The translations under genes and the position numbers were made by a program. A stretch of 64,000 nucleotides of DNA, from positions 1 through 64,000 of the forward strand of contig JAAELK010000152.1 of NCBI GenBank assembly GCA_024226935.1. The letters run 5' to 3'. Positions 1-64,000 of the stretch are shown piece by piece. The notes beneath the pieces are model-generated. The model was not told the DNA's origin, did not search any database, and was given only the letters and a program-made list of their open reading frames with translations. Origin of the DNA: Desulfobacteraceae bacterium (GTDB lineage Bacteria; Desulfobacterota; Desulfobacteria; Desulfobacterales; Desulfobacteraceae). Every line of letters starts with the position of its first letter. The first letter of the stretch is position 1.

Positions 1-33
1 GTCTGATCCCTTTGACCACTCGGGAACCCCACC
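1..33 (-). tRNA. tRNA-Tyr, 5' part only (cut by window start)
   Basis: Read on the minus strand from 33 to 1, the sequence starts with the acceptor strand GGTGGGG, continues into a D-arm typical of bacterial tRNA-Tyr and stops at the anticodon stem, where the window ends. The anticodon itself is not visible. It lies 10 nt downstream of tRNA-Thr. A Thr-Tyr order is common in the tRNA cluster ahead of tuf genes in proteobacteria (family knowledge), but what follows is outside the window. Confidence 0.8.
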
Positions 34-43
34 AAAGCATTTC

Positions 44-119
44 TGGAGCCGATACCCCGAATCGAACGGAGGACATTCTCATTACAAGTGAGATGCTCTA
101 CCAACTGAGCTATATCGGC
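44..119 (-). tRNA. tRNA-Thr(TGT)
   Basis: The minus strand folds as a full 76-nt tRNA: acceptor GCCGATA pairs with TATCGGC, the anticodon loop is TTGTAAT with anticodon TGT (complement of 84-86), the T-arm contains GTTCGATTC, and CCA is encoded at the 3' end (44-46). It is followed by tRNA-Tyr and preceded by a good sigma-70 promoter, so the two form one transcription unit. Confidence 0.95.
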
Positions 120-166
120 TTATCCTAAAAACCACAACAAAATCGTTGCATCAAAAAGACCGGGAG

Positions 167-195
167 AATATAGCAAAGCATCTCAAGTTTATCAA
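167..195 (-). promoter_or_regulatory. sigma-70 promoter of the tRNA-Thr/tRNA-Tyr unit
   Basis: On the minus strand: TTGATA (190-195), a 17-nt spacer, TATATT (167-172). Both hexamers match the consensus at 5 of 6 positions with ideal spacing. A GC-rich stretch (CTCCCGG) follows the -10, as is usual for stable-RNA promoters. It lies about 48 nt ahead of the mature tRNA-Thr. Confidence 0.75.
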
Positions 196-518
196 ACGCA
201 TTCTAAGCCAGTCTCGCCTGATAGAGGATGACTATTCCAGATAAATACCATAAAATCCTAATTTTACCCTTATTTTCTCCGTTCTTCTCAATCCATTCAA
301 TAAACCACATGGATTAAACCCAACCCAAGGACATTTTATACAACATAAATGCAAAACCCTGCTTACACAACCTTTCCTAAAATATTTAAGGATACCAACG
401 GCCCAAAATTAAGCACCATATCCCAAAAACATACGGACTCTATTGACAATATCTTTCTAATCTATTAATTAAGGCCCATTATATTCGAACCTTACTTACG
501 CCTTATATTAGGAGAAGA
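196..518. other. intergenic region between divergent tRNA-Thr and mltD
   Basis: No gene or strong repeat was seen in this AT-rich stretch. A TTGACA at 443-448 on the plus strand is a possible -35 for mltD, but only weak -10 matches (such as TTAATT at 465-470, 16-nt spacing) follow it. Confidence 0.4.
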
Positions 519-2378
519 ATGACTTATAAAAGACTGGCTGTGATAACATTTATCACTTTTTTAACGGCAAGTTGCCAGCAAGCCCACATGAATTCTGTAG
601 ACCCCGTGAACCACGGCGCCAAGGGTTCACTATACCGAGGAAACGAGGAACTATATGGGGCAGGCAACAATTCCATTGCCTTGGGAAAATCTGATAGTCA
701 AACAAACGGAAACACTGATACCCACGCAAATATTTCTAAAGACAATTCGAGCAAAGAATTATCATCGGATAAAAACCAATCATCCTCCCCACCCGTTCAA
801 AAAACAAAAAAGGTCAAAGATATCGGGCAGGGGAAAATTGACCAGGCATTGGAGCTTTGCAACTATGCCCAGGAAATGTGGGAAGAAGGGGATCTTAATG
901 AGGCGCTTAACAGCCTTGATTCAGCATATTACCTGATCCTTGAAATAGATGACAATTCTTCCCAGGATATCGGACAACAAAAAGAAGACGTCCGATATCT
1001 GATATCCAAACGAATCCTCGAGATTTATGCATCCCGGCAAATAGTTGTAACCGGACAGCATGATGAAATCCCCATAACCATGAATAAATATGTCCAGGCT
1101 GAAATTAAAAGACTTACCGGCCCTGACAAAAGGTTTTTTATTCAATCTCTGGAACGGGCAGCACGCTATAGGCCCTATATTGTCGAAGAACTGAAAAAAG
1201 CCGGCCTACCCGAAGAACTTTCCTGGCTGCCGTTAATTGAAAGCGGATTTAAATTACGAGCCCTCTCCTCTGCCAGAGCACTTGGGCTATGGCAATTTAT
1301 GGCCTCTACCGGCCATAAATTCGGGCTCAACCGCAATCATTACATCGATGAACGCATGGACCCCGAAAAATCAACCAAGGCCGCCATTGCCTACCTGAAA
1401 GAACTTCATAACCTTTTTGGAGACTGGACAACGGCACTGGCTTCCTATAACTGCGGAGAATACAGGGTTCTTAGAACCATTCGCCGCCAGAAGATTAACT
1501 ATCTGGACAATTTCTGGGACCTGTACAATAAGCTTCCCCGGGAAACAGTACAATACATTCCCCGATTTCTGGCAACCGTCTATATTGTAAAGCACCTCGA
1601 CAAATATAATATGGAAATCAAAAATCCTTTGGCCCCCATAGAATACGAAACCTTTGCGGTTAAAAAACAGGTGCGGTTAAAAGATATTGCCAAGGCAATT
1701 AATGTTGACCCCAAATTATTGACACAATTAAATCCGGAGTTGCGGTATGATCTACTCCCGCCGGAAACATATCAACTAAAAATACCCAAAGACAAAGCAT
1801 CCATTTTTCTCAGCAAACTGGACACAATCAAATCCACCTATTCTCCTCCGCCCATGTATGTTTACCACCGGGTCAGAAAAGGTGACACTTTATCAGGTCT
1901 TGCCAAAAAATACAGTTCTTCAATCAGGACCATTTCCCGGGCAAATAATATTTCCAGATCCCATACAATTGTTGTCGGAAAAGTCTTAAAAATTCCAAGT
2001 CGCCAATATGATGGGAGTGCAAGCATTGCCAAAACAGACCATAAAGTTAAGTTTAACTCAAAAAAACCGATCCGATACAAGGTCAACCGCGGTGATAATT
2101 TGTGGATCATTGCCAAACGCTTTTCCACAACCACCAAACAACTCATGGCGCTTAATAAATTACCCAACACCTCCTTACATATAGGACAAACTTTATATAT
2201 AACGCCCAACAATCGGACTATCTCAAAAAAAAGGACTACCATTTACAGAGTAAAATCAGGTGATAGCCCCTTTTTAATTGCAAAACGATATAAAATGGAC
2301 CTAAATCGATTTCTTTCCTTGAATCATCTCAAGAAATGGAGTAAGATCTTTCCCGGTCAAAAAATTATAATAGAATAA
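519..2378 (+). CDS. mltD: lipoprotein lytic transglycosylase with LysM domains (MltD-like)
   Basis: A peptidoglycan lytic transglycosylase, cleaving the MurNAc-GlcNAc bond with 1,6-anhydro product in this family. The N-terminus is a lipoprotein-type signal ending LTAS-C19, so periplasmic membrane anchoring is likely. A low-complexity Ser/Asn/Lys linker (about 30-100) precedes a helical region. The SLT domain lies near 222-335 with the catalytic Glu241 in LIESGF, followed by the ALGLWQFM and ASYNCGE motifs. Three C-terminal LysM domains lie near 451-495, 517-560 and 575-619, and a degenerate fourth near 370-420. The start has a Shine-Dalgarno (AGGAGAAG). The length (619 aa) is longer than E. 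coli MltD, mainly from the linker and extra LysM. tRNA-Arg begins 5 nt after the stop. Confidence 0.9.
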   Translation: MTYKRLAVITFITFLTASCQQAHMNSVDPVNHGAKGSLYRGNEELYGAGNNSIALGKSDSQTNGNTDTHANISKDNSSKELSSDKNQSSSPPVQKTKKVKDIGQGKIDQALELCNYAQEMWEEGDLNEALNSLDSAYYLILEIDDNSSQDIGQQKEDVRYLISKRILEIYASRQIVVTGQHDEIPITMNKYVQAEIKRLTGPDKRFFIQSLERAARYRPYIVEELKKAGLPEELSWLPLIESGFKLRALSSARALGLWQFMASTGHKFGLNRNHYIDERMDPEKSTKAAIAYLKELHNLFGDWTTALASYNCGEYRVLRTIRRQKINYLDNFWDLYNKLPRETVQYIPRFLATVYIVKHLDKYNMEIKNPLAPIEYETFAVKKQVRLKDIAKAINVDPKLLTQLNPELRYDLLPPETYQLKIPKDKASIFLSKLDTIKSTYSPPPMYVYHRVRKGDTLSGLAKKYSSSIRTISRANNISRSHTIVVGKVLKIPSRQYDGSASIAKTDHKVKFNSKKPIRYKVNRGDNLWIIAKRFSTTTKQLMALNKLPNTSLHIGQTLYITPNNRTISKKRTTIYRVKSGDSPFLIAKRYKMDLNRFLSLNHLKKWSKIFPGQKIIIE

Positions 2379-2383
2379 ATTAT

Positions 2384-2458
2384 GCCCCCGTAGCTCAGTG
2401 GATAGAGCATTGGATTCCTAATCCATGTGCGCAAGTTCGATTCTTGCCGGGGGCACCA
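2384..2458 (+). tRNA. tRNA-Arg(CCT)
   Basis: Acceptor GCCCCCG pairs with CGGGGGC. The anticodon stem TTGGA/TCCAT closes the loop TTCCTAA with anticodon CCT at 2417-2419. The T-arm contains GTTCGATTC and CCA is encoded (2456-2458). It sits between mltD (5 nt upstream) and the U32 gene (start codon 11 nt downstream) with no visible promoter of its own, so it may be cut from a longer transcript. Confidence 0.95.
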
Positions 2459-2469
2459 TCCAAAAAAAC

Positions 2470-3690
2470 ATGCCTAATAAAATAATAAAACCGGAACTGC
2501 TCGCACCGGCAGGCAATTTTGAAAAACTTAAAATTGCCATCCACTATGGTGCAGATGCGGTTTATCTTGCCGGAAAAGATTTCAGCCTTCGAAACTTCTC
2601 AGGAAATTTCACAGATTCTGAACTGATAGAAGCTGTTCACTACGCACATAATGCCCAGGTGAAGGTCTACCTGGCCTGCAATATTTATTCAAGAAACCAT
2701 GAACAACCGCAAATCCTAACTTTCCTGGAAAAGATAAGCCGAATCCGACCGGACGCAATTATTATATCTGATCCAGGAATTATAATGCTGGCACGCAAAA
2801 TCATTCCCCACATCGATATTCATCTGAGCACCCAGGCCAATACAACCAATTTTAATACCGCACTGTTCTGGCAAAAACTAGGTGTTAAAAGAGTGAATCT
2901 GGCCAGGGAATTATCCATGGAAGAGATTGCTGAGGTCAGCAAAAATACCCAGATCGAAACCGAAACCTTCATCCATGGCGCCATGTGTATTTCATACTCA
3001 GGCAGATGCCTGCTGAGCAATGTCTTAAGTAACCGAGACAGCAATAGAGGGCTTTGCAGTCATCCTTGTCGATGGAAATATGCAGTGGTTGAAGAATTAC
3101 GGCCCAATGAATTCCATCCATTAATGGAAGATTCCAGAGGATCATACATTTTTAATTCCCGGGATCTGTGCATGATTGACCATATCCCTGCTTTAATCGA
3201 TGCAAAAATATCCTCATTGAAAATCGAAGGCCGAATGAAGGGAATCAACTATCTGGCATCAATAGTAAAGGCCTATCGAAATGCCATAGACGCCTATATG
3301 ACAAATCCTGAAAATTATAAGGTCAAAGAAGAATGGCGAAAAGAACTTTTCCAGGTTTATCACAGGGCGTATTCCACAGGATTTTATTTTAACAATTCCG
3401 ATGAACAGTTGCCAAATTATGAAAATATCCACCAGGGCAAAATGCACAGTTTTATTGGAAAAATTCTGGATTGCTTAGATGAAAATCGCTACCTGGTCGA
3501 AATCCGGAATAAAATCAATCAAAATGACCGAATTGAAATCCTCACTCCTAAAGGACCTGCAATGGAATCAGAGATCTTGGAGCTGTCCGATCCAGATCAA
3601 AATCCCATTGAAAAGGCCCAGCCGAACACCAGAGCAATAATTAGATTAGCCCATTCTTACCGGCCCAACGATATAATTCGTAAAATATAA
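2470..3690 (+). CDS. peptidase U32 family protein (TrhP-like tRNA hydroxylation)
   Basis: A U32-family protein of 406 residues. It begins with the family N-terminus PELLAPAGNFEKL and contains the signature ETFIHGAMCISYSGRCLLSN near 170-190, with further Cys residues in the GLCSHPCRWKY segment. Members of this family once called collagenases are now linked to RNA hydroxylation: TrhP in 5-hydroxyuridine formation at tRNA position 34, RlhA in 23S rRNA. The length and C-terminal beta domain resemble TrhP more than RlhA, but the exact substrate is inferred. The reading frame is open upstream into tRNA-Arg; ATG 2470 is chosen because the conserved domain begins there. No Shine-Dalgarno is visible in the 11 nt after the tRNA. 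Confidence 0.8.
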   Translation: MPNKIIKPELLAPAGNFEKLKIAIHYGADAVYLAGKDFSLRNFSGNFTDSELIEAVHYAHNAQVKVYLACNIYSRNHEQPQILTFLEKISRIRPDAIIISDPGIIMLARKIIPHIDIHLSTQANTTNFNTALFWQKLGVKRVNLARELSMEEIAEVSKNTQIETETFIHGAMCISYSGRCLLSNVLSNRDSNRGLCSHPCRWKYAVVEELRPNEFHPLMEDSRGSYIFNSRDLCMIDHIPALIDAKISSLKIEGRMKGINYLASIVKAYRNAIDAYMTNPENYKVKEEWRKELFQVYHRAYSTGFYFNNSDEQLPNYENIHQGKMHSFIGKILDCLDENRYLVEIRNKINQNDRIEILTPKGPAMESEILELSDPDQNPIEKAQPNTRAIIRLAHSYRPNDIIRKI

Positions 3691-3802
3691 GCTCTCCTGC
3701 TTTTAGCGTATTCTTAGTTTGACTTTCTATGGAGTTTTCTGTAACTTATTTAAGTATTGGAAAGTTTGTCCATTTCGTGAATAAACCTTTCGGGAGATTA
3801 AT

Positions 3803-6800
3803 ATGTTTGAAGACGACGAAACCTTACAAATGTATATTGAAGAATCTTTGGATCATCTCGGTGATATTGAAAGTGATCTTTTAACCATTGAGGAAGGCGG
3901 GGACAATATAGATATAGATTTGGTAAACAACGTCTTCAGAGCTGCCCATTCCATTAAGGGAGGCGCGGGCTTTATGGGGCTGAATACCATAAAAGACCTT
4001 GCCCATCATCTTGAAAATGTATTAGGCCTCATTCGAAATAACGAACTGACACCCGATTCGACCAGAATTTCTGTTCTTCTGAAAGGATTTGATAAACTTG
4101 AAACTCTGTTGAGAGATATTGAAGCCAGTAATGATGTGGATGTATCTGATCATATTACCGCCCTGGAAGATATAACAAAGTCCTCCCTACCAAAAGAGCA
4201 ACAGGCCATGGTATCTCAAATGGTTGATATTGTCCTTGCCGATGGTAGAATTTTTCAACATATTTCCCTTTATGAACTGGAAAAATACAAAAGTGAAGGC
4301 AAAAACCTCTTTCTGGTTGAGTATGACCTGATCAATGATATTCAGCGCAAGGAAAAAAATCCCATTGAAGTGTTGAACAGCCTCCAAAAAACCGGGACCA
4401 TTATTGATTCCAGGATTGATTTTGACTCCGTGGGCACGCTTACCGTTGCCTCAACCCCAAGTAGAATTCCCTTTCAAGTCCTTTTTGCCTCCATCATTGA
4501 ATATGATATGGCCGATACCCTTTTTGACATCAACAAGCAATATATCCATGCCATTACAGATTCAATGATTATTTCAACATCTGCCATTGAAGCTGACCCC
4601 AAACCGATGCCCTCACCAGACAGGAAAGAAGCGCAAATTCAACCTGAAACTGTAGTCAGCACTAAATCTCCAGCTAAAAAAGCCCCAGCCACCCGGGCAG
4701 CCAGCACCAAATCTCCAGCTAAAAAAGCCCCTGCGGCCAAAAAAACAGCAAAGAAATCCACTAAGGCAAAACCAATAGAAAAAGATATTCAAGTCAATAC
4801 AAAACCTCAAACTTCCCTGAGAGTAAATGTAGGGCTTCTTGATACCCTCATGAATCTTGCGGGTGAATTGGTCCTGAGCCGAAACCAATTGCTCCAGGGA
4901 ATCAACTCTTCCAATATCAAAGCAACCGAAATATCCGGCCAGCGAATTGATATGATCACCTCTGAACTTCAAGAAGCGATTATGAAAACCCGAATGCAGC
5001 CCATAGCCAACATTCTGAATAAATTCACACGGGTGGTAAGGGATCTTTCCCAACAACTGGACAAAACAATTGAACTTGAAATTGAAGGCAAGGATGTTGA
5101 ACTTGACAAAACCATTCTGGAATCCATAAATGACCCCTTAACCCACCTGGTTCGAAACTCCGTTGACCATGGGATCGAAACCCCCATGGAACGAGAACAG
5201 ATGGGCAAAGAACCGGTCGGTACCATTGTCTTAAAAGCCTTCCATGATGCTGGACAGGTAAATCTTGTCATTTCAGATGACGGAAGGGGTCTATACCCGG
5301 AAAAAATTGCATCGTCAGCCATCGACAAAGGCCTGGTAACGGAGCAACAGGTGTCGGAAATGACAGAAAAAAACAAGATGGAATTAATTTTTATGCCCGG
5401 TTTTTCAATGGCCAAAGAGGTAACAGATGTGTCCGGCAGAGGTGTGGGCATGGATGTTGTGATTACCAATATCGAAACCCTTGGAGGAATCATAGAGCTT
5501 GATTCCACACCGGGACAGGGAACAACCATTCAGATTAAGCTGCCCCTGACCCTTGCCATCATCCCAAGTCAGATTACATCGGTAGGAAATGAAAGGTATG
5601 CCCTTCCCCAAGTAAACCTAAATGAATTACTCAGAATTCCGGCTGCCCAGGTAAAAGAGAAAATTGAAACCGTCGGCGATGCGGCAGTGGTTAGATTAAG
5701 GGGAGAATTGCTTCCTTTACTGAATCTGGCAGAAATGCTCGGCATTGAAAAAACCTATCCAGATCCGAAAAATAAAACAGATCTTCCCGAGAGGAGATTC
5801 AACACGGCAGATAGAAGATCCAAACACCACTTGACGGTTGAAGAGGCATTGACTGATAAACCAGAACAAGAGGAAGTTGTTGAAAGAGAGCAAAAAGACA
5901 GGCGGTACCATGCATCCAGTGCTATCAACATTGCCGTTGTTTCAGCCGGAGCCTTCAAATACGGGCTGATTGTAGATCAATTACATGATTCTGAAGAGAT
6001 TGTCGTCAAGCCGGTGGGACGCCACTTAAAAAAATGCACTGCCTATGCCGGTGCCACCATTATGGGGGATGGCAAAGTTGCCCTGATCCTTGATATTTCA
6101 AATCTTGCCCAGATGGCAGAGTTATCCACAATATCTGAAGCCGGCCAATTGGCCAAGGCTGCAGAAGCAGAAGCAGCCGCAGCAAAAGAACAGGTTGCCC
6201 TGCTTACCTTTAAGAACGGTGAAGAAGAACATTTTGCTGCCCCTCTCAGTCTTGTTGAGCGAATTGAAAGAATACCAACCTCTACCATTGAAAAAATTGG
6301 TGACAAAAAAGTAGTTCAGTACAGAGGCGGGGCATTGCCCCTGTATGAACTGTCCCAGGTTGCTGATTTCAACCCATTGCCTGAAAAAGAACAACAAGAA
6401 GTCATTGTATTCAAAGTAAAAGACAGGGAACTTGGCCTAATGGTAACCCCACCAGTTGATGCCCTGGAACTTTCACTGGATATTGATTCAGCCACCTTAA
6501 AGCAGACAGCAATCAACGGATCCATGATCATTAATGAACATACCACCTTATTAGTGGATATTTTTGAACTGGTAAAAGCATTAAACCCGGATTGGTTCGG
6601 GCTGGAAGAAAAAATTGCCACAGAAATGGCCGAAGATGGAGAAAAGATCATCCTCTTTGCTGAAGATTCCGCTTTTTTCAGAAATCAGGTCAAGGGGTTC
6701 ATAGTAGAAGACGGATTCAAGGTCATAGAAGCTGAAGATGGCCTGATCGCCTGGGAACTTCTGAAGGAAAGGGTTGATGAAATTGATCTGGTTCTTACAG

Positions 6801-7012
6801 ATCTTGAAATGCCAAATATGGATGGATTTGAACTCACAAAACGAATTAAAAATGATCCTAAATACTCTCACCTTACTGTCATCGCATTAACATCGCTGGC
6901 AAGTGAAGCACACCTTGAAAAAGGGAAAGCCGTAGGCATTGATGATTATCAAATCAAACTGGACAGGGAAAAGCTAATGAAAATTGTCAGAAAGTACCTG
7001 AATTTATCCTGA
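3803..7012 (+). CDS. cheA: hybrid chemotaxis histidine kinase CheA with two CheW-like domains and a receiver
   Basis: The central histidine kinase of a chemosensory array. The HPt domain carries phospho-accepting His49 (RAAHSIKGGAG). A P2-like region (about 130-275) is followed by a Lys/Ala/Pro-rich linker (about 288-340), a dimerisation helix pair, and a HATPase domain with N-box HLVRNSVDHGIE and G-boxes SDDGRG and GRGVGMDV. Then come two CheW-like modules (about 592-790, interrupted by a charged insert, and 808-940) and a C-terminal receiver (about 948-1069) with phosphoacceptor Asp1000. At 1069 aa it is much longer than E. coli CheA (654 aa). The start has GGGAG seven bases upstream. No separate cheY lies in the operon, so the built-in receiver and the HEAT-receiver protein may act as outputs or phosphate sinks (inference). 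Confidence 0.93.
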   Translation: MFEDDETLQMYIEESLDHLGDIESDLLTIEEGGDNIDIDLVNNVFRAAHSIKGGAGFMGLNTIKDLAHHLENVLGLIRNNELTPDSTRISVLLKGFDKLETLLRDIEASNDVDVSDHITALEDITKSSLPKEQQAMVSQMVDIVLADGRIFQHISLYELEKYKSEGKNLFLVEYDLINDIQRKEKNPIEVLNSLQKTGTIIDSRIDFDSVGTLTVASTPSRIPFQVLFASIIEYDMADTLFDINKQYIHAITDSMIISTSAIEADPKPMPSPDRKEAQIQPETVVSTKSPAKKAPATRAASTKSPAKKAPAAKKTAKKSTKAKPIEKDIQVNTKPQTSLRVNVGLLDTLMNLAGELVLSRNQLLQGINSSNIKATEISGQRIDMITSELQEAIMKTRMQPIANILNKFTRVVRDLSQQLDKTIELEIEGKDVELDKTILESINDPLTHLVRNSVDHGIETPMEREQMGKEPVGTIVLKAFHDAGQVNLVISDDGRGLYPEKIASSAIDKGLVTEQQVSEMTEKNKMELIFMPGFSMAKEVTDVSGRGVGMDVVITNIETLGGIIELDSTPGQGTTIQIKLPLTLAIIPSQITSVGNERYALPQVNLNELLRIPAAQVKEKIETVGDAAVVRLRGELLPLLNLAEMLGIEKTYPDPKNKTDLPERRFNTADRRSKHHLTVEEALTDKPEQEEVVEREQKDRRYHASSAINIAVVSAGAFKYGLIVDQLHDSEEIVVKPVGRHLKKCTAYAGATIMGDGKVALILDISNLAQMAELSTISEAGQLAKAAEAEAAAAKEQVALLTFKNGEEEHFAAPLSLVERIERIPTSTIEKIGDKKVVQYRGGALPLYELSQVADFNPLPEKEQQEVIVFKVKDRELGLMVTPPVDALELSLDIDSATLKQTAINGSMIINEHTTLLVDIFELVKALNPDWFGLEEKIATEMAEDGEKIILFAEDSAFFRNQVKGFIVEDGFKVIEAEDGLIAWELLKERVDEIDLVLTDLEMPNMDGFELTKRIKNDPKYSHLTVIALTSLASEAHLEKGKAVGIDDYQIKLDREKLMKIVRKYLNLS
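4664..4731 (+). repeat. in-frame direct repeat in the CheA linker
   Basis: A 23-nt exact repeat (4664-4686 and 4709-4731), 45 nt apart, encodes two copies of a KSPAKKAPA motif in the Lys/Ala/Pro-rich hinge between the P2-like and dimerisation domains. Such tracts can expand or contract by slippage; here it probably just sets linker length. Confidence 0.7.
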
Positions 7013-7041
7013 TAATTTTTAAACCCCTTAAGGAGAAAAAA

Positions 7042-7500
7042 ATGACTAAGACAAGTAAAAAGAATCCTTCAAAAGACGTTGAATTTTCCACATTCTATGT
7101 AGGGGGAGCACTCTGTGGTATCGATATTCTTAATATCCAAGAAATAAATAAAAATTTTGAAATTACACAAGTACCCCAGGCATCCCATTATATTGAAGGC
7201 ATTTTAAACTTAAGGGGAAGAATCGTCACAATTATTGACCTGGCAAAAAAACTGAATCTTGAATCGGCACCTAAAGACAAAAGCAAAAATCATCGAAATA
7301 TCATTGTAAATTCCGAAGATGAACATATTGGCCTGTTGGTTGATTCAATCAGCGATGTAGTCCTGGCAAAAAACAACGATATTGAACCGGCACCTTCAAA
7401 TATTGGCGGTGTAAAAGGCAAATTTTTCCAGGGGGTTTTAAAAACAGAAACCAAATTAATTGGAATACTGGATATTGATGAGGTACTCAAAGAATCATGA
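7042..7500 (+). CDS. cheW: chemotaxis coupling protein CheW
   Basis: A single CheW domain of 152 residues that links chemoreceptors to CheA. Typical features are the N-terminal beta strands with FYVGGALCGIDILNIQEI, the segment HYIEGILNLRGRIVTIIDLAKKL, and the late EHIGLLVDSISDVV. The start codon has a strong AAGGAG Shine-Dalgarno. It lies 29 nt after cheA and its last codons overlap the cheB start by 4 nt (ATGA), so translation of the two is probably coupled. Confidence 0.95.
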   Translation: MTKTSKKNPSKDVEFSTFYVGGALCGIDILNIQEINKNFEITQVPQASHYIEGILNLRGRIVTIIDLAKKLNLESAPKDKSKNHRNIIVNSEDEHIGLLVDSISDVVLAKNNDIEPAPSNIGGVKGKFFQGVLKTETKLIGILDIDEVLKES

Positions 7501-8594
7501 AGACACTCAAAGTACTGGTTATTGATGATACCATTGTCTACAGGAAAATTGTTAGTGATGTTTTAAAAGAGATACCCGGGGTGGAAATCGTGGGAACGGC
7601 CAATAATGGAAAAATTGCCTTGTCCAAAATTATCTCCTTAAAACCGGACCTGATCACCCTTGATATTGAAATGCCTGAAATGAATGGAATAGAGGTGCTT
7701 CAAGAACTTCACAAACAACCTTCTCCTCCCGTGGTCATAATGTTATCCACCCTGACCCAGCAAGGCAGTGAAATGACAATAAAAGCACTGGAGCTGGGGG
7801 CTTTTGATTTTGTTCCCAAACCCGATGCTGGTTCAATGACAGAGAATATGCTCAAAGTAAAGCAGGCAATAGGACCGATTGTAAATACACTCAAACGGCA
7901 AAGAACAAATCTGCTTAACCTTCGTCGGAAGATCTCTTCCCCGTCCCCGACAAAAAAAATAGAGCCGAGACAAACCATAATACCGACTTCTACAACTCAA
8001 CATTCCAGAATTAAAACAAAATCCGAAATTGTCGGTATCGGTATATCCACTGGTGGTCCCAACGCCCTGACACGGGTGATTCCCATGCTGCCTGCTGATT
8101 TTAAGGCACCTATCCTCATCGTCCAGCATATGCCACCCATATTCACGGCCTCCCTGGCCAACAGCCTGAACAACAAAAGCAAGCTTGAAGTAAAGGAGGC
8201 CAAAGATGGAGATACAATTATTCCAGGCCAGATTCTCATAGCTCCTGGTGGAAAACAGATGAAAATTGTGGCCGGGGCAGATGGACTTTCCAGAAAAATT
8301 AAAATTACGGATGACCCACCGGAAAATAGCTGCAAACCCTCCGTTGATTATCTGTTCCGATCCATTGCCCAGCATTATGTAGGTCGGGCAACGGGTGTTA
8401 TCATGACCGGAATGGGCTCTGATGGATCAAAAGGTCTTGTACAAATGAAAAAAAACGGGAGCCATATCATCGCCCAAGATGAGCCGAGCTGTACTGTTTT
8501 TGGTATGCCAAAAGAACCCATTGAATCCGGCATTGTCAATGTTATCGCTCCCTTGGATAAAATAGCGGACGAAATTCTTAAAACCGTATTATAA
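7497..8594 (+). CDS. cheB: chemotaxis protein-glutamate methylesterase CheB
   Basis: Removes methyl groups from receptor glutamates and deamidates glutamines during adaptation. The N-terminal receiver has Asp10/Asp11 and phosphoacceptor Asp56 (TLDIEMPEMNG) and ends near the KP of VPKPD. A basic linker (about 130-172) leads to the methylesterase domain with the catalytic triad Ser184 (GISTGGP), His211 (VQHMPP) and Asp309 (TGMGSDG). The length (365 aa) is normal. The start overlaps cheW by 4 nt and cheR follows after 23 nt. Confidence 0.96.
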   Translation: MKTLKVLVIDDTIVYRKIVSDVLKEIPGVEIVGTANNGKIALSKIISLKPDLITLDIEMPEMNGIEVLQELHKQPSPPVVIMLSTLTQQGSEMTIKALELGAFDFVPKPDAGSMTENMLKVKQAIGPIVNTLKRQRTNLLNLRRKISSPSPTKKIEPRQTIIPTSTTQHSRIKTKSEIVGIGISTGGPNALTRVIPMLPADFKAPILIVQHMPPIFTASLANSLNNKSKLEVKEAKDGDTIIPGQILIAPGGKQMKIVAGADGLSRKIKITDDPPENSCKPSVDYLFRSIAQHYVGRATGVIMTGMGSDGSKGLVQMKKNGSHIIAQDEPSCTVFGMPKEPIESGIVNVIAPLDKIADEILKTVL

Positions 8595-8617
8595 ACCACA
8601 ATCATTAGATATAGCCT

Positions 8618-9463
8618 ATGACGAAAATTAATATAACTCCGGGAGAATTCAAAGACTTTTCAAAGTATATTCTTGAAATATCAGGGATTGCACTTGATGT
8701 CGGCAAAGAATATCTGCTGGAAACCCGTCTGGGGCATATTCTAAACCGTTTGGGATACAATTCCTACCAGGAATTGCTTAAAAAAGCCAAATCCGATTTT
8801 AAAAAAGAATTAGAAAATGAGATCATAGATGCGATCTCAACCAATGAGACCTATTTTTTCAGAGATAAATCCCCGTTTCAACTACTGCAGCATAAAATTG
8901 TTCCGGACCTGATCGATAAGCGTACATCCAAAAACACTGGTTTAAAGCCTACCATCCGCCTGTGGAGTGCAGCAAATTCTACGGGCCAGGAAATTTACAG
9001 TATTGCCATGACCCTGCTCGAAATGGGGGTCAATCCAAAAAGTTATAATATCAGGCTCTATGGAACCGATATATCCGATGCCGCTATTACCCAGGCAAGT
9101 TACGGTCTTTATAACAAATTTGAGGTGGCCAGGGGTCTGGACCCAATACGGTTAAACAAATATTTTGATGAACATGAAGATCGGTATAAAATCAAGGATG
9201 AACTCCGTGCCATGGCCCAGTTTAAAAAAATGAACTTGATGAAACCCTTCCTGGGAATGGGCAAATTTGATATCATCCTGTGCAGAAATGTAATGATCTA
9301 TTTTACCACCGAAAATCGAAGAAAAATCTATCAAAATATTTCAAAGGTCCTGGAACCCGACGGCTATCTTCTCATCGGTTCCACAGAATCCCTTGTCAAT
9401 GATACAGATCTATATGTATCAAACAAATATCTCAACTCAATTTTTTACCAATTTAAACCATAA
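8618..9463 (+). CDS. cheR: chemotaxis protein methyltransferase CheR
   Basis: Methylates receptor glutamates using S-adenosylmethionine, opposing CheB. It has the N-terminal helical CheR domain and a Rossmann methyltransferase domain: the SAM-binding segment WSAANSTGQEIYSIAM (near 118-133; most relatives have CSTGEEPYS here) and the DIILCRNVMIYF motif. There is no C-terminal TPR. The length (281 aa) fits the family. It sits 23 nt after cheB and 15 nt before the HEAT-receiver gene, all on the plus strand. Confidence 0.95.
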   Translation: MTKINITPGEFKDFSKYILEISGIALDVGKEYLLETRLGHILNRLGYNSYQELLKKAKSDFKKELENEIIDAISTNETYFFRDKSPFQLLQHKIVPDLIDKRTSKNTGLKPTIRLWSAANSTGQEIYSIAMTLLEMGVNPKSYNIRLYGTDISDAAITQASYGLYNKFEVARGLDPIRLNKYFDEHEDRYKIKDELRAMAQFKKMNLMKPFLGMGKFDIILCRNVMIYFTTENRRKIYQNISKVLEPDGYLLIGSTESLVNDTDLYVSNKYLNSIFYQFKP

Positions 9464-9478
9464 CAGGGGTCCCGAGGT

Positions 9479-11152
9479 ATGAGTTCCATCAACGCCAAAG
9501 ATTTTATTAAGGAATTGGTTTTTTGCCTCAATGAAGAAGATATTGTGAAGGCCAAAGCCCTGCTTCAGTTTTCATCCGACTCAAACATAAGCACAAAGAT
9601 TCAACAAAAAACCATGATAGAACTGGCCAAGGGGCCTGAAAAAATTGTATTCCCCCTTCTTGAATACCTGACAAAAATTGAGATCTCCGATCAAAAGGTT
9701 CAAGAGGCCCTGTATGAACTTATTCTTGACAAAGCATACGGCAATACAGACCTAGTAATTGAGTATATTACCAAAAACGAAAAAAAAGCCAGACTCCTAT
9801 TTTTAAAGGCCGCAGGAGAACTATTTTTGACGGATACGGCACCGGTATTAAAACAAATTATATCCACGGACAAGGATCCTCAAATACTTATAGCCGCCAC
9901 CCAGTCCCTTGGTGCTCTCAGGTTACCAGACTCCCTTGACACCTTTACCCAGATGGCAACTCATACGGACAAACAAGTGAGGAAATCGGCTATTTATGCT
10001 ATCTCCGAAGCCGGTAACCAGGAAGCAGTTGACAGAATCATGGGGTTTCTTGGTGATGATGAAGAGACCAATAAAGTGGCTGTAGAAGCCCTTTCTGAAA
10101 TGCAGGATCTCTATGCCCTTGAACAACTCACCTCCCTTCTGGGTTCATCCATTACCATTGTCAGGGATACAGCCATAGACCAATTATTAAAACTTGGTAA
10201 CAAATCCACCCCTATTCTTACAAAAGCATTCAAAAATGCCCAGGCAGATTACCTGGTTCACCTGATTACCACTCTGGGCTATATTGGGGATACCAGCGCT
10301 ATTTCACCCATATTGGACATTATCAATACCCAACCCAAAGATGCCAATATCCGCCAGGCTGCCTACGAAGCCATGGAAAGAATCCCATCCCCCAGAACAG
10401 CCATCTATCTGGCCCAGGGGTTGCAAGACCCTATTGAGGCAGTTCGAATGTCCGCAGCCAGAGCCATAGATAAGAACCTTTCCAAACCCTTGATTGCGGG
10501 ACTTAAAAATATTGTCCGGACAGGATCTGCCGAAGCCCAGCAGGCAGTTTCAACCCTCATCGATTCCGAAGCCGAAAATATTTTTAATTTCCTTGTGGAA
10601 GAAGACTCTTTCCAAAGCCTTGCCCAGCAACACATTACCCAAAAAGCGGATCCTGTCACCCGGAAAACCTTTTTGAAAAAAATGCAGAGTATCGGACAAA
10701 AAGACTTTTCCAAACAAATTACAAAAGAGATAACCAATACTGACCAGCCGTCCACAAAAGAGGCAAAAATAGTTGTCATAGATGATTCAAAAATGATGCT
10801 CAAGCTATACCAAAACAAACTATCTGCCTTAGGGTTTAACCCCCAAACCTTTGAACGTCCTGAAGATGCTATCCCTCACATTATTGCTAATCGCCCTGAC
10901 CTGGTAATCACAGACCTGAACATGCCAAATATCAGTGGACTTGAACTGACCCGGGAAATCAGAAGAAAATTTACCCGCCAGAAGTTACCCGTTCTCATGA
11001 TCACAACCCAGAGCGATTTTGTAGAAGAAGAAGATGGTGACATACGGGTAAATGACTCCATTCTGACAAAGTCAGGAATTAATAAAATCCTTCACAAACC
11101 GTTTACGGATGATGATTTCAAAAAAGCGGTCCATCAATTTTTGACCCCCTAA
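9479..11152 (+). CDS. HEAT-repeat protein with C-terminal response-regulator receiver
   Basis: A 557-residue protein in the chemotaxis operon. Residues about 1-410 form a solenoid of HEAT-like repeats (for example segments around TQSLGALRLPDSLDTF, RKSAIYAISEAGNQEAVDRI and RQAAYEAMERIPSPRTAIYL). A receiver domain follows from about 429, with the DD pair in VVIDDSK, phosphoacceptor Asp479 (VITDLNMPN) and the late Lys in HKPF. The start has a weak GAGG immediately upstream. Its place after cheR suggests it is the phosphorylated output or adaptor of this pathway, with the HEAT part binding a partner. That role is inferred; I know of no named family with this order in chemotaxis. Confidence 0.85.
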   Translation: MSSINAKDFIKELVFCLNEEDIVKAKALLQFSSDSNISTKIQQKTMIELAKGPEKIVFPLLEYLTKIEISDQKVQEALYELILDKAYGNTDLVIEYITKNEKKARLLFLKAAGELFLTDTAPVLKQIISTDKDPQILIAATQSLGALRLPDSLDTFTQMATHTDKQVRKSAIYAISEAGNQEAVDRIMGFLGDDEETNKVAVEALSEMQDLYALEQLTSLLGSSITIVRDTAIDQLLKLGNKSTPILTKAFKNAQADYLVHLITTLGYIGDTSAISPILDIINTQPKDANIRQAAYEAMERIPSPRTAIYLAQGLQDPIEAVRMSAARAIDKNLSKPLIAGLKNIVRTGSAEAQQAVSTLIDSEAENIFNFLVEEDSFQSLAQQHITQKADPVTRKTFLKKMQSIGQKDFSKQITKEITNTDQPSTKEAKIVVIDDSKMMLKLYQNKLSALGFNPQTFERPEDAIPHIIANRPDLVITDLNMPNISGLELTREIRRKFTRQKLPVLMITTQSDFVEEEDGDIRVNDSILTKSGINKILHKPFTDDDFKKAVHQFLTP

Positions 11153-11260
11153 AAATACCTTACCCCATAAAACGGATCTCCATTGGCTTTATCGCCATCC
11201 TCCAGAGATTCGATGGGTATCTAAAACCATTGAAAAATTAATTAAGAAAAAGGATAGACA

Positions 11261-11716
11261 ATGATAAGAAAAGCCATATTGAATGATGTAAAAGATATTC
11301 ACACACTACTACATTTTTACCATAAAAAAGGAGAACTGCTGGCCAGGCCCTTGAGTAAATTATATGATCATTTAAGAGACTTCTGGGTATTTGAGGACAC
11401 TGAAACTAAAAAGATAGTAGGTTGCTGTGCATTACAATTTTGCTGGGAGAATCTTGCAGAAATTCGATCTCTGGCCGTGGCACCTGATTTCACCGGTCAT
11501 GGAATAGGCAAAATACTTACGGAACGAACTATTCAAGAGGCCTTTTCCTTTAAAATAAAAGATCTGTTCACCCTTACCTACAGGCCGACTTTTTTTGAAC
11601 AATTCGGATTCAATATCATTGATAAAAATGATCTTCCCATCAAGGTCTGGTCCGACTGCATAGGATGTGTCAGTTTTCCTAATTGTGATGAGATCGCAAT
11701 GTCAAAAAAACTATAG
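11261..11716 (+). CDS. GNAT-family N-acetyltransferase (ArgA-like)
   Basis: A 151-residue single-domain GNAT acetyltransferase. The acetyl-CoA binding segment is IRSLAVAPDFTGHGIGKILTERTIQ (R/Q-x-x-G-x-G/A type), and the late RPTFFEQFGFNIIDKNDLP matches the short amino-acid N-acetyltransferases related to ArgA that start arginine biosynthesis. The Cys-containing C-terminus (DCIGCVSFPNCDE) also resembles those proteins. Glutamate as substrate is inferred. The start has AAGGA five bases upstream. It follows the chemotaxis operon after a 108-nt gap and converges on the next gene. Confidence 0.7.
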   Translation: MIRKAILNDVKDIHTLLHFYHKKGELLARPLSKLYDHLRDFWVFEDTETKKIVGCCALQFCWENLAEIRSLAVAPDFTGHGIGKILTERTIQEAFSFKIKDLFTLTYRPTFFEQFGFNIIDKNDLPIKVWSDCIGCVSFPNCDEIAMSKKL

Positions 11717-11774
11717 CGCTCCCGGGGGGTTAGGCAATTTTCCTCTCCCCCCCGACAGTCTGTAAAACGCTATA
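11712..11774. terminator. nested inverted repeat between convergent genes
   Basis: Outer arms TATAGCG (11712-11718) and CGCTATA (11768-11774) enclose inner arms CGGGGGG (11723-11729) and CCCCCCG (11748-11754). Both flanking genes end inside the outer arms. There is no U-run, so this is at best an atypical bidirectional terminator. Confidence 0.4.
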
Positions 11775-12825
11775 CGTAAATCATCTTATAAGGAATTGGA
11801 GCATACTTAATCACCGAGGGTTTAGGCAGGATCTGCTCTTCTGCAACAGTAAGCCAATTGGTATCAAAATTAACTTCCCTCAAACGTCCGCCTTCCGATG
11901 GCAATGCGTGGCTAGTATGATTATACCGCACATTCAGGATACAAACATAGCTTTTACGCTGTCTTGCAATTACATAGTTTTTAGTAAAATTACTTTGGGA
12001 AATCTGGACCGAATCCGCAAGACTCTTAATCTGATCCACGGATAATTTTACCAAAACTGATTTTGACACGCCTTTTTCATCAATGCGCAAAAGATTTCTG
12101 GACTCGCTGGAAGAGACGTAGATGGTCGTGATTGTATCAAATTGCCGAAAATATTGAGCAGCCACTATGGCTGCTGTTCTTCTGCCGCCTGACATCACAG
12201 GAACACCATAATACTCAAACAATTTCTTTTGAAGATTTTCAGCATATTTATCCCCTTTTTCATAAAGATCCTTGGAAATATACCGCAAATATTTAGCAAG
12301 ATTTTCAGAGGCATCGGCAATGGGCCAATCAACCCGGACATGGAAATGAGTCAGGGCGTACTGCACCTTTGTTCTCTGATTTCTCTGTATCAGCAAAGCA
12401 TAATCCACCGGCAACAAGGAGCGCAACAATGAAAAGAACTCAGTGGTTTCAAAATATTTAAGATTACGGTTAAAATTTTCCACATCGGGAAAATATTTAT
12501 GTCTCAATAGATTGGTCTTGGTAGTCTTATTGGCATCAAAGTAACGGATATATTTTTTATGTTTCTTATCAATAAAATCTTCTGAAAAAATAATCAGAAA
12601 TGAATTCTGGGCATCAAATTCTACTGAAGGTATTCTGGCCCGGGGTTTGAGTTCCCGCAACTCCACAAAAGGATAAGGGGTTCTCAGGCGCAAAAAATTA
12701 TTATAGGACCCCACAAGGGAATATCCAATGACAAACTGATCAAGTTCATCACGCAAAACCTGGTAGTAGGATCTTCTCAATCTGGCTTCCCTGCTCAGAC
12801 TCTCTCTTTGCATGTACAAGTTCAC
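11770..12825 (-). CDS. hypothetical protein, 351 aa
   Basis: I do not recognise this protein. It is soluble in appearance: no signal peptide or membrane segment, many Arg/Lys/Tyr residues, and a charged N-terminus (QRESLSREARLRRSYYQVLRDELDQF). The middle is helical and basic, and the segment MSGGRRTAAIVAAQYFRQF could be a ligand loop or a helix. The chosen start is GTG with GGGGAG five bases upstream; an ATG four codons later is the alternative. It lies 23 nt downstream of pgk on the same strand and could be co-transcribed with it. Codon use resembles the neighbours. Confidence 0.7.
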   Translation of the reverse strand: MNLYMQRESLSREARLRRSYYQVLRDELDQFVIGYSLVGSYNNFLRLRTPYPFVELRELKPRARIPSVEFDAQNSFLIIFSEDFIDKKHKKYIRYFDANKTTKTNLLRHKYFPDVENFNRNLKYFETTEFFSLLRSLLPVDYALLIQRNQRTKVQYALTHFHVRVDWPIADASENLAKYLRYISKDLYEKGDKYAENLQKKLFEYYGVPVMSGGRRTAAIVAAQYFRQFDTITTIYVSSSESRNLLRIDEKGVSKSVLVKLSVDQIKSLADSVQISQSNFTKNYVIARQRKSYVCILNVRYNHTSHALPSEGGRLREVNFDTNWLTVAEEQILPKPSVIKYAPIPYKMIYV

Positions 12826-12848
12826 CTGGTCTCCCCTTTTGACGTGAT

Positions 12849-14024
12849 TTATTCCAGGGCAAGGACCCCGGGGAGTTTTTTCCCTTCCATCATATACAAA
12901 AACGCCCCGCCACCTGTGGAAATATAACTGACTTTATCTGCAACTCCACATTGCTTAGCAGCAAGCCCCGTATCCCCGCCGCCAACAATGGAAAACGCTT
13001 TGGCACCGGCAATGGCATCGGCCACAGTCTGGGTGCCGGCAGCAAATTTTTCCATTTCAAAGACTCCCATGGGACCATTCCAGACAATAGTACCAGCCTG
13101 TAAAATAGCCTGGGCATACCGATTCGCCGTTTCCGGCCCGATATCCAATGCCATCCAATTATCTGGAATTTCATCAACTGGCACAATTTTTGTGACTGCA
13201 TTTTTATCAAACTTATCGGCTACCACCAAATCACTGGGTAAAAGCAATTCTATGCCTTTTTTATCTGCCTTTTCAATAATGGCAGCGGCAGTTTTCAGAA
13301 GATCTACTTCAATCATTGAGTCTTTGGTATCAACACCACTGGCGTTTAAAAAAGTGTTCGCCATGGCTCCGCCTATGATCAACTTATCAACAAAATTAAG
13401 CATATTTTCCAGTGCAGCCAATTTACTTGAGACTTTTGCCCCCCCGATGACGGTGATAAGAGGCTTTTTAGGATTCTCAACTGAATCGTAATACGATTGT
13501 ACTTCTTTTTCAAGTAGAAATCCAGCACAGGCTTGTGAAACAAATTTTGTAATACCGGTTATTGATGCCTGATCCCGGTGGGAAACAGCAAAGGCATTGT
13601 TAATATAAACATCACAAAGATCAGCCAATTTCTTTGCAAAGTTAAGATCATTTTTCTTTTCTTCATTGTAAAATCGTAAATTTTCAAGCAGGAGAATCTG
13701 TCCATCCTCAAGATCCGCTACCTGCTGTTCCACATCTTTACCGATGCAATCATCTACAAATAAAACCTTACGGCCCAATAATCCGGCCAGACATTGGGCC
13801 GCAGGTAACAAGCTAAACCTATCATCTTTTATCCCATTGGGCCTTCCCATATGGGAGGCCAGAATGATCTTGGCTTTACGGGTAGATAAATACTCAATCA
13901 GGTCAAGGGTTGCCCTGATCCTGTTATCATCTGTGATATTTAATTTTTCATCCATGGGCAGATTATAATCCACCCGAACAAACACTTTTTTCCCCTGTAC
14001 GTCTATATCTCTAACTGACTTCAT
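12849..14024 (-). CDS. pgk: phosphoglycerate kinase
   Basis: Glycolytic and gluconeogenic enzyme interconverting 1,3-bisphosphoglycerate plus ADP with 3-phosphoglycerate plus ATP in the cytoplasm. The N-terminal substrate motif KVFVRVDYNLPM, the SHMGRPNG loop, GGAKVSSKL, and the late nucleotide segment IVGGGDTGLAAKQCG are all present. The length (391 aa) is normal. The ATG has GAGGAGG upstream. It is the first gene of its strand block after a small cysteine-containing ORF 36 nt upstream. Confidence 0.97.
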   Translation of the reverse strand: MKSVRDIDVQGKKVFVRVDYNLPMDEKLNITDDNRIRATLDLIEYLSTRKAKIILASHMGRPNGIKDDRFSLLPAAQCLAGLLGRKVLFVDDCIGKDVEQQVADLEDGQILLLENLRFYNEEKKNDLNFAKKLADLCDVYINNAFAVSHRDQASITGITKFVSQACAGFLLEKEVQSYYDSVENPKKPLITVIGGAKVSSKLAALENMLNFVDKLIIGGAMANTFLNASGVDTKDSMIEVDLLKTAAAIIEKADKKGIELLLPSDLVVADKFDKNAVTKIVPVDEIPDNWMALDIGPETANRYAQAILQAGTIVWNGPMGVFEMEKFAAGTQTVADAIAGAKAFSIVGGGDTGLAAKQCGVADKVSYISTGGGAFLYMMEGKKLPGVLALE

Positions 14025-14060
14025 CCATGCCTCCTCAACACTCCAAAAATGGAATATCGA

Positions 14061-14327
14061 CTATTTCTTGATTTTTCTTTTATAAATCTGTTTTTTCCGG
14101 GACCACCGCTCAAAAAAATTTATGGCGCCGGCTTTTGTGCCCCGTTCAATAATTTCTTCTTCAACCTTCACCCCATCTCTGGTGGCGATGGCCTGTCGCA
14201 AACATCTGGTCTTAACAGGACAATAAAAAAAACAATCCTCCGGGGTCTGGCGAAGCCCTTTTTCCCCCATGGGAAATACCTTTTCCAGGCGACCAAAGCA
14301 CTCGGGGATTTCTTGTTCTTTATTCAT
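14061..14327 (-). CDS. small cysteine-containing protein, 88 aa
   Basis: An unrecognised small protein that overlaps the end of radC by 8 nt. It has a conserved-looking cysteine cluster (ECFGRL early, then DCFFYCPVKTRCLRQA), four Cys in all, which could bind zinc or an iron-sulfur cluster, followed by a basic C-terminal tail (RKKQIYKRKIKK). The ATG at 14327 is preferred; an in-frame TTG lies four codons upstream. No clear Shine-Dalgarno is seen, so it is probably translated by coupling from radC. Function unknown. Confidence 0.6.
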   Translation of the reverse strand: MNKEQEIPECFGRLEKVFPMGEKGLRQTPEDCFFYCPVKTRCLRQAIATRDGVKVEEEIIERGTKAGAINFFERWSRKKQIYKRKIKK

Positions 14328-15051
14328 TACTTTGTTCAAACTCGCTATTAAATTTTGATATCAACCCCTTTGCCGCAAAGCTGAAAAAGCCTTCGGTTCC
14401 GGTGATAATATGTTCGTGCACCAAAATCCCCACACTATTCAAGGCAAAACACAGTTTTTTTGTAATATGAAGATCACTTTTAGACGGAGAGACATCCCCT
14501 GACGGATGGTTATGGGCAAAAATAACTGCAGCCGCTTTATGGGCAAGAGCCTGAATAATAACCTCCCGGGGGTAGACCGAACTTCCTGTCAGACTGCCGG
14601 AAAACAAAATTTCTGCGGCCAACACCCGATTTTTAGCATCCAGAAAAATCCCTAAAAAATGCTCCTTGGCCTTATATCCTATGACATGGTTCAGATAATC
14701 CAGCAAATCTTCTGAATTTTCTACCACATCCTTGGATAATATCCTGGCTGCAAGATAACGGTCGGCCACTGCCTTAATCAACAAGATCCCCAGGCTGTTT
14801 GCCTTCCCAACACCATCCACACGGCACAGCTCTTGCGTTGTTGCCTCCAAAACCCCCTGAAAGGTTTTAAACTGTTTCATCAAAAGCTTAGCACTGAATT
14901 TACAGTCTTTTCTCGGCTGATTTAAGGAAAGGAGCAGTTCAATCACTTCATAATCATGAAACCCGGAAAGGCCGCTGGTTAAAAATTTTTCCCGCAGCCT
15001 TTTCCTGTGTCCTTCTCCTCTATTCTCCCTGGATGTCTCCTTGGTCATCAT
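14320..15051 (-). CDS. radC: RadC/JAB-domain protein
   Basis: A RadC-family protein. The N-terminal helix-hairpin-helix segment [14 protein letters not shown] is followed by a JAB1/MPN metalloprotease-like domain with the family motif [14 protein letters not shown]. The DNA-repair role originally assigned to RadC is doubtful; its biochemical activity is unsettled (family knowledge). The start is uncertain: ATGs at 15066, 15051 and 15048 are all inside the end of gyrA. I chose 15051 because the family similarity seems to begin near [10 protein letters not shown]. It overlaps gyrA by about 30 nt and the downstream small gene by 8 nt. Confidence 0.85.
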
Positions 15052-17551
15052 TCTCTTTGATTTCATCGGATATCAGCTCGTTATTTTCATCCTCTTCTCC
15101 GTCGATTTTTTCACCAGCTTCCCCGGGGGCTTCTCCTTCGGGGAGTCGTGCAATACCGATCAAAGCTTCCTTGGGTGACAGATTGATCAACTTAACCCCC
15201 TGGGTATTTCTGGATATCACATTAATCCCGTCAATGGAGGTTCGAATCAATTTTCCCTTATCGGTAACCATCATGAGTTCATCATTGTCTCCCACCAAAG
15301 CCAAAGAGACCATTTGACCATTGCGTTTGGAGGTCTTGATGGAAAATACCCCTTTGCCTCCCCGGGTCTGGGTTCTATACTCTTCGACATGGGACCGCTT
15401 ACCATATCCATTTTCAGTCACCGTCAACAGAGTTTCCTGTGCTTCCAACACCTCCATACCCACCACACGAGTGCCCTCATCAATCCGCATACCCCGGACT
15501 CCCATGGATCCCCTGGCCGTACCCCGGACATCGGCCTCGTTAAAACGAATGACCTTCCCACCTTCAGACCCCAGGAAAATATCCATATTCCCATTGGTAA
15601 TCCGGGCAGCAATAAGTTCATCACCCTCGGCCAATTTAACACCGATAAGCCCGCCGGACCGGGGTCTGGAATAGGCCATTAAATCAGTTTTTTTAACCCG
15701 CCCTTTTTTAGTAGCCATAACTACATACTTATCTGCTACAAACTCATCCACGGTGAGAACGGTTGCAAGTTTCTCGCCCTCATCAAACTTCAACAGATTG
15801 ACAATGGCCTTTCCAAGACTTGAGCGACCTGCCATGGGCAATTCATAAACCTTGGCCTGATATACCTTTCCAAAATTGGTAATAAACAAAAAAGTGGCAT
15901 GGGTGGATGCCACAAACAAATGCTCTACAAAATCATCTGTCTTTGTTCCCATGGCTGTCTTGCCCTTGCCGCCCCGGTGCTGACTGGCATAAAGGGTGAC
16001 AGGATTTCGTTTGATATAACCGGTTCGGCTCACCGTAACCACCATGTCCTCCTGGGCAATCAGATCTTCGATACCGATTGTTGCTGTGCTTTCCACAATC
16101 TTGGTACGTCGGGTATCACCAAATTCTTCGTACAACTCAGTCAACTCGTCCTTGATCAACCCCCGGACCACAATCTCGCTTGACAATATCTCATTATACC
16201 AGGCAATATCCTTGAGCAATCCATCATATTCGGTAATAATTTTTTCCCTTTCCAACCCGGTAAGCCGCTGGAGTCGCATATCCAGAATGGCCTGGGCCTG
16301 GATGGCTGTCAAGCTGAAAGTATTAACCAAACCATTTCTGGCCTCTTCTGGAGATTGGGATGCACGGATTAATGCCACAACGCGATCCAGATTATCCAAA
16401 GCAATTTTTAAACCTTCCAGAATATGGGCCCGCTCTTCTGCTTTCCGCAAATCATACCGGGTCCGCCGGATAATCACATTTTTCCGATGGACGATAAAAT
16501 GATTCAAAATTTCTTTAAGGGTCAGCAATTCCGGCCGGTCATTGACCACGGCAAGAAAAATAATACCAAAACTTGTCTGCATATTGGTATGTTTATAAAG
16601 CTGATTAATCACAACTTCCGCATATTGATCCCGTTTAAGGCCAATGGCTATTCTCATGCCGTCACGATCGGATTCATCACGAACAAAAGAAGCTCCGGTA
16701 ATCACCTTATCCCGCATGAGTTCAGCAATTTTTTCCACCACTTTTGCCTTGTTGACCTGGTAGGGAAGCTCGGTAACAATAATGGTTTCCTGACCGCTTT
16801 TCTTGTTTTCCTCTACCTCAACCTTGGCACGGACGCAAATAATACCGCGCCCCGTACTATAGGCTTCATATATCCCCTTGAGACCATAAATATGACCACA
16901 GGTGGGAAAATCAGGTCCGGGTATATACTCCATCAAATCTCTGATACCCATTTCCGGATTATCGATCAGGGCCTTAAGCCCTCCAATAACCTCATTAATA
17001 TTATGGGGGGGAATATTGGTGGTCATGCCCACGGCAATGCCCGAAGACCCGTTGACAATCAGGGCCGGAAACCTGGTTGGAAGAACAACTGGTTCACTAA
17101 GGGTTTCATCATAATTAGGAATGAAATCAACCGTCTCTTTTTCAAGATCTGCCAACATCTGATGGGAAAGTTTACGCATACGGATTTCCGTATACCTCAT
17201 GGCTGCCGGAGAATCACCATCAACAGAGCCAAAGTTCCCCTGGCCGTCCACCAGGGTATATCGCAATGAAAAATCCTGGGCCATCCGGACAATGGTATCA
17301 TACACGGCAGAATCTCCGTGGGGATGGTACTTACCAATTACGTCACCGACAATACGGGCAGACTTCTTATAGGACTTGTTCCAATCATTATGCAATTGCT
17401 GCATGGCGTAAAGAACCCGCCTATGAACTGGTTTCAAGCCATCCCGGACATCGGGCAGCGCCCTTCCGATAATGACACTCATGGCATATTCGAGATAAGA
17501 TTGTTTCATTTCTTTCTCGATACTAGTCATATTATTGTCTGTTTGAATCAT
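15020..17551 (-). CDS. gyrA: DNA gyrase subunit A
   Basis: The DNA-cleaving subunit of gyrase, which introduces negative supercoils together with GyrB. The N-terminal [15 protein letters not shown], the quinolone-binding region [13 protein letters not shown] (with the drug-sensitive-type Ser and Asp), and the catalytic Tyr in [10 protein letters not shown] are present. The GyrA-box variant QHRGGKG near 530 in the C-terminal pinwheel domain separates it from ParC. The acidic tail is rich in Glu/Asp. The length is 843 aa. The ATG has GGAG upstream. gyrB is not in the window. Confidence 0.96.
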
Positions 17552-17567
17552 ACAATCCTACTCCAAA

Positions 17568-18677
17568 TTAAGTTTCTTTAAATCCCTTTGCAGGTTCAAC
17601 CATAGATTGAAAACTCGAAAAATAAATATCTGCAAGGGTTAAAAACAAGGTGGTGATCAATGGCCCATAAATAATGCCCAAAAGGCCATAAACCTTCAAT
17701 CCGCCTATAATGGCAAAAAAAACAATAAGGGGGTGCATAGCAACCCTATTCCCCACCACCCTAGGTTTAAAAATGTACTCAATACCCCATGAAAGAATAC
17801 CATAAAATACCAGTACAAAAATACCGGCGCCCAGGCTGGATTTCAACATCAAAAATATGGCGGTAGGAACCAATACCACCCCTACCCCCACAATGGGAAG
17901 AAATGCCAAAAAACCCATAATCACCCCCCATAGGAAGGGAGAATTAAAGCCCATAAATAAAAAAAGTAGGCCGCCGGCACATCCCTGGATCAAACCGCCA
18001 AGGCCATTTCCAATGAGGACGGCACCTACCATATCCCTGAATTTTTCATATAATTGCTTGTCGTGCTCCTCCTTTAAAGGGGAAAGATCATAAATGTACT
18101 GGATAAATTTTTCACCATCCACAAACATATAAAAAACAACGATAAGCATAAGACCAAAATAAAAAACCAGGTTAAACAGATTGGAAGTGATGGATCTTGC
18201 CTGCTGGAACAAAGAATATCCCACCACCTTCCCCAATTCAGAAACAGGAGAGATGAGTTCATTCCAGACAAATATTTTTTCAATACCGGCCCGGGCCAGC
18301 AAAGCGTTAATCCGATCAAGGGCATGGGTGTTTTCCAGCAGATTGATAAGCTGGTCGGAAAAAACCGCATCCCTGGCCATATTATACAGCCCCAAGGCTT
18401 CCCTGGACAAGATGCCCACCAAAAAGACCACCGGAATAAAGACCACAAAAAACATAATAATGCAGGTCAATGCAGACGCTATTCGCGGAGAAAGCTTCCT
18501 TGAAAGAATCTCAAACAAAGGTTTAAAAATTCCGGTGGACACAATACCCAACATAATGCTGGCAAAAAACGGGGCAATCAATTTACCCATAAGCAAAACA
18601 GCGATGCCAAACAGCGCAAGGAAAAAGAAAAATACCGCTCGCTGAAATATATTTTGCTCCAAGATGTCACCAATCAA
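17568..18677 (-). CDS. AI-2E family (PerM/YdiK-like) membrane permease
   Basis: A 369-residue polytopic inner-membrane protein of the AI-2E/UPF0118 family. Hydrophobic segments include the N-terminal pair (FFFFLALFGIAVLLMG, FASIMLGIVSTGIF), IIMFFVVFIPVVFLVGIL, and a run of C-terminal helices containing GLGGLIQGCAGGLLF and GIIYGPLITT. Family members have been linked to autoinducer-2 export or to sodium/proton exchange; the substrate here cannot be told. Its stop lies 16 nt upstream of the gyrA start on the same strand, so the two may be co-transcribed. Confidence 0.85.
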   Translation of the reverse strand: MIGDILEQNIFQRAVFFFFLALFGIAVLLMGKLIAPFFASIMLGIVSTGIFKPLFEILSRKLSPRIASALTCIIMFFVVFIPVVFLVGILSREALGLYNMARDAVFSDQLINLLENTHALDRINALLARAGIEKIFVWNELISPVSELGKVVGYSLFQQARSITSNLFNLVFYFGLMLIVVFYMFVDGEKFIQYIYDLSPLKEEHDKQLYEKFRDMVGAVLIGNGLGGLIQGCAGGLLFLFMGFNSPFLWGVIMGFLAFLPIVGVGVVLVPTAIFLMLKSSLGAGIFVLVFYGILSWGIEYIFKPRVVGNRVAMHPLIVFFAIIGGLKVYGLLGIIYGPLITTLFLTLADIYFSSFQSMVEPAKGFKET

Positions 18678-18700
18678 ATATTTAAAAAAAAGAAAAGGCT

Positions 18701-18751
18701 AAAAAACCGAATAAAGCCGTAGAATGCACTTTTTCGCACAGATACGGCTTT
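18701..18751 (-). terminator. Rho-independent terminator after the 51-aa gene
   Basis: On the minus strand AAAGCCGTA (18743-18751) can pair with TACGGCTTT (18713-18721), with an inner TGC/GCA pair. A run of six T follows a few bases later (18701-18706). It separates the small membrane-protein gene from the permease gene. Confidence 0.6.
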
Positions 18752-18775
18752 ACCCAAATAAAAGAAGCATCTGTC

Positions 18776-18931
18776 TTAGCTGCTGATAATCCCCAAAGCC
18801 GCCAGAACAAGAAGTATTTCAAAAATAATGACCTGCACAAAGCTTCCAAAAAAATGGTAAACGATCCCGCCACCAACAATAGCTGGAACAGCTGTATAGA
18901 TCAATATACCTAATCTACGAGGAATATCCAT
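18776..18931 (-). CDS. small hydrophobic membrane protein, 51 aa
   Basis: A short gene starting at ATG 18931 with AAAGGGG upstream and ending at TAA 18776. The translation begins MDIPRRLGILIYTAVPAIVG and continues with two hydrophobic stretches (about 8-25 and 31-49) split by a short polar turn, so it is likely an inner-membrane hairpin with the basic N-terminus inside. It has its own downstream terminator-like hairpin. I do not recognise a family. A longer reading frame on the same strand overlapping it (18682-18879) lacks a ribosome site and crosses the hairpin, so this frame is preferred. Confidence 0.6.
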   Translation of the reverse strand: MDIPRRLGILIYTAVPAIVGGGIVYHFFGSFVQVIIFEILLVLAALGIISS

Positions 18932-19027
18932 AAAAACACCCCTTTATATATTTCATTCTCCGTTATTAACCCCTGTAAAAATCTTGAAGATTCTTACCAT
19001 TTTAATGAGTCCAAGTAAAGGACAAAC

Positions 19028-20314
19028 TTACCTTTCGATGATCATCCCCATGCCCATTCCACCACCGATACACATGGAAATAAGACCCGTGGAATAAGAT
19101 TTGCGTTTCATCTGGTTGATGGCGGTAACCACCTGCCTTGCGCCGGTACAACCAATGGGGTGACCAATGGATATACCAGACCCCAGTTCATTGGGTTTTT
19201 CCACGGCTATATTCAATTCTCTCATGCAACCAATGGCCTGGGCGGCAAAGGCTTCATTCAACTCAATCAAATCGAAATCCCCAATGGTCATCTTCGTTTG
19301 TTTCAATAATTTTTTTATGGCAGGAACCGGCCCCAGGCCCATATAGGCAGGATCCAAACCGCCTGCGGCAAAACCCTTGATTCTGGCCAGCTTTTCCAGC
19401 CCCAGATTATCGGCTTTTTCCTCGGACATCAAAAGAACAGCAGCCGCAGCATCATTAATACCCGACGCATTCCCGGCTGTCACGCTGCCGTCTTTCTTAA
19501 AAGCAGGTCGCAGTTTAGCAAGTTTTTCCAAACTGGTCTCCATGGGTCGCTCATCTGTGCTCACAACTATATCCCCCCTGCGAGAAGGGATGGTAACCGG
19601 AACAATCTCCTGGGCAAAGGTACCGTCCTGGATCGCACCAAAGGCTCTTGTGTGACTCAGCAAAGCCAGTTGATCCTGTTCTTCCCGGGTGATGCCGTAT
19701 TTTTCCACAATATTTTCTGCCGTCAGGCCCATGTGGTAGCCGTAAAATATTTCATAGAGACCGTCAAAGACCATGAGATCATGAACAGGACCTTGCCCTG
19801 TAAGTTCCATCCTATGGCCCCATCTTGCTTTTAACAAGGCCATGGGTGCATTACTCATACTTTCCTGGCCCCCGGCAATAATTACATCTGCATTACCTGT
19901 CATAATAGCCTGGGCACCCAGGGCAATGGCCTTAAGCCCTGATCCGCAAATCTTATTAACAACAAAAGCTCCGGTCTGGCGGGAGATACCAGCCCCTATC
20001 ATGGACTGACGAGCAGTATTTTGACCCTGGCCCGCCTGGAGTACATTTCCCATGATCACCTCATCCACAAAAACCGGGGCCAGGGAATCCTCGTAATCAT
20101 ATCCTTTTTTTTCAAGATCGATCATGCCCTGATCCTTGAGTGTATCCGGTGAAAACATATTTTGTGCCGCATCAACAACAGGTTTGAGTCCCACGCGTTT
20201 CAAAACATCTTTCATGACACAAGTTCCCAGCTCAACAACCGGCACTTTTTTTAACGTACCACCAAAAGAACCAATCGGAGTTCTCACCCCACTGACTATC
20301 ACTACTTCTTTCAT
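19028..20314 (-). CDS. acetyl-CoA C-acetyltransferase (thiolase)
   Basis: A type II thiolase condensing or cleaving acetoacetyl-CoA or longer 3-ketoacyl-CoA. The nucleophilic Cys is in VNKICGSGLKA, the His in GHPIGCTGAR, and the second Cys in SMCIGGGMGMG. At 428 aa it is longer than the usual 390; the extra residues are in the N-terminal part (about 45-75, rich in charged residues with DQGMIDLEKKGYDYEDS). The start is ATG with a GGAGG-like site (GGAGGCCTTAG) upstream. It is divergent from the thiolase-like gene 230 nt away, which suggests linked acyl-CoA metabolism. The exact chain length is unknown. Confidence 0.9.
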   Translation of the reverse strand: MKEVVIVSGVRTPIGSFGGTLKKVPVVELGTCVMKDVLKRVGLKPVVDAAQNMFSPDTLKDQGMIDLEKKGYDYEDSLAPVFVDEVIMGNVLQAGQGQNTARQSMIGAGISRQTGAFVVNKICGSGLKAIALGAQAIMTGNADVIIAGGQESMSNAPMALLKARWGHRMELTGQGPVHDLMVFDGLYEIFYGYHMGLTAENIVEKYGITREEQDQLALLSHTRAFGAIQDGTFAQEIVPVTIPSRRGDIVVSTDERPMETSLEKLAKLRPAFKKDGSVTAGNASGINDAAAAVLLMSEEKADNLGLEKLARIKGFAAGGLDPAYMGLGPVPAIKKLLKQTKMTIGDFDLIELNEAFAAQAIGCMRELNIAVEKPNELGSGISIGHPIGCTGARQVVTAINQMKRKSYSTGLISMCIGGGMGMGMIIER

Positions 20315-20544
20315 CTAAGGCCTCCATTCATATTGATTTTTCTTTTATTAACAGTTACATTACAACCTATAATCCATAGCAAACGAAGGGACAAAAAACA
20401 AGGAATTATCCATGATGGATCCCTTTGCTGAAAAGATCATAAAATATTAATATGGGACACAATAAAACAGTCCAGCCCCATACATAAAAGTTGAAATCGG
20501 CAAAGCTTAAGTAGTTAGAATGCTGCCTAAAAAGGATTATCCAG
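20315..20544. promoter_or_regulatory. divergent control region between thiolase genes
   Basis: A 230-nt region between two divergent genes. It contains the perfect palindrome ATCCATgATGGAT (20408-20420), which could be an operator for a dimeric regulator. No clear promoter hexamers were recognised. Confidence 0.3.
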
Positions 20545-22038
20545 ATGAAAAGAGATATTGTTGTTGCAGGATGGGGTCAGGTTACACAACCAAAATTATT
20601 GGAAAAACCCGCAAAAGATCCCATGGGGCTGATGGTCCAGGCATCACTGAAAGCCGCCTTAAAACTGACTGACCCCAATGCTTTGACCCGGATAGACGGC
20701 ATCATGGTAGTCAAAAGCCTAAGCGCATACTACCCCTCACCTGCAACTCAACTTGCCGCTTTGCTGGGGGCATCCCCGAAATTTACCCATACTTCAAAAA
20801 TCGGAGGCAATTCTCCCCAGACCCTTATCAACAAAGCCGCAGCCATGATTGCCAGAAAAGAACTAAATTCAGTTCTGGTAGTGGGAGCGGAAGCCTATGT
20901 TCAAAGGGATAACAATTTCAGGCAGGAAGAAAGCGCTCTTTTACGGGGAATTCCCGAGGGTTATTCCGGTAATGATGCCACAGGATCAACCCGACTTGAA
21001 AATTTTTACGGCATTGAACATCCCATGCAGGGATTTCCACTTTTTGAGACAGCTTTGTGGGCAGCCGCAGGGATGGATCTTTCCACCTATTTAAACAAGG
21101 TGGGCAAACTGTGGGCAGACTTCAGCCGGGTGGCGGCTTCCCACCCCTATTCATGGAGCAAAAAGAGCAAGACAGCCGAAGAAATTATAACCCAGGGCCC
21201 CCATAATCGTCCCATAGCCTTTCCCTACACCAAATTCATGAATTCTTTTGTCAACGTAGACCAGGGTGCCGCCATCATTCTGATGGCGGCTGATAAGGCT
21301 AAAAAATATCACAACAATGCCCGGGAAAAGGTATACTTTCTGGGGGGTGGATATGCAGAAGATCGGCAGCGGTTTATGATCGAAAAATCGGATTTTACGA
21401 TAAGCCCTCCCCTGGAAGCCGTGGTGAAAAAAACCCTTGACCGCGCAGAACTCGCCCTTTCAGATATAGACTGCTTCGATCTATATTCCTGTTTTCCCTG
21501 TGCCGTCGCCATTGGAAAAAAAATGATACAAATACCCGAAGACGACCCAAGACCACTCACCCTTACGGGGGGATTGAGTTTTTTCGGGGGCCCTGGGAAC
21601 AGCTACAATCTCCACGCCATTACCACCCTTGCCGGGATGATCGCCCGGGGAAAAACAAAAACCGGCCTTGCAACGGCCCTGGGATGGTTCATGCACAAAC
21701 ATGCAGCAGGCATATACTCTTGCACCCCCCCTAAAAAAAGCCTTGAAACCATCGATATTGAAGATCAAAAAAATCGCCTGGTGGGAGCCCCTCCCGTGAA
21801 AATCGCCCACCAACCGACGGGAAGCGGCACCATTGAAACATATACAATAATCTATGCCAGAGACCTGTCACCTGCCTACGCCGTACTCTACGGCAGGACT
21901 GCCAAGGGACACCGCTTTATTGCCCAGACACTGCCCGATCCCGAAATTTTTCAACAATTATCGTCCCAAAACATGGTGGGAGAATCGGTTACACTTAGGT
22001 TTGATCAAAACAAAAAATTAACCCTGGCTTTATTTTAA
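20545..22038 (+). CDS. thiolase-like protein without the nucleophilic cysteine
   Basis: A 497-residue thiolase-fold protein resembling acetyl-CoA acetyltransferase homologues of the SCP2/sterol-carrier group, with an extra C-terminal beta domain (about 410-497). Conserved pieces are KSLSAYYPSPATQLAALLG, the NVDQGAAIILM segment, FDLYSCFPCAVAI and FFGGPGNSYNLHAI (with the His). At the position where thiolases have the nucleophilic Cys, the sequence reads KIGGNSPQTLINKAA, with no Cys. It may therefore be inactive as a thiolase or use another chemistry. The start has AAGGA eight bases upstream. The divergent neighbour is a complete thiolase. Confidence 0.75.
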   Translation: MKRDIVVAGWGQVTQPKLLEKPAKDPMGLMVQASLKAALKLTDPNALTRIDGIMVVKSLSAYYPSPATQLAALLGASPKFTHTSKIGGNSPQTLINKAAAMIARKELNSVLVVGAEAYVQRDNNFRQEESALLRGIPEGYSGNDATGSTRLENFYGIEHPMQGFPLFETALWAAAGMDLSTYLNKVGKLWADFSRVAASHPYSWSKKSKTAEEIITQGPHNRPIAFPYTKFMNSFVNVDQGAAIILMAADKAKKYHNNAREKVYFLGGGYAEDRQRFMIEKSDFTISPPLEAVVKKTLDRAELALSDIDCFDLYSCFPCAVAIGKKMIQIPEDDPRPLTLTGGLSFFGGPGNSYNLHAITTLAGMIARGKTKTGLATALGWFMHKHAAGIYSCTPPKKSLETIDIEDQKNRLVGAPPVKIAHQPTGSGTIETYTIIYARDLSPAYAVLYGRTAKGHRFIAQTLPDPEIFQQLSSQNMVGESVTLRFDQNKKLTLALF

Positions 22039-22184
22039 TTGTCAAAGAACAGGCTATCTATGCTGTCTTGACTATTTTCAAAAAAAAAACTATCCTGAGA
22101 TATAGATTTCATTTACCAAAAATAAACCCAGATGCTCCCAGGTTCCCGCGACAAGCAAGCTCCCCCCTTAAAGAGGGTTAAGTT

Positions 22185-25100
22185 ATGAAACGGTGTACCT
22201 TCTGCGAACAAATTGTTGCCCAAAGCATTACCACCTGCCCGGCATGCGGCAGTCATATTGTTGCGGGAATAAAATTTATTAATGATTATCGTATTTTAAA
22301 TATCATCCATGAGGACCGCTCCTCTCTTGTCTGTAAGGCAATTAAAAAGGATGGAGCCAAGCCTGTCACCATCCGACTGTTTACGGAACAATCGGGTATC
22401 AATGACACCATAGCCAAACGGCTTGAAACAGAATTAAAGGAGCTTGCCAAACTTCCCACGGAGCTTTTTGTCCAGCATTTTGCCGTTAAAAAAACCAATA
22501 ACGGCCTCTGGTACAGGGTCAGTGAATGGGTAGATGCTGACAATTGGGGTGCTGTCTTTGTTTCTGGAATATTAAAGGACCAACGACGAATGGTTACTCT
22601 GTTTCATAATATTGCAGCCGCCCTGGAAAAACTTCATGACCATGACCATTTCATGCCCTATCTCATCCTCGAAGACATATTGATCCCCAAGAATCAAACC
22701 CGGAATCTAGGTGTAAAAATCAATTACAAACTATCCAGATTTTTAAATGCCAGGGCTACCCACCACGGCCCCATGCTCAAAAAACTATTAAGCGTTCACC
22801 CGGATATTATCAATGAACAGGCCATTGACTTTAGAACCGACATCTGGTCCCTGGGCAAAATTTTCGTTGAACTATTGACCGGCGACCACAACCTCATGGA
22901 CGTATCATCCAAAATGAATCAGCTCAAGGGACTGGATCCTGAACTTGGAATTTTAATTAAGGTCATGTTATCCGATGAACCGGACTTAAGACCCCAGACC
23001 ATGGCCCAATTAACATCTGCACTATCCAGGATTTTAAACCGGATGCCCCACAGATCTATTTTTCCTTCTACCTACAAACAAAAGCCCAAACTGCTCAAAG
23101 AGCTGAACTGGTTTAGACGAATAGTAGTCCTGCTTCTGGTTCTCATTGTAACCATTATTGCCGCAAACAATTTTTCATGGCTCCATAGGGATTCCAACCA
23201 GAACAGAAACGAGATTGTTTTTTCCGATTTTATTGAATCCTACGCTAATTCCATTGGGTTTATAATGGTGGAATACTGGCTTATGGATTCAACCCAGCTA
23301 ATCTATAAAAACAGGGTGGAAGGAACAGCATTTCTTGTGGACGACCAGGGATATATATTGACCAACCGCCATGTGGCCTGTCCCTGGCTTGAGGACCCCA
23401 CCCTTTTTCAAATCTATAACCAATACAAACTTGTTGATAAAAAACTGGATTTTAATCATCGCATCTTTCTGTGGTTTGAAGGTAAAAAAGCCTTCAAACG
23501 ATTACCAGGACTACAAAATAGCCATGAACTGGCAGATTCCTATTATCTATCATCCGCCTTCCAATCCGATGGAAAAAACAACCTGCGTATTGTAGGAGTC
23601 CCCAGGGCATCCAGTAAAACAGGAGAGATAATCAACTCACCTTTCAAACATGATTTTGCCGTATTAAAAATTGATACCATACCCGAAAACCTTATCCCCC
23701 TGCCCCTTGAAGCAGACCTGGATGCAACCGACATTCCGCGGCTTTCTCCCATCATAATCCTGGGATTTCCCCTGGGAAACAGAACCCAGGATGACTATAT
23801 CAGCGCCAGTATCACCAGGGGCCGTGTCAGGCGAAGCACCAAAGAGATCATCCAGGTAAACTCTTCCATTTACAAGGGAAACAGCGGAGGGCCTGCCGTC
23901 AATGCCAGGGGTCATGTCATCGGAATTGCATCGGGGGTGGTTACAGATCAACCAACTCGCTACGTTCCGGCAAATACCCCCTTGTCCGATTTTGGATTGG
24001 TTCTACCCATTTCAAGACCGGCGCAATTTATTGAAGATCTGAAGGCGGGGCAACCAAAATGGGATGGAAAGCTGGATTTCACCCTGGATATAAAACTAAA
24101 AAAGATCATCGATCTATCCCTGGAACACAAATACGCCCAGGCGGCAGCCCTCACAGATGTCATGCTTAAAACCAGCAAAGATCCTATATTATTCTTTACA
24201 TCCGCCATTCTCCACTTTTGCAGCAACAATCTGGACAAAAGCCGACGGCTGTTCACCCAATTAATTTCCATCGACACAAAAAATACCACCGCAAGACTCA
24301 TGCTTCATATTATTGACTGGAGCCTAAATCAAGACCAAAGCCGTGCATTAACAAAAGATTTGTTTACCATGGACTGGCGGCACTCGGATGAATTTTCAGG
24401 ATACCTTGCAATGGTATTAAACAAAGAACTGACAATGGATCCTGGGTTTATTGATTTTGAAAATAATACGGAAAAAGCCTGGCGCCTCTTCATCCAGGGT
24501 CTGATAATGGAAAAAGGGCGCAAGACGGACATGGCCATAAAATATTACAAACAAACCATCCTGACAGCCGGTGGCAATGACTACTTATATTTGCTTGCCT
24601 TTGCAAAACTTGATGAACTTCTAAGCCTTGTCGAAAACAAAAAGACACACCAAGCTCAAATTACAGCCTTCCTTCAAAAAGCAAATGAAAACAGGGAAAA
24701 AGCAAAAGAAAGATATACTACAGCATCAGCCCTGATCGATCAATTTGAATCTCCTGAAACCAGCCATGAAGAAAAAATCAAAACCTACCAGGCCCTTTTA
24801 AAGTTAATACCGGACAACCGGACCATTATCGGCCGGGTGGCCTTTTTCCATGCCATGAACTCCGAATGGGAAAAAGCATTAACATTTATCAATCATTTCT
24901 TCTCCAAACCTTCCCGGGAGACTGGATTAAGCCTCAGCCTGGGACTCTTAAAGGGGGGAATTCTTAACATTACGGCACCCCCGGAATTGGCAAAGGCCCA
25001 TCTTATGGATTTCCAATCCAGGACCCAGGCCCCCTGGTACAAAATTATCAGCAAACATCTTGCCCGGAAAAAAACCAATAATAACCTGGGCAAACTAGCC

Positions 25101-25286
25101 GGCCATAATCCGGAGAAATTGATCACCCTTCATACGGCTCTCGGACTCTGGGCCGAAGGAGTTAAGGATAAAAAAATCGCAGCCCACCATTACAGGGAAG
25201 CATTGAGCACCTATCTGGATGGATGGAATGAATACGATCTGGCCCTGTCACGAATTATCCGACTCAGAAAGCCCATGGATGAATAA
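22185..25286 (+). CDS. zinc-ribbon / pseudokinase / transmembrane / trypsin-like protease / TPR protein
   Basis: A 1033-residue multidomain protein. A zinc ribbon (C4, C7, C18, C21) is followed by a protein-kinase-like domain (about 33-295) in which the catalytic loop reads LILEDILIP instead of HRD..N and the DFG position reads YKLSRF, so it is probably a pseudokinase. A membrane helix lies at about 312-332 (VVLLLVLIVTIIAANN). The next domain is an S1C/trypsin-like protease with a complete triad: His396 (TNRHVA), Asp490 (KHDFAVLKID) and Ser567 (YKGNSGGPAV). The C-terminal about 400 residues look like TPR helices. The topology implies a cytoplasmic sensor and a periplasmic protease. No partner is known; it converges with rarA, 4 nt between stops. 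Confidence 0.8.
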   Translation: MKRCTFCEQIVAQSITTCPACGSHIVAGIKFINDYRILNIIHEDRSSLVCKAIKKDGAKPVTIRLFTEQSGINDTIAKRLETELKELAKLPTELFVQHFAVKKTNNGLWYRVSEWVDADNWGAVFVSGILKDQRRMVTLFHNIAAALEKLHDHDHFMPYLILEDILIPKNQTRNLGVKINYKLSRFLNARATHHGPMLKKLLSVHPDIINEQAIDFRTDIWSLGKIFVELLTGDHNLMDVSSKMNQLKGLDPELGILIKVMLSDEPDLRPQTMAQLTSALSRILNRMPHRSIFPSTYKQKPKLLKELNWFRRIVVLLLVLIVTIIAANNFSWLHRDSNQNRNEIVFSDFIESYANSIGFIMVEYWLMDSTQLIYKNRVEGTAFLVDDQGYILTNRHVACPWLEDPTLFQIYNQYKLVDKKLDFNHRIFLWFEGKKAFKRLPGLQNSHELADSYYLSSAFQSDGKNNLRIVGVPRASSKTGEIINSPFKHDFAVLKIDTIPENLIPLPLEADLDATDIPRLSPIIILGFPLGNRTQDDYISASITRGRVRRSTKEIIQVNSSIYKGNSGGPAVNARGHVIGIASGVVTDQPTRYVPANTPLSDFGLVLPISRPAQFIEDLKAGQPKWDGKLDFTLDIKLKKIIDLSLEHKYAQAAALTDVMLKTSKDPILFFTSAILHFCSNNLDKSRRLFTQLISIDTKNTTARLMLHIIDWSLNQDQSRALTKDLFTMDWRHSDEFSGYLAMVLNKELTMDPGFIDFENNTEKAWRLFIQGLIMEKGRKTDMAIKYYKQTILTAGGNDYLYLLAFAKLDELLSLVENKKTHQAQITAFLQKANENREKAKERYTTASALIDQFESPETSHEEKIKTYQALLKLIPDNRTIIGRVAFFHAMNSEWEKALTFINHFFSKPSRETGLSLSLGLLKGGILNITAPPELAKAHLMDFQSRTQAPWYKIISKHLARKKTNNNLGKLAGHNPEKLITLHTALGLWAEGVKDKKIAAHHYREALSTYLDGWNEYDLALSRIIRLRKPMDE

Positions 25287-25290
25287 GGAA

Positions 25291-26616
25291 TCACTTCCCA
25301 GCATTTTTTTTCAGCTCAAGCCAACCCTCAAGCCTTTGCTTCACAACTTTTTCATATCCCCTTTGGGTGGGAAAATAAAACCGCTCGTCTTCCATGATAG
25401 AAGGAAGATATGACTGGGGCACATAACCATCCTTATAATCATGGGCATATTTATACCCTTTGCCATATGACATCTGGGTCATCAAAGAGGTTGGAGCATT
25501 ACGAATATGAAGGGGCACGGGTTGATACCCTCTGTCGGCAACCGATTGTTTTACGGCCTTATGGGCCGTATACACGGCATTACTCTTGGGGGCAGTGGCC
25601 AGATATACCGCAGCCTGAAATAAAGATCCATCCCCTTCAGGGTGTCCCAATATCCTGAAGGACTCACCTGCATTCAAGGCCATGGTCAAGGCTCCTGGAT
25701 CTGCCAGGCCAATATCCTCGGTTGCAAACCTGATCATCCGTCGAAGCATGTAATAAGGATCATCTCCTGCGGCAAGCATCCTTTCAAGCCAATAGATAGC
25801 AGCGTCGGGATCACTACCCCTAAGACTTTTAATAAAAGCTGAGATCAGATTATAATGTTCTTCCCCGGCCTTATCATACAAGAAAGATTTTTTTTCAACG
25901 GCCGCCTCAATATCCGTGGCGCAAATAACTCTTTTCGGACCAAAATGAAGAGCTGCCGTTTCAAGGTTGGTCAAGGCAATACGAGCATCCCCATCCGAGA
26001 CCTTTGCAATGTGGGAAAGGGCTTCGGAAGAAAAATTTTGCCTGTCCAGGCCAAGTCCATTGTTTTTGTCTGTCAGTCCCCGCCTTAAAATTTGCAGGAT
26101 ATGATCCTGATCAAGGGCTTTAAGGACAAAAACCCGGCACCTGGAAACCAGGGCCGGATTCACCTCAAAGGACGGATTTTCAGTGGTTGCACCCACAAGA
26201 GTGATCAGGCCGTTTTCAACATGGAATAAAAAAGCGTCCTGTTGGGACTTATTAAACCTGTGAATTTCATCCACAAAGAGGATGGTCCGCCTTTTATACA
26301 GGTTCCTTTTTTCCTTGGCCGTATCAATGATTTGACGAATATCCCGAACCCCCGACAACACAGCCGAAATCCGGACAAATTCACTTTTTGTGACCATGGC
26401 GATGATATTGGCAAGGGTCGTTTTTCCACACCCCGGAGGTCCCCAAAGGAGCATGGAAAAGACCCGGTCATCTTCAATAGCCCTGTGCAGAATGCTGCCC
26501 CGGGCCGTTATATGCTCCTGACCGACCAGATCACTTAGGCTGCCCGGCCTCATCCTGTCAGCTAAAGGAGCTGACAGATGCATGACTTTCTGGGAATTTG
26601 ATTCAAACAAATCCAT
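25291..26616 (-). CDS. rarA: replication-associated recombination protein RarA (MgsA)
   Basis: A clamp-loader-like AAA+ ATPase that acts at stalled replication forks. Walker A is [17 protein letters not shown], Walker B is [18 protein letters not shown], and sensor 1 is [19 protein letters not shown]. The C-terminal tetramerisation part includes [15 protein letters not shown] place the start at ATG 26616 (MDLFESNSQ), not further upstream, because the preceding residues are inside der. It overlaps the der stop by 14 nt, giving 441 aa, normal for the family. Confidence 0.93.
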
Positions 26617-28066
26617 TGGAAGAATTTTTCTGATCCCGTTCTCTTTTTTTCCGGCTCTGATCTTTTCGCTGCTTATCCATTTTAGTGGTAATTTTTCTTT
26701 TTTTCTTCTGAATCCTTTCAAATTCCCTTGTATTTCCCGAAAAAACAATTTTCCCTGTCTTTTCCCTGAAAAGCAGTTTAATGGGAGTAAGATTCAAAGG
26801 AATCATCTGGCGTAACTGGTTTATCAAATACCGTTTATAGGAAAAATGAACCGCCTTGGGGTAGTTGACAAAGCAAACAAAACAAGGAGGTTTGGAGGCC
26901 ACCTGGGTAGCATAAAAAAACCGCAGACGCTTACCCTTGTGCAAAGACGGCTCCTCTCGATATACCGCATCCTCAATAATACGATTCAAAACTCCCGTAT
27001 TAATTCTATGACAATACTCCTTGTGAACCTTGGCCACTTCATCCAAAATTTTATGACAGCGCTGGCCGGTCAAAGCAGAAATGGTCATGGCAGGCGCATA
27101 GGATAAAAATTTTGACATGCTCCTGAGTTCTTTAAGAAAATCTTTTTGTCCCTTTTCTTCCTTGTCCACAAGATCCCATTTATTAAGAAGGAAAATAGCA
27201 CCGCACCCCCTTTGTTCCGCATAGCCGGCAATGGTGATATCCTGATCCGTGATACCCTCTTCTGAATCGATGAGAATAAGGGCCACATCACAATCATCCA
27301 GGCTATCCAGGGCTTTAATAATGGAAAATTTCTCCAGTTTTTGAGTAACTTTGCCCTTACGCCGGATACCAGCCGTATCCTTGAGAACAAACTGCTGGCC
27401 CTTATGGGTAACGCTCAATTCGATGGCATCCCGGGTGGTACCAGCCTTATCATCAACCACCAGCCGTTTTTCCCCGAACAATCGATTGGCAAGGGATGAT
27501 TTCCCCACATTGGGACGACCCGCAATGGCAATTCTGATGGGACCGTCTTCCACTTCTTCCCCATCAATGTTCTCTGGAAATTTTTTGACAAGGTCGTCTA
27601 AAAAATCCCCCACTCCCACCCCATGCTCGGCGGAGATATAATAAAAATTATCAATACCCAGGGAGTAAAACTCGCCCAGGTCATCCCTTTGTTTATAATT
27701 TTCTATTTTATTGATCAGACAAAAAACCGGTTTTTCCGCCCGGCGCAGTAAATCTGCCAAATCCCGGTCATAGGGAGAAAGTCCTGCCCGGCCATCCATT
27801 ATAAACACCAGGACATCGGCTTGTTCCACGGCTACCAGGAGCTGTTCTTTAATCTGGGAAGCAAAATAATCATCATCCGAGGCTAAAAAACCACCGGTAT
27901 CAACCACTGTGAATTCTTTGTCATCCCATTTGGCATCCGCATAATGCCGATCTCTTGTCACACCGGGCATATCATCCACAAGGGCCTGGCGGGTCCGGGT
28001 AATTCTGTTAAAAAGTGTGGATTTGCCCACATTGGGGCGGCCGATCAGGGCCACAACCGGTTTCAT
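26603..28066 (-). CDS. der: ribosome assembly GTPase Der (EngA)
   Basis: An essential tandem GTPase acting in 50S subunit assembly. GTPase 1 has IGRPNVGKSTLFNRI, DTGGF and NKIEN. GTPase 2 has AGRPNVGKSSLANRL, DTAGIRRKGK and NKWD. A KH-like domain follows, ending near PIKLLFREKTG. A very basic C-terminal tail (KKKRKITTKMDKQRKDQSRKKRERD) is longer than in E. coli. The length is 487 aa. A sigma-70-like promoter lies about 45 nt upstream, and rarA overlaps its 3' end. Confidence 0.96.
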   Translation of the reverse strand: MKPVVALIGRPNVGKSTLFNRITRTRQALVDDMPGVTRDRHYADAKWDDKEFTVVDTGGFLASDDDYFASQIKEQLLVAVEQADVLVFIMDGRAGLSPYDRDLADLLRRAEKPVFCLINKIENYKQRDDLGEFYSLGIDNFYYISAEHGVGVGDFLDDLVKKFPENIDGEEVEDGPIRIAIAGRPNVGKSSLANRLFGEKRLVVDDKAGTTRDAIELSVTHKGQQFVLKDTAGIRRKGKVTQKLEKFSIIKALDSLDDCDVALILIDSEEGITDQDITIAGYAEQRGCGAIFLLNKWDLVDKEEKGQKDFLKELRSMSKFLSYAPAMTISALTGQRCHKILDEVAKVHKEYCHRINTGVLNRIIEDAVYREEPSLHKGKRLRFFYATQVASKPPCFVCFVNYPKAVHFSYKRYLINQLRQMIPLNLTPIKLLFREKTGKIVFSGNTREFERIQKKKRKITTKMDKQRKDQSRKKRERDQKNSSNGFV

Positions 28067-28106
28067 ATATTAACCTCCGAAAATATCTAACTTAAAAATA
28101 GGGGGG

Positions 28107-28135
28107 ATTATACAACATATCGTTATTTTTATAAA
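28107..28135 (-). promoter_or_regulatory. candidate sigma-70 promoter of der
   Basis: On the minus strand: TTTATA (28130-28135), a 17-nt spacer and a perfect TATAAT (28107-28112), about 40 nt ahead of the der start codon. Confidence 0.5.
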
Positions 28136-28271
28136 CAGCTATAAACTCTCAAAAAAAATGGCCGCTACAGCAACCATATAAATATCCATCTTCAGCATAT
28201 TCTAAAGTGAAGCATAGAGAACCTATGCCATGAAAGAAGACTGCCATCGAAAAACTTTTCAAAAACAGAGT

Positions 28272-28580
28272 TCACACATACAAATCAATTTCCAGAGCCT
28301 GTTTTTTTTGGCTATACTCCGCCTCAAGTCTGTTTTTTTCCTGGACAAATTCATTTTCCAATTGTTGGGCTTCGTTGGCATAGCCCTGCTCCAGAACCGT
28401 TTCTTTTGTTTCATAAACCTGTTGCAATTCACTGGCTTTTCTAGAAAGAGTCACCTCATCGGTTTGACTCTGGGAAAAATCTTCTGTTTCTACGGCGGAA
28501 CTGTTTGAAACTTTGGCGAACGTGTTCTGTTGATTTTGATATCCGCTTATAACAACAAGATTGGATGTTTCGGTCAACAT
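28272..28580 (-). CDS. small coiled-coil protein, 102 aa
   Basis: Starts at ATG 28580 with GAGGGA upstream; an in-frame start ten codons earlier lacks a better site. The first half is polar and ends in a DEVTLSRKASEL segment, a D-x-V-x-L-S-x-x-A pattern also found in FlgM and other flagellar proteins (only a weak clue). The second half (about 50-100) is a highly charged heptad-like helix rich in Glu, Gln and Lys. No signal peptide or membrane helix is seen. It has its own strong promoter and no operon partner. Function unknown. Confidence 0.65.
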   Translation of the reverse strand: MLTETSNLVVISGYQNQQNTFAKVSNSSAVETEDFSQSQTDEVTLSRKASELQQVYETKETVLEQGYANEAQQLENEFVQEKNRLEAEYSQKKQALEIDLYV

Positions 28581-28703
28581 TTTTGTTCCCTCTCTTACAC
28601 GATAACACAAACTACCCTGGCAGAGGCCCCACCGAAATTATGACAGATTTTCCACATATATTGACACGAACACTCACCACCGGACACCCTACCCCTTTTA
28701 ATA

Positions 28704-28732
28704 AATATACTTCCAAATTGGAATAGTGTCAA
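28704..28732 (-). promoter_or_regulatory. strong sigma-70 promoter with palindromic spacer, for the coiled-coil gene
   Basis: On the minus strand: perfect TTGACA (28727-28732), 17-nt spacer, TATATT (28704-28709). The spacer contains a perfect inverted repeat TTCCAA-T-TTGGAA, a plausible operator for a repressor. The start of the coiled-coil gene lies about 125 nt downstream, leaving a leader of roughly 115 nt. The rest of the gene-free stretch (28733-28943) shows no other feature. Confidence 0.7.
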
Positions 28733-28943
28733 TTTTTTTGTCAAATAACAATCTTTATCCTCTATATTTAATAATCTTCCGGTGGGCCATCCATTTTGAA
28801 TTTGGAATGAATCAGAACATGAAAAAATTGGAGGTATAAAATTCACCTACAAACGTGCGGAACCACTCCTGCCGGGGCACTGGAACGGATAGATATCAAC
28901 TTGGGCAACACAAACCGGATACCAGCCATCATACCCCTGACCC

Positions 28944-28980
28944 AAAAAAACAAAAAAGCCCTCAGTAGAATACTGAGAGC
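28944..28980 (-). terminator. Rho-independent terminator of the tRNA-Lys/tRNA-Glu operon
   Basis: On the minus strand a 10-bp stem (GCTCTCAGTA pairs with TACTGAGGGC, one G-U pair) with loop TTC is followed directly by TTTTTTG and seven more T. It lies 14 nt after the tRNA-Glu 3' end. Confidence 0.9.
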
Positions 28981-28994
28981 TCGATTATTTTAAG

Positions 28995-29072
<78 letters not shown>

Positions 29073-29099
29073 GCATCGGTTTTTTGGATCCCATTTAAA

Positions 29100-29175
29100 T
29101 GGTGGGCCGTGCTGGGCTCGAACCAGCGACTCTCTGCTTAAAAGGCAGATACTCTGCCAACTGAGTTAACGGCCC
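29100..29175 (-). tRNA. tRNA-Lys(TTT)
   Basis: The minus strand has acceptor GGGCCGT paired with ACGGCCC, anticodon stem TCTGC/GCAGA with loop CTTTTAA (anticodon TTT), T-arm GGTTCGAGCCC and an encoded CCA end. It is the first gene after a consensus promoter, followed by tRNA-Glu. Confidence 0.96.
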
Positions 29176-29200
29176 GTTGGGCTGTCCGAAAAACAAGGCG

Positions 29201-29229
29201 AATCTATACGTTTTATGGCTCCCTGTCAA
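29201..29229 (-). promoter_or_regulatory. sigma-70 promoter of the tRNA-Lys/tRNA-Glu operon
   Basis: On the minus strand: TTGACA (29224-29229), 17-nt spacer, TAGATT (29201-29206), then about 25 nt to the mature tRNA-Lys. Confidence 0.8.
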
Positions 29230-29281
29230 CAGTTTTTTTAAATTTATTATATTAAATATATTCTGCCGTGGACAATAGGGG

Positions 29282-30244
29282 TCAATCACAACCACTAACA
29301 TACTGTAACATATGCTGATATAATTCAAGCATTTCTTTATCAATAAGTTTTAAAACAGTTTTTCCTAATTGTTTTCCCCTCCCAATGACATCGGGATCAA
29401 TAGAATCCTTTTTTTTAACTTCAAAACTGGAGTTTTGAAAAAACGGCGCCCCATTGAATGTGGGTTCCAAAAGCAACTCGTTCCATTTGATACCTACTCT
29501 ATCGGCCAACATCATCATGATCTTACTTGAATTCAAAATCAAATCCTCAAATCTAAATACAATCAAATGATCCTGTTCTGCCATGGCCAGAGCTTGTCTG
29601 AAAATTATTTTATAATAATCCACAGCCTCAAAGGGATCTTGTGAAAATGGGGTACTACTACGAAGATTTATTGCAGAAGCTAACCAATCATCGGGTTTCC
29701 TGATCATAAAAACCATTTTACCATTTGGATAAACTTGTTTAAAATTGATAAAATTTTGTTCATACAATTCCGGTTTACGTAAAGTCATTTGCCCAACAAC
29801 ATATTTTTTAGACCCATATAAATTCTGATTATTCCGCCACCCGTTGAATACCGCTGTAAAAAAAGCATTAAAATAATCCCGTGGTGTATCCCCGGCTAAA
29901 AATGAATTAAATATTTCTCGATACCATTTTCCATTAAAATAAATAGGATACAACTCCTGGGCCATATTTGATGACTGCTTTTTCATGCCCACCAGATGAA
30001 ATTTTTCCATATTCATATAGGAAAAAATATCCTCCAGCACATTTTTTGAATTTAAAATCCTTTGCTTTTCCGGCCAGATCCGATCTTTATCTGCGAACCC
30101 AAATACTGACGGATAACAATGGATTTGCGGATGGGAGTCCAAAAGCCGTAGCAGCAGAGTACCACCAGATCTTGGCAGTTGACATATCCAAAGGACATTT
30201 TGTGTAACCGGTTTTACCCACTCCGATTTAAATAATTCCGTCAT
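29282..30244 (-). CDS. PAPS-dependent sulfotransferase family protein
   Basis: A 320-residue sulfotransferase-fold protein. The 5'-phosphosulfate loop is LPRSGGTLLLRLLDSHPQI near 24-42, and a 3'-phosphate segment is present in MIRKPDDWLASAINLR. Members move sulfate from PAPS to sugars, proteins or lipids; the target here is unknown. It is the last gene of a five-gene minus-strand unit (hisH-like, hisF-like, pseA-like, methylase, this), 6 nt after the methylase. That context suggests a sugar or flagellin-glycan acceptor (inference). Confidence 0.8.
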   Translation of the reverse strand: MTELFKSEWVKPVTQNVLWICQLPRSGGTLLLRLLDSHPQIHCYPSVFGFADKDRIWPEKQRILNSKNVLEDIFSYMNMEKFHLVGMKKQSSNMAQELYPIYFNGKWYREIFNSFLAGDTPRDYFNAFFTAVFNGWRNNQNLYGSKKYVVGQMTLRKPELYEQNFINFKQVYPNGKMVFMIRKPDDWLASAINLRSSTPFSQDPFEAVDYYKIIFRQALAMAEQDHLIVFRFEDLILNSSKIMMMLADRVGIKWNELLLEPTFNGAPFFQNSSFEVKKKDSIDPDVIGRGKQLGKTVLKLIDKEMLELYQHMLQYVSGCD

Positions 30245-30250
30245 AATTAT

Positions 30251-30907
30251 CTATCCAAGATTATTTTTTTTAAATAGCCACCAATGACTGTTATCACTCG
30301 AATCAAAACGCTGCCATAAAAAACCATAATCAACAATTGTCAGGGACGGGAATGTATCCAAATACAAACCACCGAAATCCCTTTTGAATAACAATCCATT
30401 TTTACCATGGTAGCTTACTTCCCGGGGTTCATGGGCAAAATACTCAATGCAGACAATATAGTATTTGGAAACCCTGTAAATTTCCTGGATCATTTTCTTT
30501 AAATCATCAGGGCAAACATGAATCAACACGCCTGAAGTAAAAACCATATCAATACTATTATCGGAATAGGGTAATGAAAAACCATCCGATTCGTGCAATA
30601 CAACATTCTCAAGAATCTTATTTTCCCGGACTGCCCTGCATGCCTTTGCATTAGGCTCAACTGCATGCAGCTCATCCAGATAATTTTGCAATACAATCAA
30701 ATTCCTGCCAATATTGCACCCAACTTCAAGGGCACTTTTAGGATAAGGGGTTAAGGCACGGGATAAAATTTTCCCCCAATCGCAATGCAATTTTTGAATA
30801 TTTTCTTTAGAAATACGATTTCTATCCCTTAAGGAGTATTCAAACCCAAAATCCGATTTCCAAAATTCAAGCTGACTTGTCATTTTTTTAACCATCTGCC
30901 CTTTCAT
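30251..30907 (-). CDS. SAM-dependent methyltransferase, pseudaminic-acid-associated type
   Basis: A class I methyltransferase of 218 residues. The SAM motif I is ALEVGCNIGRNL, followed by the acidic HAVEPNA and the later FTSGVLIHVCPDD. The N-terminal EFWKSDFGFEYSLRDRN strongly resembles the methylases found next to pseudaminic acid genes. The likely job is O- or N-methylation of a nonulosonic acid or its precursor (inference). It starts inside the end of the pseA-like gene (4-nt overlap) and ends 6 nt before the sulfotransferase. Confidence 0.8.
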   Translation of the reverse strand: MKGQMVKKMTSQLEFWKSDFGFEYSLRDRNRISKENIQKLHCDWGKILSRALTPYPKSALEVGCNIGRNLIVLQNYLDELHAVEPNAKACRAVRENKILENVVLHESDGFSLPYSDNSIDMVFTSGVLIHVCPDDLKKMIQEIYRVSKYYIVCIEYFAHEPREVSYHGKNGLLFKRDFGGLYLDTFPSLTIVDYGFLWQRFDSSDNSHWWLFKKNNLG

Positions 30908-32202
30908 AGAATCATAAATTGCGGGTCAAACATATCGAACGCCGAATCCCCGATTTTTTCAGGGGGATTTTCAACATTATAATATAGAGACTTATTATTT
31001 TTTGAAAAAGTCCTGTCCGATACAAGTTCAAGCCTTGCGGGTTCAGTATATTCGGTTTTCAGATGATGAATAATGCTGTCTTTTACCTGCCACTGATTAT
31101 TCTTTTTTTCCCAAATAAGTTGATCCCTCATGGGTTCAACCATTTGATAAAAAGCCTCTTTTGTAAGGTCCAGAAAATCCAGATAGGTTTCGAGGGTTTC
31201 AGGCTCTACATGGTCATATTGTTCAACCAATGGCACCCCCTGCTCACGAGACATCCTTCCATGCCGTATTTCCATGGAAGCATCATCCGTTGCCCTTCCA
31301 TAGCCAAATTTAAGATATTTCAAATAATCATGGACATCATTTGCATGATCTTCAATTTTGGAATACAGATTAAAACTTCTTTCCCTTTTATAACTGATAG
31401 TACCAAAACCCCACTTTTCAATCATCTTTTCTGCGTGCTGTTTGGCATCCCAATAAAAAAAATTACTGATATAAATCCCCTTAACCCCTGTCCTTTCAAT
31501 AGCTTCATCGGAAGGGTAAACGTAGGGAGCTAAATCCTGAAGAGAAATAGTACCTCCTGATTTTTTAATCAGATCTTCTGGTTCGTATCCCCTCATATCA
31601 TGCTCTTTTCTGGTCCATTTTGTAAACTCTACAAAATCTTCCAATGAGACAACCCCGGTAAGCTCTGCAAACCCATGTTCCCCCCAGACAATCAAGGGAA
31701 TATTTTTTTCAACCGCTACCTGGAAGGGAACCGTTCGGATACCGGCATGATAATGCCAGGTAATATCTCCCACGGTTTCAAGCATGAATCGAGCAATTTT
31801 TTTTACTGACTTTGGATTTGCCGTCACCCGGACAAGATCACATCCTGACTTTGCAACGAGATTTTCAAGATTTTTCACACCAGATTTTGTATTAAAAATA
31901 TGATTAAATGTCACCAGCAACGGATTCATTCCATATTTTTCCTTAAGCAAATAAACCTGATAATGACTATCCTTTCCACCGCTTACTGGAATGATACAAT
32001 CATAAATATTTCCCCTTTTTTGTGCCTCTGCCCGGGCCTCTGAAAGAAGCTGCCGGAATATTTGCTCTCTTTTTACCCAGTCAATTTCAAGATTCTGGCG
32101 GGATTCATGGTATTTACAGCCGCTACAGATGCCGTCATCATCATCAAAAATAATTGTTGGCTTTGCATTCTCAGGATATAGACACCTGGCACAATATCTC
32201 AT
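30904..32202 (-). CDS. pseA: N-acetyl sugar amidotransferase (PseA/WbuX/WbpG family)
   Basis: An ATP-dependent enzyme that converts an N-acetyl group of a sugar into an acetamidino group, using ammonia from the partner glutaminase. An N-terminal zinc ribbon (C4, C7, C26, C29) is followed by the PP-loop ATP motif IPVSGGKDSHY. The middle contains the family segment WHYHAGIRTVPFQVAVEKNIPLIVWGEHGF. The length is 432 aa, somewhat longer than Campylobacter PseA. The HisF-like and HisH-like genes lie directly upstream, the trio known from acetamidino-sugar clusters. The acceptor is probably a pseudaminic or legionaminic acid (inference). Confidence 0.9.
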   Translation of the reverse strand: MRYCARCLYPENAKPTIIFDDDDGICSGCKYHESRQNLEIDWVKREQIFRQLLSEARAEAQKRGNIYDCIIPVSGGKDSHYQVYLLKEKYGMNPLLVTFNHIFNTKSGVKNLENLVAKSGCDLVRVTANPKSVKKIARFMLETVGDITWHYHAGIRTVPFQVAVEKNIPLIVWGEHGFAELTGVVSLEDFVEFTKWTRKEHDMRGYEPEDLIKKSGGTISLQDLAPYVYPSDEAIERTGVKGIYISNFFYWDAKQHAEKMIEKWGFGTISYKRERSFNLYSKIEDHANDVHDYLKYLKFGYGRATDDASMEIRHGRMSREQGVPLVEQYDHVEPETLETYLDFLDLTKEAFYQMVEPMRDQLIWEKKNNQWQVKDSIIHHLKTEYTEPARLELVSDRTFSKNNKSLYYNVENPPEKIGDSAFDMFDPQFMIL

Positions 32203-32237
32203 TTTTATTTCCTTTTCTTGTAGATCACCCCATGCAC

Positions 32238-33002
32238 TTATATCTGCCGGACATTCAACCCAACTTCAGCTAAATATTGTTTGGCTTTTTTTGTACTATG
32301 CTCGGTATAGTGGAATATATTGGCTGCAGCAACTGCATCGGCTTTTGCCCTCTGGATACCATCCACCAGATCTTGCCAATGAAAAACACCGCCCATGGCA
32401 ACGACAGGTATGGAAACCAAACTGCTGATTTGTCTAATCAATGGGATATGGTATCCCTTTCGATTACCATCATGATCCAGGGAATTAATAAACAATTCTC
32501 CAGCTCCTTTCTGCTCTGCCTTTTGTGCCCAATCCCCAACTTTCACCTGCTGAATATCACTTCCTCTATCAATTACCACAAAAGATTCTCCAGAAGAATT
32601 TTGTTTCGCATCAATTGAAACCACAACACATTGCCTGCCAAATTTATTGGCTAATATAGATATTAAATCAGGGTTCCTGTACGCATCTGTATTCACAATA
32701 ATTTTATCCGCTCCATTTGCCAAAAGCGCTCGAGCATAAGCGATATCATTAATCCACCCACCTGCTGTCATCGGCACAAAACATTCTTTCGAAAGCCGCT
32801 TAACAATATCCACAAAAAAATCTTTTGTGGATACATCTCTGGATACATTCAGCAAGACAATTTCATCAACGGCCCAACGATTAAAACTTTCAATGGCATG
32901 GACAGGATCATAGTGAATGATATTAGTATGTTTAAATTTAACACTTTGCACCACCTGCCCATTGCGCAGAAGAATGACAGCTATTAATCTATTTTTTAAC
33001 AT
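32238..33002 (-). CDS. HisF-like cyclase-family subunit of the amidotransferase
   Basis: A 254-residue (beta-alpha)8 barrel related to imidazole-glycerol-phosphate synthase HisF. True HisF starts with an IPCLDV-type strand whose Asp11 is catalytic; here the strand reads IAVILLRNG, so that Asp is replaced by Leu. The later Asp in VVVSIDAKQ, the GGW and GGVFHW phosphate loops are kept. Loss of the cyclase Asp and position next to pseA fit the HisF2/WbuZ role: barrel that channels ammonia to the amidotransferase, not histidine synthesis. Its start overlaps the hisH-like stop by 1 nt. Confidence 0.85.
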   Translation of the reverse strand: MLKNRLIAVILLRNGQVVQSVKFKHTNIIHYDPVHAIESFNRWAVDEIVLLNVSRDVSTKDFFVDIVKRLSKECFVPMTAGGWINDIAYARALLANGADKIIVNTDAYRNPDLISILANKFGRQCVVVSIDAKQNSSGESFVVIDRGSDIQQVKVGDWAQKAEQKGAGELFINSLDHDGNRKGYHIPLIRQISSLVSIPVVAMGGVFHWQDLVDGIQRAKADAVAAANIFHYTEHSTKKAKQYLAEVGLNVRQI

Positions 33003-33619
33003 CAGCCCGATAACCCGATAAAATTTTTTATCAACTGTAACCCGGATTGCTGACTCTTTTCCGGATGAAATTGAACACCATACACATTCTCCTTTCTTAT
33101 GGCAGAAACAAATGGCATCCCATGATTAGTCATGGCAAGTATATTGGATTCATCTTCACAATGAAAATAATATGAATGTGCAAAATAAAAATCCATATTG
33201 GTTTCAATGTTGAAAAAAAATGGATCTTGTTTTGTGATACCAACCGTATTCCAACCCATATGGGGGACTCGATATAAAGATAAGTCCACTCGAAAAGGCA
33301 GTATCTCACCACCAATAAGATCCAGTCCAGAAAAAACCCCAAACTCCTGACTTATAGTTGCCAGCAACTGCATTCCCAGACAAATCCCTAATAAATATTT
33401 CCCTTTTTTAACCTCTAGGGGAATAGCAGTTGAAAAGCCCGCCTTATCCAGGCTTTCCATGGCCTCACCAAAGGCACCCACCCCCGGTAAAATCAACTTT
33501 GAGCAATCCTCCAAATCCCTTGGATGATCTGCAATAAGTATTTGTTCATCAGTGCAATAAGCGACTGCATTTACTACAGATTTTATATTACCAGCGTTAT
33601 AATTTATTATACCAATCAT
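33002..33619 (-). CDS. HisH-like glutamine amidotransferase
   Basis: A 205-residue class I glutaminase. Catalytic Cys is in LLGICLGMQLL, and the His and Glu of the triad are in VQFHPEKSQQSG. The N-terminus MIGIINYNAGNIKSV is typical of HisH. It is the first gene of the unit and lies divergent (138 nt) from the glycosyltransferase-like gene. Next to HisF- and PseA-like genes it most likely supplies ammonia for acetamidino transfer, with histidine biosynthesis less likely since no other his gene is near. Confidence 0.88.
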   Translation of the reverse strand: MIGIINYNAGNIKSVVNAVAYCTDEQILIADHPRDLEDCSKLILPGVGAFGEAMESLDKAGFSTAIPLEVKKGKYLLGICLGMQLLATISQEFGVFSGLDLIGGEILPFRVDLSLYRVPHMGWNTVGITKQDPFFFNIETNMDFYFAHSYYFHCEDESNILAMTNHGMPFVSAIRKENVYGVQFHPEKSQQSGLQLIKNFIGLSG

Positions 33620-33757
33620 CGATCCTGTCTTTTCTATATTTTTATCATCAGGTATCTAATAATTTACTTTTCTTTCTCTAAATTCTATGCAACAGTAAAA
33701 TCAATTTTATTAACAATTAAAAAAACAGTACATCATAAAGAACACTACTGGCAACAT

Positions 33758-34936
33758 ATGAATGCAAATAAAAAAAAAATACTCTGGCTCATTCAGTCAA
33801 ACCAAATAACTTCCACAATCTGTGATTTCCTCCAGTTACTACAGAACCGAACAAAAGAAATCATTGACCTGTCATTCATTGTCCCTGAAACCTCTTCGGA
33901 CATTCTGGATAAGACAAAGAATCTAAGCCCAACATGCTTCAAACTGTCCAGCCGGTTTGCAACTAAATCCTATCAAGGTTTTCTGGCCAAAAAACAAATC
34001 CTCAGTAAAACACAATTTCCTCAAGGACTGGCCGTTAACGATGTTTTACTCTTAGATGATCTGGGGGGCGGTAATGTTACCCAGACCACCCTTAATATTA
34101 AAAAGCAGTCCAACACCTGTGGTTTAATCTTACAAATCCCAACTCCTTTGGGTTCTTCAGACTCTGAAGAACGTGTATTCCAGGCAGCCGTTGTTTGGGC
34201 AACACAAAACCAAATTCCGATTATAGGGTATGAGCTGTTGCCCCTTGATATCCGATGGACCCTGACAACTTCCCTTCCCGATGGAGTAATCACAAAATCC
34301 AGGGAAAGCCATGACTATTTAAAAGAAATATTAGACCACAAAAATATCTGGCTGTTACCATTATCTGAAGCATCTATATTTTCATCCACGTCATCAAACT
34401 TTCATTTAAACGGTGTTAAAGCATCCTACCATTACAAAACCACACATAAGATACCGGAAGATAGGACTGTATTGTACCTTCCCCACAATGTGGCAATCAC
34501 CTATGAATATCAGGAAATGCTTAAAATAATTGCCCCCATGGGAAAAAAAATTCACCTGATGTTCGGTTATGGAGAAGATCAGGTAAGGGGAGCCCACAGT
34601 CAAAACCAAATGATTGAAACCATCTATAAAAATGAATTAAACCTGTTTGCCTCATACTCATTCCACAACACAAACTCACTTTGGGAAATGTTAATGGCCG
34701 ACAGCCTGGTTGCCTGCAGTGCTTGTTTTCAGACCGATGTTGCCCAGGCAAAAAACATACCCACTATTATATATGATCCCATGCTAAAACCAATAACCCA
34801 TGGATTTAAACTGCGGGTCAACAAGGCTGAATCTTTACAAAGGGCCATCAAAGACGTGATTACCCTTAGAACAAAACAAATGGAACTTGGAACAATTTTC
34901 ATGCATTTAGCAAAGAGGCTACCAGACAATGACTGA
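33758..34936 (+). CDS. GT-B glycosyltransferase-like protein of unknown specificity
   Basis: A 392-residue protein that I cannot assign to a known family. The alternating alpha/beta pattern (ILWLIQSNQI, VLLLDDLGGGN, IIGYELLPLDI, TVLYLPHNVAITYEYQEMLKIIAPMG, then HSFHNTN-like and DSLVACSACFQTDVAQAKNIPTIIYD) resembles GT-B glycosyltransferases or CDP-glycerol transferases, including the C-terminal ligand segment. The chosen start is ATG 33758; the upstream open frame reads as AT-rich low-complexity. Only a weak ribosome site is visible. It overlaps the next gene by 8 nt, so the two are probably co-translated. Confidence 0.65.
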   Translation: MNANKKKILWLIQSNQITSTICDFLQLLQNRTKEIIDLSFIVPETSSDILDKTKNLSPTCFKLSSRFATKSYQGFLAKKQILSKTQFPQGLAVNDVLLLDDLGGGNVTQTTLNIKKQSNTCGLILQIPTPLGSSDSEERVFQAAVVWATQNQIPIIGYELLPLDIRWTLTTSLPDGVITKSRESHDYLKEILDHKNIWLLPLSEASIFSSTSSNFHLNGVKASYHYKTTHKIPEDRTVLYLPHNVAITYEYQEMLKIIAPMGKKIHLMFGYGEDQVRGAHSQNQMIETIYKNELNLFASYSFHNTNSLWEMLMADSLVACSACFQTDVAQAKNIPTIIYDPMLKPITHGFKLRVNKAESLQRAIKDVITLRTKQMELGTIFMHLAKRLPDND

Positions 34937-37007
34937 TTTCTGGAAAAACAAAAAAATTCTTGCGTACATTGCATTGACACACCATACCCGATTTATCACC
35001 CCTATCATGAAAAGACTGGAATCCCAGGGCGCAAATATAAAATATATCGTGGGACAGGCAGAACGATCCCAGGAGATTACTGCCATTGAGCTTGGACTTA
35101 AGTATTCCCACATTTTTGACTACGTTACAAATAATGACCATGAAGAAATCCTGAAAAACTATCATCTCCTAAGAAAGACTTTTGCAGGATCATTGAAACA
35201 TGATTTTTTTCTGAATGTCCACCCGACAACTGTAACTGATAAAACACTATTTTCGACTGCCACTGAATATGTGGGTTTTAAAAATCTATTAAAACAAGAA
35301 AAGCCGGACCTTTGTTTTGCCCTCCACGAAATCAATCGATGGGGAAAAATGTTCGCTTTCTGGGCAAAAAAAAGTCACTGCCCCTTTATTTCTCTACAGG
35401 AAGGATTGTCCTATGGACTTGACTTTGGTCTTTCTGGGCATGCCCAATATTCAACCCTTAATCTTGTATGGGGGAAAAGGATCAAAAAAAAACTGATCCA
35501 TTTTGATGCCCCTGAATCTAAAATTATTCCGGTGGGCAATACTCATCTTGCCAAAGAAATCACCTATCAAATCCAAAACAAAATCAGGGAAACCAAGCGA
35601 AAACAATACAAAATATTTGATGCGTTTGTTACACTGCTGATTTTATCTTCCCGTTTACCGGGTCCGGATCTGTTTAAACCAATTTTCAAGGCTGTATCAG
35701 ACAATAAGACCCAAAAAATTTTTGTTAAGTTCCACCCGTCCGGTAAAAAACCCCAGATTGATAAATGGATCCAGGCCATTACCGCTCAATTTAAAAACAA
35801 CTGTTTTTTCATCCATGCCCAGGAAAATACCTACGATCTGATATCCATGGCAGATGTAGTGGTACTTGGTCAAAAAAGCACCACCGGCCTTGAAACCCTG
35901 GCCTTTGGCAAACCTTTAGTCAAATTGGACTTTGCTTATATTCCCAAAGCACCTCATTCCTTTGTAGACCAGGGGGTAGCCCTGAAGATGCGGGCGGAAG
36001 AACTTGCTGAAAACCTGATAAAAAAGACTGATTTTTCCCAGCTTATGGATCATGACAAAATTGATCAATATCTCAAAACCGAACTGACAAATACGACAAC
36101 AGCTATTGAAACAGTTTGCACCATACTTCAAAAAACCATCCAGGCCAATAAAACTAACTTCTTACCAATCCCCATCAACCCACAAGATTACGGAAAAAAA
36201 TTATCCATTCTTATACAGGTTCCGGAGGATCCTAAGTTATTTCTGGCCCAACTTGAGGCAATAGCAATCAATTCCCAGAATGCAGGGGAATATGAAACAT
36301 TAATCCTGATACCTGACACCCCATCCCTCCCCATGCAACAAATATTGGATTCCCTGGAAGGAGATATAAAATTAATTCCAGTGACCAAAGGGCAAAATAA
36401 AATTGATGTCATGAACAAAATCCTGAAAACAGCGACGGGGGGAACTCTAATATTTTTTGAAAAAAATCTGGCCCCGCTGAAAGGATGGCTGAAAATTTTG
36501 AACAAAGGATTTGCAACCCATGGAGATGCCAAAATTTTGGGTGCAAGAATATCGGACAAAGAGGGTAAAATTGCAAATGCAGGTATGGTGGTCGATCATA
36601 ACAACACACCGATTTGCGCATACCAGCATTTAAACATTGACTTTCCCGGTGCGTTAAAGGAAAGAAGTTTCCAGATGGTGGACTATTTTCTGGCCGTCAA
36701 AAAAGAACTATTTTTTCAAGCAGGTGGCTTCAGCCCGGAAGCAGGGGCTTATATGTTTCAAGATTTCTGTCTAAAAGCCATAGAACACACAGGCGATCCA
36801 GATACAATTATCTACCTGCCTGATCTTAAGATGATATTCTTGACCCAACACCCGGAAAAAACAGATACGGACCATGCTATTTATTTTTACGGCAAATGGA
36901 ACGGCTACTTATGGGAATCCGAACTCAAACTACGAAATGAAGATGGTGTATCACTCGAAGATTTAACCCATGCCAGACTGACTTCTGCCATGCAGGCCTT
37001 CAGATAA
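34929..37007 (+). CDS. two-domain glycosyltransferase: GT-B-like N-terminus, GT-2-like C-terminus
   Basis: A 692-residue protein in two parts. Residues 1-400 look like a GT-B or capsule-type transferase (ALTHHTRFITPIMKRLESQG, then PFISLQEGLSYGLDF, FVKFHPSGKKPQIDKWI and VVVLGQKSTTGLETLAFGKPLVKLD). Residues about 415-660 resemble a GT-A family 2 domain (LSILIQVPEDPKLFLAQLEAI, then TLIFFEKNLAPLKGWLKIL where DxD-type proteins keep an acidic pair, and FLAVKKELFFQAGGFSPE). The DxD motif is not obvious. It overlaps the upstream gene by 8 nt and lies 6 nt before the PseG fusion. It probably builds or extends the glycan. Confidence 0.65.
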   Translation: MTDFWKNKKILAYIALTHHTRFITPIMKRLESQGANIKYIVGQAERSQEITAIELGLKYSHIFDYVTNNDHEEILKNYHLLRKTFAGSLKHDFFLNVHPTTVTDKTLFSTATEYVGFKNLLKQEKPDLCFALHEINRWGKMFAFWAKKSHCPFISLQEGLSYGLDFGLSGHAQYSTLNLVWGKRIKKKLIHFDAPESKIIPVGNTHLAKEITYQIQNKIRETKRKQYKIFDAFVTLLILSSRLPGPDLFKPIFKAVSDNKTQKIFVKFHPSGKKPQIDKWIQAITAQFKNNCFFIHAQENTYDLISMADVVVLGQKSTTGLETLAFGKPLVKLDFAYIPKAPHSFVDQGVALKMRAEELAENLIKKTDFSQLMDHDKIDQYLKTELTNTTTAIETVCTILQKTIQANKTNFLPIPINPQDYGKKLSILIQVPEDPKLFLAQLEAIAINSQNAGEYETLILIPDTPSLPMQQILDSLEGDIKLIPVTKGQNKIDVMNKILKTATGGTLIFFEKNLAPLKGWLKILNKGFATHGDAKILGARISDKEGKIANAGMVVDHNNTPICAYQHLNIDFPGALKERSFQMVDYFLAVKKELFFQAGGFSPEAGAYMFQDFCLKAIEHTGDPDTIIYLPDLKMIFLTQHPEKTDTDHAIYFYGKWNGYLWESELKLRNEDGVSLEDLTHARLTSAMQAFR

Positions 37008-37013
37008 ATAGCC

Positions 37014-39002
37014 GTGAATAGCCAAAGGCTTTATATCAGGGCCGATGCCGGAAGCACTATGGGAACCGGGCATATTATGAGATGTATTGCTCTAGCCCAG
37101 GCCTGGCGGCAATGGGGGGGGACTGTCTGTTTTATCACCCACGATAGCAACCCTGTCCTAGTATCCAAAATTAATGACCAGGGATATGACCACAAACTTA
37201 TCTCAACTCCCAGCCCTGATCCAATAGATATCAACCAAACCCTCCAATTCCTTGATAACCATGAGTTAAAACTGAAGGTTAAAAAGATATCCCCTCCTGC
37301 CTGGGTTATTCTGGATGGATACCATTTTGGGCCGGAATATCAAAAAGCCATACGAAGAAGCGGATATCGCTTACTGGTCATAGATGACTATAATCATCTG
37401 CCCAGATATTATGCCGATATTCTTCTCAATCAAAATCCCGGCGCCCGGTGTTATCCATATCAATGTTCAAACAATACCCAAAAACTATTTGGCACTGACT
37501 ACACCCTGCTTCGAAATGATTTTTTATCAAAAAACAAAAAAAACAAAGCTGCCCCCCGGAAGGCCAGCCGAATATTAGTTACCATGGGCGGTACAGACCC
37601 GAACAATATAACCCCCCTTATCATCCAGGCAATACAAAACCTCAATGACCCGGATCTGAAAACCCGGGTGGTGATAGGACCATCCAATTGCCGTTATAAG
37701 CTCTTGACAACTACAACAGACACAGATCAGATCAGGCTAATGAAAGATCCCATCATGCCTGATCTCATGGAATGGGCAGACATTGCAATCACAGCCGGTG
37801 GAAGCACCTGCTGGGAATTGTGCTTCATGGGCGTACCATTTATAGTAATCCCCGTGGCCTTAAACCAGGTGGATATTGCAGCTGGTTTGGAAAGAGAAAT
37901 TGGGGCTTTCAATGCCGGTCCCATTGAAAGCCTGACTCCAAACAAAATCACAGATATGTTGGCACATTTCATTCTCTCCCAACACAAAAGAGAACAAATG
38001 ATAGCACTGGGACAAGACCTGGTTGATGGAGACGGAACAAAACGCATATTCCAAAAGATGTTCCAGAGCAGTGTCCCTATAGAATCAGGCGATACAAAAA
38101 ATAAAACCTATCGGTTTAATACAGATGACAAGCCGGAAATTCACATTGGCCAAGTAACATTGACTGAAAAATCTAATGCCATCGCCATTGACCACACTAT
38201 AAAAGCACCCTTCCAGGGCCTTGGCCTAACCCCTGTTCTTATGGAAAATGTCCTGATAAGACAAAGTTTAGAAGAAACAACAGACTATTTTAATACCCAC
38301 ACCTTCTTACTTGATCCAAAGCCACTATCTTACCATAAAAGATTAACCATTTCCCTTATCTCAGATAAGGATAGCTGGATCAATCCCTATTTATTTCAAC
38401 TTTTTGTCCAGATTCTGCTCCGGGGTCACAGGGTAAACTGGGTCCATAAAGTCAATTCTATAACTGCTTCTGATATCACATTTTACCTGGGCTGCGGCCA
38501 ACTTGCACCGGGAAATATTTTGGCATTAAATAAGCACAACATCATTGTCCATGGCAGTGCTTTACCCCATGGCAAAGGTTGGTCACCCATTTCCTGGCAA
38601 ATCCTGGAAGGGCAAAATACTATTCCACTCACTCTATTTGAAGCAGCCCCAAGGGTGGACAGTGGCCCCATCTACCTTCAAAAGAAAATGCAATTTAGGG
38701 GTCATGAACTCATTGATGAAATCCATCAAAAAACGGCAAAGCATACTATTAACATCTGCCTTGATTTTTTAGAAAATCATAGAGATCTTATCCTAACAGC
38801 AAAAAAACAAAGGGGAAAAGAAAATTTTTATCCCAAAAGGACCCCAAAAGACTCCCGCCTGGATCCGGATAAAACCATCAGGGAACAATTTAACCTACTC
38901 CGAATTAGTGACAACCAGAATTACCCTGTTTTTTTTACACTCAACCAAATGACCTATAAGCTAACCATATCAAAAATGGAGACAGACCCGGATGAAGATT
39001 AA
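37014..39002 (+). CDS. pseG: PseG UDP-sugar hydrolase fused to a formyltransferase-like domain
   Basis: Residues 1-350 match PseG, which cleaves UDP from UDP-2,4-diacetamido-2,4,6-trideoxy-altrose in pseudaminic acid synthesis: RADAGSTMGTGHIMRCIALA at the start, DDYNHLPRYYADILLNQNP, LVTMGGTDPNN and TAGGSTCWELCFMGVP. Residues about 420-640 match methionyl-tRNA/ArnA-type formyltransferases: VHGSALPHGKGWSPISWQI with His513 and the RVDSGPI with Asp549. The usual catalytic Asn of the N-x-H motif is replaced by Ile (IVHGS). The start is GTG with no clear ribosome site. It lies 6 nt after the upstream gene and overlaps pseI by 11 nt. A PseH-type acetyltransferase is absent, so this domain may formylate the 4-amino group instead (inference). 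Confidence 0.85.
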   Translation: MNSQRLYIRADAGSTMGTGHIMRCIALAQAWRQWGGTVCFITHDSNPVLVSKINDQGYDHKLISTPSPDPIDINQTLQFLDNHELKLKVKKISPPAWVILDGYHFGPEYQKAIRRSGYRLLVIDDYNHLPRYYADILLNQNPGARCYPYQCSNNTQKLFGTDYTLLRNDFLSKNKKNKAAPRKASRILVTMGGTDPNNITPLIIQAIQNLNDPDLKTRVVIGPSNCRYKLLTTTTDTDQIRLMKDPIMPDLMEWADIAITAGGSTCWELCFMGVPFIVIPVALNQVDIAAGLEREIGAFNAGPIESLTPNKITDMLAHFILSQHKREQMIALGQDLVDGDGTKRIFQKMFQSSVPIESGDTKNKTYRFNTDDKPEIHIGQVTLTEKSNAIAIDHTIKAPFQGLGLTPVLMENVLIRQSLEETTDYFNTHTFLLDPKPLSYHKRLTISLISDKDSWINPYLFQLFVQILLRGHRVNWVHKVNSITASDITFYLGCGQLAPGNILALNKHNIIVHGSALPHGKGWSPISWQILEGQNTIPLTLFEAAPRVDSGPIYLQKKMQFRGHELIDEIHQKTAKHTINICLDFLENHRDLILTAKKQRGKENFYPKRTPKDSRLDPDKTIREQFNLLRISDNQNYPVFFTLNQMTYKLTISKMETDPDED

Positions 39003-40029
39003 TCAAAAAAAAATTGCACCTGGATCATCTCCCTATATCATTGCGGAAATGTCGGCCAACCACAACCAGTGTTATGAAACTGCAGTCAAAATATTGGAAG
39101 CTGCCAAAGAAGCTGGCGCCGACGCAGTCAAGCTACAGACATATACCCCGGAAACACTTACCATTAAAAGCCAGGCCCCATATTTCACTATAAAGGATAC
39201 CATCTGGAAAGGCCAACAATTATTTGATCTTTACCAACAGGCCCAAACCCCCTGGGAATGGCAACCTAAGTTAAAGCAAAAAGCCGACAGCCTGGAGTTG
39301 GATCTTTTTTCAAGTCCCTTTGATGCATCAGCCATTGATTTTTTAGAATCATTAAAGATGCCGGCCTATAAAATTGCCTCCTTTGAACTGACAGATTTGG
39401 AACTTTTGAAAAAAGCAGCTCAAACCGGAAAACCCATCATCTTATCCACTGGCATGGCTTCCATCGCAGAAATAGATGAAGCAGTCAAAACATTAAAAAC
39501 ATCCGGATGCAACGAACTGGCACTGTTGAAATGCACATCTGCCTACCCGGCTGACCCGGAAGATGCAAACCTTACGACCATTCCATATCTAACCCAATTA
39601 TTCAAGGTGCCGGTGGGCCTTTCTGACCATACTGTGGGAGGTGCCTTGCCCATTGCTGGAGTTGCCCTGGGAGCCTGCATCATTGAAAAGCATTTCTGTC
39701 TCAACAAAAAAGAGGCCGGGCCTGACGCCTCATTTTCCATGGAACCCCATGAATTCAAACAGATGGTCAAAGATATCCATACCGCACACAAAGCACTGGG
39801 GAAAATTTGTTTTGAGTTGTCTGACAAAGAAAAACAAAGCATTATTTTCAGAAGATCCCTGTTTGCCATAAAAGATATCCGGGCCAAAGAAAAATTCACT
39901 CCAGACAATATCAGCTCTATCAGGCCAGGATACGGCCTACATCCACGATATCTAAATCACATTCTTAATAAAAAAGCACAAAGGGATATTCCCAGGGGCA
40001 CTCCTCTATCATGGGATGTATTGCTCTAA
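38992..40029 (+). CDS. pseI: pseudaminic acid synthase PseI
   Basis: A NeuB-family synthase condensing 6-deoxy-AltdiNAc with phosphoenolpyruvate to give pseudaminic acid. Signature pieces are IIAEMSANHN, KLQTYTPETLT, KIASFELTD, LLKCTSAYPADPEDANL, GLSDHTVGG and EKHFCLNKKEAGPD, with a C-terminal antifreeze-like SAF domain (RAKEKFTPDNISSIRPGYG). The PseI-specific LQTYTP and KCTSAYPA fit the PseI branch. The length (345 aa) is normal. It is the last gene of the plus-strand unit and converges on pseF. Confidence 0.9.
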   Translation: MKINQKKIAPGSSPYIIAEMSANHNQCYETAVKILEAAKEAGADAVKLQTYTPETLTIKSQAPYFTIKDTIWKGQQLFDLYQQAQTPWEWQPKLKQKADSLELDLFSSPFDASAIDFLESLKMPAYKIASFELTDLELLKKAAQTGKPIILSTGMASIAEIDEAVKTLKTSGCNELALLKCTSAYPADPEDANLTTIPYLTQLFKVPVGLSDHTVGGALPIAGVALGACIIEKHFCLNKKEAGPDASFSMEPHEFKQMVKDIHTAHKALGKICFELSDKEKQSIIFRRSLFAIKDIRAKEKFTPDNISSIRPGYGLHPRYLNHILNKKAQRDIPRGTPLSWDVLL

Positions 40030-40059
40030 TCCAAAGATAAATCAAGCTTTAAAAAACCG

Positions 40060-40761
40060 TTATTTTTTTCCCAAAGAACCAAGGATGAGGGGGGCGAACA
40101 TCTGGACGTTTTTCAAATCCTCCGGCGTATCAATATCAATACTCCGTATCCAGGGAATGGGATATCCTTCTAACCGCCGGGGATAAAAAGTTTTATTCTT
40201 TACAAATGCCAGAGTATCGGCCCAGTAAAAAGTACCATTACTGGCCAAAAGTTTTGGCTGAAATTGAGACTGCACACCCTGATACTCCGGCCATTTATGC
40301 CTTAAGAACCCATCCTTTGTTTCCAGAGCCTGGACAGGCTGAAGATTAAATTGAGATACCCCCATGACCACATCAGGCCCGTCACTGACATCCAGTTTTT
40401 TAAAGGCATCTTTTATATCATCGGATGTGATAAAAATGGCGGTGGCATAAATACAGCAAAAAAAACCCGGCCTGATCCCCTGGCTATCCAATGTTTCAAG
40501 CACCTGGGAACAAACCTGGACCACACCTGCTTCATCCCGGGCCAAAGCTGCCGGCCTTGGCATAACCTTGGCCCCTGATTCTTGTGCCACCCTGGCAATT
40601 TCATCATCCTCGGTTGAGACAATGACCTGGTCAAAGAGCCCGGTTTTCAATGCCGCCTGGACACAATAAAAAAGCATGGGTTTTCCCTGGATGGGCAAAA
40701 TATTTTTTCTGGGAAGGCGCTTAGATCCCCCCCGGGCAGGAATGATTGCAAGTCGCATCAT
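40060..40761 (-). CDS. pseF: CMP-pseudaminic acid cytidylyltransferase (PseF-like)
   Basis: Activates a nonulosonic acid as its CMP-sugar. The N-terminal nucleotide motif IIPARGGSKRLPRKNIL is clear, followed by VIVSTEDDEIARVAQESGA and the C-terminal RSIDIDTPEDLKNVQ. The pattern is closest to PseF among CMP-sialate synthetases. It overlaps the upstream NeuB-like gene by 4 nt and forms a three-gene minus-strand unit pseB, NeuB-like, pseF. The length is 233 aa. Confidence 0.85.
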   Translation of the reverse strand: MMRLAIIPARGGSKRLPRKNILPIQGKPMLFYCVQAALKTGLFDQVIVSTEDDEIARVAQESGAKVMPRPAALARDEAGVVQVCSQVLETLDSQGIRPGFFCCIYATAIFITSDDIKDAFKKLDVSDGPDVVMGVSQFNLQPVQALETKDGFLRHKWPEYQGVQSQFQPKLLASNGTFYWADTLAFVKNKTFYPRRLEGYPIPWIRSIDIDTPEDLKNVQMFAPLILGSLGKK

Positions 40762-41840
40762 GGATTTTTCAGATCTGCCGGGGTCAGCATCTGTCCCTTT
40801 TCAAGATCCCGGACAAGCTGCCTCCCCGATAAAGCTTCGAATCTATCCGGTGAAATACCGGTCCCGGGTCTTCTAAATTCCACCTGATCAAGACCGATTA
40901 AATCGCCTTGTTTCACATCCACCTTAAGATAGGTACTTCTCCGTATCTTCTGCCTCATTTTTTTTTCCTCGGGGTGTAAAATACGTCTTGGCCGGCCCAT
41001 GGCCGTCTCAATATCCCTGATGGTTTGAACAAAAGATTTCATCATCCCGGGCTCCAGGGAAAACATATGTTCCGGACCTCTGATTGTTCTATCCTTTGTA
41101 ATAGTTTTTTCCAAAAGATCGACTCCCAGTGCAACTGCAGCCACATCCATCTCCCATCCGGGGGTATGATCTGAGTAAGCTATGGGAAATTCCGGGAACA
41201 TCTGTTTCAAAGTGACAATCAAATTAAGATTGATACTCTCAAGCCTGGCCGGATAGCCGGAAGGACAATTATGTATAATAATATCAGTATTACCGGCGGT
41301 CCGGCAGATCTCAACTGCCTGCTCAATCTCACCCAGACTGGCATTACCGGTATCCAGCTGAATACACATCCCGGTTTCAGCCGCCCGTCGTATCAAGGGC
41401 CAATGATTGATATCCGCAGATGCAATCTTTATGGAATCGCATTTCAATTGTTCAAGCAATTGAATATCAGATTCAAAGCCAACCGTGGCAAAAAAAGCAA
41501 GCCCCAGCGCATCACAATGTTTTTTGACCTGGATCCACTCCTGGGAAGATAGATATCTCCTGCATAAAATATCATACAAGGGCTCTGACACAGTTGCGGT
41601 TTCCCCGGTATCCCCGGTATCCCTATCCACAAGCACCCCGTAGGAAAATAGCATCTGTTTATCTGCCACCAGCCTATCCGGATCAAATATTTGAAATTTA
41701 ATAGCATCGGCACCAGCCTCAGCCGCCAGGGATGAAAGCTCCATTGCCGAAGAAAGTCCATCATGGGTAGCACCGGCTTCAAAGGTAATAAAACAGGGTT
41801 CTCCCCTGCCAAGTCTGCAATTTCCAAATACCATCATCAA
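40758..41840 (-). CDS. NeuB-family nonulosonic acid synthase with SAF domain (specificity unknown)
   Basis: A 360-residue NeuB-family protein. Conserved elements are the N-terminal EAGATHDG (in place of AEAGVNHNG), GADAIKFQIFDPDRL, KIASADINHWPLI, IIIHNCPSGYPARLESINL, AYSDHTPGWEMD and EKTITKDRTIRGPEH. The SAF domain (about 295-360) ends RRPGTGISPDRFE. It differs from both PseI and LegI in several loops, so the product may be another nonulosonic acid or a modified intermediate. It overlaps pseB and pseF by 4 nt at its two ends and is co-expressed with them. Confidence 0.8.
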   Translation of the reverse strand: MMMVFGNCRLGRGEPCFITFEAGATHDGLSSAMELSSLAAEAGADAIKFQIFDPDRLVADKQMLFSYGVLVDRDTGDTGETATVSEPLYDILCRRYLSSQEWIQVKKHCDALGLAFFATVGFESDIQLLEQLKCDSIKIASADINHWPLIRRAAETGMCIQLDTGNASLGEIEQAVEICRTAGNTDIIIHNCPSGYPARLESINLNLIVTLKQMFPEFPIAYSDHTPGWEMDVAAVALGVDLLEKTITKDRTIRGPEHMFSLEPGMMKSFVQTIRDIETAMGRPRRILHPEEKKMRQKIRRSTYLKVDVKQGDLIGLDQVEFRRPGTGISPDRFEALSGRQLVRDLEKGQMLTPADLKNP

Positions 41841-42826
41841 TACTCCTGATCCATGGAGGCTATCATTTGATCAATCTGGGCCTTTGTCACCAATTCACCA
41901 TTGGTCCTCGAATTATATTCAAATCCCTTTGGAACCTTTTTAAAATAAGTTTCATCGATCCGGGACTGAAAAAAACTATTTTCCGGCTTAATCAAAAAAT
42001 ATGTCGGACATTCCAGGGTATTTCTGGCCTCATCCTGGCTGATCAATATTTCGTGTATTTTTTCCCCCTGGCGGATACCGACAATTCTAGTTTTGCACTC
42101 CGGTGCAATGAATTTAGCTAAATCCATGATATTTAAAGAGGCAAGTTTAGGAATAAAGGTTTCCCCACCGGTCATAGTACTCAGACAATTGAGCACAAAC
42201 TCCACACCCTGGGAAAGTGTCAGCCAAAATCTAGTCATATCCGGATGGGTGATGGGCAAAACCCCTTCAGACCTCTTTTTCAAGAAAAAAGGAATCACGC
42301 TGCCCCGACTGCCCATGACATTGCCGTAGCGAGCCACACTGAACATACATTTTTTGCGCCCCATGAATGCATTGGCCGCAATAAAAAGTTTTTCTGCACA
42401 AAGCTTAGTAGCCCCATAAAGATTTATGGGATTAACCGCCTTGTCGGTACTCAAGGCAATCACCTTTTTCACCCCGCAATCGGCGGCCACTTTAATCACA
42501 TTTTCAGAACCTATAATATTTGTTTTAATGGATTCTGTAGGATTGTATTCACTTGCCGGCACCTGCTTCATAGCAGCAGCATGGATCACATAATCAACGT
42601 CCTGGAAGGCCCATTTCAAACGATCTTGATCTCTTACATCCCCAAGAAAAAACCTGATGGGGTATTTTTCTGCAGGAAATAATTGTGCCATATCAAATTG
42701 TTTGAGCTCATCCCGACTAAAAACAATTACTTTTTTCGGGCGGTGATGTTTTAAAATAATATCCACACATTTTTTCCCAAAGGAACCGGTCCCACCGGTA
42801 ACTAAAATAACTTTATTCCTCAGCAT
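41837..42826 (-). CDS. pseB: UDP-GlcNAc 4,6-dehydratase, 5-inverting (PseB)
   Basis: The first enzyme of the pseudaminic acid pathway, making UDP-2-acetamido-2,6-dideoxy-L-arabino-4-hexulose. It has the NAD(P) motif VTGGTGSFGKK, the family segment HAAAMKQVPASEYNPTE, and the active-site STDKAVNPINLYGATKLCAEK. ATG 42826 is chosen (329 aa) because the fold begins at LRNKVILVTGG; a longer frame upstream adds 22 residues without similarity. GGGAGG lies 12 bases upstream. It is the first gene of its unit, and no pseC is present next to it. Confidence 0.92.
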   Translation of the reverse strand: MLRNKVILVTGGTGSFGKKCVDIILKHHRPKKVIVFSRDELKQFDMAQLFPAEKYPIRFFLGDVRDQDRLKWAFQDVDYVIHAAAMKQVPASEYNPTESIKTNIIGSENVIKVAADCGVKKVIALSTDKAVNPINLYGATKLCAEKLFIAANAFMGRKKCMFSVARYGNVMGSRGSVIPFFLKKRSEGVLPITHPDMTRFWLTLSQGVEFVLNCLSTMTGGETFIPKLASLNIMDLAKFIAPECKTRIVGIRQGEKIHEILISQDEARNTLECPTYFLIKPENSFFQSRIDETYFKKVPKGFEYNSRTNGELVTKAQIDQMIASMDQEY

Positions 42827-43376
42827 ACACCTGTATTTCCTCCCTTTAAATGAGTTATAATCTACTTCCATAAAATCATAACAACAACTCATAAATATGC
42901 AATAAGTATTCCCTGTTTATTCAAAAAAAAATAGTGCGCCTTTCAGCCAGCTCCATATTACATCTTACACAAAAACAAAGGATTAACTAAGAACAAACTG
43001 CCACCGAAAAACAATAATTACCTGAATTTTCAAACCGGTTTGGCAATTTTTTCCGGTAATAATTGCGGATATGTTTTATCAAACCCTTTTTTGACCTGTA
43101 AAACTTGATCTAAAAAAAATAATCCATTTTTATGCATTAAAAACTTGTGCAAAAAGACAGATGCCGCATAAAGAAAGGTCCTGGAAAAAGAAAACCCCGT
43201 CTGTCAGAATCGTATCAACTCTGGATTGAACCATACTTTTGCTTTTAAAATTCCTCAAATGGTACATAATTTGCTGTTACTTAAAATAAAAACATTGAAT
43301 TTGAAATGATACAGAACTTTTTACCAGGGAATAGGATCATAAATCAATTAAAATTTTGTATTAAAGAGAGGTCCTC
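42827..43376. other. intergenic region between divergent pseB and the YkgJ-like gene
   Basis: An AT-rich stretch of 550 nt without a credible gene. A perfect 12-bp palindrome CAAACCGGTTTG occurs near 43032-43045. Promoter-like hexamers for pseB (such as TTGCAT-N16-TATGAT on the minus strand) are weak. Confidence 0.35.
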
Positions 43377-43940
43377 TTGACAAATCCAAACATGTGCAAA
43401 CGATGCGATTCGATGGACAGATCATGCTGTACCCTGAGGGCTGAAAATAATGAGGGGCTACCCGCCCCGGTATCGGGCCCGGAAATTAAAAAAATCTTAA
43501 ATCTTTTTAAAGACAAAAAAAGGTCAGATTTTCTGGACAAAAGAATCAATTCCCCCCAATTTATCGGTCAGATGTCCATCCTTTTTCCAGACATGGCCGA
43601 ATCAATCAACAACGTATTTCCTGTGGATGGGAGCCATTTTGATCTCAAGACCCAGGAAGATGCATGCATTTTTAAGGATGCAAACGGGTGCCTGTTACCA
43701 GATGACGCCCGACCGCTTTTCTGCCGGATTTATCCTTTCTGGTTCTTTGACGATAAACCCAATATTTTTCAAGATCCGAACTGCTTAGCCCTTGAAAACT
43801 GTCAGACAATTTCTGAAGTAGTTCTCTGCCTTGGTACAAAACCTGAGAGATTAAAACAGATCCATGGCCTGATTTGTGAAAACTGGGGACTTCACCATGC
43901 CCTGCCCCGGGAAAAAAAGAGTCGCTTGATTTTCTCTTGA
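43377..43940 (+). CDS. YkgJ-family cysteine-cluster protein
   Basis: A 187-residue protein of the zinc/iron-chelating YkgJ family. Cysteines occur in CKRCDSMDRSCC at the N-terminus and in ACIFKDANGCLLPDDARPLFCRIYPF, the typical C-x-L-...-RP-x-x-C-R-x-Y-P pattern. Members may modify flagellin lysines (FliB relatives) or chelate metals; the job here is unknown. The start is TTG 43377 with AGAGAGG five bases upstream; the first ATG is five codons later but too far from that site. It sits upstream of maf on the same strand, which is consistent with a flagellar role. Confidence 0.75.
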   Translation: MTNPNMCKRCDSMDRSCCTLRAENNEGLPAPVSGPEIKKILNLFKDKKRSDFLDKRINSPQFIGQMSILFPDMAESINNVFPVDGSHFDLKTQEDACIFKDANGCLLPDDARPLFCRIYPFWFFDDKPNIFQDPNCLALENCQTISEVVLCLGTKPERLKQIHGLICENWGLHHALPREKKSRLIFS

Positions 43941-44059
43941 ATATTGCCGATTATTAAAAAAAACTTTATAAAAATTATGTTAAAAAGGTTGTCTGGAGAT
44001 CCGGTCCGGGATAGAACTTATATACGGGTACCGGACTATCTTTATTTGGAGATATAAAA

Positions 44060-46921
44060 ATGACCACAAAATTTATAGACTACTACGAGTCAAACCTGGA
44101 ACTTCTTAAAAAAAATCATCCTGCTGTATGGAAACGAATTACCAACGAACCACCAGAACCTCTAGGCACTATTTTCTCTACTCCCGACAATAAACCGAAT
44201 CTCACTGCCCCCAATTTCAAGGGAAACCTAATAACTTTCCACAATGAAAAAAACCCAGAAAAAGATTCAATCTATTTTTTAAATCAAATACCTCAAGATC
44301 ATAAAGGTTTTGTTGCAATCCTCGGAATAGGCCTTGGTTATGGCGTTATAGAGATATTAAAAAAAAGACCATTGCTTCAGTATCTGGCTATATTTGAACG
44401 TGAACCCCAAATTTTCATCCAAGCCCTTAGATATACAGACTTTTCACCATTACTTAAAGATTCCAGACTTATTTTATGCGTTGGTCAAAATATTAAAATC
44501 AACAAAGAAATGACTCTTGCATCCCGTACCCTTCAACTTGAAGATGCCAATATTTTTAACCATTCACCTTCTTTCAATTTTGATCCAACAGGATACAAAA
44601 AATTAAAAGAGGATCTCTATAACTACATTAACAGCCAGAATGTTGGTGGTGCAACCACCCGGGCCCTTGGCAAAGATTTTTTAAATAACAGATTTAAACA
44701 TGTCTCTACCATCAAACACCATCTTCTACTCGAACAAATACTAAACAAATTCACCAACAACCCGGCAATACTTGTGGCAGGTGGACCATCATTGGATAAA
44801 AATGTACATATTCTAAAACAGGCCCAGGAAAAAGCTGTCATTTTTGCAGTTGATACAGTTCTTCCTACCCTCATAAAACACGGAGTACATCCACATTTTC
44901 TCACATCCATTGATCCCAAAAATCTTACCTATGAAAAATTTGCCGACGTAATACCAAAGGTAAAAGACATTGCCCTGGTGTGCTCCTCATGGGTCAACTT
45001 AAGAACACCAAAAGTATTTCCCGCAAGTCAGATATTCTGGACTTTTACCGCCAAACCCATAGAAGCATGGATAAACTCTCTTATAGGTGGGAAAATGCTC
45101 ACAGGTGGCTCCAGCACCGTAGCACATCTAAACCTCATTGCAGCACACATGCTTGGCTGCGATCCAATTATCTTTATTGGACAAGATCTTGCGTATCCAA
45201 GCACTAATACCCATGCCAGAGAAACGGTTCTTCGTGGAACACCACCCACCGGTATTATCGATGGAAACAACATGGGACAGACCGTTAAAGGAATTGATGG
45301 TACCACCCTACGCACCGACCGTTCTTTTCTGAGCATGAAAACGCATTTCGAATCCATCATTACAAAATCTCCACAAACTTATATCAATGCAACCGAGGGT
45401 GGGGCACACATTGAAGGCACGCAAGTCCTTACATTAAAAGAAACCATAGACCTACACTGCATTCCCTATATTGATACTACCCGTAGAATCAAGGAGTATT
45501 CTTCAGACATCGGATCAATCAATACAAAAAAAATGATCCTAGAATTTAACAATACGTTAAACAAAGCCATGGAACTCCAAAAGATGGTTAAAAAATCCGA
45601 CAGAATAACCCATTCCATACTTAAAGACCTAACATCAAAGCCCATAAAAAAAAATATCCAATCGTTCTCAAATCTCTCCCAACAACAACAAAAGCAAATA
45701 GTCAAAATTGATAATTTCCATAAAAATATTGATAAGACTTTAGATATCTGGAAAATACTGGAAGAAATTACCATGGATGGATTAAAAGAAAGTGAACGGC
45801 AACGCCAAGAAATTACAACCCTTGAAAATAATCCCAAAAAATACAATCAATGGCTGATAATGAACCTTCAGAGATTGCTAAATATTAATAAAATAAGAAA
45901 GGAAAGTTTAACCCTTTTAGAAGATAATTTAAGCACGGTTATCGCTTTTAACCAAAAAGAACAAACATATCTAAGCCAAATAGAGAAAGGAAATAAAAAA
46001 GAACAAAACCGCCTCAAACTAGCAGAACTGTACATGGATTCTGACAATTATTATCTCGCTAAGCCTCTGGTAGAAGACCTCTTAAAAAAACTCCCGGAAT
46101 CAGAAAAACTTTATTTCTATCTTGGGTGCATCGCGGGGCAATTTAATGAACATGAAAAAGCGGAACAATATTTTCATAAAACACTGGAGATTGCCCCGGA
46201 TTTTGCCAAAAAAATTGATTTTTTCCAAAATACTCTTGGTGATGAGTTTATGAAGTTTGCCAATTATTTCAAGAACCTACCAGGACGTCGAGCCAGTTTA
46301 AAACACATGCTTTTCAAAGGGCTTCGATATTGTAGAAACCATGATAAGCTCAACCAAGAACTTAAAGCTATCCTTAAAGAAGAATTAAAAAATATTAAAA
46401 ATTATCTTGACTCAAAAAACCATAGTTGTGCTGCCCCACTAATCAAGGAATGGGACAAAACGATTGCAACACACAATTATTTGACTACCAATATTCCTCC
46501 AGAATATATGAGCCAAATTTTTATGAATAACGGCAAACTGCTTTTAAAAGAAAAAAAATATCCAGACGCCCTAACAAATTTTCAAAAAGCGATGGAGCAG
46601 TCTCCCCTCGACCATGATATTCATTTTATTACTATAGATACATATTTTATTGCAAAAGATTTTAACGGAGCTATCATGGCTATTAATAAAGCCGTCACAA
46701 TCGATAAAAAGTTTGCCTCTTATTGGGAAACCATAGGTGACGATCTCCAGGCGGCAGACCAAAATGAAGACGCGATTTTGGCCTATGAGCGTTGTTTTAT
46801 ACATATGCCAACTAATATCAATCTGCTTAAAAAAATGGGAAACTGCTATATTGCCACTGGGCAGATGGAGGCGGCAAAAGCTTCTTTTGAACAACTTAAA
46901 TTAAAAATGTCAGGAGATTAA
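44060..46921 (+). CDS. maf: Maf-type flagellin glycosyltransferase (DUF115) with TPR tail
   Basis: A motility accessory factor protein, the family that transfers CMP-activated pseudaminic or legionaminic acid to flagellin Ser/Thr in the cytoplasm before export. The DUF115 core (about 190-460) contains ILVAGGPSLDKN, VDTVLPTLIKHGVHPHFLTSIDP, GGSSTVAHLNLIAA and IFIGQDLAYPSTNTHA. The C-terminal 300 residues hold TPR-like helices. The length (953 aa) is well above most Maf proteins. The start has TTGGAGA upstream. The donor genes on both sides and the flagellin 10 kb away fit this role. Confidence 0.88.
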   Translation: MTTKFIDYYESNLELLKKNHPAVWKRITNEPPEPLGTIFSTPDNKPNLTAPNFKGNLITFHNEKNPEKDSIYFLNQIPQDHKGFVAILGIGLGYGVIEILKKRPLLQYLAIFEREPQIFIQALRYTDFSPLLKDSRLILCVGQNIKINKEMTLASRTLQLEDANIFNHSPSFNFDPTGYKKLKEDLYNYINSQNVGGATTRALGKDFLNNRFKHVSTIKHHLLLEQILNKFTNNPAILVAGGPSLDKNVHILKQAQEKAVIFAVDTVLPTLIKHGVHPHFLTSIDPKNLTYEKFADVIPKVKDIALVCSSWVNLRTPKVFPASQIFWTFTAKPIEAWINSLIGGKMLTGGSSTVAHLNLIAAHMLGCDPIIFIGQDLAYPSTNTHARETVLRGTPPTGIIDGNNMGQTVKGIDGTTLRTDRSFLSMKTHFESIITKSPQTYINATEGGAHIEGTQVLTLKETIDLHCIPYIDTTRRIKEYSSDIGSINTKKMILEFNNTLNKAMELQKMVKKSDRITHSILKDLTSKPIKKNIQSFSNLSQQQQKQIVKIDNFHKNIDKTLDIWKILEEITMDGLKESERQRQEITTLENNPKKYNQWLIMNLQRLLNINKIRKESLTLLEDNLSTVIAFNQKEQTYLSQIEKGNKKEQNRLKLAELYMDSDNYYLAKPLVEDLLKKLPESEKLYFYLGCIAGQFNEHEKAEQYFHKTLEIAPDFAKKIDFFQNTLGDEFMKFANYFKNLPGRRASLKHMLFKGLRYCRNHDKLNQELKAILKEELKNIKNYLDSKNHSCAAPLIKEWDKTIATHNYLTTNIPPEYMSQIFMNNGKLLLKEKKYPDALTNFQKAMEQSPLDHDIHFITIDTYFIAKDFNGAIMAINKAVTIDKKFASYWETIGDDLQAADQNEDAILAYERCFIHMPTNINLLKKMGNCYIATGQMEAAKASFEQLKLKMSGD

Positions 46922-47087
46922 TCAAAAAAGAAAGATTTTTCCCATCCTTAATTTAGCCAGACTGACTAAGAAATCAAGTTAGAATCGTTGCCTTTATTTC
47001 AAAGTAAAGGCCATATACCAAAAACCCCAACCACAAAATGCATAATTATTAATTTTACGCATTCCGCAAACAAATTGATACCAAGAA

Positions 47088-47828
47088 TCAAGACAATAAC
47101 TTGATTTTTTTTCCTGGTTTCTGCACAACACTTTTATTAATTTCCATGAGTTCTGGATGTTCATCACATAGTTTTACAATTTCCCTCAACAAGAACACTT
47201 CACCATCATGGTATAGGTGATCAAAAATTCGGGAAACCAGCTCAAAATCTTCTGGAGTATCAACCGTCAACCTCAGTTCAGGCCTTTTTACTGATTCATC
47301 CTGAACTTTTAAAATTCCACATTTGAAAATCCCGGTTTGTGTGAAGTACCCACCCCACACTTCAGTATCCACTTCATCCTTAATTTTGCATGCCCTAACC
47401 ATTGCAGAATAGGAAAGTCCATAACTGAATGTTCCAAAAGGCAACCCTAAAATACTGGTAAAATCATTACCATTTGCAACATGATAATCCAGTAAATTAG
47501 CTATATAAACCGGATCAACAAAGGGATTATCTGCCGTACAGCTTATAATAGTCTGTCCTTTGAACTTCTCGGCTGCCATGGTAAGCCTTAAAAGAACATC
47601 ATCGGGATGTCCACGAAAGCAACTAATTCTTTCCTGAAAAGCTATCTCCACGAGAGGATCATCCTGTTCAGATGCTGATGTACAAAGCACTATCCCATCA
47701 ACATTTTTAACCATTTTAAGCCTCTCAATCAAATGAGACACCATCGGGCGACCCTTGAGCAACTTAATGGCCTTTTTTGACAATCTTGTAGATTTAAGCC
47801 TTGCTGTAATCAATATCAATACACTCAT
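47088..47828 (-). CDS. cytidylyltransferase-family protein (SpsF/NeuA-like)
   Basis: A 246-residue sugar nucleotidyltransferase. The N-terminal ITARLKSTRLSKKAIKLLKGRPM is the SpsF-type variant of the ARxxSTRLxxKxL motif, followed by ISCTADNPFVDPVYI (acidic metal site) and the late RLTVDTPEDFELV. In Bacillus spsE/spsF pairs encode a synthase and a cytidylyltransferase; here the same pairing is seen (4-nt overlap with a NeuB-like gene). It is the best local candidate for activating the product of that synthase, and possibly for LegF function. Confidence 0.75.
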   Translation of the reverse strand: MSVLILITARLKSTRLSKKAIKLLKGRPMVSHLIERLKMVKNVDGIVLCTSASEQDDPLVEIAFQERISCFRGHPDDVLLRLTMAAEKFKGQTIISCTADNPFVDPVYIANLLDYHVANGNDFTSILGLPFGTFSYGLSYSAMVRACKIKDEVDTEVWGGYFTQTGIFKCGILKVQDESVKRPELRLTVDTPEDFELVSRIFDHLYHDGEVFLLREIVKLCDEHPELMEINKSVVQKPGKKIKLLS

Positions 47829-48850
47829 TTAACATCTTCCTCTTTTATTAGACTATAATGATTTATATCATGCCTTATTTTCCGCCCAATCACTCGATAA
47901 GCCTGGTCAGGTGGTAATCCGAGTTCATCAGCCCGCATATAATGCAAATCACTTTCTTTAATTACAGTGTCTTTTTTGATATCACGGGAAACTACAATAC
48001 TTTTTTTTGAATTTTTCCTATAAATTAATTCCTGGCTCAAAAAAGGCTTGGGAACTGAAATGCCTTTTGCAATATCAAGCTCCCGAACCATTGTCACAAA
48101 TTTTTTAAATTCATCGGGATTTAAGGCAGCCTGATGATCAATACCTTTCAGACTTCGATCATGGGTGATATGTTTTTCCAGACAATCAACTTGCATACCG
48201 ACGGCAACAGCAGGCAACCAAAATCCAGCCTCACTGTCACCATCACTATGATCTTGATACCCGATCGGAAGTTCAAAAAGTTGTTTTATTTTTTTTAAAA
48301 AGTTTAGATTAATTGCCTCTGTTGGAGTAGGAAAAATCTGATATCCATACATAAGCCAAATTGACACTTTTTTAGAAACATTTCGGATCCACTCAATAGC
48401 ATTTTGAATCTCATCCAAAGTCGAAGCACCAACACTCAAATCAATTCTTTTACCGGTTTGAGCCACATGATTTATAAAAAGGGGATTAGATAAGTCTGCA
48501 GAATGAATTTTAAAGGCATCAACATCCATTGTCATCGCAAAGTCTATACTTTTAGTTTCATAGACACAAGCAATAATATCCATACCTGGATATTTATCCC
48601 GGGTATACTCAACCAAATTCTGCCACTGCATCTGTGAAAGTTCTATTTTACTTAAAAGCTTGTAATCCTTATGATGGGGAACAACCATTTCAGGCAGAAA
48701 CCAAATCTGAAACTGAATTGCATCAGCACCAGCTCTGCCCGCCCCATCAATAATTTTAAGAGCCAATTCAGGATCACCCTCGTGGGAACACGCCATTTCA
48801 GCGATTATATAAGTCATATTATCGGATATATTTTCAGCCTGTTTTTTCAT
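47825..48850 (-). CDS. NeuB-family synthase, divergent type (SpsE-like)
   Basis: A 341-residue NeuB-family protein. It keeps IIAEMACSHEGDPE, GADAIQFQIW, FKIHSADLSNPLF, IGYQDHSDGDS and EKHITHDRSLKGIDHQ, plus a SAF domain (from about 285). The loop that reads CTSAYP or CNTEYPTP in PseI/LegI is LMYGYQIFPTP, so the sugar substrate may differ. It is the first gene of a two-gene unit with the cytidylyltransferase. The gene is more AT-rich than the chromosomal background in the first part of the window. Confidence 0.8.
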   Translation of the reverse strand: MKKQAENISDNMTYIIAEMACSHEGDPELALKIIDGAGRAGADAIQFQIWFLPEMVVPHHKDYKLLSKIELSQMQWQNLVEYTRDKYPGMDIIACVYETKSIDFAMTMDVDAFKIHSADLSNPLFINHVAQTGKRIDLSVGASTLDEIQNAIEWIRNVSKKVSIWLMYGYQIFPTPTEAINLNFLKKIKQLFELPIGYQDHSDGDSEAGFWLPAVAVGMQVDCLEKHITHDRSLKGIDHQAALNPDEFKKFVTMVRELDIAKGISVPKPFLSQELIYRKNSKKSIVVSRDIKKDTVIKESDLHYMRADELGLPPDQAYRVIGRKIRHDINHYSLIKEEDVK

Positions 48851-49067
48851 TACCTTAAATCCTCCAAATTCGAATCACTTTCAAATCAAACCTCATTTTA
48901 AGAAAATAAAGAACCATCCTGAGAACAAAGAATCTTAACCTCTCCCATCTACCACAACCGATTAAGTTTACATTACTTAGTTGTGCAAGGTCAATTAAAA
49001 TTCATGGAACAAAAAAACAAAGACATTTTTTTAAAAAAAAGTTTGCCTAAATAATCATGCAAACGCC

Positions 49068-49096
49068 TTGACACAATCCATTAAAATTGACATTAT
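49068..49096 (+). promoter_or_regulatory. candidate sigma-70 promoter of the second sulfotransferase
   Basis: TTGACA (49068-49073), a 17-nt spacer, CATTAT (49091-49096), about 95 nt before the start codon. The rest of the 339-nt intergenic region (48851-49189) shows nothing else I can support. Confidence 0.5.
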
Positions 49097-49189
49097 TCCA
49101 ATGGATGTGTTGTAGCCGGGTCAAAATCATTAAAAAAATATCTCTTTGAAAAATTAACAGATAAATTACAAATCAATAAGGTAAATTAA

Positions 49190-50008
49190 ATGTATCAAAA
49201 AGTATTAATAACAGGACAAATGAGAAGTGGAACCACATTGTTATGTAATTTTTTAAATTCACAAAAAAATATAACCATGTATGCAGATATTTTTCACACT
49301 GTTGCCGGGAGAGTTCCTGATCCCAGGGGATGGAGCTTTTCAAACATAAATTATCTGGCGGATATTCCCCAAACCAATAAATATTATTTATTATTCAGTA
49401 TGAGCCATGGCATTGATGTATTAAAAACTGCAAACGAAGTTAAATATCAATTAGATATTGACCCAAAAAAATTTAATACTATGAAAGAGTTGTATTATCT
49501 ATTGCTCGACAGCATAGCCAAAAAAGATGACTTAGTTGTGGGTAATAAAGTTACATCCTGTGAGATTAATATTGAAAATATTTCAAAACAAACTGATATT
49601 AAAGTTCTTTATATCCACAGGGATGCACGGGATGTTATACTTTCAGCAGCCAAAAAATTCAAAAGACCTATAGATGAATACATCCAGGCATGGAACCATG
49701 CCATAAATATTGTCATTAAAATAAATAATCCTAATTTTCTGTGTATTAAATTTGAAGATCTTATATCCAAGGATGATAAAGTTAAAAAAAAGATTGAAAA
49801 TTTCCTTGGAGTACCCATCAATTTTGAAATAGAACGTCTTCAGGCCTATAACAACAAGTGGGTAGCCAATTCTTCCTTTGAAGATGTGAATTCCCTTTTT
49901 GATAAAACCGTTGCTTACCGCTGGAAAAACAACATAACATGGGATATTGAGAAAATTTATTCACTTTGTAATGATCAACTTGCTGCACTCGGCTATGATC
50001 CCATGTAG
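49190..50008 (+). CDS. sulfotransferase family protein
   Basis: A 272-residue sulfotransferase-like protein. The 5'-phosphosulfate loop is ITGQMRSGTTLLCNFLNSQ, and the 3'-phosphate segment is VLYIHRDARDVILSAAKKF. It is only weakly similar to the other sulfotransferase of the island. The gene is notably AT-rich (poly-A/T runs, ATA/TTA codons), a sign of recent acquisition. The start has AAGGT eight bases upstream. It stands alone on the plus strand and converges with the PtmE-like gene. The acceptor is unknown. Confidence 0.75.
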   Translation: MYQKVLITGQMRSGTTLLCNFLNSQKNITMYADIFHTVAGRVPDPRGWSFSNINYLADIPQTNKYYLLFSMSHGIDVLKTANEVKYQLDIDPKKFNTMKELYYLLLDSIAKKDDLVVGNKVTSCEINIENISKQTDIKVLYIHRDARDVILSAAKKFKRPIDEYIQAWNHAINIVIKINNPNFLCIKFEDLISKDDKVKKKIENFLGVPINFEIERLQAYNNKWVANSSFEDVNSLFDKTVAYRWKNNITWDIEKIYSLCNDQLAALGYDPM

Positions 50009-50043
50009 TAAAACGCAAAGATTAGAGCAGTAAAGCAATTTTC

Positions 50044-51099
50044 TTACACGCTTCCCATAATTTTCAAAGCCTTACGATATTCTTCCCATTGACCGATATC
50101 AATCCAGGAATTTTCACTGATGGGATATACACCAACCATACCACCATTTTCTTTAACTTTTTCCATCAAATGAGTCATATGAAACATTCCAGAATCCGGG
50201 ATTAAATCCAAAACCTTTGGATTTAATATATAAAGCCCAGTATTCACCAAAAAATTGTATTCGGGTTTTTCTTTAATATCACCAAGGCTTCCATTGTTGT
50301 CCAACTCACACACTCCATAGGGAATATGAAATTGCTTAGTTGCTGCAACCATAGTAATATCGTACTTTTCTTTTAGATGAAACTCATAGATATCGGCATA
50401 ATCCGCTTCAACGATGATATCACAATTGGACACAAAAAAAGGAATTTCCAGCTTATCCTTGACCAATTTAAGACTGCCTGCTGTTCCTCGTGGTTCCGTT
50501 TCTTCGATAAAACCTATTTTATAATCTGGATTTTTCTCTTCAAAATACGCTTTTATTATTCCACACATATAATTTACGGTCAGATAATATTCTTTAATTC
50601 CATAATCTCTAAATCTATCTATAATATGGTCAACAACTGTCTTTTCTCCGACAGGAATAAGGGGTTTGGGTAAAACGGTCGTAAAGGGCTTAAGACGAGT
50701 TCCCTTACCACCCGCCATGATAACTACCGGGGCTGATATTTTTTTATTTTCTAACTTTTTTTCTTTACCAAACACATTTTCCAATGTTAGATAATCAACA
50801 ATACTTTTGTTTTCATCCAAAACAGGAATAAGATTAATTTTATATTTAGTAAATATTCGTTTAATTTTTTCCAAATCAAATTTTTGTTTATATACGAAAG
50901 AAGGTTCACTGTTATATGCGTGCCCAATGGTACCCGACAAATCCTGATTTTTTAAAATATAACGCCTGATATCGCCATCAGTCAAAGTACCAATCAGCTT
51001 TTTATCATCGGAAACCAAAAGTACTTTTTCGGCTGTTTTATCCAATAACTCCATGGCGTCTCTTATGGTTGTCTTTGGGCCTACGATAATATCTTTCAT
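50044..51099 (-). CDS. ptmE: CBS-domain sugar nucleotidyltransferase (PtmE-like)
   Basis: Two CBS domains (about 1-115) precede a nucleotidyltransferase domain with VIMAGGKGTRLKPFTTVLPK and the later SNCDIIVEADY metal site. In Campylobacter, PtmE makes GDP-GlcNAc from glucosamine-1-phosphate for legionaminic acid synthesis; that activity is inferred here. The CBS pair may sense adenosyl ligands. The length is 351 aa. It is the last gene of the six-gene legionaminic unit and overlaps LegG by 4 nt. Confidence 0.85.
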   Translation of the reverse strand: MKDIIVGPKTTIRDAMELLDKTAEKVLLVSDDKKLIGTLTDGDIRRYILKNQDLSGTIGHAYNSEPSFVYKQKFDLEKIKRIFTKYKINLIPVLDENKSIVDYLTLENVFGKEKKLENKKISAPVVIMAGGKGTRLKPFTTVLPKPLIPVGEKTVVDHIIDRFRDYGIKEYYLTVNYMCGIIKAYFEEKNPDYKIGFIEETEPRGTAGSLKLVKDKLEIPFFVSNCDIIVEADYADIYEFHLKEKYDITMVAATKQFHIPYGVCELDNNGSLGDIKEKPEYNFLVNTGLYILNPKVLDLIPDSGMFHMTHLMEKVKENGGMVGVYPISENSWIDIGQWEEYRKALKIMGSV

Positions 51100-52313
51100 A
51101 ATATTTTATCCTTATTGCGCTTTAATAAGCGCTTTTTTAATTTAGAATTATCCTCTGGTACAAAATCAAAAAATTTTTTTTTCAAGATACCAGTTAAACC
51201 GACATGTTGTAAAATTTTCTTAATTCTTATAGAAGTATCAAATTTTTCAAAAGGAATAATCATATCTCTTATTTTAGCTTGAAAGGTATTTTCATAAATA
51301 GATTTTAAGGCTTGCTGTATTGAATACTTCGAAGGTTCACAGTCAATAACACTATCCATCCTGATTCTGCCCTTCTGTCTGTCACCAATATTAATGGTCG
51401 GCACCCTCAAGGCTGGCGCTTCCAAAACACCACTTGAACTATTCCCAATGACTGCCTCACACAATTTCATTGCAGAAAGATACCTTAGATATCCAAGAGA
51501 TTGCACAAATAGACATTGATCTGGATGAAGCTTTTGGTAATGAGCTATTATTTGATTTAAAACCTGCCCTCCAGTATCGGCATTCGTACTGGTAAAAATA
51601 ATTTTATAATCAGAACACAAATCCAGCACTGATAACAACTCCTTCAACTGTTCTTGGGCACTGTTATTTTCCAAAGTTACCGGATGAAAAGTCACTAAAA
51701 AAAACGGTTTATCAAGTTTAAAGCCTATTGATTCTTCCAGCTCACCCCGCGTCATCAGACATAAACTCTTAATATTTTCAATCCCCAGGGCACCGACATT
51801 ATAAACATTCTCAGGGGATTCTCCCATTTGAATAATTCTATTTTGATATTCTTCACAACTAGGAAAGTGGAGATGGGCCATCTTGGTGATACAATGACGA
51901 AAGGCTTCATCAATCACCCCCTGGGTTGTTTCCCCACCGTGAATATGTGCAACGGGGACACGGCATATCTGGGCTGCCGTTGCACAACAAAAAGCCTCAA
52001 ATCTGTCACCAAGAATAACCACGATATCAGGGCTGTTATCAGCAAAAAATTTTCCATATTCAGTAACCGCTGTTCCCATGGACCGGCAGATCCCCTTTGA
52101 AGAATCATCACTTAAATCTATATCCACACAGGTATGCTCTTCAAACCCATCCTTATGGATCTCTTCGATGGTCATACCCTGGGCCAAAACCAAGTGGCTT
52201 CCGCTGACAAGCAATTGCAACTGCAGTTCAAAACTTTCATCAATTTCCATGATCAAATTTTTGAGTAGGCCATATTCAGCCCTGGTGGAGGTATATACGC
52301 AAATTTTACGCAT
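51096..52313 (-). CDS. legG: UDP/GDP-sugar 2-epimerase, hydrolysing (LegG/NeuC family)
   Basis: A NeuC-type hydrolysing 2-epimerase that releases the 2,4-diacetamido-2,4,6-trideoxymannose used by LegI. The N-terminal KICVYTSTRAEYGLL and LLVSGSHL, the middle GDRFEAFCCATAAQICRVPVAHIHGGE and the late GNSSSGVLEAPALRVPTINIGDRQKGR are typical. The length (405 aa) is normal. It overlaps LegI by 8 nt upstream and PtmE by 4 nt downstream. By context it belongs to the legionaminic pathway more than to NeuNAc. Confidence 0.88.
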   Translation of the reverse strand: MRKICVYTSTRAEYGLLKNLIMEIDESFELQLQLLVSGSHLVLAQGMTIEEIHKDGFEEHTCVDIDLSDDSSKGICRSMGTAVTEYGKFFADNSPDIVVILGDRFEAFCCATAAQICRVPVAHIHGGETTQGVIDEAFRHCITKMAHLHFPSCEEYQNRIIQMGESPENVYNVGALGIENIKSLCLMTRGELEESIGFKLDKPFFLVTFHPVTLENNSAQEQLKELLSVLDLCSDYKIIFTSTNADTGGQVLNQIIAHYQKLHPDQCLFVQSLGYLRYLSAMKLCEAVIGNSSSGVLEAPALRVPTINIGDRQKGRIRMDSVIDCEPSKYSIQQALKSIYENTFQAKIRDMIIPFEKFDTSIRIKKILQHVGLTGILKKKFFDFVPEDNSKLKKRLLKRNKDKIL

Positions 52314-53316
52314 CGATCATATCATCTTCTTTATATTCTTTCCCAGCCTTCCTGCCGATTATTTCATCCCATTTCATCGGGCTTATCCCATTACCCGGTC
52401 TTTTTACCGTCAGGTTATCTTCAGTAAATTTTTCTCCGACAGCAATATCGCAAGAAGCCACTATACTTTTCCTGACAAGGGGAATATTTTTTTTCTCTGA
52501 AGGGCTTGGTTGTTTAACATCATCACCAAGGGCCATCTCAATATTTCTTATGGCCTTTACCATCTGCATGAGTTCATCGGGCAAAAGAGAGGCTTTATGA
52601 TCGGGACCAGCAAGATTTTTATCTAGGGTGAAATGTTTTTCAATCATAACAGCTCCCATGGCAACCGCGGCAATGGGGATCTCAATTCCTTTTGTATGAT
52701 CGGAATAACCGATCCTGACATCGGGAAAAAAAGATTTAATGGTTTGCATGGCTTTGAGATTAACATCTTCCATGGGGGTCGGGTACTCGGTGTTGCAATG
52801 GAGAATAGTGATCTTACGAGAAGGGATTCCAGCAATCATAAACACGGAAAGAGCAGCCCTTATCTCCTGATAATCCGCCATTCCAGTTGATAATATAACC
52901 TCCTGGCCAAGGGATGCTATCTTTCTTAAATAGGGCAGATTAGTGATCTCCCCCGAGGGGATTTTCCATCGATTCATCCCGATTTTATCCAGCATATCAA
53001 TGGTTGTAAGATCAAAAGGAGAGGATAAAAATTCAATATTATTCAACTGGCAGTGTTTTTTTAATTCCAAATGATCGGCATGGGAGAGTTCAAACTTTTT
53101 TAACATCTCAAATTGTGTTCCATCCTCCCCGGACATTTTGATCTGGTAATCCGCCATGGGCGCATTTTTTGTAACCAGAGTCTGTGCCCTGAAGGTCTGA
53201 AATTTTATGGCATCGGCGCAGGCTCTCGCTGCAGCTTCCACCATTTGCTTTGCCATATCAAGGGACCCGTTATGATTTACCCCGGCTTCGGCTATTATAA
53301 AAACCTTACATATCAT
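52306..53316 (-). CDS. legI: N,N'-diacetyllegionaminate synthase LegI (NeuB family)
   Basis: Condenses 2,4-diacetamido-2,4,6-trideoxymannose with phosphoenolpyruvate to legionaminic acid. It has the classical NeuB landmarks: FIIAEAGVNHNGSLD, ADAIKFQTF, KIPSGEITNLPYL, LHCNTEYPTPMEDVNL, GYSDHTKG, EKHFTLDKNLAGPDHKAS and a SAF domain (about 280-336). It is the most canonical of the four NeuB proteins in the window. It overlaps its neighbours by 8 and 4 nt in the legB-legC-neuD-legI-legG-ptmE order. Confidence 0.92.
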   Translation of the reverse strand: MICKVFIIAEAGVNHNGSLDMAKQMVEAAARACADAIKFQTFRAQTLVTKNAPMADYQIKMSGEDGTQFEMLKKFELSHADHLELKKHCQLNNIEFLSSPFDLTTIDMLDKIGMNRWKIPSGEITNLPYLRKIASLGQEVILSTGMADYQEIRAALSVFMIAGIPSRKITILHCNTEYPTPMEDVNLKAMQTIKSFFPDVRIGYSDHTKGIEIPIAAVAMGAVMIEKHFTLDKNLAGPDHKASLLPDELMQMVKAIRNIEMALGDDVKQPSPSEKKNIPLVRKSIVASCDIAVGEKFTEDNLTVKRPGNGISPMKWDEIIGRKAGKEYKEDDMIDA

Positions 53317-53939
53317 AATTTTTCCTCCTTGATTTTTTGCCCGTCTTTTTCACTGATAATAAGACGACCCGCCTTAAAAAAGTAGTTCCCAGGAAGCTTA
53401 ACCCCCTGGACTATGGTTGCACTGGACCCCACAAAACTGCCCGAACCAATAACAACCCCACCGTTTAAAACAGCGGCAGTTGCAATATGAGTATGGTCGC
53501 CAATCTTTGTATCATGTTCGATGAGACATTTGGTATTCAAAATACAATTACTCCCGATACTGGCGCAGGCATTCACAATTGCCTGGTGCATAACAATGGT
53601 ACCCTCTCCGAGGTTAGCATGTTTTGAAACATGGGCCAAGGAAGAAATGATAGAAGGTAAGACAAATCCTATCTTTTTCAGACGATTAAAAATTTTTTGC
53701 CGGAGACCGGCTGAACCGATCTGACCGATAGTTATAAGGGCATAATCATATCTTTTTTTTAAAGCTTCAAGGTCATGATCACACCCCAGAACTGGGTAAC
53801 CCATAACAGCCTTACTAGTATTTTTTCCTACCCCTTCAACTATGCCAGCAATTTCAAAAAGATTTTGATTTTCAATAACATCGATGCAGGATCGACAATG
53901 GCCACCTCCACCAATCAAAATTATCTGTTTTTTAAGCAT
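53313..53939 (-). CDS. NeuD/PglD-family sugar O- or N-acetyltransferase (LegH role)
   Basis: A 208-residue acetyltransferase with an N-terminal Rossmann-like part (IILIGGGGHCRSCIDVI) and a left-handed beta-helix of hexapeptide repeats (GEGTIVMHQAIVNACASIGS, IGDHTHIATAAVLNGGVVIG). The catalytic His is likely in IEHDTKIG. In this operon position it should acetylate the 4-amino group made by LegC, as LegH/PglD do. It overlaps legC by 8 nt and legI by 4 nt. Confidence 0.87.
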   Translation of the reverse strand: MLKKQIILIGGGGHCRSCIDVIENQNLFEIAGIVEGVGKNTSKAVMGYPVLGCDHDLEALKKRYDYALITIGQIGSAGLRQKIFNRLKKIGFVLPSIISSLAHVSKHANLGEGTIVMHQAIVNACASIGSNCILNTKCLIEHDTKIGDHTHIATAAVLNGGVVIGSGSFVGSSATIVQGVKLPGNYFFKAGRLIISEKDGQKIKEEKL

Positions 53940-55080
53940 TTATCCTCACACTGCTTGGCAGATTTACAAGCCTTTTTGCAAGCCATCTTGCATTTTTCAA
54001 ATTATCTGTGGCAAAATTTTTATACATGGGAAGATCGGACATTAATTGCCAGGCAGGTCTTGTCATTATTCCAGATTCGTTTGTTATTTTTAAAAGATCA
54101 TCCCTTTGTTTTTGATCCGGGGTGATAAGAGTATTGAGCCAATAGTTACTTGTGCATCCCTGGGGCTGGGTAAAAAACTGTCCCCATTCCCGGGTCTTAA
54201 AAAAAGTTTCGTAAGAATAAGCAAGTTTTCTTTTATCTCCCAAGATACCATCCAATTGCCCAAGCTGGGCACAGGCAAGGGCGGCATTCAGATTGGGCAG
54301 CCTGTAGTTATACCCTATTTCATCATGGGAAAATTCCCATTTATGATTTAATTTAGCTGTGGTGGTCAAGTGTCTGGCCCTCTGGGCAAGATCTTTATCA
54401 TCTGTAATGATGGCTCCTCCCCCCCCGCAGGTAATGGTCTTGTTGCCGTTAAAACTAAGCACACCCAATCGGCCAAAGGTAGCGCAATGTTTTGATAAAA
54501 TCTTTGAACCAAGGGCCTCGGCGGCATCTTCCACAACACCGATATTCCAATGGTTTGCCAATTGCATTATCTGCTCCATCTTACAGGGATGCCCAAAGGT
54601 GTGCATTGGAACAATTGCCGCAATTTTCCGGCCGGTATTTTTGTTAAAGGTCTCCCTGTTTTTTTTAATCGCCGTTTCATCCAGAAATTTTTCAAGGGCA
54701 TCGGGGCACAAACCTAGGGTTTCCCTATTCACATCGATAAATACAGGAACAGCATTATTGTACGAAATGGCATTGGCCGTTGCCACAAAGGTCAAGGCTT
54801 GAGTTATCACTTCATCGCCTTTTTGGACACCGGCTAATTTTAAGGCAACCTCAAGGGCTGCTGTCCCATTCACCGTGGCCACGCAATATTTTGCACCAAG
54901 GTATCGTGCAAGCTGCTGTTCAAACCTTCCAACATATTCACCAACACTTGAGACAAAGGTGGAATCGATGGCATCCAACACATATTGCCTGTCAATTTCT
55001 TTGAAACGCGGTTCATGGAGGGCTATTGCAGCTTTAGTTTCATACCAATCCCTTATAAATTTTATAAGATCGCTATACAT
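53932..55080 (-). CDS. legC: PLP-dependent aminotransferase LegC
   Basis: A DegT/DnrJ/EryC1 aminotransferase that adds the 4-amino group to the keto-sugar made by LegB. The PLP-binding Lys is in LSFNGNKTITCGGGG, with VPMHTFGHPCKMEQI and VVEDAAEALGSK before it and GYNYRLPNLNAALACAQL after it. The N-terminal FVSSVGEYVGRFE segment is that of the LegC branch. The length is 382 aa. It is the only sugar aminotransferase in the window, so it may also have to serve the pseudaminic branch. It overlaps legB by 8 nt. Confidence 0.9.
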   Translation of the reverse strand: MYSDLIKFIRDWYETKAAIALHEPRFKEIDRQYVLDAIDSTFVSSVGEYVGRFEQQLARYLGAKYCVATVNGTAALEVALKLAGVQKGDEVITQALTFVATANAISYNNAVPVFIDVNRETLGLCPDALEKFLDETAIKKNRETFNKNTGRKIAAIVPMHTFGHPCKMEQIMQLANHWNIGVVEDAAEALGSKILSKHCATFGRLGVLSFNGNKTITCGGGGAIITDDKDLAQRARHLTTTAKLNHKWEFSHDEIGYNYRLPNLNAALACAQLGQLDGILGDKRKLAYSYETFFKTREWGQFFTQPQGCTSNYWLNTLITPDQKQRDDLLKITNESGIMTRPAWQLMSDLPMYKNFATDNLKNARWLAKRLVNLPSSVRINA

Positions 55081-56065
55081 TGTAAATATCTGTTTTATAA
55101 CGTGAAAGATTTTCAGGATCCATGAGCCATTCTATGGTTTTAATTAATCCTTGTTCCAGAGAATAATCCGGAGTGAAACCTGTCAATTGTTTTATTTTGC
55201 TGTTATCGCAACAAAGCCTTAACACCTCGGAATCCTTAGGGCGAACTCTTTTTTTGTCCGTGATAAATTCAACCTTTGAATTCATTATTTTTTTAATCAA
55301 ATTCAGTGTATCGGCCACGCAAGTTTCAATTCCAGAACCTATATTTACCACCTCTCCTGTGGCTTTGTCCGATTGGGCCAATGCCAGAAACCCCTTGCAG
55401 GTATCTTTCACATAATTAAAATCCCTGGTGGGTGAAACATCTCCCAACTGGATCTGTTTTTTACCCGCTGCTATTTGCCCTATTATAGTGGGAATAACCG
55501 CCCTGGCACTTTGCCTGGGCCCATAGGTATTAAAGGGTCTTGCAATGGTCACGGGCAAACCAAAAGATCGATAAAAACTCAAAGCCATATGATCGGCCCC
55601 GATTTTACTGGCCGAATAGGGCGATTGGGGCTGCAAAGGATGGTTCTCATCAATGGGAACATATTGTGCTGAACCATAGACTTCCGAAGTTGAGGTGTGG
55701 ATAAGTTTTTCACACCCGTTTTCCTTTGCCGCCTGGCAGATATTCAGGGTTCCCTTGACATTGGTATCCACATAAGAGTCCGGGGCAATATAGGAATAGG
55801 GAATGGCAATCAAGGCTGCAAGGTGAAAAATCACATCCACCTCCTTTGTAATTTCCTTACAAAAATGGGGATCACGAATATCTCCTGATACAACTTCGAT
55901 GTCATCCTGGCAATCAAGACCTTCAAGCCAACCCCAATAGTTAAAGGAATTATACTGGCTCAACGCCTTTACCCTGGCGCCTGCTTTAACCAGCATCTCA
56001 ACCAGATGAGACCCTATAAACCCGTCGGCTCCCGTGACTAAAACTTTTTTGTTTTTTAATTTCAA
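55073..56065 (-). CDS. legB: NAD-dependent 4,6-dehydratase LegB
   Basis: An extended short-chain dehydrogenase/reductase dehydrating GDP- or UDP-GlcNAc at the start of legionaminic acid synthesis. It has VTGADGFIGSHLVEML, FNYWGWLEGL, HTSTSEVYGSA, SPYSASKIGADHMA (YxxxK) and RPFNTYGPRQSARAVIPTII. I place the start at TTG 56065 with TAAGGA upstream, giving 330 aa; the reading frame continues 24 codons further but lacks a ribosome site. It is the first gene of the six-gene unit, with a possible promoter at 56148-56176. Confidence 0.87.
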   Translation of the reverse strand: MKLKNKKVLVTGADGFIGSHLVEMLVKAGARVKALSQYNSFNYWGWLEGLDCQDDIEVVSGDIRDPHFCKEITKEVDVIFHLAALIAIPYSYIAPDSYVDTNVKGTLNICQAAKENGCEKLIHTSTSEVYGSAQYVPIDENHPLQPQSPYSASKIGADHMALSFYRSFGLPVTIARPFNTYGPRQSARAVIPTIIGQIAAGKKQIQLGDVSPTRDFNYVKDTCKGFLALAQSDKATGEVVNIGSGIETCVADTLNLIKKIMNSKVEFITDKKRVRPKDSEVLRLCCDNSKIKQLTGFTPDYSLEQGLIKTIEWLMDPENLSRYKTDIYNV

Positions 56066-56147
56066 TTGTTTTTTCCTTACCGATATTGTGAACAAACCCT
56101 TTTTTTCTGAATATTTACAGGAAGCTTCCGTTGACAAAAAAAATTAT

Positions 56148-56176
56148 ATTTAATACTGTCCCACAAGTCTTTTCAA
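56148..56176 (-). promoter_or_regulatory. candidate sigma-70 promoter of the legionaminic operon
   Basis: On the minus strand: TTGAAA (56171-56176), 17-nt spacer, TTAAAT (56148-56153), about 80 nt ahead of legB. A second TTGACA lies near 56212 without a good -10. Confidence 0.4.
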
Positions 56177-56330
56177 CTGGCAAAACCTAAAATATATAAA
56201 TACCGTTTGTCAAGACAATTTTCCATGAGTCTGATATTGACGCAGTTTTAAATACAAAGGCGCTTAGGCAAAATTGACAGCAAATCAAGAGCCCTTAAAA
56301 CAAATAAAATTCGATCCCATTTTACCAAGT

Positions 56331-56366
56331 AAAAAAATCAGGCGGCAGCTTTTAAAAGCTGCCGCC
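56331..56366 (-). terminator. Rho-independent terminator of the flagellin gene
   Basis: A perfect 26-bp palindrome (56341-56366; arms GGCGGCAGCTTTT and its complement) lies 26 nt after the flagellin stop. On the minus strand it is followed by TGA and seven T (56331-56337). Confidence 0.93.
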
Positions 56367-56392
56367 CGGAAATCACCAATAATTAACTAAAA

Positions 56393-58840
56393 TTACTGGA
56401 GCAGACTCAAAACATTCTGAGAAGTTGCATTGGCCTGGGACAGTGCAAATGTACCAGCCTGACTCAAGATCTGCATTTTTGTAAAGTTAGATGATTCTGC
56501 AGCAAAATCCACATCACGAATGGCTGATTCGGCGGCAGTTACGTTTATCTGGGTTGTGGAAATATTGGCTATGGTGGAGACCAACTGATTCTGGACAGAA
56601 CCAAGATCGGATCTTACCTTATCCAAAGATTTCAATGCGGCATCGGCCACGGCAATACCAATCTGGGCCCCAGCCTGGCTAGTCACATCCACATCGGAAA
56701 GACGATAACCCACGGACTCACTGGTGTCAGAAGTGACAGTATCATCAGCGGCTATAGTATTAGCATGGAGAGATGTACCTGCCCTCAAGATAGATCCTGC
56801 ATTGAGGACCATATCATTCGCAAGGAAAACACCGCTCCCAGTTGTAATATCATACTCAAGCGTCGTGCCGGCCTCGTAAAAAACTCCATTTTCATCGAGA
56901 ATTTGATTTGTCAAAACCGTTCCGGCAGTAATAACACTTCCGCTGTCAAGGATAGTACCTGAACCACCGGCAAGCAGCATCTTATTATCATCTGCAACAA
57001 TTTCATCATCTGCCAATACGAGGGTTGATCCCAGAGTGGAACCATTGGCAATCTGGGAACCGGAGGACAACAAACTTCCTGTCGTAAAAGTCATGGTCGC
57101 AGTAACAGTTCCATGCCCACTTGTGATTTCAGAAGCCATCACCGATCCTGTTAACAGCACGGTACCGCAAAGAAGCGATGAACCGCAACCCAATGACATA
57201 TCACCTGTAAGAGTGGTTTCTCCGATTGTAACATAATCGGATTCAATCAAAGAACCTGCAGTCAATGTACTTCCAGAACCAATCGTTGAACCGCAAGTCA
57301 GCACAGCACCATACATGAAACCTCCACTCAACCCACCGACTTTAACATCAGCTCCTGCAGAAACATAGGTATTTCCGTCACCGCTAAGATGGACGGAACC
57401 TGCAGCTGTACCGGAAAGATAGCTCGTAACATCACCCTGGAAAACCGAACCAGATGAAATATTGGTACCGCAGACAAGCGCACTGCCGGCAGCCAATGTC
57501 TCATCACTTGTTGAAGCAGTTGCACCCGCAGCCAATGTGAAAGAACCCTGAAGTGTTACACCGCAACCAATGGTGGAACCACATTCAATGGTAGAACCGG
57601 TTGCAGCAATACTGGTGCCGCCTGAAGTTTCGACAGTACCGACAATTGTTATGGATCCTTCAACCTCTGTTCCGGAAGCCAAATATGAACCGGAAGAAAA
57701 ACTTGATCCGGCTGTAAGTGTAAATGCAGCACCACTTACGCCAGAACCGGTTTCTATCAAACCATCCGCCACAGATACGGCAATACCAGCCTGGGCATTG
57801 GCATCTGTAATAGTAATCTGGCTGGTTCCTTCCTGGCGGACTTCAATCGTACCAAGGGTAGACATATCCTCTGTCCCACCCAATACCGCCTGGGTAGCAT
57901 CGCCGGCGGTTACTTCAATGGCCCTGGCGTCGGCGCTGATCAGAGTGAGAATACCCTCCGTATCCACAGAAGCTGTAACACCATGTTGATTGGTTTTATT
58001 ATTTATTGCGTTTACAAGACCTTTTCCGTCGTCATTTATTACGACCTCCACTTCACCTATAACAACTCCGTTGATGGCAAAATCGCTGTCCGTTGTGCCT
58101 GCAACGATATTACTATCGGTACTGGTTGAAACGGAAGCTGTGGCACTTATGCCAAGGACATCACTCAATTGATTAATAATATCTGCAATGGCTCCAACAC
58201 CATGTTCTGCATCATTATCGAAGGCCAGTTCAGTAGCTTTAAGTGAAAAGGTTTCATCCATGAGATTACTATAAATATTTAGTTCTGTTACCCCGGCTCC
58301 TGAAAAGGTCAAATTGGAAGTTGTGATATGACCCATATCTGTGGCTTTCGTGGAAGAGATAGAAACATCAATTGTTTCCCCTGCATAGGCACCGATCTGG
58401 AATTTCTTATCGGTAAAATTACCGGAAAGAAGTTTCTGGTTGTTAAATGCCGTGGTTTTTGCAATGGTATCAAGCTCGTCACGAAGTTTTGAAATATCGG
58501 ACTGGATTGCGTTACGGGATTCTGTAGTCTGTCCATCCTGGGCGGATTGGATAGCTTTTTGTTTAATCGTGTTAACAATATTAATGGACTCTTCAAGAGC
58601 TGCATCAGCCGTCTGTACAATGGCAATACCATCATTACCATTCCGGATAGCCTGTCCAAGACCAAGGGCCTGGGAGCGCAAAGAGTCGGCAATTGCCATG
58701 CCTGAAGCATCATCGGCAGCCTTGTTGATTCTCAGACCACTGGACAGTCTACCAAGGGATTCTGAAAGACTATTATCGGTCTTAATCAAGTTTTTATGGG
58801 CGTTCAATGCTGCGATGTTGGTGTTAATTCTTAGTGCCAT
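56393..58840 (-). CDS. fliC: flagellin with large solenoid-like, cysteine-containing insert
   Basis: Filament protein of 815 residues, far above the usual 280-500. The D0/D1 N-terminus (residues 1-140, LSSGLRINKAADDASGMAIA) and C-terminus (725-815, ending ATSQNVLSLLQ) are canonical. Residues about 241-327 form a flagellin-IN-like domain. Residues about 365-700 are a Ser/Thr/Gly-rich repeat of the type GSxLxSGSxIxxGS, probably a beta-solenoid, with six Cys (420, 426, 457, 516, 552, 558), uncommon in flagellins. The Ser/Thr-rich surface is a likely target for Maf glycosylation (inference). AAGGAGG lies seven bases before the ATG. A sigma-28-like promoter and a long leader precede it. Confidence 0.95.
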   Translation of the reverse strand: MALRINTNIAALNAHKNLIKTDNSLSESLGRLSSGLRINKAADDASGMAIADSLRSQALGLGQAIRNGNDGIAIVQTADAALEESINIVNTIKQKAIQSAQDGQTTESRNAIQSDISKLRDELDTIAKTTAFNNQKLLSGNFTDKKFQIGAYAGETIDVSISSTKATDMGHITTSNLTFSGAGVTELNIYSNLMDETFSLKATELAFDNDAEHGVGAIADIINQLSDVLGISATASVSTSTDSNIVAGTTDSDFAINGVVIGEVEVVINDDGKGLVNAINNKTNQHGVTASVDTEGILTLISADARAIEVTAGDATQAVLGGTEDMSTLGTIEVRQEGTSQITITDANAQAGIAVSVADGLIETGSGVSGAAFTLTAGSSFSSGSYLASGTEVEGSITIVGTVETSGGTSIAATGSTIECGSTIGCGVTLQGSFTLAAGATASTSDETLAAGSALVCGTNISSGSVFQGDVTSYLSGTAAGSVHLSGDGNTYVSAGADVKVGGLSGGFMYGAVLTCGSTIGSGSTLTAGSLIESDYVTIGETTLTGDMSLGCGSSLLCGTVLLTGSVMASEITSGHGTVTATMTFTTGSLLSSGSQIANGSTLGSTLVLADDEIVADDNKMLLAGGSGTILDSGSVITAGTVLTNQILDENGVFYEAGTTLEYDITTGSGVFLANDMVLNAGSILRAGTSLHANTIAADDTVTSDTSESVGYRLSDVDVTSQAGAQIGIAVADAALKSLDKVRSDLGSVQNQLVSTIANISTTQINVTAAESAIRDVDFAAESSNFTKMQILSQAGTFALSQANATSQNVLSLLQ
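56741..57748 (-). repeat. degenerate hexapeptide-like repeats in the flagellin insert
   Basis: Codes for residues about 365-700. The period is about 6-7 residues, with recurrent G-S/T-x-hydrophobic-x-S/C-G steps (SSGSYLASGTEVEGS, CGSTIGSGSTLTAGSLIES, SSGSQIANGSTLGSTL). Repeats are degenerate at DNA level, so not a simple tandem array. Confidence 0.7.
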
Positions 58841-58884
58841 GTTTCTTCCTCCTTGAGATTGTTAATAAGGGATTCCGTTCCCTT
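58841..58884 (-). promoter_or_regulatory. flagellin leader with candidate CsrA-binding sites
   Basis: On the minus strand a hairpin with 6-bp stem AAGGGA/TCCCTT (58867-58884) presents the loop ACGGAA, which contains ACGGA, the CsrA consensus core ANGGA. The Shine-Dalgarno 58848-58854 contains a second core (AAGGA). This is the arrangement by which CsrA blocks translation of flagellin in other bacteria (known for B. subtilis hag); csrA and its antagonist fliW are encoded in this window. Confidence 0.65.
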
Positions 58885-58986
58885 GTCTTTTACTTAGATA
58901 TTCAACCCTCTACGCCCCATCACCTCCCTTAAAAAACTGTTTTGTAAAATTTTGCAACCTTGCCAAATATCTAAACCTAAGTTTAA

Positions 58987-59013
58987 GTATCGACGCCTGG
59001 ATAAATAACTTTA
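58987..59013 (-). promoter_or_regulatory. sigma-28 promoter of flagellin
   Basis: On the minus strand: TAAA (59010-59013), 15-nt spacer, GTCGATAC (58987-58994), against the consensus TAAA-N15-GCCGATAA. It leaves a leader of roughly 140 nt before the start codon. Confidence 0.7.
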
Positions 59014-59098
59014 AAAAAAAACATGATTTAGATCCGGCTTCTAAAAGACTATAAATAGATAAAACCCACCGGCAAAAATTCAGGGGTAATTATTTTCC

Positions 59099-59125
59099 TT
59101 AATGTTTTATATCCCTATCCGATAA
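59099..59125 (+). promoter_or_regulatory. sigma-28 promoter of fliD
   Basis: TTAA (59099-59102), 15-nt spacer, TCCGATAA (59118-59125), matching 7 of 8 bases of the -10 consensus GCCGATAA. It lies about 80 nt before fliD and back to back with the flagellin promoter. Confidence 0.72.
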
Positions 59126-59206
59126 GGTATATTAATAGGAGTGGATAAATTTTATAAAAATCCGCTCCCGGGTTTTTAGACAAAAAATTATTATGGAGAA
59201 AATACC

Positions 59207-61207
59207 ATGGCAACAGGATCAATTACATCTTTGGGAATAGGATCGGGCCTTGAGCTTCAAAGCATCCTCGATCAACTGAAAGAAGTTGACCAGGCCCAAA
59301 TCACTGCCAAAGAAACTAAAATAACTGAACTTGAAACCCAGGTTGACGCCTATAATACAGTCAATGCAAAGCTTTTTTCCATTAAATCCGATGCCCTTAA
59401 TTTATCCCTTACATCAAATTATCTAAGCAATTCCGTTTCCATCACCGATGAAGATATCATTTCCGCCACCGTGGGCGACGGCTATGACGAATCTTCCTAT
59501 TCCATCGATATAACAAAAAAAGCTTCAAGAAACTCCTGGGAAACAACAGCAGTGGAAAATCAAGATGATATCATGTTTGCCGAAGCCGTAAGCGGAATTG
59601 CCGACGCCACTACAACAGCCGTCATCAGCTCTGGTACGACCCTTACCATGTATTACGGCACCTATGCCGGGATCAGTACCGACAACAGCATTTCAGCCGG
59701 CACAACGGATGCCGCTTTTACCATCAACGAAACTGTGATAGGAGAAGTAACCGTCGATGATGATTCTGATGCCAGCAGACAGGTCCTTGTGGATGCTATT
59801 AATGACAAAACCGATGAGCACGGAGTGACGGCTTCCGTGGATGAGGACGGCATTCTTACCCTGGTGTCTGCCGATCACAGCGAGATTACAGTGACCGTGG
59901 GCGGCGGTACCGAAACGGTTCTTGGCGGAGCAGACCCCATGTCAAACACCAGCCAGCAGCAAATTGATGTCACTTTGACCTCGGGCATGACCCTTTCTGA
60001 AATTGAGGATGAGATCAATGATTCATCCAATAATAAAGATGGCGATGGGACCCAGCTTGTAACGGCTTCCTTTGTCCTGGGAGATGATGATACCTATTAT
60101 ATGAGATTAGCAGCAACATCCGGTGGAAACAGCGCTGATTCGGAGATAAATATAGATCTAACGGGGCTTGACTGGCTTGCAGTGGATACAACCTTGGGCA
60201 TCACCCAGGATGAAACCACGATGTATCTGAGCGTTCCTCCTGGAACTACCTATGAAGAAACAGTAACTTTGATAAACGATGCCGATGACAACCCCGGGGT
60301 AACGGCAGCAATGATTAATAATGGAGATTCAACCACCCCCTACCAGCTCACATTAATAGCCGATGACACAGGAGAAGATGCAAGAATAACTCTGGACAAT
60401 TTTGGTGCCTTAACAGAGGTTAACGGTGGTATTGACCCGGATACCGGTACTGCTGAGTCGCTTAACGCCGCATTTACCGTGGATGGTATTTCCTACTCAA
60501 GGCAATCAAACACATCTCTCACCGATGTCATTACAGGTGTCACCCTTAACCTCAAAAGCGAAGGCGAATCCAGCCTTAACATCGAGGTAAGCAGTGATAC
60601 AATAAAAGAAGATATCATGTCCATGGTGGAAGGCTTTAACGACCTTATTTCCTACCTTGATACCGGCAGTGATACCGACACAGATTCCGATGCCGATAGC
60701 GATTCCGATGACACCGATAACCCCTTTGAAGGATCAACCAGTGCCAATAGAATTGATTCCCAGCTCAAGACTCTTTTGACAACTATTCTCGACTTAAATA
60801 CCAGTTACACAAGCCTTACAGACCTTGGTCTGGAAATCAGCAGCACCGGTACAATCAGTATTAATGAAGACACCCTTGATAGCGCCATTGCCGCAGATTA
60901 TGATGCAGTACAAAGCTTATTTTTGGGGGATTCCGATGAAGAGATTACAGGACTTGCAGACATAATTAATGATGGCCTGACAAATATGGTAAGTTCAACG
61001 GGAATCGCCTCAACGGAAATTGATCAGGCCGAAGCAGAAATCACAAATCTTGACGAGGATATTGAAATTGAGACAGAACGGCTGGAAAAAAAGTATGAAA
61101 ACATGCGAAAGTCCTTTGCAAACCTTGACACCTACATAAGCCAACTAAATGCGGAAGCTTCCGCCCTGACTTCGATGATTGATGCATTCAATAGCGCAAA
61201 TGAATAA
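59207..61207 (+). CDS. fliD: flagellar filament cap protein FliD
   Basis: The cap that guides flagellin assembly at the filament tip. N-terminal ITSLGIGSGLELQSILDQLKE and the C-terminal coiled coil (about 602-666) are typical. Residues about 158-246 repeat the flagellin-IN-like domain of the neighbouring flagellin almost exactly in pattern (EHGVTASVDEDGILTLVSAD against QHGVTASVDTEGILTLISAD). A short Asp/Ser/Thr-rich run (about 486-506, DTDTDSDADSDSDDTD) could bind calcium. The length (666 aa) is greater than E. coli FliD (468 aa). GGAG lies upstream of the start, and fliS follows after 95 nt. Confidence 0.93.
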   Translation: MATGSITSLGIGSGLELQSILDQLKEVDQAQITAKETKITELETQVDAYNTVNAKLFSIKSDALNLSLTSNYLSNSVSITDEDIISATVGDGYDESSYSIDITKKASRNSWETTAVENQDDIMFAEAVSGIADATTTAVISSGTTLTMYYGTYAGISTDNSISAGTTDAAFTINETVIGEVTVDDDSDASRQVLVDAINDKTDEHGVTASVDEDGILTLVSADHSEITVTVGGGTETVLGGADPMSNTSQQQIDVTLTSGMTLSEIEDEINDSSNNKDGDGTQLVTASFVLGDDDTYYMRLAATSGGNSADSEINIDLTGLDWLAVDTTLGITQDETTMYLSVPPGTTYEETVTLINDADDNPGVTAAMINNGDSTTPYQLTLIADDTGEDARITLDNFGALTEVNGGIDPDTGTAESLNAAFTVDGISYSRQSNTSLTDVITGVTLNLKSEGESSLNIEVSSDTIKEDIMSMVEGFNDLISYLDTGSDTDTDSDADSDSDDTDNPFEGSTSANRIDSQLKTLLTTILDLNTSYTSLTDLGLEISSTGTISINEDTLDSAIAADYDAVQSLFLGDSDEEITGLADIINDGLTNMVSSTGIASTEIDQAEAEITNLDEDIEIETERLEKKYENMRKSFANLDTYISQLNAEASALTSMIDAFNSANE

Positions 61208-61302
61208 ACTAATTAACACCCTGGGTCCGATTATTCTCAAGAAAAGTCTTGAAAAGGACGATCCTTACAATTAAACGGCAACCTGACTTATAGGAGATTG
61301 GA

Positions 61303-61785
61303 ATGGCAGCATACCAGCAAGTAAATCAATATTTAAATCATCATTATGAAAGCATGGACCCTGAACAATTAATACTTTTGCTTTACAATGGGGCTTTAAA
61401 TCGTCTAAGACTTACCAGAGAAGGTATTAAAGAAAAGGATGTTAAAAAAAAGGGGGAAAACCTCTCAAAAGCCATCGCAATCATTTCAGAACTTAATGCT
61501 TCTGTTGATCCAGAGATGAACGATGAATCAACACAATTTTTAAGGGGGCTCTATATGGCTATTCTTACAGAACTGCCCAAAATAGCCTTAAATAATGATT
61601 TAAAAACCCTTAACCAGGCTGAAACATATATATCAAAGTTAAAAGATATCTGGGAAAAGGATGTGATGACAAAGAAAAAAGCATCTATCCCAAACATTGT
61701 AAAGGAGCCTGCAGGCAAGCAAGCTCTTCCATCGGCCTTTAACGAAAATCGGGCAAAGGTCAGTTTCCGCTCAATTTCCGTTTAA
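61303..61785 (+). CDS. fliS: flagellin export chaperone FliS
   Basis: A helical chaperone that binds the flagellin C-terminus and keeps it unfolded before export. The N-terminal YQQVNQYLNHHYESMDPEQLILLLYNGALNRL is the FliS signature. At 160 aa it has an extra C-terminal tail of about 30 residues (after WEKDVMTKKKASIPN). TAGGAG lies eight bases upstream of the ATG. Confidence 0.94.
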   Translation: MAAYQQVNQYLNHHYESMDPEQLILLLYNGALNRLRLTREGIKEKDVKKKGENLSKAIAIISELNASVDPEMNDESTQFLRGLYMAILTELPKIALNNDLKTLNQAETYISKLKDIWEKDVMTKKKASIPNIVKEPAGKQALPSAFNENRAKVSFRSISV

Positions 61786-61808
61786 TGCAATAAACCAGGA
61801 TATTTTAT

Positions 61809-62210
61809 ATGGAAAAAGAATTTAAACAAGTCAAAGAATCATTAAATCGCCTGGATAGTCTGTATAAAAATCATATGGAATCCTTTGACAACAAAGAGTT
61901 GCCTAACCTTGAAAAACAATCTTCCGACCGGGCCATCGAAGTTGACAAATTGATGAAAAAAGTCGGAAAATTAATTGATTCGGTCCAGGCTCAAGCCAAT
62001 GCAGACACAAAATCGATGATAATTGCTTTAAATGATCGTGTGACAATCCTCCTTGAGCAAAACAAGGTACTTAAAAAAAAAGTGGATGCATCCAGGGAAG
62101 ACATAAAAAAGAATATGAAACATATTGCAAAGGGAAAGAAAGTAATCAACTCATATAAATCTTCAGGGTCTGTTTCAAACAAACCAAAGGTTTTAAATAT
62201 TACAAATTAA
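61809..62210 (+). CDS. FliT/FlgN-like flagellar chaperone candidate
   Basis: A 133-residue, almost entirely helical, charged protein between fliS and flaG. The pattern (QVKESLNRLDSLYKNHMESFDN, then LEQNKVLKKKVDASREDIKKNMKHI) resembles FliT/FlgN-type export chaperones, but conservation in that group is low, so the assignment rests on size, helix content and place. Only 23 nt from fliS and 13 nt from flaG, it should be co-transcribed with them. The basic, Ser-rich C-terminus is disordered in appearance. Confidence 0.6.
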   Translation: MEKEFKQVKESLNRLDSLYKNHMESFDNKELPNLEKQSSDRAIEVDKLMKKVGKLIDSVQAQANADTKSMIIALNDRVTILLEQNKVLKKKVDASREDIKKNMKHIAKGKKVINSYKSSGSVSNKPKVLNITN

Positions 62211-62223
62211 CAAGGAGGATATT

Positions 62224-62616
62224 ATGAACGTAAATAATATAACGGCACCGAAGGAAGCCACGCCATTTGAAACAAAAATCCCTGTATCGGTACCCAACAA
62301 AGTCGATGCCCCGGAAAAAATTGATAGCCGGGAATCGGAAAACAACCGTCAGGCAGCCAGGGTAAAAGAAGAACAAAAAACAGACTTTTCCGCCAGAAAA
62401 GCAACAGAACTGGCAAAGCAGATGAATGAAATCATGGATGATCTCCAGACAAGACTAGGTTTTTCCGTAAGAGAAGATCTCCACAACCAGGTGATCGTAG
62501 AAATAACAGACAGAGAAACAAATGAACTCATAAAGCAAATCCCTTCGGAAGAACTTCTGGCAATTAAAGAAAAGATGGAAGAGTTTTCTGGACTGCTTTT
62601 TGACCAGAAAATTTAA
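62224..62616 (+). CDS. flaG: flagellar protein FlaG
   Basis: A 130-residue FlaG family protein. Family members affect filament length. The C-terminal domain (about 60-130) is recognisable: DDLQTRLGFSVREDLHNQVI, then VEITDRETNELIKQIPSEEL. The N-terminal half is polar and variable, as usual. A strong AAGGAGG lies seven bases upstream of the ATG. It ends the plus-strand fliD-fliS-fliT-flaG block and converges with fliW, 36 nt apart. Confidence 0.9.
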   Translation: MNVNNITAPKEATPFETKIPVSVPNKVDAPEKIDSRESENNRQAARVKEEQKTDFSARKATELAKQMNEIMDDLQTRLGFSVREDLHNQVIVEITDRETNELIKQIPSEELLAIKEKMEEFSGLLFDQKI

Positions 62617-62652
62617 GAATCCATTAGTCTTTTTTTCAAGTGGTATTTTTTT

Positions 62653-63090
62653 TCAGGAAGCCTCCAGAATATTATGCTGATGGGAATAGATTGAATTGGA
62701 GATGACGGCCTGAATAGCCTCATTATTTTTCATGTTTATGATGATGGGCCCGATTAAGTTTGCGGTTATTGCGCTATCTGTCTCCCCTTTGGATATATTA
62801 ATAACCACATAGACCAGCAAATCCTTAATTTCAATATTTTTCCACCCCCTTGAACCAATAAACCCCTTAAGATCAATCTTATAATCAGGTTTAAAAAGAA
62901 AAGGGTTCATTATAGCAAGAGCAAGGTTAGGCTCTTCCAAAGACTGAAACCAGCAAAAGGGAACGGTTTTGGGATCTTCAAGAAGAACAAATTTTTCGAA
63001 CCCGGAAAATCCAGGCAATCCCTCCGGCATAAAAAGAGTTTTGTTTTTATCAATTTCTATCTCACCAAATTTTCTGGTTTTTATCTTCAA
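62653..63090 (-). CDS. fliW: flagellar assembly factor FliW
   Basis: A 145-residue FliW. It binds CsrA allosterically and also flagellin, so free flagellin releases CsrA from FliW control (known in B. subtilis). Typical pieces are IKTRKFGEIEIDKNKTLFMPEGLPGFSGFEKFVLLED and PFCWFQSLEEPNLALAIMNPF near the start, and ANLIGPIIINMKNNEAIQAV near the end. It begins 5 nt after csrA, with which it forms an operon downstream of flgL. Confidence 0.94.
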   Translation of the reverse strand: MKIKTRKFGEIEIDKNKTLFMPEGLPGFSGFEKFVLLEDPKTVPFCWFQSLEEPNLALAIMNPFLFKPDYKIDLKGFIGSRGWKNIEIKDLLVYVVINISKGETDSAITANLIGPIIINMKNNEAIQAVISNSIYSHQHNILEAS

Positions 63091-63095
63091 TTTTT

Positions 63096-63338
63096 TTACT
63101 CCTTGGACAATTTCTTTTTAAAAAGATCAGCAGCTTTTGTAATATCTTCCAACTTCTTTGCAGCAGCAGCAATATTTTCATTTTTAATCTGCTCCAAAAC
63201 TTCCATACGAAAGATGGCCACTTCCCTGGGGGCATCGATCCCTATTTTCACAACTCCTCCGTCTACACCCAGGACACTGACAACAATATTTTCGCCTATC
63301 TTAATTTTTTCCTCCACTTTCCTGGTCAAAACAAGCAT
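63096..63338 (-). CDS. csrA: carbon storage regulator CsrA
   Basis: An RNA-binding dimer that represses translation by covering ANGGA sites. The N-terminal [20 protein letters not shown], the RNA-contacting loop, and [13 protein letters not shown] are typical, including the Arg of APREV. At 80 aa it has a C-terminal tail of about 20 residues beyond E. coli CsrA, as seen in bacteria with FliW, where the tail contacts FliW. AAAGGAT lies upstream of the ATG. It follows flgL after a 15-nt gap. Confidence 0.95.
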
Positions 63339-63353
63339 ATTATATTTATCCTT

Positions 63354-64000
63354 TTATAAATAATCCACAAGACTTAAATTCATAATTTTTGCAGATGAAC
63401 TTAAGGATGCTTGGTAGGCTGTTTGAAGCGACTGTAGATTCATTACGGCTTCTATGATATCAACATCTTCAATGGTGGATTTTCTTTCCGTCAAACTCAG
63501 ATCGTTAGCAGCTGTTATTCTTTGCCTGGTTAAAAGACGATTATAGGTGATACCAATATCCGCAGTCTCCGACGTAAAAGATTCAAAATGTGTTGCCAGC
63601 CTCTCTATGGTCCGTCCAATGCCATCGGCATCATTATCTTCTAAATATCCGTTAAGGTCAATAAGAGTGTCAAAAATCCCCCATGCAACCTGCCTTTCAC
63701 TTTCAACGGGGGCTGCAACATCATCTTCTGCTGCAAACCCAAGGGTCGCCCCTATACTGCCGCCGCCCCCCCCTGCTGAAACAGGTGCATTGTCCCCTGT
63801 TCCCCAAAGAAGATCAAACTGGGCAAGTTTTGTTCCACTCTCTTTGATTGTAAAATGCTTGGTATCGGAATCCCAGGTAACTGAATAATCGATATGGTTA
63901 CCATTCGTATAGGATTCTTCCTCCAGGGCTTTTTCCACCTCAAGGGCGAGCTGGGAATGGCTGGTATAGGTTTTGCCGACTTCAAGGGAGGCTGTCAGGG
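63354..64000 (-). CDS. flgL: flagellar hook-filament junction protein FlgL (C-terminal part, cut by window end)
   Basis: The reading frame is open from the window end (64000) down to TAA at 63354, so only the C-terminal part (about 215 residues) is seen. The last 40 residues (NLQSLQTAYQASLSSSAKIMNLSLVDYL) are the conserved C-terminal helix of FlgL/flagellin-like proteins. The earlier section includes a Gly-rich run (SAGGGGGSIGATLGF). It is followed by csrA and fliW, an arrangement seen in many bacteria, so it is likely their operon leader. Confidence 0.9.
   Translation of the reverse strand, partial: LTASLEVGKTYTSHSQLALEVEKALEEESYTNGNHIDYSVTWDSDTKHFTIKESGTKLAQFDLLWGTGDNAPVSAGGGGGSIGATLGFAAEDDVAAPVESERQVAWGIFDTLIDLNGYLEDNDADGIGRTIERLATHFESFTSETADIGITYNRLLTRQRITAANDLSLTERKSTIEDVDIIEAVMNLQSLQTAYQASLSSSAKIMNLSLVDYL

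Follow-up and report, generated by a model that had tools for sequence, protein, structure and literature searches.

What kind of domain fills the variable part of an 815-residue flagellin from a Desulfobacteraceae bacterium, and what are six cysteines doing in it, given that flagellins, to our knowledge, usually do without cysteine? The flagellin gene (56393-58840, minus strand) lies in a contiguous stretch of 64,000 nucleotides, referred to here as the window, and was recognized from its open reading frame. The protein begins with Flagellin_N, the N-terminal half of the filament core (residues 5-143; 58412-58828, minus strand; E 1.2e-44, 152.1 bits against a cut-off of 26.6), followed by a domain match to the Flagellin_IN motif (residues 253-304; 57929-58084, minus strand), and ends with Flagellin_C (residues 730-814; 56399-56653, minus strand; E 2.8e-28, 98.5 bits against a cut-off of 23). 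Both terminal domains score above their cut-offs, which places the protein among the flagellins (FliC), and a search of domain models for an enzyme domain or a peptidase in it gave no match. Its flagellar neighbors are FliD, the filament cap (59207-61207, plus strand; 666 residues with no cysteine, assigned by domain match), and FliS (61303-61785), with a further Flagellin_N match, FlgL-like, just past the edge of the window. FliD and the flagellin have an IN-motif stretch in common (residues 157-246 and 240-327, respectively), at 58% identity between the proteins (92 columns) and 67% between the DNA sequences (224 positions). Among six FliD-flagellin pairs from relatives, the pairs of L026 and L027 also share the IN-motif stretch, in the pair of L024 the shared part belongs to the hexapeptide insert (47% over 76 columns), and the other three show nothing at 1e-5. 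Because the FliD of the window gives higher bit scores with the flagellins of L024, L026, and L027 than with its own flagellin, these similarities do not amount to a demonstration of recent exchange.

Between the Flagellin_IN motif and Flagellin_C lies the insert (residues 365-700; 56741-57748, minus strand, with 57748 corresponding to residue 365 and 56741 to residue 700), which is delimited by repeats and profile matches and is rich in Gly (17%), Ser (15%), and Thr (14%). A first-pass annotation had described the protein as an 815-residue flagellin with short Ser/Thr/Gly-rich repeats of the hexapeptide type, a description that the open reading frame and the periodicity bear out: the usual hexad of such inserts is [LIV]-x-x-G-[ST]-x, and the hydrophobic residues of the window insert have a lag-6 autocorrelation of 0.34, a value reached by none of 10,000 shuffles (maximum 0.18). 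On its own, the window insert scores 22.8 bits against Pfam Hexapep (E 7.2e-5), below the curated cut-off of 27 bits, and none of four shuffled copies matched the hexapeptide or left-handed β-helix (LbH) models. In an alignment of 22 inserts, taken from 39 insert references with the longer inserts left out, 22/22 match Hexapep (best 6.5e-18) and 20/22 match LbH_EIF2B at E 0.1. A 2011-residue relative, L109, matches both models above their curated cut-offs (Hexapep 2e-46, LbH_EIF2B 1.2e-29); L036 and L042 likewise exceed the Hexapep cut-off, and L107 falls below it. When the 22-insert profile was compared with the PDB, it found LbH enzymes, with a best E of 1.4e-5, and the best 60 of the 102 matches include GlmU, γ-carbonic anhydrase, LpxD, and QdtC; all of those 60 but 6e3f_A are proteins that we take, by name, to be LbH proteins. 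The sequence evidence indicates that the insert is likely a hexapeptide LbH.

Structure prediction agrees with this periodicity, with short strands roughly every 6 residues in the AlphaFold models computed from the 22-row insert alignment and from a 17-row full-length alignment. The mean pLDDT of the two models is 55 and 59, and most of the insert is modeled with low confidence. The exception is residues 610-689 (56774-57013, minus strand), a stretch with no cysteine for which the insert-only model gives a pLDDT above 80, rising above 90 for about residues 630-689. Over the cysteine-bearing residues 420-558, the full-length model stays under a pLDDT of 50 and the insert model ranges from about 33 to 55, so that a solenoid is neither confirmed nor excluded there. 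The β-solenoid proposed in the first-pass annotation is thus upheld by sequence, where it can be named more precisely as a hexapeptide LbH, and is modeled confidently only at about residues 610-689.

Foldseek returned no match at E 0.001, and the best VIA-align rows, near Z 8, are a mix of LbH, pentapeptide-repeat, and right-handed β-helix proteins, with the top row at Z 8.9 and an rmsd of 11.8 over 117 residues. Because neither comparison separates the types of solenoid, the handedness is read from the sequence. This lack of separation, together with the low model confidence and the below-threshold Hexapep score of the window insert, would fit a different β-solenoid, whether a right-handed helix or a pentapeptide-like or bactofilin-like fold. 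We nevertheless judge such a fold improbable: it has against it that LbH proteins make up nearly all of the best 60 of the 102 matches in the PDB and that long relatives match LbH models strongly.

Inserts of this kind are common among related bacteria. Matches to the insert were found in 19/39 relatives, own genome included, with one of the matches (G029/L020) not judged to be a flagellin, and in 43/86 genomes of the family, again with the own genome included and counting insert matches, not all of which are confirmed flagellins. At E 1e-15 the insert profile detected 13/395 genomes drawn over the phylum, the own genome among them. Named records with the insert include Desulfobacter latus, Desulfobotulus alkaliphilus, Desulfamplus magnetovallimortis, and Desulfospira joergensenii. 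Because the insert recurs across the relatives, the family, and the phylum sample, the solenoid flagellin is ordinary for its group. The 59 LbH flagellins with both end signatures range in length from 690 to 2011 residues, and some genomes encode two solenoid flagellins in tandem. In the open-licence literature, judged by titles and the openings of abstracts, we found no paper on an LbH in flagellin, an absence that is weak evidence, and the sole paper found there with both terms concerns PseH.

Several members of this collection have features of their own. The 2011-residue flagellin (L109:4020-10055) consists mostly of hexapeptide repeats. The LbH flagellin of G015 (L040:47-3235), with its N-terminal end cut, carries within its variable part the sequence HEIGHGLGF, which we take to be a zinc-peptidase-like motif; it matched no Pfam peptidase model at 1e-3 and is possibly a flagellinolysin of another type. 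Adjoining a solenoid flagellin, a 703-residue open reading frame (L120:5446-7557) with at least 10 hexads, no flagellin signature, and no cysteine is perhaps a FliD that carries hexapeptide repeats as a domain. In G068 (L121:1-3976), a hexapeptide flagellin is broken into two open reading frames and has three cysteines outside the insert. A conserved 463-residue open reading frame occurs near solenoid flagellins in L024:2413-3804, L026:13405-14796, L027:2913-4304, L031:8409-9800, and L035:1504-2895; from its resemblance we presume that it may be a cobalamin-binding radical-SAM protein.

The neighborhood of the flagellin suggests that its surface may be modified. A legionaminic-acid-type nonulosonate gene set (50044-56137, minus strand; NCBIfam) adjoins the gene and comprises LegB (55073-56137), LegC (53932-55080), a NeuD-type acetyltransferase (53313-53939), NeuB (52306-53316), and NeuC (51096-52313), all above their NCBIfam cut-offs, as well as a nucleotidyltransferase (50044-51099) for which no model exceeds its cut-off, all six on the minus strand. 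Farther away, a Maf-type motility-associated glycosyltransferase with C-terminal TPRs (44060-46921, plus strand) scores above the cut-offs of the MptE-like and Maf_flag10_N models and far below that of PseD, making it the candidate enzyme for flagellin glycosylation. The flagellin thus has both the Maf-type transferase and the nonulosonate genes of a Maf/nonulosonate-glycosylated flagellin nearby, and glycosylation of the Ser/Thr-rich rod is plausible from this gene neighborhood. By inspection, several relatives have large Maf-like and LegB/LegC/NeuB-like open reading frames beside their solenoid flagellins. Two more pairs of NeuB-family and cytidylyltransferase genes (40060-42892 and 47088-48850) and a sulfotransferase-like gene (49190-50008) are also present in the window, suggesting that nonulosonic acids of more than one kind may be made.

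The cysteines at residues 420, 426, 457, 516, 552, and 558 listed in the first-pass annotation are exact in the translation, and there is no other cysteine in the protein. Cys420 (57581-57583) is encoded by TGT, and Cys426 (57563-57565), Cys457 (57470-57472), Cys516 (57293-57295), Cys552 (57185-57187), and Cys558 (57167-57169) by TGC, all on the minus strand. All six directly precede a glycine in the translation, an arrangement with a chance of 1.2e-5 if the cysteines are independent (60 such sites in the 380 residues from 331 to 710). No CxxC or CxxCH motif was found in the flagellin sequence. Elsewhere in this genome, FliD, the small second flagellin, and the open reading frames that resemble FlgL and FlgK are free of cysteine, so the genome has not abandoned cysteine avoidance in its exported filament proteins at large.

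The positions themselves are not conserved: when the alignment was checked for conservation, none of the 21 aligned relatives had a cysteine at any of the six columns. Serine is the most frequent residue at columns 420, 426, and 457 (15, 12, and 14 of the 21 relatives), and at the corresponding place in their hexads relatives have mostly Ser or Ala, but also Thr, Gly, and polar residues. For a wider survey, we assembled 89 LbH flagellins, defined as open reading frames with at least 10 hexads and an N- or C-terminal flagellin signature, with contained copies removed and near-identical ones kept. Seven of these rows hold a cysteine, with residue 6 of L094 and residue 7 of L042 lying upstream of the likely start and excluded from the insert count, which leaves 82 flagellins without cysteine, one with cysteine solely upstream of the likely start, and six with cysteine in the insert. 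L046 and the 1322-residue open reading frame of L028/L081 also had a cysteine upstream of the likely start and were trimmed before this count. Eleven further LbH flagellins, possibly redundant, have none (0/11). Six open reading frames with no signature were left out of the 89: L080 and L084, which have no cysteine; L120 5446-7557; L020, with 10 cysteines and a start like that of a secreted protein; and the two pieces in L121, one with a cysteine at residue 199 and one with cysteines at residues 491 and 532, never before glycine.

Where cysteines do occur in these inserts, their placing is narrow. The window protein has six, the two paralogues of G036 have six and three, the G082 protein has five, spaced 41 residues apart in tandem repeats, and L042 and L129 have two and one. 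Of these 23 cysteines, 20 directly precede a glycine, the exceptions being the two in L042 and the one in L129, and 16/23 are at i+2 of a hexad flanked on each side by hydrophobic residues; for comparison, glycine follows 18% of the serines and 23% of the alanines. In an LbH, the side chains at i and i+4 face the interior and position i+2 forms an outer corner, and exposure of this corner fits the inserts because relatives also have Glu, Asn, Lys, and Asp at i+2. Taking the cysteines as independent, the probability of this corner rule is 1e-12 against Ser, 1.5e-10 against Ala, and 2e-15 against all residues, values that are overstated because a single protein supplies five of the 20 cysteines in its tandem repeats of 41 residues. 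An earlier hexad count had applied a laxer rule to the window (6/26) than to its relatives (0/1135, 49 open reading frames). With one lax rule for all, cysteine is at the corner in 6/26 hexads of the window protein, 9/140 of a second clade described below, and 0/2071 of 85 others; under a strict rule that requires [ST] after the glycine, the counts are 5/23, 8/132, and 0/1975. This narrow placing says that, as far as the hexad pattern predicts orientation, cysteine is accepted almost solely where its side chain is expected to face outward.

A tree of 72 sequences, built from the first 330 residues, groups the window protein with eight cysteine-free flagellins (support 0.999 for the nine, with inner nodes at 0.905 and 0.946) and places the proteins of G036 and G082 together in another clade (support 0.96 and 0.997). 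This second clade has three proteins from two genomes of different families and follows the same rule of cysteine before glycine. Its cysteine columns mostly differ between proteins, usually standing against Ser, although column 711 is common to two proteins and the G036 paralogues have cysteines in adjacent columns 609 and 610, perhaps one site shifted by alignment. A count by genome had given three independent origins of cysteine, which the union of G036 and G082 in the tree rejects, giving two, plus the scattered cysteines in L042 and L129.

The first-pass annotation had offered a disulfide, metal-binding, or redox role for the cysteines, which these comparisons do not support: no relative has cysteine at those columns, CxxC and CxxCH are absent, and sites turn over in the second clade. 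By the refuting condition set in the first-pass annotation, cysteines that no relative conserves, a function tied to specific sites fails, although the class of position, before glycine, does recur in the second clade. At a disulfide, metal, or redox site both the residues and the distances between them should persist, and here they largely do not. On the aligned sequences, the six cysteines are peculiar to the window protein and are best described as lineage-specific exchanges at exposed corners. An intramolecular arrangement, with disulfides or a metal or redox center within the spike, would draw on the presence of six cysteines in one insert and of two C-x5-C pairs (420/426 and 552/558). 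We regard it as highly improbable, because in addition to the missing motifs and conservation the spacing is unfavorable: in an LbH of regular geometry, positions separated by 6 residues fall on different corners, roughly 17 Å from each other, and residues 516 and 552, 36 residues or two coils apart, are roughly 9.6 Å from each other, both too far for a disulfide. These distances come from general LbH geometry, since AlphaFold confidence over residues 420-558 is unusable, and the six hexads between 516 and 552 include an irregular one (TIGETT).

The abundance of the cysteines raises a different possibility, that exposed corner thiols are favored in this lineage for disulfide cross-links between spikes or filaments, or for binding metal sulfides or minerals, with the number and outward placing of the thiols mattering and the exact site not. 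Under passive tolerance, six cysteines in 26 hexads would have a probability of 1e-4 at 3% cysteine per site, 0.0015 at 5%, and 0.04 at 10%, so the count is high for passive drift. The concentration of cysteine at one place in the hexad, far from how Ser and Ala are distributed, the hexad counts in the window protein and second clade against none in the others, and the persistence of the cysteine-before-glycine rule while sites turn over would all suit such selection. Against it, the nearest relatives conserve no site, the other filament proteins of this genome have no cysteine, and the turnover in the second clade fits neutral drift equally well; we regard favored thiols as a tentative and rather unlikely explanation. 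The bolder proposal that the filament displays thousands of outward thiols on LbH spikes, selected in two separate flagellin clades with freedom for the exact sites to shift, and serving reversible covalent bundling or a grip on the surfaces of metal sulfides or minerals in anoxic sediment, is speculative, and we think it unlikely. Even with the cysteines not conserved, their positional rule makes thiol reactivity directly testable.

We therefore favor, as the probable explanation, a rigid and probably glycosylated LbH spike whose cysteines are exchanges specific to the lineage and do not make up a conserved site for disulfides, metal, or redox chemistry. The variable outer domain of the flagellin would fold as one or more hexapeptide-repeat LbH rods, three-sided and rigid, at the filament surface, where they could thicken or stiffen the filament. 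The rod would expose Ser and Thr, to which the Maf-type transferase encoded nearby probably attaches nonulosonic acid. The six cysteines would occupy position i+2 of [LIV]-x-x-G-[ST]-x, a corner presumed to be exposed, as Ser/Ala-to-Cys exchanges either tolerated or locally favored. An LbH has 18 residues and rises 4.8 Å per coil, and at this geometry the 336 residues stacked as a single rod would be about 9 nm long. One long rod would separate two ends that must rejoin the core, so that a single rod and two side-by-side rods are both possible. The LbH outer domain thereby raises a structural question, of a solenoid with distant ends inserted between halves that must meet, and offers a natural scaffold for dense surface groups at regular spacing. 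If the fold is right, many Desulfobacterota have flagella covered by long β-helix rods of a type known from enzymes, in flagellins of up to 2011 residues.

Hexapeptide LbH proteins (PF00132, PF25084), such as GlmU, LpxA/LpxD, DapD/DapH, and γ-carbonic anhydrase, have the same hexad [LIV]-x-x-G-[ST]-x, and the inserts match their profiles. In contrast to these enzymes, the repeats here are an insertion that forms the outer domain of a flagellin, the window protein has no enzyme domain, and the repeat region is far longer in some relatives. Fields et al. (2024, Nat Commun 15:9500) reportedly sorted flagellin outer domains into structural clusters, and these clusters may already include an LbH flagellin fold. 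In flagellinolysins, an extra domain is likewise placed in the variable region of flagellin, and one flagellinolysin is said to be without cysteine; that extra domain is a zinc peptidase, whereas the window flagellin matches no peptidase model (PMC7643111). For the DE/DX inserts of Oceanospirillales, the main text of the source uses the words beta and cysteine 0 times (PMC6248924). The same source offers a parallel in overall layout with giant or large flagellins, which likewise have enlarged outer domains between conserved flagellin ends and are linked there to thick filaments, with Desulfotalea psychrophila named in a figure legend (PMC6248924).
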